Of a stretch of DNA of 34,577 nucleotides, positions 1 through 34,577 are shown in pieces; the first letter of the stretch is position 1; every line of letters starts with the position of its first letter. Origin of the DNA: an uncultured Clostridia bacterium (GTDB taxonomy: Bacteria; Bacillota; Clostridia; Christensenellales; Borkfalkiaceae); assembly GCA_947177975.1 (NCBI GenBank), contig CAMWWH010000009.1:1-34577 (forward strand), read 5' to 3'. The notes beneath the pieces were generated by a model that saw only the letters and a program-made list of their open reading frames with translations, did not search any database and was not told where the DNA came from. Made by a program: the position numbers and the translations under genes.

Positions 1-749
1 GTTAAGTATTTTTGAACGTCTTCAATAAAATCGTCATTTATTCTTAACGTAATACCGGATACGCGCAAATTGCCCGAGATAGTTCCAATACCAAAAGTCG
101 GCTTTATTGTAATACCCCAAAAATCAGCGAAATCATCACCGCGAATTAGTGTTTCGTTGATATTTTTTAGCCGTTTTACGTAATCAATGGTACACGTCGC
201 TGTTTTTTCTTCATTGCCGCGCAACGTCGCTTTTAATGTCAACTGCGTATCGAACCCCGCGGGGGCGGTGCAGCTTACGTTCGCGGTCAGGCTTCCGTCA
301 TAGGTGGGCGTAACGGTTACAACGTCGGTTGCGGGTGCGCCGCTCGGATATTCTATCGACCAGTCAACGAAAACGTTGTTAAATTCGAAATTGTGCGAAC
401 ACGTAACCGTTACCGAGGGCGCGGACAGGTTGAGCTGTTCAGCTTCCGCGGCGCGCGAGGTAGAATAAAATGCCATTGCCGCGGGCATTGCGTAAGTTGT
501 TTCGGCGTTCAGCTCGTTTCCGACGTCGTCTATCACGCCGCCCCAGGCTTGCATTTGCGTTTGCGGTTGTTTCTTTTTCGTCCACGTGAGCGGGTTCCAT
601 ATTCCGCCCAACGCAAGCGACGTGATAACATAAGCAACTGCCAATATTACGAGGATAAGGGCGACAGCCTTAACAACTTTTGATTTGTTGGCGGTTTTGG
701 TTGTTGCTCCCGCTCCCCCGCGGTTCGATTTGTAATGTTTCTTTGCCAT
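1..749 (-). CDS. Hypothetical membrane-anchored protein, C-terminus cut by window edge
   Basis: The frame is open from an ATG at 749 to base 1 without a stop, about 249 residues. An AAAGGAG Shine-Dalgarno lies about 8 nt upstream of the ATG. The start is basic (MAKKHYKSNR), followed by a Gly/Ala/Thr-rich stretch and one hydrophobic segment at about residues 25-47 (VVKAVALILVILAVAYV), so it is probably an N-in anchored protein with an extracytoplasmic body. The rest is rich in Thr, Val and Asn, as in beta-sandwich or Ig-like surface modules, but I recognise no named family. It lies 31 nt downstream of the DUF3850 gene and is probably co-transcribed with it. The neighbourhood suggests a mobile or prophage-derived patch; that is inference only. 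Confidence 0.72.
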   Translation of the reverse strand, partial: MAKKHYKSNRGGAGATTKTANKSKVVKAVALILVILAVAYVITSLALGGIWNPLTWTKKKQPQTQMQAWGGVIDDVGNELNAETTYAMPAAMAFYSTSRAAEAEQLNLSAPSVTVTCSHNFEFNNVFVDWSIEYPSGAPATDVVTVTPTYDGSLTANVSCTAPAGFDTQLTLKATLRGNEEKTATCTIDYVKRLKNINETLIRGDDFADFWGITIKPTFGIGTISGNLRVSGITLRINDDFIEDVQKYL

Positions 750-780
750 TGTTCTTTATCTCCTTTGTGGGCAATGCCCT

Positions 781-1158
781 TTATTTTGTTTTTAATCGTA
801 TATTTTTGATATCGAACGTAAACGCCACATAACCCGCCAAGCCTGCGGCGGTAAGGTCGAAAACGTCCTTTATCTGGATAAGACAACGCCGCCCGCTGTA
901 AACGTCTTTTGTGCAACTGCGGCAATCAAAATCACAGTCGATAGGCGTATCAGTAATTCGTCCGCTTTCGTCATACTCGCCATAATGACAGCTATCTAAA
1001 TACGGACAGTCTGGCACGTTCTCTTTGCCGAGGTATTCTTCTAAAATGCAATTATCGCCTGGTTTAAAGTTACGGTCATTTTTCCGCACTTCAAAAGGCT
1101 TTTTACCGTCTATTACTACCTGGAAGTAATCGGGCATTGTCTTTAAATGGTGTGCCAT
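781..1158 (-). CDS. DUF3850 (PUA/ASCH-superfamily-like) protein with Cys-rich insert
   Basis: A 125-residue protein. Its start (HHLKTMPDYFQVVIDGKKPF, then EVRKNDR and PGD) is the typical opening of DUF3850, a small PUA/ASCH-like fold often carried by phages and mobile elements and presumed to bind modified nucleic acid. The usual strand pattern returns near residues 92-116 (CLIQIKDVF, GYVAFTFD). Between residues 51 and 82 there is an insert holding C51, C57, C75, C79 and C82, which could bind a metal. The start is supported by a strong Shine-Dalgarno (AAAGGAG) 7 nt before the ATG. It is the first gene of the left-edge minus-strand pair. Family assignment is from motif memory; biological role unknown. 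Confidence 0.75.
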   Translation of the reverse strand: MAHHLKTMPDYFQVVIDGKKPFEVRKNDRNFKPGDNCILEEYLGKENVPDCPYLDSCHYGEYDESGRITDTPIDCDFDCRSCTKDVYSGRRCLIQIKDVFDLTAAGLAGYVAFTFDIKNIRLKTK

Positions 1159-1177
1159 TTTACTTTCTCCTTTACCA

Positions 1178-1210
1178 CCCCGCGCGCGGGGTCAATGTTC
1201 TGGGTCAATG
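1178..1210. repeat. 14-bp GC palindrome and 9-bp direct repeat before the DUF3850 gene
   Basis: CCCCGCGCGCGGGG (1178-1191) is a perfect palindrome directly upstream of the Shine-Dalgarno of the DUF3850 gene. GGGTCAATG occurs twice, at 1189-1197 and 1202-1210. The layout would fit an operator or a small 5' leader hairpin, but no regulator is identified here. Confidence 0.45.
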
Positions 1211-1260
1211 AGCTGCGCCACAGTCCGGCGTGAGTAAATGTCGTCAAATTAGGGCATTAA

Positions 1261-1285
1261 AAAAGGTACCTTTCGGGTACCTTTT
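1261..1285 (-). terminator. Intrinsic terminator (hairpin 3 of a tandem set)
   Basis: Perfect 10-bp arms AAAAGGTACC (1261-1270) and GGTACCTTTT (1276-1285) enclose the 5-base loop TTTCG. Read on the minus strand the stem runs directly into a T-run at 1264-1259. It is the third hairpin met by transcripts leaving the 1418-2173 gene. Confidence 0.6.
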
Positions 1286-1291
1286 AATAGC

Positions 1292-1324
1292 AAAAAATTG
1301 AGAGTGCTTTTTTGGCGCTCTCAA
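1292..1324 (-). terminator. Intrinsic terminator (hairpin 2 of a tandem set)
   Basis: Arms TTGAGAGTGC (1298-1307) and GCGCTCTCAA (1315-1324) pair with a single G-T wobble. On the minus strand the stem is followed by TTTTTT (1297-1292). This is the best-formed terminator of the three. Confidence 0.7.
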
Positions 1325-1365
1325 TCGTTTATGCTGTGTTTTACGAATAGATACATATACTTTTA

Positions 1366-1389
1366 AATACCGCCATCAAGGGCGGTATT
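1366..1389 (-). terminator. Hairpin 28 nt after the DUF3592-like gene, probable terminator
   Basis: Perfect 9-bp arms AATACCGCC (1366-1374) and GGCGGTATT (1381-1389) enclose a 6-base loop. On the minus strand it lies 28 nt after the stop of the 1418-2173 gene. The U-tract is short, so termination may rely on the two hairpins that follow. Confidence 0.55.
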
Positions 1390-1417
1390 ATGTTTTGGAA
1401 ATAAAATTTTATAGTAA

Positions 1418-2173
1418 TTACACTTTCTTTCTGTTCTTTATTATTTGCATTTCTTCTAAAATACCGAAAGTTTTTTTGTAGAGTACAATTTGGATGTCTT
1501 TTTTCTGCTCTAAGTATTTGGCTTCACGGATTGTAACCCAAGAACGCGACCACCTTTCGTAAGTTGTGCCTTTGTACTCATAACTTACTTTAACGTACTT
1601 GATTATTAAACCCGCTACTTTTAAAACCTCTCCTCGTATCGGTAATTTGCCGCACCTGTCAATTTTATAGTCTAAAATTAGAGGATACAAAATTAACAAT
1701 GCTAAAACCAATATTATAATAGGCGATATACATGTAAATATGATTGCGCCGGTTTTGTATTCTTTAAAATAAAATCCGTTAGGGCGAATTTCCGCTAATG
1801 GTTTATTTACTGACCAATTGCTATTCGGGTCAACCGTTACGGTAAATTTTTTGCCAATATAATCCGATACCTCTTCTTTTGTCTTAAAATAACGCGATGA
1901 ACCGCTATAATTCCTGCCGTTATAATTGCATTCCCAAATATAATACCACCCATCAGCATCATTGTCGTCGCTGCTGCCATAATGATAATTGTACGATGTA
2001 ACAGTTGCTTCAACCTCAACGCCGTTTTTTACAATATTTTCATATTTGAATTCTTCGTTGTAAAGCACCCAAAATATTATCGTCGCAAAAATCAACGACA
2101 CTGTGCCTATGATAAATATCGGTAAAAGCCAGCTCCTGTCATTCCGTATTCCTATAGGTTTTATCTTTATCAT
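1418..2173 (-). CDS. DUF3592-like two-segment membrane protein
   Basis: A 251-residue protein. After a basic start it has a hydrophobic helix at about residues 15-38, a soluble stretch of about 100 residues with GVEVEATVTSYNYHYG and KKFTVTVDPNSNW, and a second helix at about 142-168. A C-terminal soluble stretch (GEVLKVAG, VKVSYEYKGTTYE) looks like a second copy of the same module. The V-x-A-T-V and V-x-V-D/Y-P pattern is typical of DUF3592 proteins, whose function is unknown. A GTGGTGGA Shine-Dalgarno lies about 8 nt before the ATG, and a promoter candidate lies just upstream. The gene is visibly more AT-rich than the housekeeping genes to its right, which suggests recent acquisition. Family assignment is moderate. 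Confidence 0.6.
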   Translation of the reverse strand: MIKIKPIGIRNDRSWLLPIFIIGTVSLIFATIIFWVLYNEEFKYENIVKNGVEVEATVTSYNYHYGSSDDNDADGWYYIWECNYNGRNYSGSSRYFKTKEEVSDYIGKKFTVTVDPNSNWSVNKPLAEIRPNGFYFKEYKTGAIIFTCISPIIILVLALLILYPLILDYKIDRCGKLPIRGEVLKVAGLIIKYVKVSYEYKGTTYERWSRSWVTIREAKYLEQKKDIQIVLYKKTFGILEEMQIIKNRKKV

Positions 2174-2193
2174 AATCTTTATCCACCACCGCT

Positions 2194-2222
2194 ATTTTAT
2201 CATTATATTTATAATTTGTAAA
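2194..2222 (-). promoter_or_regulatory. Candidate sigma-A promoter of the DUF3592-like gene
   Basis: On the minus strand: -35 TTTACA (2222-2217), 17-bp spacer ending in TGA, -10 TAAAAT (2199-2194). The TGn before the -10 makes it an extended -10 promoter. The leader to the ATG at 2173 is about 14 nt. Confidence 0.5.
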
Positions 2223-2252
2223 GTTTTATTAAATTCTTCGTAAAACATATAT

Positions 2253-2281
2253 TTGACTTTTTATGCGGCGGGCGGTAAACT
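2253..2281 (+). promoter_or_regulatory. Candidate promoter of the recombinase-hflX operon
   Basis: -35 TTGACT (2253-2258), 17-bp spacer, -10 TAAACT (2276-2281). The -10 ends only 6 nt before the ATG at 2288 and no Shine-Dalgarno is present, so the transcript would start at or next to the start codon. Confidence 0.45.
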
Positions 2282-2287
2282 ATAAGT

Positions 2288-3346
2288 ATGAAAAACAATT
2301 CCGATTACTACGCTCAGCGAAATAAAAAGAATATCGAGACGATTGACAGGCTTTTACAGGACGATTTGCCTGCTTTCTGCCTTGATTATTTTCTCGGCAT
2401 CGACAGTATGACGTCCACTCTTACCCGCTTGAACTACGCGCACGATTTGAAAATCTTTTTCGATTTTATGTGCAAAAAGCGTTACGGAGGCAAGAAGACG
2501 GTCAAAGATGTTTCCTTAATAGATTTAGAGAATATTACAAATAATGATATAGAGTACTTTTTGGTTTATCTCTCTAACTACGAGTACAACGGCGCGCAAC
2601 ACACCTGCAACGAGCGTGCTAAGGCGCGCAAACTTTCGTCCGTGCGCGCTATGTTCAAGTACTTTTTTAATAAGGGACAGATTTCGGTAGATAATTCCGC
2701 GAAGGTTTCAACTCCTAAGTTGCACGAAAAGCCCATCATCAGACTTGACGGCGGCGAGGTTTTCAGCATAATCGACACTGCCGAGAGCGGAAACGGGCTA
2801 ACCCCCCACCAGCGCGCATATCACGAAAAAAATAAGGTGCGCGACACTGCCATTCTTATTCTGTTCCTCGGTACGGGTATTCGTATCAGCGAGCTTGTCG
2901 GACTCAATAACGAGGATATCAACTTTAAGGACAATTCGTTTCTCGTAACGCGCAAGGGCGGCAGTAAATCTATTCTGTTTTTCGACGACGACGTAGCCGA
3001 CGCTTTAAAACGCTATCTCGACTACAAGGACGAATGTGAACTTTCCAACAGCGGCGACGGCGCACTCTTCCTTTCCTCTCAGAAAAAACGCATTACCGTG
3101 CGTGCGGTGGAAAATTTAGTACATAAGTACGCGAAAATCGTTTCACCACTCAAAAAAATATCGCCGCATAAACTTCGCAGTACGTACGGCACACAGCTTT
3201 ACAAGGCGACGGGCGATATCTATATCGTTGCCGACGTTTTGGGGCACAAGGACGTCAATACGACGCGTAAGCACTACGCCGCCATCAGCGAGGACACGCG
3301 CCGCGCGGTTGCCGGTAAGGTTAAACTCAGACGCGACGATGAATGA
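2288..3346 (+). CDS. Tyrosine recombinase, XerC/XerD-like
   Basis: A 352-residue site-specific DNA recombinase. An N-terminal SAM-like core-binding domain covers about residues 20-130 and the catalytic domain about 150-345. The catalytic set is complete: R199 (GTGIRISEL), K223 (TRKGG), H294 and R297 (PHKLRST), H320 (LGHKD) and nucleophile Y330 (HYAAIS). It lies 3 nt upstream of hflX, so the two are probably translationally coupled, and it sits close to lexA. This housekeeping context argues for a resident Xer-like enzyme rather than a phage integrase. It is longer than XerC/D (about 300) because of an N-terminal extension of about 25 residues and a loop near 165-182. Whether it acts at dif or on a mobile element cannot be told from this window. 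Confidence 0.85.
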   Translation: MKNNSDYYAQRNKKNIETIDRLLQDDLPAFCLDYFLGIDSMTSTLTRLNYAHDLKIFFDFMCKKRYGGKKTVKDVSLIDLENITNNDIEYFLVYLSNYEYNGAQHTCNERAKARKLSSVRAMFKYFFNKGQISVDNSAKVSTPKLHEKPIIRLDGGEVFSIIDTAESGNGLTPHQRAYHEKNKVRDTAILILFLGTGIRISELVGLNNEDINFKDNSFLVTRKGGSKSILFFDDDVADALKRYLDYKDECELSNSGDGALFLSSQKKRITVRAVENLVHKYAKIVSPLKKISPHKLRSTYGTQLYKATGDIYIVADVLGHKDVNTTRKHYAAISEDTRRAVAGKVKLRRDDE

Positions 3347-3349
3347 GTT

Positions 3350-4555
3350 ATGGAAAAAATCTACGTTATTCAACCCATATTTGACAGCAACTACAAGCGA
3401 CTGCACGACGAGGCAATCGCACTTATAGAGAGCGCGGGCGGCGTTTACGTCGGATCGTGTTTTCAGAATATCAGGGAAATAAACGCCGCGACCTTCATCG
3501 GGTCGGGCAAGCTTGCCGAAATTGCCGAGGCGCTTGAAGGCACGGAAGATTTAACCGTTTTGTTTAACGGTGACCTGTCGCCGTCGCAGACTTTGAATAT
3601 TTCCGCAGCTTTAGACAACAGAAAGGTTATCGACCGCACTACCCTTATTCTCGATATCTTTGCGCGTAATGCAGTGACGAGCGAGGGTAAAATACAGGTT
3701 GAAATTGCTCAGCTTAAATACATTTATCCGCGCTTAAAGGGTAAAGGCGCGGCTCTTTCGCGTTTGGGCGGCGGCATAGGTTCGCGCGGCCCCGGTGAAA
3801 CGCAGCTCGAAACGGACAGACGGCACATTGCTTACCGCTTGAAATATCTCGAAGGCAAGCTGAAAGAAACGCGCAGCCGCAGGCAGTTGCAGAGCGGCAG
3901 ACGAATTAAGGACGCAACCAAAACGGTTGCGCTCGTCGGATACACGAACACGGGTAAGTCCACCCTTTTAAACCTTCTGACGGGCGCGGACGTCGTTTCG
4001 CAGAACGCGCTTTTCGTCACGCTTGATCCCACCGCCAGAAAGTGTGAAATCGACGGTGAAAATTACGTTTTAATCGACACCGTAGGCTTTATTCAAGCCT
4101 TGCCGCACGACATTGTCGAGGCGTTTAAGTCGACGCTCGAAGTTGCTCTTAACTGCGATTTGGCTTTATTTGTTGCCGACGCAAGCGACGATTACAATTT
4201 ACAGTTCGAAACGACGACCAAAACGCTTGAAGAGCTTGGCTTTGATAAAAAATACCTGAAAGTATTGAATAAGTGCGATTTGGTTGAGGACACCTCTTCT
4301 CTGCCCTCCGACTGCATTTTGATTTCGGCTAAAGACGGCGCGGGTATAACCGCTTTGAAAGAGCAAATAAAAAAGTCCTTCGAAGAACGCTTCAAAAGAC
4401 TTAAACTGTTTATTCCGTTTGAAAAATTTAACGAGTATGAAAAATTGCGTCAATACGCAACCGAAATTTCTCGCGAGTACACCGACGAAGGACTGATTGC
4501 CGAAATCAACGTCGAAAATATGTTTGCCGACAAATTTACTCGGTTTTGTCGGTAA
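3350..4555 (+). CDS. hflX: GTPase HflX
   Basis: A 401-residue ribosome-associated GTPase of the HflX family, which splits or rescues stalled ribosomes under stress. The HflX N-terminal domain spans about residues 1-125, followed by the family signature GSRGPGETQLETDRR at 144-158 and a helical linker. The G domain carries G1 GYTNTGKST (197-205), G3 DTVG (243-246), G4 NKCD (307-310) and SAK (326-328). The C-terminal domain is short. The ATG follows the recombinase stop by 3 nt. The 3' end overlaps the convergent small Cys-rich gene by 20 nt, and no hairpin terminator is visible between them. Confidence 0.96.
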   Translation: MEKIYVIQPIFDSNYKRLHDEAIALIESAGGVYVGSCFQNIREINAATFIGSGKLAEIAEALEGTEDLTVLFNGDLSPSQTLNISAALDNRKVIDRTTLILDIFARNAVTSEGKIQVEIAQLKYIYPRLKGKGAALSRLGGGIGSRGPGETQLETDRRHIAYRLKYLEGKLKETRSRRQLQSGRRIKDATKTVALVGYTNTGKSTLLNLLTGADVVSQNALFVTLDPTARKCEIDGENYVLIDTVGFIQALPHDIVEAFKSTLEVALNCDLALFVADASDDYNLQFETTTKTLEELGFDKKYLKVLNKCDLVEDTSSLPSDCILISAKDGAGITALKEQIKKSFEERFKRLKLFIPFEKFNEYEKLRQYATEISREYTDEGLIAEINVENMFADKFTRFCR

Positions 4556-4712
4556 TTATCGCGTCGATTTTAATAACCGCGTCGTCGCGTATATCCAAAC
4601 ACTTGCCGCAGTTGTCGCAGATTTTGTTTTCGTCAAGGTCGCAGATTTCGCACTCTCCGCAGCCGTCGCAAATTTTATCGTCTTCTAAAACGCACTCTCC
4701 GCCTAAATTCAT
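4536..4712 (-). CDS. Small cysteine-rich protein, 58 aa, putative metal binder
   Basis: An ATG at 4712 with a good AAAGGAG Shine-Dalgarno opens a 58-residue frame ending in TAA at 4536-4538. It holds eight cysteines: C7, C15, C18, C21, C24, C32, C35 and C38. These form a CxxCxxCxxC run (CDGCGECEIC) and a CxxCxxC run (CDNCGKC). That spacing recalls ferredoxin or rubredoxin-type metal sites, so iron-sulfur or zinc binding is likely, but I know no function. The C-terminal third is acidic and free of cysteine. The frame is too short for most gene callers. It is convergent with hflX (20-nt overlap) and divergent from lexA, with which it shares the control region. Coding is supported by the Shine-Dalgarno, the regular cysteine spacing and the codon usage. 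Confidence 0.8.
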   Translation of the reverse strand: MNLGGECVLEDDKICDGCGECEICDLDENKICDNCGKCLDIRDDAVIKIDAIITDKTE

Positions 4713-4780
4713 AAATAAAGCTCCTTTCCTATACTTTACTCAATTTTATATATAAAGTCAATAAAATTTTTCAAATTATA

Positions 4781-4794
4781 CAAACAAAAGTTTG
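4781..4794. promoter_or_regulatory. Candidate LexA/SOS operator
   Basis: The perfect inverted repeat CAAAC-AAAA-GTTTG overlaps the -35 of the lexA promoter. It resembles the Gram-positive SOS box (CGAAC-N4-GTTCG), differing symmetrically at one base in each half. Binding would repress lexA and possibly the divergent small Cys-rich gene. Placement is strong; identity as a LexA site is inferred. Confidence 0.5.
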
Positions 4795-4820
4795 CATTTT
4801 TGTTTTTTATCTGTTATACT
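4792..4820 (+). promoter_or_regulatory. lexA promoter
   Basis: -35 TTGCAT (4792-4797), 17-bp spacer ending in TGT (extended -10), -10 TATACT (4815-4820). The predicted start near 4827 leaves a leader of about 13 nt that still contains an AGGAG Shine-Dalgarno at 4828-4832. Confidence 0.72.
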
Positions 4821-4839
4821 GTTTTCAGGAGAACAGTTT

Positions 4840-5433
4840 ATGGCTAAAAAGAAATACAGCGACGAATCGGTTTTGGCGTACATTCAGGACTACATACAGG
4901 AATACGGCTACGCGCCCGCAGTCCGCGATATATGCAAGGGTTGCAACATTCCCTCTACCGCCACGTGCTTTACCATTGTCAACAGGCTTGCCGATCAGGG
5001 CTTGATTGAAAAGAGCAGAGTCGGCGAAAACAAGCGCCGCGCGATGACCGTAAGACAGAACGCCGTAAAAATTCCGCTTGTCGGCACGGTTGCTGCAGGC
5101 GAACCTATTTTCGCTCAGGAAAATTACGAGGACTACTTCTCCGTTCCTTCAAACCTTTTCGGTAACGAGGATATGTTTATGCTGACCGTCAAGGGCGATT
5201 CGATGATTAAAATCGGAATGTTCAACGGCGACAAGATTATCGTTAAAAAGCAGCAGACTGCGGATAACGGCGATATAGTCGTTGCATTGGTTGATGATAG
5301 CGCAACCGTTAAGCGGTTTTTTAAACGCGACGGCAAATTCATTCTGCACCCCGAAAACGACGATATGCAAGACTTTGTGTTCGACGAGGTTTCAGTTCTC
5401 GGCAAGGTTGTCGGACTTATAAGAAATATATAA
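4840..5433 (+). CDS. lexA: LexA repressor, SOS regulator
   Basis: A 197-residue repressor-protease controlling the SOS DNA-damage response. The N-terminal winged helix (about residues 1-70) has the LexA pattern YGYAPAVRDI followed by the recognition helix. The S24 peptidase domain contains the scissile Ala86-Gly87 (VAAGEP) and the catalytic pair Ser121 (KGDSM) and Lys158 (TVKRF). The open frame extends upstream to 4792, but that region holds the -35 and -10 elements. The ATG at 4840, preceded by AGGAG, is therefore the real start and gives the normal LexA length. It is single-gene, closed by a hairpin terminator, and probably self-regulated through the repeat at 4781-4794. Confidence 0.95.
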   Translation: MAKKKYSDESVLAYIQDYIQEYGYAPAVRDICKGCNIPSTATCFTIVNRLADQGLIEKSRVGENKRRAMTVRQNAVKIPLVGTVAAGEPIFAQENYEDYFSVPSNLFGNEDMFMLTVKGDSMIKIGMFNGDKIIVKKQQTADNGDIVVALVDDSATVKRFFKRDGKFILHPENDDMQDFVFDEVSVLGKVVGLIRNI

Positions 5434-5435
5434 TT

Positions 5436-5466
5436 AAAAGAGAGGCTTGTTTAAAACCTCTCTTTT
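5436..5466. terminator. Bidirectional terminator between lexA and rluB
   Basis: Perfect arms AAAAGAGAGG (5436-5445) and CCTCTCTTTT (5457-5466) with an 11-base loop. T-runs lie on both strands, so the same hairpin can end lexA and the convergent rluB transcript. Confidence 0.85.
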
Positions 5467-5471
5467 TTGAT

Positions 5472-6170
5472 TTAAATGGATAACAAATAGGCAACTTCCT
5501 GCTTTGTAAGCTTTCTGTACGCGCCTCTGTCCAGTCCGCGCAACGTGATTTCGCCTATCTTTATGCGCTTTAAAAGCGTTACTTCCTTGCCGATTGCCTC
5601 GAACATTTTTCTGACTTCGCGGTTTTTTCCCTCGGTTATGGTAACGTGAATTTTCGTGTATTCCTTGTTGGTTTCCACTATGTGCGCCTTGCACTTTTTC
5701 GTAACGTAACCGCCGATGTCCACGCCGCTTCTTATGGGGTTAAGCCCCGCCTCGGTAATCGTGCCTTCGATTTTAACTAAATAAGTTTTGGGTACTTCGT
5801 TGGACGGGTGCGTCAAATGCTGAGCAAGCGCACCGTCTGTCGTTAAAATCAACAGCCCCTCGCTGTCATAGTCCAGTCTTCCGACGGGGTAAATTCTGCC
5901 CGTTCCCTGCGGCATTAAATCGAGTACCGTCTTTCTGCCCTTCTCGTCGCGAACCGAGCAGATGTAGCCTTTGGGCTTATTCAATATATAATATTCGTTT
6001 TTCTTGACGTTTACGGTCGTGCCGTTGACGGTTACGACGTCGTCGTCACCGACGTCTGCGCCGATTTGCGCGGTCTTGCCGTTTATCGAAACGGCGCCGC
6101 TTTCAACTAACTTGTCGCACTCTCTGCGCGAAGCTACGCCGCACGCGGCAAGGAATTTGTTTATTCTCAT
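5472..6170 (-). CDS. rluB: RsuA/RluB-family 23S/16S rRNA pseudouridine synthase
   Basis: A 232-residue enzyme that isomerises a uridine in ribosomal RNA. It has an S4 RNA-binding domain at about residues 1-48 (MRINKFLAACGVASRRECDK), then the catalytic domain with the family signature GRLDYDSEGLL, in which Asp100 is the nucleophile, and the conserved NREVRKMF near residue 181. Length is normal for the family. RluB (23S rRNA) is preferred over RsuA because the gene closes a scpA-scpB-dac operon as it does in B. subtilis, but family alone cannot decide the target. It starts 25 nt after the carboxypeptidase stop and has no clear Shine-Dalgarno, so it is probably translated as part of that operon. 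Confidence 0.93.
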   Translation of the reverse strand: MRINKFLAACGVASRRECDKLVESGAVSINGKTAQIGADVGDDDVVTVNGTTVNVKKNEYYILNKPKGYICSVRDEKGRKTVLDLMPQGTGRIYPVGRLDYDSEGLLILTTDGALAQHLTHPSNEVPKTYLVKIEGTITEAGLNPIRSGVDIGGYVTKKCKAHIVETNKEYTKIHVTITEGKNREVRKMFEAIGKEVTLLKRIKIGEITLRGLDRGAYRKLTKQEVAYLLSI

Positions 6171-6195
6171 AATTATTTCAGCTTTTATTTGTACT

Positions 6196-7194
6196 TTAAT
6201 TTATAGTATACAAATTGCGGCTGAAAATCAAGTTATTTTCGCTATAAATTTCAAGCTTTGCGGTTGCGCTCTTATCGTCCGACTCGCAAACTTCAAATTT
6301 TAAATCCTTTCCTTTTTCCACGAGTATTTTACAATCGCTATCGAGCGTACACTGCTTGCCGTTATACGTGAATACAGTGTCCAAGCTTACCGTTTCGAGA
6401 GAGTATCTTGCAAAACAGCTGTTTATTATCGACGCACTTTTCTCGTACATATCGTAGCAATTGAGAACTACGCAGATAACGTCCATTTGCTCGCGCTCGG
6501 CGGAAGATACCAGACATCTTCCCGCCTTTTTCGTGTAGCCCGTCTTTACTCCGTTGGCGCCGTCAAGCGAATTGAGCAGCTTATTTTTGTTAAGAAAGTG
6601 CCTGAAATCGCCGCTGTAATGCCTTGTCGAAACAACCTCTTTAAAGGTCTGATTGCTCATAGCACAGCGTGCAATATTGCACAAATCTCTTGCCGTAGTA
6701 TAGTGCTCGTCGTCGGGCAGTCCGTTCGGATTTTTGAAATGCGTGTTGTCGGCTCCGATCTCCTTCGCTCTTTCGTTCATCTTGTCGACAAACTTTTCAA
6801 TCGTTCCGCTGTGGTGAATTGCAAGCGCGCACGCTGCGTCGTTGCCCGAACGCAGCATAAGTCCGTAAAGCAAATCTTTTACCGAAATGCGCTCGTCCTT
6901 TTTAAGATATATGCTCGACCCCTCTACGCCCACCGCGCTGTCGGGAACTGTTATTACCTCGCTTAAATCGCAGTCCTCGGCTACGATTAAAGCGGTCATT
7001 ATTTTAGTCGTGCTCGCCATGGGAAGCTTTGCGTCGATATTCTTTGCGTGCAGAATTTCTCCGCTTTCGAGCTCCATTGCAATTTCGGCAACGCCGTCCG
7101 CAGCAGCTTTGACTGTGCCTAACCCCATGGGTAAAGATAATATAACCGCAAGGCATACGCCGACGGTAAATACTTTTAAAAATTTCTTAAACAT
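6196..7194 (-). CDS. D-alanyl-D-alanine carboxypeptidase (DacF/PBP5-like), first copy
   Basis: A 332-residue serine-type penicillin-binding protein that trims the terminal D-Ala of peptidoglycan stem peptides. A signal peptide (about residues 1-31) is followed by the S11 catalytic domain with S61-T-T-K64, S116-G-N118 and K217-T-G219, all three active-site motifs intact. The region after about residue 265 is a short C-terminal beta domain. It overlaps the ytfJ stop by 8 nt. Its position after scpA-scpB and ytfJ matches the B. subtilis dacB neighbourhood, which suggests a role in spore cortex or vegetative wall tailoring. A second paralogue lies at 11856-13031. Confidence 0.93.
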   Translation of the reverse strand: MFKKFLKVFTVGVCLAVILSLPMGLGTVKAAADGVAEIAMELESGEILHAKNIDAKLPMASTTKIMTALIVAEDCDLSEVITVPDSAVGVEGSSIYLKKDERISVKDLLYGLMLRSGNDAACALAIHHSGTIEKFVDKMNERAKEIGADNTHFKNPNGLPDDEHYTTARDLCNIARCAMSNQTFKEVVSTRHYSGDFRHFLNKNKLLNSLDGANGVKTGYTKKAGRCLVSSAEREQMDVICVVLNCYDMYEKSASIINSCFARYSLETVSLDTVFTYNGKQCTLDSDCKILVEKGKDLKFEVCESDDKSATAKLEIYSENNLIFSRNLYTIN

Positions 7195-7561
7195 TGTTCG
7201 AAAGCTTGTGAACTAATTCCCCCGTCTTTTCTATCAGAGTGTCGATAGCGCCCTCTTCCAATTTCAGAAGGCGGCACTCCTTTCCGTCGTCAACCAAAAA
7301 GCCCTTGGGTTTTACGGTGATAACCGTGCCGTTGCCGCCCGCAAGTTTAAATCCGTCAGCCTCGCGGAAGGTCTTAACGTCGCCGTACTCTCCGCCTCCG
7401 CCTAAATTCACTACCGTAACCGACGATAAAGGAATAACCTGTGTGCCGCTTGCCGTTGTTATAGGTTCGCCTATAACGGTATCGGCGTCGGCTATTTTTT
7501 CAATAGGCAGCGCCGGTTTTTCAAAGCTCTCGTTCTGAGTTGTCTTTAATTTATTTTTCAT
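7187..7561 (-). CDS. ytfJ: YtfJ/GerW-family sporulation protein
   Basis: A 124-residue soluble protein of the YtfJ (GerW) family, found in spore formers and linked in B. subtilis to germination with L-alanine. Family marks are GEPITTASGTQVIPLSSV, a glycine run (LGGGGEYGD) and GGNGTVITVKPKGFLV. The ATG overlaps the end of the DUF2953 gene by 11 nt and a TGGGGGA Shine-Dalgarno lies in that gene's last codons. Its stop overlaps the next carboxypeptidase start by 8 nt, so three genes are tightly coupled. Present in the usual clostridial block of scpA-scpB-DUF2953-ytfJ-dac. Confidence 0.9.
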   Translation of the reverse strand: MKNKLKTTQNESFEKPALPIEKIADADTVIGEPITTASGTQVIPLSSVTVVNLGGGGEYGDVKTFREADGFKLAGGNGTVITVKPKGFLVDDGKECRLLKLEEGAIDTLIEKTGELVHKLSNNV

Positions 7562-8093
7562 TTATTTTCCCCCAATAGAATACAATTAACAGCTTTAAAA
7601 GCGTAATGACGTTGATTACGCCCGCAAGCTTTAAGTAATAGTTAACGTTTGAGTGTTCGTAATTGAGCACCGAATAGTTTTTAAGTTTCGTCTTGCCGCC
7701 GTTGGCTTTTACAAACGTATAAACTGCGTTGGTTGCCGCGCCGTTTGCAAGTGCAACATACGCGTTATTCGGATTTTGCAAGCCGTAATCGCCAAGCTGT
7801 ACTATTTTCGTAAGACACAGGTTATTGAAAATTTTCAGCCAGTTTGTCGGCGTCATAAGCTTGTCGTCTTTTTTTTCGTCCTTGTCTTTATCCTTTTTGT
7901 CGGTGTCATCTTTGTCGTCGGGCTTGGGTGGCTTTTCGGTGTTAACATTCAAAACCGTAATCATTTTATAAAGCGTAACGTTGATGCTTGCGTACTTTTC
8001 CTCGGTCGACGCATAGACATACACGAGTACATGCAGTGGAAACACTGCTAATAAAAACAATATTGCGGAAATGTAAACAAGCGCTTCACTCAC
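7551..8093 (-). CDS. DUF2953-like membrane protein
   Basis: About 180 residues. An N-terminal hydrophobic segment is followed by the DUF2953-like stretch VYVYASTEEKYASINVTLYKM. Then comes a highly charged Lys/Asp linker rich in KDKDKDEKKD, a soluble region, and a C-terminal hydrophobic helix. Position between scpB and ytfJ is the usual place of DUF2953 genes in Clostridia, which supports the call; function is unknown. The frame extends to a TTG at 8129, but that TTG lies in the U-tract of the terminator at 8135-8163, so I prefer the GTG at 8093. Neither start has a good Shine-Dalgarno, and the true start is uncertain. Confidence 0.68.
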   Translation of the reverse strand: MSEALVYISAILFLLAVFPLHVLVYVYASTEEKYASINVTLYKMITVLNVNTEKPPKPDDKDDTDKKDKDKDEKKDDKLMTPTNWLKIFNNLCLTKIVQLGDYGLQNPNNAYVALANGAATNAVYTFVKANGGKTKLKNYSVLNYEHSNVNYYLKLAGVINVITLLKLLIVFYWGKINEK

Positions 8094-8134
8094 GTAAATA
8101 TTATCTGTAATAAAAATATTATTATACAAAAACG

Positions 8135-8163
8135 GCGGGCTGACGATTTTATCGTCAGCCCGC
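8135..8163 (-). terminator. Strong intrinsic terminator between scpB and the DUF2953 gene
   Basis: Perfect 13-bp GC-rich arms (8135-8147 and 8151-8163) with a 3-base loop, followed on the minus strand by CGTTTTTG. It should end most of the lysA-scpB transcript. A TATAAT at 8126-8121 directly after it could be a -10 for the next genes, though no matching -35 is visible. Confidence 0.85.
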
Positions 8164-8168
8164 TCGAT

Positions 8169-8900
8169 TTATTTGATTTTAATAACGTTTTCTTCGCCTT
8201 CGAGGAACTCGGGGAGTTCGTAACCGTCCTCTGTTGCGGCCGGTTTCTTTTGCGGCTCTTCGGGAGCGCCGTCGTTATTGTCGCTTTCCGTACTGCCGCC
8301 CTCTTCGTCCTCGCCGCTATATTCGTCTCTGTGATACAAATATTTGCCGTCTTCCTCTTCACGCAGAATGGTATCGTTGAGTTCGGCGATCTGTTTCATC
8401 AGCTCGTCGTAATCGGGCAGTTCGTCGATAGAATTGAGCCTGAACCTCTTCAAAAAGTTATCGGTCGTCATATATAGTATGGGCTTGCCGATTGTATCTC
8501 TTCTGCCGCAAGGCTCGATCATTCCAAGCTCCAACAGCGTATGAACGGCGTAATCACAATTAACCTGCCTTATTTCCTCCAGGTCGCCCTTGGTTACGGG
8601 TTGCTTGTAGGCGATAATTGCGGCGCATTCCAAAATGGTCTTGGTAAATTCCTTTTCCTTTATGGGTGTGAGTACGTCGGAAATCTGCTGTTTATACGCG
8701 GGGTTGGAAGCAAGCTGAATTTTGCCGTTGAAAGTCAGCAACTGTATGCCTCTTTCGGGACCGAATTTTTCTTTCAGCTCCGCTACGGCGGCGTTCACTT
8801 CCTTCAACGAGCACCCGAGCTTTTCGATTATGTACTTTACCGGTACTGCGTCGCCCGAGGCGAACACTATTCCCTCAATTATATTCGTCAAATTGTTCAT
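8169..8900 (-). CDS. scpB: Segregation and condensation protein B (ScpB)
   Basis: A 243-residue winged-helix protein that, with ScpA, forms the non-SMC part of the bacterial condensin complex. Typical ScpB blocks are IIEGIVFASGDAVPV at the start, ECAAIIAYKQPVTKGDLEEIRQVN in the middle, and GRRDTIGKPILYMTTDNFLKRF near residues 130-155. After about residue 185 there is an acidic, low-complexity tail rich in Glu, Asp, Ser and Pro, making the protein about 50 residues longer than usual. The ATG lies inside the end of scpA (26-nt overlap), the usual coupled arrangement. Confidence 0.95.
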   Translation of the reverse strand: MNNLTNIIEGIVFASGDAVPVKYIIEKLGCSLKEVNAAVAELKEKFGPERGIQLLTFNGKIQLASNPAYKQQISDVLTPIKEKEFTKTILECAAIIAYKQPVTKGDLEEIRQVNCDYAVHTLLELGMIEPCGRRDTIGKPILYMTTDNFLKRFRLNSIDELPDYDELMKQIAELNDTILREEEDGKYLYHRDEYSGEDEEGGSTESDNNDGAPEEPQKKPAATEDGYELPEFLEGEENVIKIK

Positions 8901-9693
8901 TGTTTATGTCCTTTAAATCCGAATCGGGATTGCGTTTTATCTTTATGTTACCGAAAGCGTCTTGCTGTTCAACGAGCACGTACTGGAATTTTAGCATTTC
9001 CAAAAGTGCTTGAAAGGTTGTTATGACCTCGTTTCGTGAAAAGGTCGCAAAAAGCTCGTCGAACTGGAACTCTTCCTTAACCAAAAGCAACTCGCGGATA
9101 AATCCGACTCTTTCCTGTACGGTGTATTCGTCTTTCGGAATTTCCTTGATATTTTCCTTTTCGCGTTGAAGACTCTCGTTGCGGAGCATCAGGTTTGCAA
9201 AAGCCTGCAACATTGCGTCGACGCTGAAATCTCTGTAAACTATTTTTACCTTGCTGATTTCCTTGTCGGGCTCTTTGAAAAAGTAGCCGATAGTTTCCAG
9301 ATTTTTGAGCTTCGGCGTACGCTCTTTTATAAGCTCGAATTCGCGCTGTTTAAGCTGTTCGATGAGCTCCTGCTGCTCGTCCTCCGCGCCACCTATCTCT
9401 TCGCCGTCGATTTCAACGGGCGGAACTAACGACTTGGATTTAATATAAATAATCTGTGCCGCCATGGCAAGGTACTCGCTTTCCTTGTCTACGTCGCGGC
9501 TGGGCTGCGTTTTCATATACTCGATATAGTCGAGGAACTGCTCGGTTACCTTGGATACGAAAATATCGTCGATACTTATCTTATTTACGTTGATTAAATG
9601 CAACAGTAAATCGAGCGGACCTTCGAAATCGTCTAAGACGGTATCGTAGTCCACTACCGATTCAAAATTTTCGTACTTAGGGTCAATGCTCAT
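8875..9693 (-). CDS. scpA: Segregation and condensation protein A (ScpA)
   Basis: A 272-residue kleisin that bridges the SMC heads and binds ScpB during chromosome compaction and segregation. The kleisin signature DDFEGPLDLLLHLI lies near residues 21-34, followed by KISIDDI and YLAMAAQIIYIKSKSLVPP. The C-terminal winged helix carries VTTFQALLEMLKFQ-like features. I chose the ATG at 9693 because a GGGGGTGG Shine-Dalgarno precedes it and it overlaps the protease stop as ATGA. A GTG at 9714 would lie in that Shine-Dalgarno region. It is followed by scpB with a 26-nt overlap. Confidence 0.95.
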   Translation of the reverse strand: MSIDPKYENFESVVDYDTVLDDFEGPLDLLLHLINVNKISIDDIFVSKVTEQFLDYIEYMKTQPSRDVDKESEYLAMAAQIIYIKSKSLVPPVEIDGEEIGGAEDEQQELIEQLKQREFELIKERTPKLKNLETIGYFFKEPDKEISKVKIVYRDFSVDAMLQAFANLMLRNESLQREKENIKEIPKDEYTVQERVGFIRELLLVKEEFQFDELFATFSRNEVITTFQALLEMLKFQYVLVEQQDAFGNIKIKRNPDSDLKDINNEQFDEYN

Positions 9694-10415
9694 ATTTTTA
9701 AAATCCACCCCCACGCCGCTTTGATGGGGAATCCTATAATATTTTCCGCAAACCAGCCGAGATAGCTGAGTATATCCAAATGGTCTACTATGTTTGCAAT
9801 TTGCGCGTTCGGAACACGGTCGACGACAAAACCGCAGATAAAACTTTCAATTAAAAATATTATCAGTATCACCTGTCCGTAGTTGCGCAGAAATCTCTGT
9901 ACGGGGTTAACCTGCCGCGTCACAGCTTGTACGATTCTGAACCCGTCAAGCGGGTACAGTGGCAAAAGGTTGAACACGAACGAGTACACGCTGTACAAGA
10001 AAATCAGATAAAGAATTTGGCAAACAAAAATTATTGCGTAATATGCTACTATTCCCTGTGAAATATAGTGAATAAGAAAACGTTCGCAAAGAACAAATAA
10101 CAGATACGCAAAAAACGCAATGATATAGTTTACGATTACTCCCGCGACAGCCGTCGTAAACATTCCCTTTTTGTAATTTCTGAAATTGTAAGGGTCAATC
10201 GGCACGGGTTTAGCCCACCCGAAGCCTACCAACGCGCACAAAACAAAGCCCGCAGGATCTATATGTTTTATGGGATTAAGCGTCATTCTGCCGCGAATTT
10301 TAGCCGTCGGGTCGCCATTTTTATACGCAACAAACGCGTGTGCATACTCGTGCGGAGCAAATACGAAAACCACCGCAATCAAGCTTGCAACATAAAAAAT
10401 AACTGTTTCTATCAT
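9690..10415 (-). CDS. Site-2 protease (M50 family) membrane metalloprotease
   Basis: A 241-residue polytopic protease. The zinc motif HEYAH (residues 22-26) sits in the first membrane segment, and the second motif NLLPLYPLDG in a later one provides the third zinc ligand Asp. Four to six hydrophobic segments are visible. This compact, domain-free form is the Rv0359/YwhC-like M50 group commonly found between lysA and scpA in Clostridia. It is not obviously SpoIVFB, which has a CBS domain. Its ATG abuts the lysA stop (TAAATG), so expression is coupled to lysA. Substrate unknown. Confidence 0.9.
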   Translation of the reverse strand: MIETVIFYVASLIAVVFVFAPHEYAHAFVAYKNGDPTAKIRGRMTLNPIKHIDPAGFVLCALVGFGWAKPVPIDPYNFRNYKKGMFTTAVAGVIVNYIIAFFAYLLFVLCERFLIHYISQGIVAYYAIIFVCQILYLIFLYSVYSFVFNLLPLYPLDGFRIVQAVTRQVNPVQRFLRNYGQVILIIFLIESFICGFVVDRVPNAQIANIVDHLDILSYLGWFAENIIGFPIKAAWGWILKI

Positions 10416-11741
10416 TTACTTTAAACTGTCGGGAATTACGTCGTTTCTGACGAGGTCCTCAAACGTCTGCTTCTTTATAATCGTTTCCGCTTTACCGTCC
10501 TTGACCAAAATTGCCTGAGGAATAAAATTGCGGTTGTAGTTGCTTGCCATCGAATAATGATAAGCGCCCGTAGACAGCACGGCGAGAATATCTCCGCTTT
10601 CAACTTCGGGCAAAGGTAAATCCACGCCGATTAAATCGCCGCTCTCGCAACACTTACCAGCTATACTCACCTTCTGAACGTTTGCCGCGTTCACGTCCGC
10701 CGCCTTGACCACCGTATATTTCGATTGATAAAGCGCATATCTCGGATTTTCAAACATACCGCCGTCTATCGCAACGTACTTGCGGATTCCGGGGATATCC
10801 TTTATCGAGCCGACGGTGTATAAAGTTATACCCGCTTCACCGACTATAGAGCGCCCCGGCTCGATTAAAAGATAGGGCAACCTGAAATTCAACTCTTTAG
10901 ATTTTTCTTTGACTGTTTTTATAAGCGTGAGAAGATACTCCGCGTAATCGCTTTCGGTAAATTTGGGGTCTTCGTCCGTATAATAAATACCGAAGCCGCC
11001 GCCCATATTTAAAATTTCGGCTTCGAAACCAGCCTCTTTCTTTACCGCAACCATGAATTCAATCATATTCTGCGCGGCAAGCGAGAACGACTGCTTTTCA
11101 AAAATCTGTGACCCGATATGGCAGTGATAACCCTTCAACTCGAGATTTTTAAGCGATAAGACGTGTTTAGTGTATTCAAGCGCGGTGTTGTCGCGGAAAG
11201 AAAAACCGAATTTGGAGTCGGTTCTCGCCGTCTGCACGAATGCGTGAGTGTGCGCCTCGACACCGGGGTTTACCCTTATCAACACCTTTTGCTTTACCTT
11301 ATACTCCGCGGCGATTTTGTCCAAAATATCCGCTTCGCGGTAGGAATCGATTACAATGCCGCCGACTCCCGCTTTGACCGCCTGAACAAGCTCTTCGTAA
11401 GTTTTATTGTTGCCGTGCACGTAAATATCGGCAGCGTTAAAACCCGCTTTGAGCGCAGTATAAAGCTCGCCGCCCGAAACCGCGTCGCAACCGATACCTT
11501 CCTGCTTGGCTATGCGGTACATCGCAAGGCAGGAAAAAGCTTTAGACGCATACAGCACTTTGCCGTGTCCGTCGTAATCCTTATTTATCGTATTTTTAAA
11601 GACACGCATCATGGCGCGGATATAATCTTCGTCATAAACGTATAGCGGAGTTCCGAACTCCTTTGCTAATTCAAGCGTGTCGCAACCGCCTATTTCCAAA
11701 TGCCCTGCGGCGTTTACCTTCAAAGTATTTCTGCTGTTCAT
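10416..11741 (-). CDS. lysA: Diaminopimelate decarboxylase
   Basis: A 441-residue PLP enzyme that converts meso-diaminopimelate to L-lysine, the last step of lysine synthesis. Visible are the PLP lysine block VLYASKAF, HGNNKT, the HCHIGSQI-type motif (YHCHIGSQI), the glycine-rich phosphate loop NMGGGFGI, and CCESGD with YHYSMAS near the C-terminus. The frame extends upstream to a TTG at 11786, but that lies at or above the -10 of the promoter at 11777-11805. The ATG at 11741, with AAAGG 10 nt ahead, is therefore the start. First gene of the lysA-M50-scpA-scpB operon. Confidence 0.96.
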   Translation of the reverse strand: MNSRNTLKVNAAGHLEIGGCDTLELAKEFGTPLYVYDEDYIRAMMRVFKNTINKDYDGHGKVLYASKAFSCLAMYRIAKQEGIGCDAVSGGELYTALKAGFNAADIYVHGNNKTYEELVQAVKAGVGGIVIDSYREADILDKIAAEYKVKQKVLIRVNPGVEAHTHAFVQTARTDSKFGFSFRDNTALEYTKHVLSLKNLELKGYHCHIGSQIFEKQSFSLAAQNMIEFMVAVKKEAGFEAEILNMGGGFGIYYTDEDPKFTESDYAEYLLTLIKTVKEKSKELNFRLPYLLIEPGRSIVGEAGITLYTVGSIKDIPGIRKYVAIDGGMFENPRYALYQSKYTVVKAADVNAANVQKVSIAGKCCESGDLIGVDLPLPEVESGDILAVLSTGAYHYSMASNYNRNFIPQAILVKDGKAETIIKKQTFEDLVRNDVIPDSLK

Positions 11742-11776
11742 TAAAATACGACCTTTAAAAAAATCTATACATTTAG

Positions 11777-11805
11777 ATTTTAACAAAGGTCGTAAAATTA
11801 GTCAA
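11777..11805 (-). promoter_or_regulatory. lysA operon promoter
   Basis: On the minus strand: -35 TTGACT (11805-11800), 17-bp spacer ending in TGT (extended -10), -10 TAAAAT (11782-11777). The predicted leader is about 30 nt and includes the Shine-Dalgarno of the ATG at 11741. Confidence 0.68.
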
Positions 11806-11825
11806 ATATATTGGTAATATTTTGT

Positions 11826-11846
11826 CAATTATATATTATATAATTG
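11826..11846. repeat. AT-rich palindrome between the second carboxypeptidase and lysA
   Basis: CAATTATAT-ATT-ATATAATTG is a perfect 9-bp inverted repeat directly downstream of the carboxypeptidase stop. With almost no GC it would be a weak terminator at best; it could also be an operator for lysA, lying just above its -35. Confidence 0.35.
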
Positions 11847-11855
11847 TCTGTTAAG

Positions 11856-13031
11856 TTAAAGCGTCCACTCCTGTGCGACTTTCTTGAAGAAATCGCCATA
11901 TGACGCCTTGTCTGCGTCCTCCGCCGCAATCAGGTCGACGGTATCGTAAAGTATTCCGTCCTTAAATACTTCGATTTTGCCGACGGTATCTCCCTTCTTA
12001 ACTGGCGCCTTAATATCGTAGGCAATAACGTTTCTTTCGATTTCGGGTGCTACGCCATTGGCGGTAAACACGTAGCTCGAACGCGCGGGGCGCACGCTGA
12101 TAGCCGTCTTTTTGGAGCAGTCGACTTCAAATTTATCGTTAAGATTTACGTCTTTATCAAGCACGACTGCGTTCTTGTAGTTTGCAAAACCGTAGTTGAA
12201 CATATTGATTGCCGACTTGAATCTATTATCGCTGTTGTCGGCGCCCAAAACTACCGAAACAAGACGCATGCTGTCCTTCTTTGCCGTCGAGGCAAGGCAG
12301 AAGCCCGCCTGGTTTGTAAAGCCTGTCTTACCGCCGTCGCACGCCGAATACTTTTTAATCAGCTTGTTGGTGTTGGTTATCGTTGTAGTTCTGTCGTCGG
12401 GGTGCTTGAAGTCTTCAAGCCAGATTTTGCTGTACTTGTAATACTCCTCGTTGTGGATGAGGTTGGTGAACATAACGGCGACGTCCTTTGCGCAGGAATA
12501 CTGCGTCTCCTTGGGAAGTCCCGTGCAGTTTGCAAACAGAGTATTGTCGCAACCAAGTTCCTCGGCGCGCTTATTCATAGCCGCAACGAATCCCTCTTCG
12601 CTTCCGCAAATGCTTTCGGATACGGCAACACAGCTGTCGTTAGCCGAGCATACGACGATACTCTTGATAAGTTCGGTAAGCGGATAAGTCAGACCCGCCT
12701 GCAAAAATACCTGTGAGCCGCCCATGCCTGCCGCTCTTTCGCTTACCGTAATGTTATCGGTTAAAGAGAGCTTACCCTGGGCAATGGCGTCAAAGCACAG
12801 AGTTAAGGTCATAACCTTGCATACGCTGGCAATGGGCATACGCTGCGTTTCATTTAATTTATAGATACACTCACCCGAGTTGTAATCGCAAAGATACGCG
12901 CTCTTGCAATTTATCGCAAGCTGCTCGTTATCCGCATGAGCAGTCGTCGAACCGGCGCCCACTCCGCAGAACGTCGCGGCGACGCCACCCAATAAACCTA
13001 TAGACAGAATTGTAGTAATAATTTTTTTCAT
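11856..13031 (-). CDS. dacF: D-alanyl-D-alanine carboxypeptidase (DacF-like), second copy
   Basis: A 391-residue S11-family carboxypeptidase with a signal peptide (about residues 1-34). The active-site motifs are S69-V-C-K72, S129-A-N131 (the usual middle residue is Gly) and K235-T-G237. A C-terminal PBP5-type beta domain covers about 285-391. It has more cysteines than usual (C131-region, C161, C180, C231). It lies next to a SpoIIM-like gene and to lysA, as dacF does in B. subtilis, so a role in spore cortex crosslinking is plausible. It starts 29 nt after the upstream gene with no clear Shine-Dalgarno. Confidence 0.92.
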   Translation of the reverse strand: MKKIITTILSIGLLGGVAATFCGVGAGSTTAHADNEQLAINCKSAYLCDYNSGECIYKLNETQRMPIASVCKVMTLTLCFDAIAQGKLSLTDNITVSERAAGMGGSQVFLQAGLTYPLTELIKSIVVCSANDSCVAVSESICGSEEGFVAAMNKRAEELGCDNTLFANCTGLPKETQYSCAKDVAVMFTNLIHNEEYYKYSKIWLEDFKHPDDRTTTITNTNKLIKKYSACDGGKTGFTNQAGFCLASTAKKDSMRLVSVVLGADNSDNRFKSAINMFNYGFANYKNAVVLDKDVNLNDKFEVDCSKKTAISVRPARSSYVFTANGVAPEIERNVIAYDIKAPVKKGDTVGKIEVFKDGILYDTVDLIAAEDADKASYGDFFKKVAQEWTL

Positions 13032-13060
13032 ACTACTTATTCTGCTAAAAAATTAAGATT

Positions 13061-13603
13061 TTATACTATAACCACGATTACTCTGAAAACCACGTTTACA
13101 AGAAGTAACAGAATAATCGAATTTATTAGCGCGAGAACCGCGGGAAGAATAAAAGAATAAGGCGAGCATATTTGCCTGCACTGTTCACGCAGAATTATGA
13201 AAAAAGCTACCGAACAAATAAACGACGGAACAAACACCAACACCGCAACGATTATTCCTTCGGTGCCGAAAAGCGAGCACAATATTACTACGTAGAGCGC
13301 AGTGAACAGAGTTCGTAAAAACAGTAACGGATAGGCAAGAATTTTCAGTTTGGTAAAATATGCAAGCAAAAATACGACGTAAAGATAAACCAGCTCGCTT
13401 AAAATATGCGAAACGAACAGTCTGCCGCTTGTAAAATTAAAGACGTAAAAAATGTAAATATTGGCAAAATCAAATACATAATTACTAATACTGTTCATTT
13501 TGTATAGTACTATGCCACATATAATAGCACCTAAAATGACAATTGCATCAGCAATAAGGAACCTGATATCCCACTTAAATTTGTTACATTTGAAAATCCT
13601 CAT
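13061..13603 (-). CDS. SpoIIM-like (DUF95) integral membrane protein
   Basis: A 180-residue protein that is mostly membrane: five or six hydrophobic segments after a short basic start. The stretch FGTEGIIVAVLVFVPSFICS resembles the conserved G-x-x-G-x-x-x-x-P region of SpoIIM, a member of the peptidoglycan-degrading DMP complex that drives forespore engulfment. It lies between dacF and upstream genes, near lysA, and spoIIM is also a neighbour of dacF in B. subtilis. The sequence match is weak, so this is a tentative call. The ATG at 13603 is inside a 12-bp hairpin and has no Shine-Dalgarno; a TTG two codons earlier is in the hairpin loop. Confidence 0.5.
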   Translation of the reverse strand: MRIFKCNKFKWDIRFLIADAIVILGAIICGIVLYKMNSISNYVFDFANIYIFYVFNFTSGRLFVSHILSELVYLYVVFLLAYFTKLKILAYPLLFLRTLFTALYVVILCSLFGTEGIIVAVLVFVPSFICSVAFFIILREQCRQICSPYSFILPAVLALINSIILLLLVNVVFRVIVVIV

Positions 13604-13622
13604 ATACAATTATATGAGGATT
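13595..13622 (-). promoter_or_regulatory. 12-bp perfect hairpin over the start codon of the SpoIIM-like gene
   Basis: Arms AATCCTCATATA (13595-13606) and TATATGAGGATT (13611-13622) pair perfectly across a 4-base loop. On the minus strand it begins at the stop codon of the beta-helix gene and its 3' arm contains the ATG at 13603. A short T-run (TTTTC) follows. It could be an intercistronic terminator or attenuator, or a structure that hides the start. Confidence 0.6.
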
Positions 13623-15702
13623 ATCTGTCTAATATGAACTCTAACGTATTTATGATTGATTTATACCCTTCGGAATTCTGTATCTCTTCAATCGTGGCGG
13701 AGATTGCACCCTTATCCTCTGCCGATGCAAAACTGCCGTCGGCGGTAACCGTTTTGCCGAAAGCGCAGAAAGAATTTTCAAGATAGTAGTTGCCTTCGAA
13801 GTTATGATATTCGATATTATTGATATAATATGAATTGCTTTCGTAAATATTGGCGCCGCATGCACCCGCAATATTTCCGAAATCGGATATATTCGCCGCA
13901 CACTCCCCTATAAAATAACTGTTTGTTACCGAGCCGCCTAAATATACAACAGAGTCGTTGTTATCAAACCCCGCCTCACGTACATAGCCTGCAATGCCTC
14001 CAGCCTGCAAAATTGTTTTATCTGTTGTGGCAATGCTGAATTTGCTTTCGCTTATGCAATAATTTACCGAGCCGCAATAAACAAAATTTCCGTTACGCGT
14101 AATTTCGCTTATGCCCAAAATTCCGCCTGCATACACATTTTGCGCTGTAACGTTAATTTCGCCGCTTGAATAGCAACTTGCTATTTGGGTGAAAGAATGT
14201 GCGGCTATACCGCCTACGTACGCCTCTCCGCTGCCGATTGCAGTTATATTTGCATCATTAACACATTTAATAACTGTGCCGCTGTTTAGATAAGTTATGC
14301 CTGCCGCGGTAACGGTAGGTAAGTTACCTTCCTGCTCTTCTTGTTGTACAGCATTTGAAATTGCCGAGATATTACCCGTATTTTTACAATTTTCAACAGT
14401 GTAATTGTTAGTTATAGCTATTCCACAACAAATCGGATTCCAGCCTGTATCGGTAGAAGTCTGTGAAAGATTTGCCTCGTTTACATTTCCGTAAAGCAAG
14501 CCACTATTTTCATAGCATACTCCGGCAATATCAAATGTATCGGCAATTACCTCTCCTGTGACGGTACAATCAAGTAAATATGCACTGTTTATACCCGCAA
14601 CGCCGCCGAACGAAGCATTTGCGCTCGCTTCGCCGACAAGCTCAAACTGCGAATAGTTCACCGTGCAATTCTTGATTTGTCCTACGAAAACGTTATATTT
14701 GACGCTATTAAGCCCCACTATACCGCCGAAAACAAGCTCTGAGGAACTATCGGCCGACGATGCAAGCGCGCTCAGATTTCCGCTTACGTTTACGGTAACG
14801 CCGTCAATCGCGCCGTAGTTTATTAACGAAACGAAAGCCGAACTCTCCTTCGCCGTTACGTCCGCGCTGACGTTAACCGTCACGTTTTCAATTGCGGCTG
14901 TTTCGTTAACCAAGGTAAATACCGTGTCTCCCGAGCTTTCGATTGTCATATCGGATAATTTTCCGTTCAACTCGCCAAGCGTAGCACCTTTGCCTAAAAT
15001 CAGCTTGTTGCCTCCGCCGACGATTTTGCAATTGACTTTTTCTACGGAATAATTTGCGGGAATAACAATGTCGCGTTTAAGCTTATATTCCTTTTGGGAG
15101 CTGAAATCAATTTGACTGAGTTTGGTGACGTCCCCTTCTTTCGGTAACAGAGATATCGTAGTTATCGGTACGCACACGGCTACCGCAGCGGCTAAAAACG
15201 AGCACAGACATATGGTAGCAATATTCTTCTTTTCGCGGTAACTTAAAGGTCGCCTTGCAATAATTATGTCATTGCCGTCAAATCCGACGTCAAGCGAATA
15301 CTTAATATAATAAATTGATTTTAGCCGCTCTCTGACTGCGGCAGACTGCTTTGTCTTGGGGAATACTTGCTTTAAATGCTTGGTTTTGTCTAAAATCAAA
15401 AGCATTTCAAGCGGTGAAATTATTTCGTTTAGATATAATCTCAAACACTTACCCGCTTTTGCAGAGAATTTCTTTGAAACCTCTACGGGCTCAAGCACCG
15501 CCTTAAAATTTGTGCATTTTATTAACTTTTCTTCATATACGGAAAGAATTTTGCGGGATTTATAGAGATACAGAAGCGACAGCACGGGAAATCTGCCCAG
15601 ACGGTACGTACCGCACTGAGCATTATCAATCAAATCTTTAAACGCGTTTACGTCGTCTTTTTTAATCGCCTGAAACAGGCTTTCTTCATTTGATTGCGCC
15701 AT
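13621..15702 (-). CDS. Membrane protein with ankyrin-like head and GLUG-type beta-helix
   Basis: A 693-residue protein in three parts. Residues 1-60 form an ankyrin-like helical unit (ESLFQAIKKDDVNAFKDLID, then GRFPVLSLLYLYKSRKIL), with more helical soluble sequence to about 160. A hydrophobic segment lies at about 161-186. The remaining 500 residues are rich in Asn, Ser, Gly and Val and carry repeated GLUG-like units: GGIVGLN, GGVAGIN, AGITYLN, GGIAAHS, GGILGIS, GGIAGYV, GNIAGAC. These form parallel beta-helices in surface proteins of gut Firmicutes. Topology is thus cytoplasmic head and extracytoplasmic helix. The Shine-Dalgarno AGAGGT precedes the ATG, 15 nt after the coiled-coil gene. Function unknown; a sensor or adhesin is possible. 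Confidence 0.75.
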   Translation of the reverse strand: MAQSNEESLFQAIKKDDVNAFKDLIDNAQCGTYRLGRFPVLSLLYLYKSRKILSVYEEKLIKCTNFKAVLEPVEVSKKFSAKAGKCLRLYLNEIISPLEMLLILDKTKHLKQVFPKTKQSAAVRERLKSIYYIKYSLDVGFDGNDIIIARRPLSYREKKNIATICLCSFLAAAVAVCVPITTISLLPKEGDVTKLSQIDFSSQKEYKLKRDIVIPANYSVEKVNCKIVGGGNKLILGKGATLGELNGKLSDMTIESSGDTVFTLVNETAAIENVTVNVSADVTAKESSAFVSLINYGAIDGVTVNVSGNLSALASSADSSSELVFGGIVGLNSVKYNVFVGQIKNCTVNYSQFELVGEASANASFGGVAGINSAYLLDCTVTGEVIADTFDIAGVCYENSGLLYGNVNEANLSQTSTDTGWNPICCGIAITNNYTVENCKNTGNISAISNAVQQEEQEGNLPTVTAAGITYLNSGTVIKCVNDANITAIGSGEAYVGGIAAHSFTQIASCYSSGEINVTAQNVYAGGILGISEITRNGNFVYCGSVNYCISESKFSIATTDKTILQAGGIAGYVREAGFDNNDSVVYLGGSVTNSYFIGECAANISDFGNIAGACGANIYESNSYYINNIEYHNFEGNYYLENSFCAFGKTVTADGSFASAEDKGAISATIEEIQNSEGYKSIINTLEFILDR

Positions 15703-15717
15703 AACCTCTTAAACGAA

Positions 15718-16434
15718 CTATTTCTTTTTGGTTTTTACCTTCCTGTCGGCCGCCCATTTATCGAAAGCGTCGTACAAATATTCTTCGTTGACAGAACCGC
15801 CCTCAACCAGCTTTCTCAAAAGAGCAGACGTATTTGAAAACTCGCTGATGAGTATTGCAATATCTTTTCCCTGCTCCGCAACGGCTGCCGACAACTGCTC
15901 GTTCTCTTTGCGGATAGCTTCTATTTTATCCGCATTCTGTTTTAATACGGACGCAATGTCCTTATTGATAAAGTCGCTGATTTTTTCAACGTTCGTGTTA
16001 TATCCGTCAAGCGATTTCTGCAATTCCTTGAGATTGTACGACGAACGCTTTTCCGCTATCAGCGCGTCAATACGCGCAAGGTAGCTCTGTGCGCTCCTCT
16101 CTATTTCACTGAGCGAATCGATTCTTTTAACAACCTCCGAAAAGCGCGCGGTCATATTATTTACCGCCTGCGCATACTTTTCGCCCGAATCCGCGTATTC
16201 CTCGATTTTTCTGCCCAACTCCTGACCGTTCTTAGCCTGCGCGTTTATCGTAGCGTGAACTTTTTCGAGCTGGCTTGCAGCGTTGCCCGAAAAGCTTTTG
16301 GTAAGTGCGTCGAGGTCGTCTCTAATCTCTTCGTACGTCCTGCTGACCGAATGTAAGCTCTCCTGCAAAGGCGCAATAAGATTGCGGTAAGCAATAAAAC
16401 TGTCTATAAGTTCTTTAATAGAATTGTCGCTCAT
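15718..16434 (-). CDS. Coiled-coil protein of unknown function
   Basis: A 238-residue soluble protein, no signal peptide or membrane segment. Nearly the whole chain is predicted helical by heptad reading (for example LQESLHSVSRTYEEIRDDL and ISDFINKDIASVLKQNADKI), ending in a very basic tail (VKTKKK). No catalytic motif is visible. Start and stop of the upstream helicase overlap by one base (TAATG), and a GAGG lies 10 nt before the ATG, so it is translated in step with the helicase and is likely a physical or functional partner. I recognise no named family. Confidence 0.75.
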   Translation of the reverse strand: MSDNSIKELIDSFIAYRNLIAPLQESLHSVSRTYEEIRDDLDALTKSFSGNAASQLEKVHATINAQAKNGQELGRKIEEYADSGEKYAQAVNNMTARFSEVVKRIDSLSEIERSAQSYLARIDALIAEKRSSYNLKELQKSLDGYNTNVEKISDFINKDIASVLKQNADKIEAIRKENEQLSAAVAEQGKDIAILISEFSNTSALLRKLVEGGSVNEEYLYDAFDKWAADRKVKTKKK

Positions 16435-18818
16435 TATTTTTTCCTCTTCATTTTAGCGCTCGCCGCTTTTATATTCGCCGCGATTTCACTGCTGTCTTTA
16501 TTGAGTGTGTCAAGTATAATCTTTTTGGCAACGTCGTTGTCCTCGACCAAAGTAAAAAACCGCACGATTTCGGGATTGAGAATTCCGCCGCCCTGTAAGC
16601 AGGCGTCCATAAGCGGAAACAGTTCCTCGTCACCCGACCTTGTGAACATTTCACGCGCCTCGCCGTCCATACCCTGCCGCCAGTATTCTATACCCGCGTC
16701 CCTTATTTTGCCGTAACGCAGATATTTTTCGTGTATGGATATATAAATAAGTTGCTTTTTGCGCAGTTCGTCGGAAGATAGCCTGTCCGCGGTGTTGCGA
16801 GCGTTTTCGTACTGTTCGAGAGCGCAGAATTTTTCTATGCGCTCTGTAAATTCGTCGTCGTCAATCTCTATGCTGCCCGCAATATCTTTTAAATAAGCCA
16901 GCGCGCTGTCCTTTTTTCTTACGTCGAAACATTCGTTAAACAGCTTATCGAAGGTTTCGGGATAGTCGGACTCTGCTACGAACAGATACTGACGCGCACG
17001 GGATATACCCACGTAGAACAGATTGAAGTAATACCTGAAAACAGAGTTTTCGTCGGCGGTTTTTCTGTTAAGCGACATATTGTTAAGATACCGCCACTTG
17101 TCCGCATTGTCGCTTAAAACGTCTGCAAGTATAACCGTGTTACGCTCCAACCCTTTCGCTTCGGCTACCGTAAGAATTTCGGTTTTACCCAGAATCTTTC
17201 TGAGCTGTTCTTTCTTCTTATGCGAGCCGACGATTACGGTTACGTTTTCAAACCGCTTGTCACCGAGTGAAAAAACGAAGCTCTTGTCTTTTATCAGAAC
17301 CGCGGCTGACGGCAGCGGCGAAGCAACGCTCTCGCTCTTTAAAACAAAGCTGTGAGTACCGAATTTCTGTATATTCATTTCACCGAGCTTTGCGGCGATA
17401 TGTTCGATTTTTTCCGTGCTTCGGTAGTTGTGCCGAAGCTCGTCTACGCCGGTGACGTCGCCGTACATTAACCGCTTTAAGTATCCGAAATTGAAATACG
17501 ACGGGTTAATCATCTGCAAAGCGTCGCCCACACAGAACAGCTTTCGGCAGAGCTTTTTCATCAGGCACAGATTTACCTGCGTAAAGTCCTGCACCTCGTC
17601 GATTACGCCTACCGAATACCTGGGCGACGTAACGACGGCTAATAGTTCACGGCTGATAAGGTTATTGTCGGTATATCCCCGCTTTTTTAGAAAATCGGCG
17701 TAGTCAGTTGCTACGGAATAAATTACGTCGCACTCGCGCCGGGTAAAGCTGTCGCTTCTTTGTTTTTGGTAGTCTTCCCGATTCATCATATCGCGCGGCG
17801 CGTCAAGCTCATACGTGCCGAAAATCATTCCGTAAATTTCTTTATAAATTATCTCGTGCGCAATGTGTTTTATTGATTCCAACGCACCGGAAAGGCGATA
17901 ATTCTTGCCCGAGCCCAAATACTCGTTTAAAAATACGCTCTCATTTGAAATGGGTTTTGCCTCGAAAGTTTCAGCGTAGATATCTTCTATTAAACGGTAG
18001 TCAACTTTCTCTTTCAGGAAGCGCGAAATACGCTTTAACGATGAAAATATTTCACCGTCCTCATCTACCGAAAATAAAATACCGAGTTTGTTTTCCACCG
18101 CTTTTTTATGGTCGGAGTCTAAAAATTCGACGTTTCCGCTCTCGTATGCGGAAATTAAGCTGTCGATATTATTGGTAAACAGCTCTACGCGGTTGCGAGT
18201 TTCGGTCAGAAGTCCGCGTGAAAAGGTTGTATACAGTACCGCTCCGCGATAGTTGCGGCAGGCGCAATAAACTATTTTTTCAACGCAAACATTGGTCTTA
18301 CCGCTGCCCGCTATGCCCTGCACGAGCATATTTGCGTCCTCTGTTTCGACGATTTTTCGCTGTGTTTCGTTAAGGTATGGGAAATTGACTATGCCGTCCG
18401 AACCCGACACTAAATAAAGTCTTGTCAGATCTTCGTCAGAAACCTTCTCGTCCGTTTCGCGCAATTCCAAAGAAATTCCGTCATGCGCCGAAATATATTC
18501 GCTGAGCCGCCTGTCAGTTCCGCCCTCGGCAGAATTTGCGCTTAAAAACTTGTAAAATACGATATCTCCGTCCGATAACCTTTCGTCACTGCCCATAAGG
18601 CGGAAGTAAAGTGTATAAAGGCTGTCCTCGGTCTGTGCGGTATAGCAGCCGACGGGCAACTCGGAATTCTCGCTGATTATACTTTCCCCGACACGCGAAA
18701 TAAAAGCGTCTATCGCAATTATCCTGCGAGTCAGCGAAACAAAGCCCTCCGTCTTATATACCCTTCGGCTTGAAGATAACGCTATCTTTTTCGTGTCTGC
18801 CGTAATCTTTTTTATCAT
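16434..18818 (-). CDS. UvrD-like superfamily 1A helicase with TPR-like tail
   Basis: A 794-residue ATP-dependent nucleic-acid helicase. The motor motifs appear in order: Q153, Walker A GIAGSGKT (168-175), Walker B DEVQD (407-411), motif III GDALQ (431-435), motif IV NYRS (464-467), motif V AKGLE (554-558) and motif VI YVGISRAR (602-609). Residues 1-150 are a family-specific N-terminal region without a known motif. Residues from about 655 to 760 are helical repeats resembling TPRs (EQYENARNTADRL, GIEYWRQGMDGEAREMF). It is not a standard UvrD, PcrA or Rep, nor a clear HelD, since the HelD N-terminal coiled arm is absent. The start overlaps the release-factor-like stop as ATGA, so the two are coupled. 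Substrate unknown. Confidence 0.88.
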   Translation of the reverse strand: MIKKITADTKKIALSSSRRVYKTEGFVSLTRRIIAIDAFISRVGESIISENSELPVGCYTAQTEDSLYTLYFRLMGSDERLSDGDIVFYKFLSANSAEGGTDRRLSEYISAHDGISLELRETDEKVSDEDLTRLYLVSGSDGIVNFPYLNETQRKIVETEDANMLVQGIAGSGKTNVCVEKIVYCACRNYRGAVLYTTFSRGLLTETRNRVELFTNNIDSLISAYESGNVEFLDSDHKKAVENKLGILFSVDEDGEIFSSLKRISRFLKEKVDYRLIEDIYAETFEAKPISNESVFLNEYLGSGKNYRLSGALESIKHIAHEIIYKEIYGMIFGTYELDAPRDMMNREDYQKQRSDSFTRRECDVIYSVATDYADFLKKRGYTDNNLISRELLAVVTSPRYSVGVIDEVQDFTQVNLCLMKKLCRKLFCVGDALQMINPSYFNFGYLKRLMYGDVTGVDELRHNYRSTEKIEHIAAKLGEMNIQKFGTHSFVLKSESVASPLPSAAVLIKDKSFVFSLGDKRFENVTVIVGSHKKKEQLRKILGKTEILTVAEAKGLERNTVILADVLSDNADKWRYLNNMSLNRKTADENSVFRYYFNLFYVGISRARQYLFVAESDYPETFDKLFNECFDVRKKDSALAYLKDIAGSIEIDDDEFTERIEKFCALEQYENARNTADRLSSDELRKKQLIYISIHEKYLRYGKIRDAGIEYWRQGMDGEAREMFTRSGDEELFPLMDACLQGGGILNPEIVRFFTLVEDNDVAKKIILDTLNKDSSEIAANIKAASAKMKRKK

Positions 18819-19822
18819 AAAGCCATAAGTCCGTTTAAATATTGAGTAAACCGCTCTTCAGAAAGTGGAAACGGTATTTTAGTAAACCCTTTAAGCCGCG
18901 TATCGGTCATAGTATTGCTTACTGCATCGAATGATACGGCGGTATTTTTTTGAGAATACTGCGAAGCTATGTCTGCTTCGATGCGGTTCTTTTCAGATGA
19001 AATACTCTTTTCTCTCAGCCGTTTTTCAATTGTTTCCAATGCACGTTTCTTGTTTTTAAGTTGCGAACGTTCGTCCTGACAGACAACGCTCAGACCCGTA
19101 GGCAAGTGGGTAATTCTGACGGCGGTCTCCACCTTGTTTATATTCTGACCGCCCGCACCGTGAGAATGAAAAACGTCAATCTTCAAATCGCTTTCAGATA
19201 GCACTTCGATTATTGTAGCCTGCGTTACGGCAAAGCACAGCTCCTCGCAAGGCGACTGCGCGGTATGCACCTTGTGTGCGCCCGTAATCGGAATAAGGCG
19301 CGAGGTTATGTCCGCGCCCTCGGCAATGAACGAAATTTCCTGCACAAAGCCGCTTTTTGCCGTCACAACCTTTTCATCCTTTATTTTCGCGCCGTGCAAT
19401 AAAAGGTCGGACTTAATAAGAGAAAACAGCGCCGCGCCGAACCTGGACGAACCCTCTTTCAATTTAAACCGACAATATGTACTCTCTTCCGTGTGCTTGC
19501 AGCCGAGCGCATCTGCAAGAGCTGTCGATGTCTGTGCGGCGGTCTTTTTTAAGGACGAGATTTCTTTGTATATCTCCGCACGCTCTTCGTCGGAACTTGC
19601 TTCTGAAAGAAGCGCGTAAACCGCCTTTTCGTCTTCAAGCGCAGAAATAAGCTCGGAAAGCTTGTCCTTTAAAAATTTTAATTGATTGTATTTCGATAAA
19701 ACCGACAGATAATACGCCTTGTCCGCCTGTACTTCGGGATATTCCAAAAGCTCCTTTGTTTCCTCAAAGTCGTTAAGCACTTTTCTTGTAGCGTCGATAA
19801 TATTGTCGTAAATGCCGTACAT
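18815..19822 (-). CDS. Divergent class-I peptide chain release factor-like protein
   Basis: A 335-residue protein with the fold order of RF1/RF2: an N-terminal helical domain, a decoding domain, and the peptidyl-tRNA hydrolysis loop G224-G225-Q226 (HGAGGQNIN). The latter is followed by well-kept ETAVRITHLPTG and CQDERSQLKNK. The decoding domain is aberrant. After SRL and GAHKVH (181-186), where RF1 has PxT and RF2 has SPF, it reads TAQSPCEE, and the downstream HTS is lost. The C-terminal RTYNFP and TDHR are also degraded (TDTR remains). It therefore is not the housekeeping prfA or prfB. It may release peptides without normal stop recognition or act in rescue; this is inference. First gene of a six-gene unit. 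Confidence 0.85.
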   Translation of the reverse strand: MYGIYDNIIDATRKVLNDFEETKELLEYPEVQADKAYYLSVLSKYNQLKFLKDKLSELISALEDEKAVYALLSEASSDEERAEIYKEISSLKKTAAQTSTALADALGCKHTEESTYCRFKLKEGSSRFGAALFSLIKSDLLLHGAKIKDEKVVTAKSGFVQEISFIAEGADITSRLIPITGAHKVHTAQSPCEELCFAVTQATIIEVLSESDLKIDVFHSHGAGGQNINKVETAVRITHLPTGLSVVCQDERSQLKNKKRALETIEKRLREKSISSEKNRIEADIASQYSQKNTAVSFDAVSNTMTDTRLKGFTKIPFPLSEERFTQYLNGLMAL

Positions 19823-19828
19823 ATACTG

Positions 19829-19857
19829 ATTATAACATAAATATATCAAAAAGTCAT
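19829..19857 (-). promoter_or_regulatory. Promoter of the release-factor-like/helicase operon
   Basis: On the minus strand: -35 ATGACT (19857-19852), 17-bp spacer ending in TGT, -10 TATAAT (19834-19829). The perfect extended -10 makes it convincing. The -10 ends 6 nt before the ATG at 19822 and there is no Shine-Dalgarno, so transcription would start at the first codon. This also rules out the upstream TTG at 19849 as start. Confidence 0.68.
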
Positions 19858-19874
19858 TTAGAAATAATAAACAA

Positions 19875-19910
19875 AGCGGTTAAATCAAGCAACTGCTTGA
19901 TTTAACCGCT
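19875..19910 (-). terminator. Terminator of the spoIVB operon
   Basis: Arms at 19875-19891 and 19894-19910 pair perfectly over 17 bp (start AGCGGTTAAATC), directly after the spoIVB stop. On the minus strand a T-rich tail (TTTGTTTATT) follows. It separates the asp23-spoIVB operon from the release-factor-like operon. Confidence 0.85.
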
Positions 19911-19915
19911 AATAC

Positions 19916-20935
19916 TTAATAAGAACTCGTCATATTGTCAATTGAAATACCGTAGCCGCGCGTCGGGTCGTTTACGAACACGTGGGTAACTGCGCCTATG
20001 AGCTTGCCGTTTTGAACTATGGGGCTTCCGCTCATTCCCTGTACTATGCCGCCTGCCTTTTCGAGTATGCGTTTGTCGTTGATTTTGATTACGTAGTTGC
20101 GATTATTCTTATTTTCCGCGTCTACTTTGACAATAGAAATTTCATACTTTTCGCAGGTATTGCCGTTTAACGTAGAGTAAATATAAGCTTTCCCGATAGT
20201 AGCTTCGCTTACGCTTCCCATCTTAACGCGCGTCAGGTTTGAAACGTTAAAATCTTTTGCAAGATCTCCGAAAATTCCGCACTGGGTATTCTCTTTAATC
20301 ACGCCGAACATCTGCGAGTTATCGAAAAATCCTCTCAATTCACCGGGATTTCCTCTCAATCCCTTCTTCACGTCGTATATAGAACAATCGTATAAACATC
20401 CGCCGTTGATTGCAATTGCGTTTCCGTTTTCGTCGTTTACGGGGTGCCCGAGCGAGCCGAACTTATTATTCGTTTTGTCGATATAAGTAACCGTTCCAAT
20501 TCCGTTAATACTGTCTTTAACTAAAAGTCCCAGCTTCTTTTTTCCGCTTGTCTTGTCTATTGCGGGTTGCAGATTTATCTCAACCGATTCACCCGCGCGG
20601 TTAATAAGCAAATTATACTTTGCAAAATCCTCCGAAAGCGCCTCGGTAAGCATGTTTGCCGACGTAATCTCGATATCGTTTAATTTCTTGATTATATCGC
20701 CGCTCTTGACGCCGCCTTCCCTTGCAGGACAGACCATACCGCTTTCGGTATTTATTTCGCACATTCCGATAACTTCCACGTTCTGAGTATTCAGAACAAA
20801 TCCTGCGGGAAACCCGCCTATATAGAATTCGTCGGTCGGCACCGCGTACACGCGCATAACCGACAGACTACAAATTACTGCGGCGCAAAAAATAACGCCC
20901 AACAATATTTTAGTAAACTTTTTAAAAGAAAGCAT
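19916..20935 (-). CDS. spoIVB: SpoIVB serine peptidase
   Basis: A 339-residue S55-family protease. In sporulation it is made in the forespore, secreted to the space between the membranes, and cleaves SpoIVFA to release pro-sigma-K processing. A signal anchor (about residues 8-31) is followed by a PDZ domain at about 50-130 (GGVKSGDIIKKLND) and the peptidase domain with H164 (GSLGHPV) and nucleophile S304 (GMSGSPI). It is shorter than the B. subtilis protein (about 426) chiefly before the PDZ domain. It lies 58 nt after recN, the conserved order in spore formers. The next gene is not spo0A. Confidence 0.93.
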   Translation of the reverse strand: MLSFKKFTKILLGVIFCAAVICSLSVMRVYAVPTDEFYIGGFPAGFVLNTQNVEVIGMCEINTESGMVCPAREGGVKSGDIIKKLNDIEITSANMLTEALSEDFAKYNLLINRAGESVEINLQPAIDKTSGKKKLGLLVKDSINGIGTVTYIDKTNNKFGSLGHPVNDENGNAIAINGGCLYDCSIYDVKKGLRGNPGELRGFFDNSQMFGVIKENTQCGIFGDLAKDFNVSNLTRVKMGSVSEATIGKAYIYSTLNGNTCEKYEISIVKVDAENKNNRNYVIKINDKRILEKAGGIVQGMSGSPIVQNGKLIGAVTHVFVNDPTRGYGISIDNMTSSY

Positions 20936-20940
20936 ACAAA

Positions 20941-20970
20941 TATTGTGAGCAGTTATAATCTAAATATTCA
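20941..20970 (-). promoter_or_regulatory. Possible forespore (sigma-G/F-type) promoter of spoIVB
   Basis: On the minus strand TGAATA (20970-20965), 17-bp spacer and CACAATA (20947-20941) resemble the sigma-G pattern of B. subtilis (GAATA and CATnnTA). In that species spoIVB has such a promoter. The -10 lies only 5 nt before the ATG, which is too close for a normal leader, so this is a weak candidate. Confidence 0.25.
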
Positions 20971-20993
20971 GTTAAAAGTTGGAATTATCCGTT

Positions 20994-22676
20994 TTAAAAA
21001 TTGCCGAATTGTGACAGCAGTTCCTCGGCGTGTTCTCTCGCCGCGTCGGTTGCAATGCTGCCGGTAAGCCGAATAATTTCTTCCACTCTCTCCTGTTTCG
21101 AGAGCCGCTTTATACTCGTAACCGTCTTTTCACCGCCGGCGTCGCTCTTTGAAATCAGGTACTGAGCGCTTGCCGCCGCACACACCTGCGGTAAGTGTGA
21201 TACAGCTATAATCTGCGTTTCATTGCTTATCGCAACAAACTTTTCCGCTACCGTTCTCGCCGTTACTCCGCTTATGCCCGCGTCGATTTCGTCGAAAATG
21301 TAAGTAGAAATGCCGTTTATGCTCTTCAACTGCGTCTTTATGGCAAGCATAAATCTGCTCATTTCGCCGCCGCTTATTACTTTGCTTAAAGGCTTGGGCG
21401 GCTCGCCCTTGTTAGCCGAGAACATAAAGCAAACTTTGTCGGCGCCGCTGCCGCTGACTACAATGCTGTTTTTATCGTATTCCGCAAAATCTACGAAAAA
21501 TTTTGCGTTCGGTATATTGAGAGATTTAAGCTGTTCTTCTACGGCGCTGCAAAAGTCTTTACACTTATTTTTGCGCAACTTGGTAATATTTACGCAAACT
21601 TCGTATATTTTGCCGTCGGTTTCAGCAATTTTCTTATTCAGTTTTTCAAGCTCTGCCGCGGCGTCGTTTAATTGATTGTATTGCTCCCTCGCGTTTTCGA
21701 GATAAGTCAAAACCTGCTCTTCGTCCGCGCCGTATTTGCGTGTAAGCGATTTAATTAAATCGAGTCTTTCTTCGACCAGCCTTGCGTCGCTTTCGTCAAA
21801 GTTGAGATTATCGGCAAGGTCTGCTACCGTTTCCTTTAAATCTTCCGCCTCGATTGTCAGATTGTCGAGCCTTTCGCAAACGTCTTCGTACTCTTTGTCG
21901 ATATCCGATACGGAGCTAAGCTGTCGGTGGGCGGCGGAAAGCAAATCGATACAGCCGTTATCCGCGCTCAATATTTCTCTCACTGCGCAGATAGCCGAAA
22001 TCACTTTTTCGGCGTTATCATACAATTTCTTTTTTGCTTTAAGCCGTTCGGTTTCGCCCGCCGTCAGATTTGCCTTCTCTATTTCAGCAATCTGATAGGC
22101 AAGCATATCCAACTTTTGCGCTCTCTCCTGCTCACTTCCGCCGAGACTTGCGATTTTGTCCTCGCATTCCTTTTTCAAAGAAAGCAATCCGGAAAGCTCG
22201 CCTTTAAGAGCGGTAAGCTTTTCTCCGCAAAGAGTGTCGATAACGCTTAACTGATTGTTTTCGCTTAAAAGAAAAAAATGCTCGCTCTGTCCGTGAACGT
22301 CGACAAGGAGCGCAGCGATTTTTTTCAGCATACCCGTAGTAACGCTGTTGCCGTTAACTTTAATTGAGCCTCTGCCGTCCTGCGAGAACTTACGCGAAAT
22401 AATCAGAGTATCGTCGGCGTCAATATCCAGTTCGTCCAAAACATTTGCAACCGCATCGTTTCCGAACAGTGAAAATTCGGCTTTGACAAGCACCTCCGAA
22501 GCTCCGTAACGAATCATGGATTTATCAGCCTTAGACCCCAAAACGAAATTGATTGAGTCTAAAATAACCGATTTACCCGAGCCCGTTTCACCCGAAAGCA
22601 CGTTGAACTTGTCGTCGAAAGATATTTCAGCCTCTTCGATTAAGGCAACGTTTTTGATATACAGTCTATCGAGCAT
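20994..22676 (-). CDS. recN: DNA repair protein RecN
   Basis: A 560-residue SMC-like ATPase that acts early at double-strand breaks. Walker A GETGSGKS lies at residues 29-36. Long coiled-coil arms fill about 150-370. The signature VISGGEMSRFMLAIK and Walker B FDEIDAGISG follow near 440-480, then SHLPQVCA. Length is normal. The ATG overlaps the argR stop by one base (TAATG), and argR-recN-spoIVB is the conserved Firmicute order. Confidence 0.96.
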   Translation of the reverse strand: MLDRLYIKNVALIEEAEISFDDKFNVLSGETGSGKSVILDSINFVLGSKADKSMIRYGASEVLVKAEFSLFGNDAVANVLDELDIDADDTLIISRKFSQDGRGSIKVNGNSVTTGMLKKIAALLVDVHGQSEHFFLLSENNQLSVIDTLCGEKLTALKGELSGLLSLKKECEDKIASLGGSEQERAQKLDMLAYQIAEIEKANLTAGETERLKAKKKLYDNAEKVISAICAVREILSADNGCIDLLSAAHRQLSSVSDIDKEYEDVCERLDNLTIEAEDLKETVADLADNLNFDESDARLVEERLDLIKSLTRKYGADEEQVLTYLENAREQYNQLNDAAAELEKLNKKIAETDGKIYEVCVNITKLRKNKCKDFCSAVEEQLKSLNIPNAKFFVDFAEYDKNSIVVSGSGADKVCFMFSANKGEPPKPLSKVISGGEMSRFMLAIKTQLKSINGISTYIFDEIDAGISGVTARTVAEKFVAISNETQIIAVSHLPQVCAAASAQYLISKSDAGGEKTVTSIKRLSKQERVEEIIRLTGSIATDAAREHAEELLSQFGNF

Positions 22677-23131
22677 TATTTTATATATTCTCTCAATCTC
22701 GAAACGACGGACGGCGTGTTCTCGTTGCTGTCAACGACGATCATAACTGTGTCGTCACCCGCAACCGTACCGATAATTTCCTTATACTGCAACATATCGA
22801 TGAAAGCGCCTGCGGTCGAGCCGTTGCCGCGCATCGTCTTAATGATTATAAGGTTGTTTGCGGAATTGACGGACTGAACGCATTCACGGAAAAGATTACG
22901 CATCTTATTGTTGACTGCGTCGCCGCCGCCCTCGATGTATGCGTACTTATACTTCTTCGTCGTGCCTGCAACTTTATAGAGTTTCAAATCCTTAATATCT
23001 CTCGATATGGTGGCTTGAGTGACGTTAAAGTTACGTTTAACAAGTTCGGCACAAAGTTCGTCCTGTGTTTCGATATCTTTTTCTGCAATAATTTCCAAAA
23101 TCATTGCCTGTCTTGCGTTTCTATGCATCAT
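22676..23131 (-). CDS. argR: Arginine repressor ArgR/AhrC
   Basis: A 151-residue hexameric regulator of arginine synthesis and breakdown. The N-terminal winged helix-turn-helix covers about residues 1-70 with FNVTQATISRDIKDLKL, the DNA-reading helix. The C-terminal oligomerisation and arginine-binding domain ends with EIIGTVAGDDTVMIVV, whose Asp pair contacts the ligand. Starts with overlapping ATGATG; the first ATG overlaps the nadK stop by 4 nt. It lies between nadK and recN, as usual in Firmicutes. Confidence 0.96.
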   Translation of the reverse strand: MMHRNARQAMILEIIAEKDIETQDELCAELVKRNFNVTQATISRDIKDLKLYKVAGTTKKYKYAYIEGGGDAVNNKMRNLFRECVQSVNSANNLIIIKTMRGNGSTAGAFIDMLQYKEIIGTVAGDDTVMIVVDSNENTPSVVSRLREYIK

Positions 23132-23940
23132 TTACTCCATATGTTAAGTTTTATCAATAGTTTATTAAAAAAGTTATTATCTTCAACCGAAATAAATTCG
23201 GTAAAACATTCCGATTTTCTAATCGTAATAACGTCAAATCCGTTTAATGTATCCGTAACTCTGCCGTCGACTATAAGGTTGAGCGTGCAGTTCTTTTCCG
23301 TCTGGTTTACCTTTACCGTCGATTGGTCGCTGAAAACTATCGGGCGAGAATGTAACGAGTGCGGGCAAATCGGCGTCATAATAAACGCAGCCAAATCGGG
23401 CGATAAAATCGAGCCACCCGCTGAGAGCGAATAAGCCGTAGAACCCGTCGGGGTGCTGATTATCAGTCCGTCGGATGAAAAATTATCCACCGTCACACCG
23501 TCGATTTCCGCGTGAAGGTTTACGGTATTACTGAAAGAATTGCCCGTTGTGCACCGTTGAAGTACGACTTCGTTTAATGCAAGGTAATTTTTACCGCGGA
23601 ATTCCACGTTCAGCATACTGCGCCTGACTGTTTTGAAGTCGCCGTTTAAAATAACCGACAGCGCCTGAGAGAGCTGATTGGACTCGAAATCGGTCAAAAA
23701 ACCCATATGCCCGAAGTTTATGCCGAGTATCTTTACGCCGTGGCGCGCACACTCGCTGGCAACCGCAAGAATCGTGCCGTCGCCGCCGAGTACCAAAAGC
23801 ACGTCGAGCGTCTTTATATAAGCGACGTCGGTTATCAAAGCGCACTCTATACCGTTCGGTTTCAGAGCGGAAAAAATCTTGCCGAGGTACTCTTCCTGCT
23901 CGGCTTTATACTTATCGTTAAGGTATATTCCCACTCTCAT
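23128..23940 (-). CDS. nadK: NAD kinase
   Basis: A 270-residue enzyme that phosphorylates NAD+ to NADP+. The ATP/polyphosphate motif GGDGT is at residues 52-56. Further conserved blocks are LGINFGHMGFLTDF, LNEVVLQR, SSDGLIISTPTGSTAYSLSAGG and the HSL segment HSLHSRPIV. The ATG at 23940 has no Shine-Dalgarno, and a strong promoter ends 7 nt upstream, so it may be read from a leaderless transcript as well as from the long operon mRNA. Located between tlyA and argR as in many Clostridia. Confidence 0.95.
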   Translation of the reverse strand: MRVGIYLNDKYKAEQEEYLGKIFSALKPNGIECALITDVAYIKTLDVLLVLGGDGTILAVASECARHGVKILGINFGHMGFLTDFESNQLSQALSVILNGDFKTVRRSMLNVEFRGKNYLALNEVVLQRCTTGNSFSNTVNLHAEIDGVTVDNFSSDGLIISTPTGSTAYSLSAGGSILSPDLAAFIMTPICPHSLHSRPIVFSDQSTVKVNQTEKNCTLNLIVDGRVTDTLNGFDVITIRKSECFTEFISVEDNNFFNKLLIKLNIWSK

Positions 23941-23947
23941 ATGAATA

Positions 23948-23976
23948 ATTATACCATGCTTTATTCAAATATGCAA
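23948..23976 (-). promoter_or_regulatory. Internal promoter before nadK
   Basis: On the minus strand: -35 TTGCAT (23976-23971), 17-bp spacer ending in TGG, -10 TATAAT (23953-23948), nearly a consensus extended -10 promoter. Only 7 nt separate the -10 from the ATG. It would drive nadK-argR-recN-spoIVB separately from the upstream genes. Confidence 0.72.
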
Positions 23977-23995
23977 ATAAGTACGCCAAATTTTT

Positions 23996-24754
23996 TTATA
24001 ATTTAACGTACTTAAATAATTGATTTATATTCAGTTTTTGGGTGTGGGTTTTGCACAAAAGAATTAAATATTCCTTATTTTTATCCTTTTTTAGAGGTGC
24101 ATTGGTTATATTGACAGTCGCAAGTCCTACTTCACACGCAAAGTCATAAATTTTCGTAATAACCTTTTTATGAACGGCGCTGTCCTTAACAATTCCGCCC
24201 TTGCCGATATTTTTGCCCTCGCACTCGAACTGCGGCTTTATAAGCGCTATTGCATATCCGCCCTCGTCCAGCACGTCGGCAACGTTCTGTAAAATATAGG
24301 TCAAAGATATAAAACTTACGTCGATAACCACTCCGTCTATACGTTCGGAAAACGTTTCCTTAGTAAGATTACGTGCGTTGAAATTATCGAGAATAACTAC
24401 GTTTTTACATTTAAGACTTTCGTCGAGCTGACTTTCGCCGACGTCTATGCAGTACACCTTTTTTGCGCCGTTCTGAAAAAGACAGTCGGTAAATCCGCCG
24501 TTGCTTGCCCCGATATCGGCAAACACCTTGCCTTCGACCGAAAAGCCGAAATCTTTTAATGCTTTACTCAATTTGTAGCCGCCGTTGGATACGAACTGCT
24601 CGTCTGGCTGAATAAATGAAATTTCGTCGCCGTCTTTGAATTCGTATGACGGACTGACCTTCTTGCCGTTGATTAAGACTAAGCCTTCTTCGATTGCCTG
24701 CGCCGCTTTTGTCCGTGAATTGAACTTGTCGGTCAAATATTTGTCTAATCGCAT
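23996..24754 (-). CDS. tlyA: TlyA-family rRNA methyltransferase (FtsJ-like)
   Basis: A 252-residue protein of the TlyA/YqxC family, which 2'-O-methylates rRNA in some bacteria. An S4 RNA-binding domain covers residues 1-60 (MRLDKYLTDKFNSRTKAAQA). The Rossmann methyltransferase domain follows with SAM motif DIGASNGGFTD at 80-90, the GGYKL lysine at 61, and VVIDVSFISL. The frame is open further upstream, but the ATG at 24754 matches the family start and overlaps the dxs stop by 10 nt. The dxs-tlyA pairing is standard in Firmicutes. Confidence 0.95.
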   Translation of the reverse strand: MRLDKYLTDKFNSRTKAAQAIEEGLVLINGKKVSPSYEFKDGDEISFIQPDEQFVSNGGYKLSKALKDFGFSVEGKVFADIGASNGGFTDCLFQNGAKKVYCIDVGESQLDESLKCKNVVILDNFNARNLTKETFSERIDGVVIDVSFISLTYILQNVADVLDEGGYAIALIKPQFECEGKNIGKGGIVKDSAVHKKVITKIYDFACEVGLATVNITNAPLKKDKNKEYLILLCKTHTQKLNINQLFKYVKL

Positions 24755-26484
24755 CTGTTTTCTATGTATTTGATAATTGCATTTTTGTCCGCACCGAACT
24801 CCTTGGTAAGCTCCTCGACCGTGCCGTGCGGAATAAATTCGTCCTTGCAGCCGAAGCATTTAACCGAAATTCCGCAGTTATCGGAAAAATAATTGCAGAT
24901 ACTGCTGCCGAATCCGCCAGAAAGCTGGTTATCTTCAATCGTAATAATCAGTTTTTTATTTAAGCTGTCAAGTATTTGCGTATCCAAAGGCTTAACAAAC
25001 CGCGCGTTTACAACCGTAACGTCACCGTTAAAGTGCGCGTTTACGCCCAAAGCAGTTTTAATCGCCCTTTCACCGCAGGCCAAGATTGCTACGTCAGCGC
25101 CGCCGCGGTTGAGATATTCGCATTTCCCGAATTCGAGTTGTCCGTCGCCGCAGTCGAAAACCGTCCGACATTCCTTTGGATATCTGATTGCAAGCGGAGA
25201 ATTTAAATCAACGCTCGCCGTCAACATTTCCTCGAATTCCGTTATGTCTTTGGGAACGGCTATCGTTAAATTGGGTATCATATTTAAAAAGGATAAATCG
25301 AATACGCCCTGATGGGTTTCTCCGTCCTCTCCAGATATACCCGCTCGGTCTATGCAAATTGTCACGGGCAGATTCTGACTGCAAATATCGAGAATGATTT
25401 CATCGAACGAACGCTGTAAAAATGTGGAATAAACCGCGTAGTACGGTTTGAGCCCCTGCGCCGCAAGCGCCGCGCACAAAATCGTTGCGTGCTCCTCGCA
25501 AATACCTACGTCAATCGAACGGTCGGGATATTTTTCAAAAAACTCCGAAAGCCCCAAACTTGGCGTCATTGCCGCCGTTACCGCAACGATAGATTTATCC
25601 GTTTCTGCAAGCGATACCAGCGTTTTACCGAGAACTTCCGAATACGAAGTAATATTCAGTTTGCCGTTGCAAGTTATGCCGTGCGTCTGCTGGGGGTGCT
25701 CCTCGCAGAAAGGATATCCCTTGCCCTTCTTGGTCGCAACGTGCAGAATAACCGACTGCGTTTTAAGCTTTTCCTTTATTTCGGAAAGCTTTTCTATCAT
25801 ACGGTCAAGGTCGTTGCCGTCGTAAACGCCGTCGTATGAAAAGCCGAACCTCTCGAAAATATTCGTGTGCTTTTCTACCTTGGCGCGGTAAGCGTCGTTG
25901 CGGCTGAGCTGTTCAAGGTATTCGTGCATACTGCCGATGGTCGGTGATATCGACATACCGTTATCGTTTAAAATAACCAGAATATTGGTTTTAAGCGGGC
26001 GCAGACTGTTAAAAGCCTCGTAAACCAAGCCGTTGTTGAACGAGCCGTCGCCGATTATTGCTATTACGTTAAAATCCTCGCCTTTAATATCGCGCGCCTT
26101 GGCAAACCCGAGGGCCGCCGACACCGACGTGCCCGCATGCCCAGTGTTGTAGCAGTCGTATTCGCTCTCTTCTCTCTTGGGAAAACCAGACGGTCCGCCG
26201 CGCTTTCTCAAATTCGTGAATACCGTATCTCTGCCGGACAACAGTTTGTGTGCATAGCATTGATGACCGACGTCGAAAATGAGTTTATCGTCGGGGAAAT
26301 CGAAAACGTAATGAAGAGCGACGGTCAACTCGATGATGCCGAGATTAGACGACAAGTGACCGCCGTTATTCATAACCGTCTTTATAATTTCTTCCCTCAA
26401 TCGCTCACACAGTTTCGATAACTCCTCGCGGTTGAGAGATTTTATATCTTTACCGAAAATATCAGTCATACAATCATCCGTCAA
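24745..26484 (-). CDS. dxs: 1-deoxy-D-xylulose-5-phosphate synthase
   Basis: A 579-residue thiamine diphosphate enzyme that joins pyruvate and glyceraldehyde-3-phosphate, the first step of the MEP isoprenoid pathway. Visible are GHQCYAHKLLSGR, the TPP motif GDGSFNNG continuing to ILNDNGMSIS, THQGVFDLSFLN, and CEEHA with the catalytic Glu. It is about 40 residues shorter than E. coli Dxs. The TPP block differs at one point: most Dxs have GDG-A/S-LTGG, here FNNG. It starts with an ATGA overlap to ispA, giving a coupled supply of precursors for the prenyl transferase. Confidence 0.95.
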   Translation of the reverse strand: MTDDCMTDIFGKDIKSLNREELSKLCERLREEIIKTVMNNGGHLSSNLGIIELTVALHYVFDFPDDKLIFDVGHQCYAHKLLSGRDTVFTNLRKRGGPSGFPKREESEYDCYNTGHAGTSVSAALGFAKARDIKGEDFNVIAIIGDGSFNNGLVYEAFNSLRPLKTNILVILNDNGMSISPTIGSMHEYLEQLSRNDAYRAKVEKHTNIFERFGFSYDGVYDGNDLDRMIEKLSEIKEKLKTQSVILHVATKKGKGYPFCEEHPQQTHGITCNGKLNITSYSEVLGKTLVSLAETDKSIVAVTAAMTPSLGLSEFFEKYPDRSIDVGICEEHATILCAALAAQGLKPYYAVYSTFLQRSFDEIILDICSQNLPVTICIDRAGISGEDGETHQGVFDLSFLNMIPNLTIAVPKDITEFEEMLTASVDLNSPLAIRYPKECRTVFDCGDGQLEFGKCEYLNRGGADVAILACGERAIKTALGVNAHFNGDVTVVNARFVKPLDTQILDSLNKKLIITIEDNQLSGGFGSSICNYFSDNCGISVKCFGCKDEFIPHGTVEELTKEFGADKNAIIKYIENRCD

Positions 26485-27359
26485 TTTAAACGTGATTTAA
26501 CGAAATTTACAACGTCGTGCAAAAACGAAACGTCACCGCTCACGCCGTCTAAAATTCTGTGGCAGTCGTCGCCGACAACGTCGATGCGCAGCTTGCAGGA
26601 ATCCAATCCGTAAAGTTTAACCGCAGTAAGCTTATCTTCCGTTTCGTCCTTGCCCGTAGTCTTACCGAGATTTTCAAAGCTTCCGCACGCATCCAAAATA
26701 TCGTCGGTAAGCTGAAAAAGATAGCCGAGCTTTTTCCCGAACTGCTTGAATTCGGAATAATACGCGCCGTTCTTCAACACGCACGGAACGGTCACTGCGG
26801 CGATAAGAAGTTTTGCCGTCTTGTTCTCGTATATATATTCAAGCGTATCCTCGTCTGCGTTGCCGTCCTTCTCGTGAGCTATGTCCGCCGACTGTCCCGC
26901 TATCATACCGTAAATTCCTGCCGCATCGCATATAAATTTCGCCGCGGATATATACTCGCTGCCTTTAAAACACTCGCCGAAAAGAATCGAATACGCAGTG
27001 TTTAAAAGTCCGTCGCCGGCTAAAATTGCGTTTGCCTCGCCGAAAACCTTATGATTTGACGGCTTGCCGCGCCTGAAATCGTCATTGTCCATTGCGGGCA
27101 AATCGTCGTGAATGAGCGAGTAAGTGTGAATAAATTCCAAAGCGCAGGCGTACGGAGTTAGCATTTCTTTATCGACACCCAGCACTTCGCCGACCGCATA
27201 CATAAGAACGGGACGTATACGCTTCCCACCGAGTGAAAGGCTGTATTTCATACTTTCGCCTAAAATCTCGGGCACGGTGGCAATTTCGGCGCAACGTAAA
27301 TCAAGTTGTTTTAAAAAATAGTTGCGGTATTCTTCGTATTGTAAGTCGAAATTACTCAA
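26481..27359 (-). CDS. ispA: Polyprenyl (farnesyl/geranylgeranyl) diphosphate synthase
   Basis: A 292-residue trans-isoprenyl diphosphate synthase that builds C15 (or C20) allylic diphosphates from IPP and DMAPP. The first aspartate-rich motif DDLPAMDNDD lies at 85-94 after EFIHTYSLIH, and the second, QLTDDILD, near 220. SLGGKRIRP at 42-50 binds IPP. The two-residue insert in the first Asp motif marks the bacterial FPP synthase type. It overlaps folD by 8 nt on one side and dxs by 4 nt on the other. The xseA and xseB genes that usually lie between folD and ispA are missing. Confidence 0.94.
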   Translation of the reverse strand: MSNFDLQYEEYRNYFLKQLDLRCAEIATVPEILGESMKYSLSLGGKRIRPVLMYAVGEVLGVDKEMLTPYACALEFIHTYSLIHDDLPAMDNDDFRRGKPSNHKVFGEANAILAGDGLLNTAYSILFGECFKGSEYISAAKFICDAAGIYGMIAGQSADIAHEKDGNADEDTLEYIYENKTAKLLIAAVTVPCVLKNGAYYSEFKQFGKKLGYLFQLTDDILDACGSFENLGKTTGKDETEDKLTAVKLYGLDSCKLRIDVVGDDCHRILDGVSGDVSFLHDVVNFVKSRLN

Positions 27360-28209
27360 CTTTTTCGCTCCTTTCGGCAGCCGTGACGGTATTGTATAAC
27401 AGCATAGTAATTGTCATAGGACCTACGCCACCGGGTACGGGAGTAATATAAGAACACTTGTCCTTCACGTTTTCAAAATCGACGTCGCCGCACAGTTTGC
27501 CGTTTTCGTCACGGTTCATACCGACGTCCACGACCACCGCTCCGTCCTTAACCATATCGGCGGTAACAAACTTTGCTCTGCCTATTGCCGCAACCAAAAT
27601 GTCCGCGCCGCGGCAGATTTCTTTCAGATTGACCGTTTTACTGTGGCATACGGTCACGGTTGCGTCTGCGTTTAAAAGTAGCATAGCCATGGGCTTGCCG
27701 ACTATATTCGAGCGTCCTATCACAACCGCATTCTTGCCACGCAAAGAAATGCCCTCGCGCTCCAGCATTTTCATAACGCCGTTGGGCGTGCACGCAACGA
27801 GGCAACTGCGGTTCATACACAGATTGCCTATATTTTCCTCGCAGAAACCGTCCACGTCCTTGCGCTCGGGTATAAGCTTTAATATCTTTTCTGCGTTCAG
27901 GTGCCTGGGTAACGGCAACTGCACCAAAATGCCGTGAATTAAATCGTTGTCGACAAGTTCGCAAACAAGCTCTTCAACCTGCTCCTGACTTGCCTCCGCA
28001 GGCAGATAATATGCGTACGACTTAATTCCTACCTCTTCACAGCCCTTAATCTTGTTTCTTACGTATACCTGTGACGCGGGGTCGCTGCCGACGAGGACTA
28101 CCGCAAGTCCGACCTCTTTACCCGTCGACTGCTTAAACGACTCGACTCTGTTATGTATTTCTCCGCGGATTGCCGCCGAATGTGCCTTTCCGTCGATAAT
28201 TTTAAACAT
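27352..28209 (-). CDS. folD: Methylene-THF dehydrogenase/cyclohydrolase FolD
   Basis: A 285-residue bifunctional enzyme that interconverts 5,10-methylene-THF, methenyl-THF and 10-formyl-THF. Conserved blocks are YVRNKIKGCEEVGI with the catalytic Lys, QLPLPRHL, the NADP loop VVIGRSNIVGKPMA, and PVPGGVGPMTITMLL near the C-terminus. The frame is open upstream to 28287, but the ATG at 28209 gives the standard start (MFKIIDGKA) and overlaps the nusB stop by 8 nt. Confidence 0.96.
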   Translation of the reverse strand: MFKIIDGKAHSAAIRGEIHNRVESFKQSTGKEVGLAVVLVGSDPASQVYVRNKIKGCEEVGIKSYAYYLPAEASQEQVEELVCELVDNDLIHGILVQLPLPRHLNAEKILKLIPERKDVDGFCEENIGNLCMNRSCLVACTPNGVMKMLEREGISLRGKNAVVIGRSNIVGKPMAMLLLNADATVTVCHSKTVNLKEICRGADILVAAIGRAKFVTADMVKDGAVVVDVGMNRDENGKLCGDVDFENVKDKCSYITPVPGGVGPMTITMLLYNTVTAAERSEKVE

Positions 28210-28606
28210 CGGCTTTACCTCCCGCAACCGCCGAAAGAATACCCGTGATAAATGTTGCGCTCTTTGCGGAAGAATACTTCGAGGCAATGTTTGCCGCCTC
28301 GTTCATGGAAACTTTGTCGGGAATGTCATCGAAGTACAGTATTTCGGCAAAGGCTATCATCAAAATGCTTCTGTCCGACGGAAAAATGCGCTTTTCGGGA
28401 AAGGACAGCGAGTGCTTGTCCAAAAGCTCGACGAGCTCCGAGCCGTGCTTCCCGATGACGTCGAGCACGCGGTTGCAGTACTCTATATCGTCGGACGTAA
28501 GTTCGTTGGCTTTAAAGAGCGAGGTTTTAAGTTCGTCGTCCACCCCGTCGCCGAATTGCGAGGCGTAAAGCAATTTAAAAAGTGTTTCTCTTGCGATTGT
28601 TCTCAT
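28202..28606 (-). CDS. nusB: Transcription antitermination factor NusB
   Basis: A 134-residue all-helical RNA-binding factor that, with NusE (S10), supports antitermination of rRNA operons. The family start MRTIARETLFKLLYASQF and the C-terminal helices (DRSILMIAFAEILY, MNEAANIASKYSSAKSATFI) fit well. It has only a weak Shine-Dalgarno-like GG 8 nt ahead. It follows asp23 by 49 nt, with a perfect hairpin between them that may tune its level. Confidence 0.94.
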   Translation of the reverse strand: MRTIARETLFKLLYASQFGDGVDDELKTSLFKANELTSDDIEYCNRVLDVIGKHGSELVELLDKHSLSFPEKRIFPSDRSILMIAFAEILYFDDIPDKVSMNEAANIASKYSSAKSATFITGILSAVAGGKADV

Positions 28607-28624
28607 AATTTTACCAAATATAAA

Positions 28625-28650
28625 TATTCCCTTAAAATATTAAGGGAATA
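28625..28650 (-). promoter_or_regulatory. 11-bp perfect hairpin between asp23 and nusB
   Basis: TATTCCCTTAA (28625-28635) and TTAAGGGAATA (28640-28650) pair perfectly across the loop AATA. On the minus strand the tail is TTTATATTTGG, a poor U-tract, so it may be a partial attenuator or processing site rather than a full terminator. Confidence 0.55.
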
Positions 28651-28655
28651 GATTT

Positions 28656-28991
28656 TTATATAGTCGGGGTTTCGGGGAAGTCGACGTCCTGAACGTGAAC
28701 ATCTACCTTTGCCACTTTGTAATTAGTCATAGATTCGACGTTGTGCTTAATCGACTGCTGAATTCTGAACGCAAGCGACGGAACGTTATACCCGTACTCG
28801 ACCTTCACGCCGATATCGGCAATAATGCCTTCCTTGTCGAAGTTGAGTTTAATTCCTTTGTTCTTGGTATTCAGCAGGCTTACGCCCTCAACTTCCTCTA
28901 TTGCAAGCGCCACTATGCCGATAACGATACCCGAATTATACGAGATTTTACCTTTCGAAGTTGTAGTCGGGTCATGTCTTATATGTGCCAT
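28656..28991 (-). CDS. Asp23/YloU/YqhY-family envelope stress protein
   Basis: A 111-residue Asp23-domain protein. Family marks are GKISYNSGIVIGIVALAIEEVEGV, VKVEYGYNVPSLAFRIQQSI and KVDVHVQDVDF. Members are membrane-proximal and linked to envelope stress; in B. subtilis the yqhY member is associated with acetyl-CoA carboxylase genes, accB and accC, which are absent here. A strong AAGGAG Shine-Dalgarno lies 7 nt before the ATG and a strong promoter lies upstream. First gene of the long minus-strand operon ending at spoIVB. Confidence 0.93.
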   Translation of the reverse strand: MAHIRHDPTTTSKGKISYNSGIVIGIVALAIEEVEGVSLLNTKNKGIKLNFDKEGIIADIGVKVEYGYNVPSLAFRIQQSIKHNVESMTNYKVAKVDVHVQDVDFPETPTI

Positions 28992-29040
28992 AAATACTCC
29001 TTAAAGGTGTTTATGCATATGTTGCAGTCACCTTTTAATT

Positions 29041-29069
29041 AGTATACCACATATTGATAAATATTGCAA
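29041..29069 (-). promoter_or_regulatory. Promoter of the asp23-nusB-...-spoIVB operon
   Basis: On the minus strand: -35 TTGCAA (29069-29064), 17-bp spacer ending in TGG, -10 TATACT (29046-29041). It has a near-consensus extended -10. The leader of about 45 nt contains a weak imperfect stem (29001-29038) whose lower arm reaches the Shine-Dalgarno of asp23. Confidence 0.75.
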
Positions 29070-29078
29070 CTTTTTGAA

Positions 29079-29564
29079 TTAGATTTGTGTGTATACGGGC
29101 ATTATTATTATGTTCGTGCCGTCTACGCCGAGTTCGGTCGTCAAAAGGTTGTATATCGACATTGCCGCGGACGCGTCGAGTTCGTTGGTGTTAACGAATA
29201 CGTTTACGTTCTGCGATTCCATACCTATCGATACGACGGCGTCGGTAAAGCCGAGAGATTTGATCATCGTTTCGATTACGAGCTCGTTTTCCATGATGCC
29301 TACGATTTTAAGCTTCATATCCATTGCGCTCTCATACTTTTCGCTGCCGGCTTCGTAATTGTCGATTACGCTGTCAATCTGCAAAAGTTCTTCGCTTCTT
29401 TTAGACGTTCTTTCGGAACGGAACGACGTAAAGTAGTTAGCCGTCTGAATTGCGTCTGCCTGAGCGGTTGTTCTGCGGTTTACAAGCACTACGTTCAATA
29501 CTGCCGTTACTGCAAGTAAAAGCACTAGGGAGGACATGATGATAATCTTCTTCTTTTTGGTCAT
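29079..29564 (-). CDS. spoIIIAH: Stage III sporulation protein AH
   Basis: A 161-residue mother-cell protein of the SpoIIIA-SpoIIQ feeding-tube channel. One membrane segment (about residues 7-29) is followed by an extracytoplasmic helical stalk and a ring-building (YscJ/FliF-like) domain at about 75-160 (DMKLKIVGIME to NIIIMPV). SpoIIIAH binds SpoIIQ across the engulfment space. Shorter than the B. subtilis form (218). A good AAGGAG Shine-Dalgarno is present; it starts 13 nt after the AG stop and closes the spoIIIA operon. Confidence 0.93.
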   Translation of the reverse strand: MTKKKKIIIMSSLVLLLAVTAVLNVVLVNRRTTAQADAIQTANYFTSFRSERTSKRSEELLQIDSVIDNYEAGSEKYESAMDMKLKIVGIMENELVIETMIKSLGFTDAVVSIGMESQNVNVFVNTNELDASAAMSIYNLLTTELGVDGTNIIIMPVYTQI

Positions 29565-29577
29565 TTTTAAAATCTCC

Positions 29578-29940
29578 TTATTTATTCATAGCGTATATAG
29601 CTATATTATTTTTTTCAATGTTCAACGCTGTTGCCGCCGCGTTTAATATATCGCTTCTGGTCATTAAGTTGCGTGCGCCTTCACAGACGATTACTACTCC
29701 TTCCACGCCGTCTTTGCCTTCGGTTATCATAACCTCGGCTTTACCTACGCCGTCTATTTCGGACAGAATACGCATAAGTTTGACCTCGGTTGCCGACCGC
29801 GCAACGTCGTTTGAAGAAACGGTGGATATCTTACTTTTGCCTCCGTACAGCAATACCGCAAACGCGACTAAAACTACCAGCAAACAGCTGATTACAAGTA
29901 TTTTTCTGTGAGACTTTAAATAGTCAGTCAGCCTTTTCAT
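29578..29940 (-). CDS. spoIIIAG: Stage III sporulation protein AG, minimal form
   Basis: A 120-residue protein, about half of B. subtilis SpoIIIAG (229). A membrane segment (about residues 13-33) is followed by a short linker and one ring-building fold readable as helix (TEVKLMRILSEID), strand (GKAEVMITE), strand (GVEGVVIVCEGA), helix and strand (NNIAIYAM). The beta-rich insertion that forms the large barrel in the B. subtilis ring has no counterpart here: only about five residues join the first two strands. It overlaps AF by 17 nt. Assignment rests on order (AF-AG-AH) and this fold. Confidence 0.88.
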   Translation of the reverse strand: MKRLTDYLKSHRKILVISCLLVVLVAFAVLLYGGKSKISTVSSNDVARSATEVKLMRILSEIDGVGKAEVMITEGKDGVEGVVIVCEGARNLMTRSDILNAAATALNIEKNNIAIYAMNK

Positions 29941-30355
29941 TTACTGTTATATTTATATAGCCCAAGCCTTCCAAATATTCCGTAATTTGTGCGACAGTTT
30001 GTACGTTTTCGAAATTTCCGCAAACAGTAACTCCGTTTTCGGCAATTTTATTTCCGTCGTACACTATTTCGACAATACATACGCAGTCAAAGCCCAGATC
30101 GTCGTTGACTTTCTGCGTTAAAAGTCTGCTCTGGTTTTGTGCATAAACCTGCGAAACGTAGTTGTAATCGTACGAAGCCGAGCTTTCAGACGGAGTAAAA
30201 GTAAAAATTTTGGTAATAGGACTTATCAGCATGCCGATACTTACGAGGCGCAAAACGAAATTCACGCTCTTTTTAAGCTTTCCCTCCGGCACTATAAAGC
30301 TGATTATTACGGTTAAAAATATTACGCCTACGGCGGTAAGTAAATATGCTTTCAT
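29924..30355 (-). CDS. spoIIIAF: Stage III sporulation protein AF
   Basis: A 143-residue membrane protein of the spoIIIA channel. Two hydrophobic helices (about residues 5-22 and 33-50) with PEGKLKKSVNFVLRLVSIGM between them are typical of SpoIIIAF. A ring-building domain follows from about 75 to 140. Shorter than the B. subtilis form (206). Its ATG overlaps the AE stop (ATGA), and its 3' end overlaps AG by 17 nt. Confidence 0.9.
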   Translation of the reverse strand: MKAYLLTAVGVIFLTVIISFIVPEGKLKKSVNFVLRLVSIGMLISPITKIFTFTPSESSASYDYNYVSQVYAQNQSRLLTQKVNDDLGFDCVCIVEIVYDGNKIAENGVTVCGNFENVQTVAQITEYLEGLGYINITVNEKAD

Positions 30356-31617
30356 ATAAACGCGTACGACGAATTTAAAATGAGCATTACGACCAAAAAG
30401 TACAGGAACGCAACCATCAGTATGCCCGCAATCAGGTACTCTACGTCTTTAGCAAACTCGGAAAAGAGCGAATAGATCGTCTTTTCGCCGAGAGGTTGAG
30501 AAATCGCAGCCGTAATTTTGAGCATTACCGAAAACGCTGCCAGCATTATAAGCGGCTGGATTATTTCCGATATCAGCATTACTATGCCGAGTATTCCCAG
30601 CGAGCTTCTTACAACCGAGCCCGACATTACGACCATATCCACTCCCGCCGACAAAAAGTTTCCGACTATCGGCACGGAATTGCCGACGAGATATTTCGTA
30701 ACCTTGAAAAATACTCCGTTGAAGAGCGATGTCGCGGAGCTCTGAACGGTTATAAACAACCCGAAAACCGTCACGGTTATTCCGATTACCCATTTCATAA
30801 CCGATTTTATCAGCGACGCAACTCCCGTGAACGAAATTTCGGGATTGATTTTAGACGTAAAGTTCAGTACGATTACGGCTATGGTTGCGGGAAATATGAA
30901 CGAGCTTACGATTTCGATAGCGCCACCGCTTAGAAACAGCGCCGACGGCTGGTAGATTGCCGCGGATTCGCTACCTCCCGTAAGTATGGTCAGCGTTACG
31001 AGTATCGGAGTAATTATCTCCACCTGTCTTTTTATATTCGTTATGCACTTTACCGACGTGGAAACAATGCCGAAAAGCATTGACGAAAGTATGAGCATAA
31101 TAAGCGAAACGCAGGCAAGGCGGATTACCTTTGCCGTCGTCTTGCCTATTATTCCGCCCTCCGCGCCCGAGGATACGGCGCAAAGAATGGAAATTGCGAC
31201 AATCTGGGCGAATGCGGGCAACATCGAAGTTACGCGGTTAAACAGAACGGATAAAAGTTCGGTTATGTAGTCCGAATAATTTACGCCTAAATTGCCGTTG
31301 ACAAGATAGCTGACGATTTCTTTCGCCGTATCGCCGAAGCTGAAAAGATAGTCGTTGCCGTATTCGTCGAGATATTTCTGAATTTCCGTTAAATCGAGGC
31401 TGTCGATTATCGAAGATATGTTTTCGTTCAGGTCGGCGCCGTCATCGGCGTAGGCGTAAATTCTGCCGCCCAGTGTCAGCGGTAAGGTAAAAATGAATAA
31501 AATTACGCAGACCGCAAAAACGATTTTGATTAAGTTAATTGAATTAACTTTACTATTACGCCGAAGAGCGACTGTAAGATGGGAACCGACATTACGAATA
31601 TTATAATTTTTCCGCAT
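30352..31617 (-). CDS. spoIIIAE: Stage III sporulation protein AE
   Basis: A polytopic membrane protein of the spoIIIA complex, up to 421 residues, with a signal-like segment at about 29-55, an acidic stretch (SSIIDSLDLTEIQ), and seven or more membrane helices with conserved GNSVPIVGNFLSAGVDM. As drawn from the ATG at 31617 it overlaps spoIIIAD by 88 nt and has 26 extra basic residues before the signal sequence. That ATG has no Shine-Dalgarno. A rare ATT start at 31539 would give a normal 10-nt overlap. The true start is uncertain. Confidence 0.92.
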   Translation of the reverse strand: MRKNYNIRNVGSHLTVALRRNSKVNSINLIKIVFAVCVILFIFTLPLTLGGRIYAYADDGADLNENISSIIDSLDLTEIQKYLDEYGNDYLFSFGDTAKEIVSYLVNGNLGVNYSDYITELLSVLFNRVTSMLPAFAQIVAISILCAVSSGAEGGIIGKTTAKVIRLACVSLIMLILSSMLFGIVSTSVKCITNIKRQVEIITPILVTLTILTGGSESAAIYQPSALFLSGGAIEIVSSFIFPATIAVIVLNFTSKINPEISFTGVASLIKSVMKWVIGITVTVFGLFITVQSSATSLFNGVFFKVTKYLVGNSVPIVGNFLSAGVDMVVMSGSVVRSSLGILGIVMLISEIIQPLIMLAAFSVMLKITAAISQPLGEKTIYSLFSEFAKDVEYLIAGILMVAFLYFLVVMLILNSSYAFI

Positions 31618-31922
31618 AAAACCAACTTGTCCGCAACCGACTCGAACCCCAAATCCTTGATAGAGCTTGCCGTAAGCTCGATGAGATAGCCCACCCCGAC
31701 CACTTTGAAAATAATTCTTAAAACCGACTTGTCTATATTGGTCTGCTCCGAAAACTGCTTAATAAATCTGATGCTTTCGGAAAGATAGTCAAATCCGCAC
31801 AAGACGAGCATAATTCCGCCCGCCGTTACGCACAGAGGCACAAGGTCGGATTTTTGCGATTTTAAAATGAAGGCGCAAACCGCGGTTATAACCGCCACTG
31901 CGCATAACTGAAAAACAGGCAT
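31530..31922 (-). CDS. spoIIIAD: Stage III sporulation protein AD
   Basis: A 130-residue membrane protein with four hydrophobic helices. The conserved internal stretch FKVVGVGYLIELTASSIKDLG is the SpoIIIAD/AC shared motif. It follows AC with an abutting stop and start (TAAATG). It forms, with AC and AE, the membrane platform of the channel. Length is normal for the family. Confidence 0.94.
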   Translation of the reverse strand: MPVFQLCAVAVITAVCAFILKSQKSDLVPLCVTAGGIMLVLCGFDYLSESIRFIKQFSEQTNIDKSVLRIIFKVVGVGYLIELTASSIKDLGFESVADKLVLCGKIIIFVMSVPILQSLFGVIVKLIQLT

Positions 31923-32120
31923 TTAGAATACGTCGAATAACTGTTTAATCTGGGTAAACAGATCTGAAATCATTGATATAACCACCGTAAGCGCAATAAT
32001 CAGCCCGACAAGACTTACAATCGTCGCTATGTCGTCACGGTCGCTCTTTTTTAAAATCTGGCAGACTATCGTAACTATTATGCCGACCGCCGCCAGCTTG
32101 AAAATTATACTTATATCCAT
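31923..32120 (-). CDS. spoIIIAC: Stage III sporulation protein AC
   Basis: A 65-residue, two-helix membrane protein (MDISIIFKLAAVGIIVTIVC, then a basic turn KKSDRDD and a second helix), the smallest member of the spoIIIA operon. I chose the ATG at 32120, which matches the family start. A GTG at 32126 overlapping the AB stop as GTGA would add two residues. It is followed at once by AD. Confidence 0.9.
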   Translation of the reverse strand: MDISIIFKLAAVGIIVTIVCQILKKSDRDDIATIVSLVGLIIALTVVISMISDLFTQIKQLFDVF

Positions 32121-32122
32121 CG

Positions 32123-32548
32123 TCACGCAAGTAGTACGGCTATTAAAATGCCCGCCATCAGGCTGAGCTTAAAATACAGTGAGCCGTACTTTTTATATTT
32201 TTCTTCGCTCTTTTGCTTTAAATTAAGCAACGTCTGTCCTTTTTCGTTCAAATAAACAAGCTGTGTCGGCGCGTCGGTCTTTCCGATATCGCCTATATAG
32301 CGCGATAAAAATTCGCCGTCCTCACCCTTTACGACTCTTTCTCCGCGCATTGCCCTTTTAACGCTGTCGAATTCTTCGGCTACCACGGCTACCTTGTCCT
32401 TATTGAATTTTAAGTTCAATATCAGCTTTTTGTTAAAGTCGTAAAACTGTCCGAAGACTTTCATTTCCTTCTTCATTTCAGCCGAGATTGCCATTCCCAA
32501 TCCGCCCGACAGAAGAACAATTGCAAACAGTATCAAAATTTTTATCAT
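32123..32548 (-). CDS. spoIIIAB: Stage III sporulation protein AB
   Basis: A 141-residue protein with an N-terminal membrane anchor (about residues 2-22), a soluble helical domain and a C-terminal hydrophobic segment (LYFKLSLMAGILIAVLLA). This topology and the LGMAISAEMKKEMK start fit SpoIIIAB, a GspF-like membrane component. The ATG lies 71 nt inside the end of spoIIIAA in another frame, a longer overlap than usual. Confidence 0.9.
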   Translation of the reverse strand: MIKILILFAIVLLSGGLGMAISAEMKKEMKVFGQFYDFNKKLILNLKFNKDKVAVVAEEFDSVKRAMRGERVVKGEDGEFLSRYIGDIGKTDAPTQLVYLNEKGQTLLNLKQKSEEKYKKYGSLYFKLSLMAGILIAVLLA

Positions 32549-33380
32549 ATACTACGATTTCTCTGCCTATACCGTGCAGCTCTACGTACAGCCCGAACGG
32601 CAAATTTTTGAGTTTGTTTCTGTCGGTAATATGCGACGAGGCAATTACCGCAATGCCGCAGTCGGTTGCGTATCCGACCGCGTTTACGTCGTCGTTTCCG
32701 TAAAGCTCGTCGGTTATTATGACGTCGGGGCGCATAACCCTTATCGAGTTTTTGAACGCGGTTATTTTATTGCCGCCGCGCACGATATCGCACCCTTTGC
32801 CTAAATCGAACCCTTTACCGTCGCCGTCCGCCGCCGCAATTTCGTTCCTTTCATCGAAAATCAATACGCTTAAATCCGTGTTTTGTGAAAGCTTGCGCGC
32901 CAAGTCCCTCAATAAAGTCGTTTTACCGAAGCCGGGCGGTGAAAAAATAAGAGTATTTTTTATACCGTTTTCGCAAACCGGGCCGTAAATTCCGTCGGCC
33001 GCACCGCAAACGTCGTGCGGTATGCGGATATTTAAAGAGGTTACGCGCTTTACAGTGACGATTTCTCCTCCCTGCATAACGTACTCGCCCGCTATACCTA
33101 TCCTTACGCCGCCGTCAACGGTAATAAATCCGTCTTTCAGTTGTTCGGAATATACGTAAACGTTGCCGCTCATAGACGCGTTCAACACGTTTTCGGCATT
33201 GACGCAAGTTAACGCTTGTGCGGAATTTGAAGTTACTCCGTACTCGTTGATATACTTATATTCGCCGCGGTACTGAATAATGACAGGTTGTCCGCTCCGC
33301 AAACGTATTTCGTTCAGATAATTGAAGTTGACATTGTTTAGCGCGGATAGAATTTCCGACGGCAGAAAGTATAAATTCAT
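32478..33380 (-). CDS. spoIIIAA: Stage III sporulation protein AA, secretion-type ATPase
   Basis: A 300-residue AAA-type ATPase related to type II/IV secretion motors, which energises the SpoIIIA channel. Early blocks are LNEIRLRSGQPV and GGVRIGIAGEYV. Walker A SPPGFGKTT (147-155), FDERNEI (175-181) and Walker B IITDE (221-225) follow. The ATG has no clear Shine-Dalgarno. No convincing sigma-E promoter could be read in the 60-bp gap to htpG. Its last 23 codons overlap spoIIIAB. Confidence 0.95.
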   Translation of the reverse strand: MNLYFLPSEILSALNNVNFNYLNEIRLRSGQPVIIQYRGEYKYINEYGVTSNSAQALTCVNAENVLNASMSGNVYVYSEQLKDGFITVDGGVRIGIAGEYVMQGGEIVTVKRVTSLNIRIPHDVCGAADGIYGPVCENGIKNTLIFSPPGFGKTTLLRDLARKLSQNTDLSVLIFDERNEIAAADGDGKGFDLGKGCDIVRGGNKITAFKNSIRVMRPDVIITDELYGNDDVNAVGYATDCGIAVIASSHITDRNKLKNLPFGLYVELHGIGREIVVYDKNFDTVCNCSSVGRIGNGNLG

Positions 33381-33408
33381 ACTATAATTTATTAAAAAGC
33401 ATAAAAAA

Positions 33409-33430
33409 AATAACCGCCGAAGCGGTTATT
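33409..33430 (-). terminator. htpG terminator with UUCG tetraloop
   Basis: AATAACCGC and GCGGTTATT form a perfect 9-bp stem. On the minus strand the loop is TTCG and the stem runs into a run of eight T. It insulates htpG from the spoIIIA operon. Confidence 0.9.
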
Positions 33431-33444
33431 CGAATTATTGCGAT

Positions 33445-34577
33445 TTATTTATCAAGATATAAACTTAAAAGTTGTAAGTTATCGGTTAAGAATTTGTCGA
33501 GCTCCTCGGGGCTGAGTTTCTTAAACGACAGCAACGCAAGCGAATATACGTGCTTTGCCACAAACTTCTGCTTGTCGTCGGGCAAGTCTTTGATTTTTGC
33601 CACGATAGGATTAGCCGTGTTTACGATAAGCGTTTTACCCATCTTATCGTCGGTCATACCGTAAAACTGCCCCATTTCCGAGTACCTTCTCATATACTCG
33701 TCCACGTTGATAATCGCTGGCACGTCGCCGTTTTTGAGGTGCTGCGTTTTGACCGTTACCGTTTCGTCGGCAATCGCGTTTTTGAAAATGTCGGTAAGAA
33801 CGCTGTCTTCCGCCGCGTCGTCGCCTTTGAGCGCGCCCGCAACGTCCGCGTCAATTCGCATAAACTTGACCTTGTCGGGCATTTTGTACTCGATAAAGCT
33901 TATAAAATGCGGGTCGATAAAGGTGTCGCAATTCAGTGCGTTGAGCCCGTTGTCCTTAAACATTTTAATGTATTGCGCCTGCTGCTGAGGGTCGGATACG
34001 TAATAGACGGTCTTAGGCTTGCTCTCCTTCTTCTCACCTTCCTTCGGCTCTTCTTCGGGGTCAAGGAATTCGGACAGCGGTTTGTAGTTGCCGTCAAGGT
34101 CTTTCCAGATAATAACGTCTTTTACTTTATCGTAGAACTCGTTTTCCTTAATGCAGCCAAATTTGATGAAGTTTGCAAGGTCGCTCCAACATTCTTCGTA
34201 CTTCGCTCTGTCGTTTTTGTAAAGCGCGGTGAGCTTGTCGGCAACTTTCTTTATTATATATTTTGTTATGCGCTGTACCTGCTTGTCGTTTTGCAGGAAC
34301 GAACGCGATACGTTTAATGGAATGTCGGGGCAGTCGATAACGCCGTTTAACAGCATTAAGAACTCGGGAATGACTTCTTTAATGTTGTCGGCGATAAATA
34401 CCTGATTGCAGTACAGCTTGACTTTGCCGCGCTCCAACTCCACCTTGTTTTTCACCTTGGGGAAATAGAGTATGCCTTTCAGCTTGAAAGGATAGTCCAT
34501 ATCGAGGTGCACCCAGAAAATCGGCGCTTCGTAGTCCATAAACGTGTCGGTGTAGAAGTTTTTGTACTCCTCGTCCG
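33445..34577 (-). CDS. htpG: Hsp90-family chaperone HtpG, N-terminus outside window
   Basis: About 377 residues of the middle and C-terminal domains. The frame stays open to the window edge, reading DEEYKNFYTD then FWVHLDMDYPFKLKGILY, the start of the Hsp90 middle domain; the ATP-binding N-domain must lie to the right. SRSFLQNDKQVQ near the middle contains the catalytic-loop Arg and Gln-type residues (RSFLQ). A charged insert (PEEEPKEGEKKES) lies before YYVSDP. The C-terminal dimerisation region ends the chain. The ATG at 34539 is internal, not the start. Confidence 0.95.
   Translation of the reverse strand, partial: DEEYKNFYTDTFMDYEAPIFWVHLDMDYPFKLKGILYFPKVKNKVELERGKVKLYCNQVFIADNIKEVIPEFLMLLNGVIDCPDIPLNVSRSFLQNDKQVQRITKYIIKKVADKLTALYKNDRAKYEECWSDLANFIKFGCIKENEFYDKVKDVIIWKDLDGNYKPLSEFLDPEEEPKEGEKKESKPKTVYYVSDPQQQAQYIKMFKDNGLNALNCDTFIDPHFISFIEYKMPDKVKFMRIDADVAGALKGDDAAEDSVLTDIFKNAIADETVTVKTQHLKNGDVPAIINVDEYMRRYSEMGQFYGMTDDKMGKTLIVNTANPIVAKIKDLPDDKQKFVAKHVYSLALLSFKKLSPEELDKFLTDNLQLLSLYLDK

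What the first reader, a model, noticed from the sequence alone, without database searches (positions are those of the whole stretch)
13061..19857. Coupled release-factor-like / UvrD-like helicase / coiled-coil / ankyrin-beta-helix cassette in the spo0A position
One promoter (19829-19857) leads into a release-factor-like gene, a UvrD-like helicase joined by ATGA, a coiled-coil protein joined by TAATG, and 15 nt later a one-pass protein with an ankyrin-like cytoplasmic head and a GLUG beta-helix outside. A SpoIIM-like gene follows. Such tight coupling usually means the products work together, yet I know no system combining a translation-release fold, a helicase, a coiled-coil linker and a transmembrane beta-helix. 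The helicase has a TPR-like tail, so protein contacts are likely. A ribosome or nucleic-acid surveillance unit, an envelope-linked stress or defence unit, or merely a lineage-specific cluster are all open. Coupling is seen; joint function is inference.
Basis: partly seen in the sequence, partly recalled or inferred. Interest (0 to 1): 0.78.

Follow-up and report, generated by a model that had tools for sequence, protein, structure and literature searches.

The report
Mobile release-factor, helicase, membrane protein cassette
A four-gene unit found in many Clostridia joins an altered release factor, which keeps its catalytic part but has lost the known stop-codon motifs, to a helicase, a coiled-coil protein and a membrane-anchored protein; the genes travel and are kept together, which suggests an undescribed way of acting on ribosomes.

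Summary
The RF-like, UvrD-like helicase, coiled-coil (CC) and ankyrin-like/TM/beta-helix (ANK) genes form a self-contained cassette inserted next to spoIVB. 120 other genomes of the same family show no full-length helicase relative. Of 80 distinct loci not cut by contig ends, 69 have all four genes in this order and 11 have helicase-CC-ANK. At least three RF-type genes occur in 40 of 40 helicase-positive genomes and in 0 of 40 negative ones, also where the RF-like gene lies elsewhere. The family keeps GGQ in 88 of 88 copies and the RF1/RF2 stop-codon motifs in none. In 43 of 84 copies an extended -10 box ends exactly 6 nt before an ATG, predicting leaderless mRNA. The 'SpoIIM-like' gene is not part of it, and no spo0A was seen at this site. 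Best reading: a codon-independent release factor with its own helicase and membrane anchor, for ribosome rescue or surveillance (0.36). Defence is a near rival (0.32), because one same-genus genome holds defence-type genes at this very site. Joint action is well supported; mechanism is inference. Nine literature searches gave no description.

The parts
13621..19910 (-). inserted cassette, from about the hairpin after the spoIVB stop to the ANK stop codon (left border uncertain by a few bases)
   Evidence: seven same-genus relatives have spoIVB, a short gap, a palindrome and the small membrane gene, without the cassette
19875..19910 (-). terminator-like hairpin between spoIVB and the cassette promoter
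   Evidence: read from sequence; not seen in the seven relatives' spoIVB ends printed
19829..19857 (-). promoter: ATGACT, 17-nt spacer, TATAAT preceded by TGT; 6 nt before the ATG, predicting a leaderless mRNA
   Evidence: the same -10 spacing in 43 of 84 distinct RF-like genes
18815..19822 (-). RF-like gene, 335 aa: GGQ kept (HGAGGQNINK), no RF1 or RF2 stop-codon motif
16434..18818 (-). UvrD-like SF1 helicase, 794 aa, with its own N-terminal domain (1-148) and a helical C-terminal tail
15718..16434 (-). coiled-coil protein, 238 aa, of near-constant length with a conserved C-terminal motif
13621..15702 (-). ANK: helical (perhaps ankyrin-like) head, one TM helix, GLUG-type beta-helix predicted outside
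13597..13620 (.). palindrome at the right border, probably the old spoIVB terminator (not part of the cassette)
   Evidence: exact in four and altered in three of seven relatives without the cassette

Best explanation
The four genes are one horizontally moved system. Shown by sequence: an operon with its own promoter; an RF-type protein that keeps the peptidyl-tRNA hydrolase loop (GGQ) but none of the known stop-codon motifs; a helicase with intact ATPase motifs; a well conserved coiled coil; a membrane protein whose charges put the head inside. Inferred: the RF-like protein enters the A site of ribosomes that RF1, RF2, tmRNA or RqcH do not serve and releases the peptide without reading a codon; the helicase strips or remodels the nucleic acid of that complex; the coiled coil bridges; ANK holds the complex at the membrane, where its outer beta-helix can contact something. 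A leaderless start of the first gene would let it be made when Shine-Dalgarno initiation fails (recalled property of leaderless mRNAs, not tested).
For: Order RF-helicase-CC-ANK in 81 of 107 distinct loci, 69 of 80 not cut by contig ends. At least three RF-type genes in 40 of 40 helicase-positive and at most two in 40 of 40 negative genomes (40 of 63 positives, picked mostly by completeness, and 40 of the more than 300 negatives). Four of the 40 positives (G162, G183, G332, G352) have the RF-like gene away from the helicase operon. None of 120 other genomes of the window's family has a third RF-type gene or a full-length helicase relative. G153, G214 and G160 lack both though other members of their genera have both. 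GGQ in 88 of 88; RF1 motif PxTE[ST][QE]GR and RF2 motif SPF[DN] in 0 of 88, against 28 and 8 of 40 control proteins, which include a few RF-like ones. Mean identity in distant pairs: GGQ domain 49%, helicase core 50%, RF-like residues 1-207 20% (253 of 300 pairs of 25 loci). Extended -10 ending exactly 6 nt before an ATG in 43 of 84 RF-like genes, 2 of 103 helicase genes, 0 of 104 CC and 5 of 496 flanking ORFs; no Shine-Dalgarno site in those 43. Charge before the TM exceeds that after it in 33 of 40 ANK.
Against: No experiment; ribosome binding rests on fold and GGQ alone. In the same genus, G064 has at the same site, right after spoIVB, an HTH gene, a large SF1 helicase matching the Mokosh protein MkoA (E 7.3e-87) and, further on, a protein matching PDC-M37B and DolB models: the site takes defence-type genes. 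SmpB is present in 38 of 41 positive and 37 of 39 negative genomes, NFACT/RqcH in 39 of 41 and 36 of 39, so no known rescue pathway is replaced. The helicase resembles DNA helicases at least as much as RNA ones. No complex could be modelled. The outer beta-helix has no obvious role in rescue. In 41 of 84 RF-like genes the exact leaderless spacing was not found; L099, L213 and L238 have a clear Shine-Dalgarno site. No third RF-type gene in 3 of 9 genomes of the PadR clade, 79-81% complete.
Confidence: 0.36

Rival explanations
1. An anti-phage or anti-mobile-element defence unit: the helicase senses foreign nucleic acid and the RF-like protein stops translation by releasing nascent peptides at any codon; ANK adds a membrane step.
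For: Patchy presence and lateral transfer. In G064 of the same genus the same site after spoIVB holds genes matching Mokosh MkoA, PDC-M37B and DolB models. Fast change of the RF-like N-terminal part. Weak similarity of the helicase to GajB models (best 6.4e-19). AAA_21 (AbiEii-like) in 3 of 71 upstream neighbours.
Against: The most frequent Pfam families among 71 upstream and 65 downstream neighbours are transporters and metabolic genes, with no transposase or integrase (only 25 of 111 and 25 of 103 families are shown). No GajA model hit the four proteins. The helicase follows genera on the tree (13 label changes, 9 at least, shuffled mean 35.5). The RF-like gene is kept in trans in some genomes, unusual for a defence effector (recalled).
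Confidence: 0.32
2. A counter-toxin unit like PrfH-RtcB: the RF-like protein clears ribosomes cut or blocked by a rival's ribotoxin, and the outer beta-helix of ANK meets the toxin or its carrier.
For: An alternative release factor in a sporadic, laterally spread operon, as PrfH-RtcB (PMC6514570 section 8; PMC9223846 abstract). A leaderless start would suit cells with damaged 30S subunits (recalled).
Against: No RNA ligase or nucleotidyltransferase match in the four proteins. The window's RF-like protein keeps a PCRF match, a region that PrfH lacks. No toxin known.
Confidence: 0.18
3. The RF-like protein is not a translation factor: a GGQ-bearing relic serves as a subunit of a DNA repair or envelope complex with the helicase.
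For: The helicase core is closest to UvrD and PcrA; the N-terminal two thirds of the RF-like protein are at 20% identity in distant pairs.
Against: GGQ unchanged in 88 of 88 and 49% identity of that domain where the rest is near chance.
Confidence: 0.08

Closest known systems
PrfH-RtcB2 operon (alternative release factor with RNA ligase)
   Same: GGQ release factor of unusual codon use in a sporadic, laterally spread operon (PMC6514570 section 8; PMC9223846 abstract)
   Different: partners are a helicase, a coiled coil and a membrane protein, no ligase; the window protein keeps a PCRF match; 71.7 bits against a PrfH cut-off of 166.65
RF1 / RF2
   Same: PCRF plus RF-1 domains and GGQ
   Different: stop-codon motifs in 0 of 88; separate clade (FastTree support 0.83) with mean pairwise distance 3.5 against 0.95 for RF1; far below curated cut-offs
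ArfB / YaeJ
   Same: codon-independent GGQ hydrolase is the proposed activity
   Different: ArfB is a lone RF-PH domain with a helical tail (PMC6514570 section 8); 39.7 bits against a cut-off of 100
UvrD/PcrA/Rep and HelD helicases; eukaryotic Upf1 as a helicase that works with release factors (recalled)
   Same: SF1 core with invariant motifs
   Different: own 148-aa N-terminal domain and helical tail; 11-14% identity to these chains by Foldseek; far below the cut-offs of the ten NCBIfam models listed
Gabija GajB
   Same: UvrD-like helicase in a laterally moved operon; weak HMM similarity
   Different: no GajA match among the four proteins

Membership tests
Peptide chain release factor 1 or 2 | GGQ peptidyl-tRNA hydrolase loop | tested here: met
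   88 of 88 distinct RF-like proteins
Peptide chain release factor 1 or 2 | stop-codon motif, PxTE[ST][QE]GR (RF1) or SPF[DN] (RF2) | tested here: not met
   0 of 88; SPF alone occurs in 2 of 88, in other places of the protein; the own genome's RF1 and RF2 have the motifs
Peptide chain release factor 1 or 2 | curated score cut-off | tested here: not met
   123.8 of 423.25 and 103.4 of 370 bits for the window protein
PrfH | curated score; partner RtcB | tested here: not met
   71.7 of 166.65 bits; no ligase match in the cassette
ArfB | curated score; lone RF-PH domain | tested here: not met
   39.7 of 100 bits; 335 aa with a PCRF match
UvrD-like SF1 helicases (superfamily level) | Pfam UvrD domains and Walker motifs | tested here: met
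   PF00580 in 35 of 35, PF13361 in 33 of 35; AGSGKT and DExQD columns invariant
Gabija | GajB next to GajA | tested here: not met
   no GajA model among the padloc matches of the four proteins
GLUG-motif beta-helix proteins | PF07581 motif and beta-helix | tested here: inconclusive
   motif in 11 of 40 homologues, not in the window copy; beta-helix in the predicted model
Ankyrin repeat proteins | ankyrin repeats | tested here: inconclusive
   no Pfam ankyrin match in 40; weak Foldseek hits, prob 0.4-0.7
Leaderless mRNA | transcript starts at the start codon | not testable with these tools
   predicted from promoter spacing; no transcript data

The most novel reading that the evidence does not exclude
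A fifth version of the bacterial GGQ release factor, besides RF1, RF2, ArfB and PrfH, that works without stop codons as part of a membrane-anchored machine with its own SF1 helicase. It would be a bacterial counterpart in kind of release-factor and helicase surveillance (eRF1/Upf1), carried as a laterally moving, often leaderless operon so that it can be made when ordinary initiation fails.
Probability: 0.28. Interest if true: 0.93.

Novelty: categorically new. Interest (0 to 1): 0.82.

Why it matters
A 2019 survey names four versions of the bacterial GGQ release factor (PMC6514570, section 8). This family, with 88 distinct copies collected here, keeps the catalytic loop, lacks the stop-codon motifs, and is tied by position and by co-retention to a helicase, a coiled coil and a transmembrane beta-helix. 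If confirmed, it would be a new way for bacteria to act on translating ribosomes; I know of no other system that joins a release factor to a helicase and a membrane anchor. It would also be a case where a leaderless start seems to be kept by selection. Four genes make it directly testable, and the rescue and defence readings predict different phenotypes.

Tried and rejected
Misbinned contig: rejected. The helicase's closest relative lies in another family (83%), but RecN of the same contig is 72% identical to G007 of the same genus and 37-41% to the genomes of other families tested. ArgR, NADK, SpoIVB, the small membrane gene and DacF are 66-93% identical to G007 in kept order (these were not compared with other families).

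Fifth gene (13061-13609): rejected as part of the unit. Phage origin: no match in the phage collection and one short helicase match in viral contigs. Plasmids: distant helicases only, 24-28% identity in the 20 of 133 rows shown. Wider spread: no full-length relative among 391 class and 398 phylum genomes apart from the own one (E<=1e-40, two candidates scored per genome). The six partial hits have no RF-like, CC or ANK relative on the stretches read, two of which are short.

Replacement of trans-translation or RqcH: not supported. Defence: first set low because neighbours look metabolic (one ORF per side, 71 of 86 upstream and 65 of 72 downstream picks). I therefore raised the defence reading from 0.25 to 0.32, lowered rescue from 0.42 to 0.36, counter-toxin from 0.20 to 0.18 and the novel case from 0.30 to 0.28. 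Upf1-like descent: only one Foldseek hit among many SF1 helicases.

Limits: L105 and L231 have unread bases upstream of the helicase, so absence of RF in cis there is uncertain; G332 has an RF-like gene on another contig. Loci overlap; duplicates were removed by helicase sequence. Eight of the 107 distinct loci have no flanking ORF.
Full report
WHAT IS THERE. The window is a whole contig (G000:C9) of a 1.47-Mb genome rated 80% complete. On the minus strand lie spoIVB (19916-20935), the four genes of the finding, a small membrane gene (13061-13609) and a D-Ala-D-Ala carboxypeptidase, here called dacF. The RF-like protein matches RF-1 and, just over the cut-off, PCRF; the helicase matches UvrD domains; CC and ANK pass no cut-off in the rows shown.

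THE CASSETTE IS AN INSERTION. A search of 121 genomes of the window's family with the helicase found 22 with any match at E<=0.001, the own one included; outside the full-length own match these are partial (E 2.3e-7 at best, 30-40% identity over 67-194 residues). In the same 121 genomes, only the own one has three RF-type genes; the others have at most two, and two have none. In the order, 71 of 396 genomes match at E<=1e-6; leaving out seven with weak hits only (G126, G303, G380, G405, G412, G420, G467) gives 64, the own one included. RecN of the same contig is 72% identical to G007 of the same genus and 37-41% to genomes of other families, so the contig is native. Seven of eight same-genus relatives have spoIVB and the small membrane gene next to each other, followed by dacF. 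In these seven, a palindrome follows the spoIVB stop within some tens of bases; it is exact in four and altered in three, and in the window it lies directly after the ANK stop. The insertion thus covers the four genes, their promoter and a hairpin.

THE SITE IN G064. The eighth relative, G064, has neither the small gene nor dacF in the stretch read. After spoIVB come an HTH protein (175 aa; CI-repressor HTH model just under its cut-off) and a 1539-aa protein with AAA_11 and AAA_12 domains. The latter matches the Mokosh model MkoA (E 7.3e-87), and a 612-aa protein further on matches PDC-M37B (E 9.3e-33) and DolB (E 2.8e-19). So the gap after spoIVB in this genus also takes defence-type genes.

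IT IS CONSERVED AS A UNIT. I fetched 59 loci around helicase relatives and 80 from named genomes; the sets overlap. Of these 139 loci, 110 show RF-helicase-CC-ANK. After removing duplicates, 81 of 107 do; of the 80 with room on both sides, 69 have all four and 11 have helicase-CC-ANK. By handle the four-gene order occurs in nine family labels (f1, f3, f6, f14, f16, f19, f24, f30, f32); the f18 locus is cut by its contig end. Of 87 distinct loci with both genes, the RF-helicase gap is the 4-nt overlap in 28, within 30 nt in 40 more and larger in 19; helicase to CC is within 30 nt in 93 of 104 (starts are mechanical). Flanking proteins fall into 45 context groups, 34 of them single loci, some without any flank. 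The named records are nearly all MAGs titled Clostridia, Clostridiales or Eubacteriales, four as Christensenella sp.. The helicase tree follows genera with some transfers, and the window's row sits in a supported set with six f6 rows and one f3 row.

CO-RETENTION IN TRANS. In the f16/g57 clade a PadR gene (PF03551, E 1.3e-13 and 1.5e-14 in the two copies tested) stands where the RF-like gene is expected. Yet 6 of 9 such genomes have a third RF-type gene elsewhere, one of them only as a fragment, and G332 and G352, whose helicase operons lack it, have one too. The seven stretches that I fetched all encode GGQ. With 40 helicase-positive genomes (of 63, picked mostly by completeness) and 40 negatives of the order, all positives have three or four RF-type genes and all negatives one or two. 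The negatives were picked by handle number, not matched by kinship, but three share a genus with positives (G153, G160, G214). This is the strongest evidence that the products act together.

THE RF-LIKE FAMILY. GGQ is present in 88 of 88 distinct proteins, the RF1 and RF2 stop-codon motifs in none, while the own genome's RF1 and RF2 have them. A FastTree of 77 sequences puts 41 RF-like proteins (35 sampled from loci, 6 in trans) in one clade (support 0.83) apart from 28 RF1 and 8 RF2; mean pairwise distance is 3.5 against 0.95 for RF1. In distant pairs the GGQ domain has 49% identity, the helicase core 50%, CC 40%, the ANK head 31%, the beta-helix 25% and RF-like residues 1-207 20%. Catalysis is kept; recognition changes fast. 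Scores lie far below the curated cut-offs of RF1, RF2, PrfH and ArfB.

THE OTHER PARTS. The helicase model (mean pLDDT 84.6) has a beta-rich N-terminal domain, an SF1 core and a helical tail; nearest solved folds are UvrD, PcrA, HelD and others including Ighmbp2 and Upf1. CC has invariant D, W, A and R near its C-terminus. ANK is predicted as head, TM helix and beta-helix; the charge pattern in 33 of 40 puts the head inside.

LEADERLESS START. Over the first 40 codons of 84 distinct RF-like genes with at least 60 nt upstream, an extended -10 box ends exactly 6 nt before an ATG in 43 and 5-7 nt before in 46; no other spacing exceeds 3. At 5-7 nt the controls give 4 of 103 helicase genes, 0 of 104 CC and 9 of 496 flanking ORFs of 200 aa or more. 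Of the 43, 33 have a -35 box and none a Shine-Dalgarno site by simple patterns. Read by eye, the same spacing occurs in 2 of 6 helicase-first genes outside the PadR clade (L226, L234) and in 3 of 7 RF-like genes in trans (L304, L305, L308 with TTG); L309 is ambiguous, and L143 looks leadered. The PadR genes of that clade do not show it. Related loci are not independent, but the handles cover at least three families (f6, f3, f24).

WHAT IT PROBABLY DOES. A GGQ protein without stop-codon motif, with a helicase, a linker and a membrane anchor, is best read as a ribosome rescue or surveillance machine at the membrane. It is an addition, not a replacement: SmpB and NFACT/RqcH are about as common with as without it. 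Defence comes close behind: the neighbours elsewhere look metabolic, but the window's own site holds defence-type genes in G064. A counter-toxin role has PrfH-RtcB as precedent.

NOVELTY. The 2019 survey of release factors describes RF1, RF2, ArfB and PrfH as the bacterial GGQ versions (section 8 read), and its main text does not hold the word helicase (passage search). Nine literature searches gave no description of this combination in their listings; beyond listings I saw only passages and section 8 of PMC6514570 and the abstract and outline of PMC9223846. The library lacks most subscription journals and preprints. I rate the combination categorically new; if it proves to be plain ribosome rescue or plain defence, it would be a new variant of a known kind.

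Noticed in passing
L177 (G064), 797-11209: Same-genus genome with other genes at the same site after spoIVB: an HTH gene, a 1539-aa SF1 helicase matching Mokosh MkoA, and a protein matching PDC-M37B/DolB models; the gap after spoIVB may be a hotspot.
   Followed up: partly
13597-13620: Palindrome TCCTCATATAATTGTATATGAGGA between spoIVB and the small membrane gene, exact in four and altered in three of seven same-genus relatives; probably the spoIVB terminator.
   Followed up: partly
13061-13609: Small multi-pass membrane protein without a Pfam family, next to spoIVB in 7 of 8 same-genus relatives read; perhaps a sporulation gene.
   Followed up: no
L133, L136, L137, L139, L140 and kin, upstream of the helicase: A PadR regulator replaces the RF-like gene in one clade (f16/g57), while a shorter RF-like protein (250-297 aa in the five read) survives elsewhere in the genome.
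   Followed up: partly
L312-L317: Helicases of 855-1156 aa outside the order match the profile partly (E 1e-43 to 1e-55) without the partner genes: a wider UvrD-like family.
   Followed up: partly
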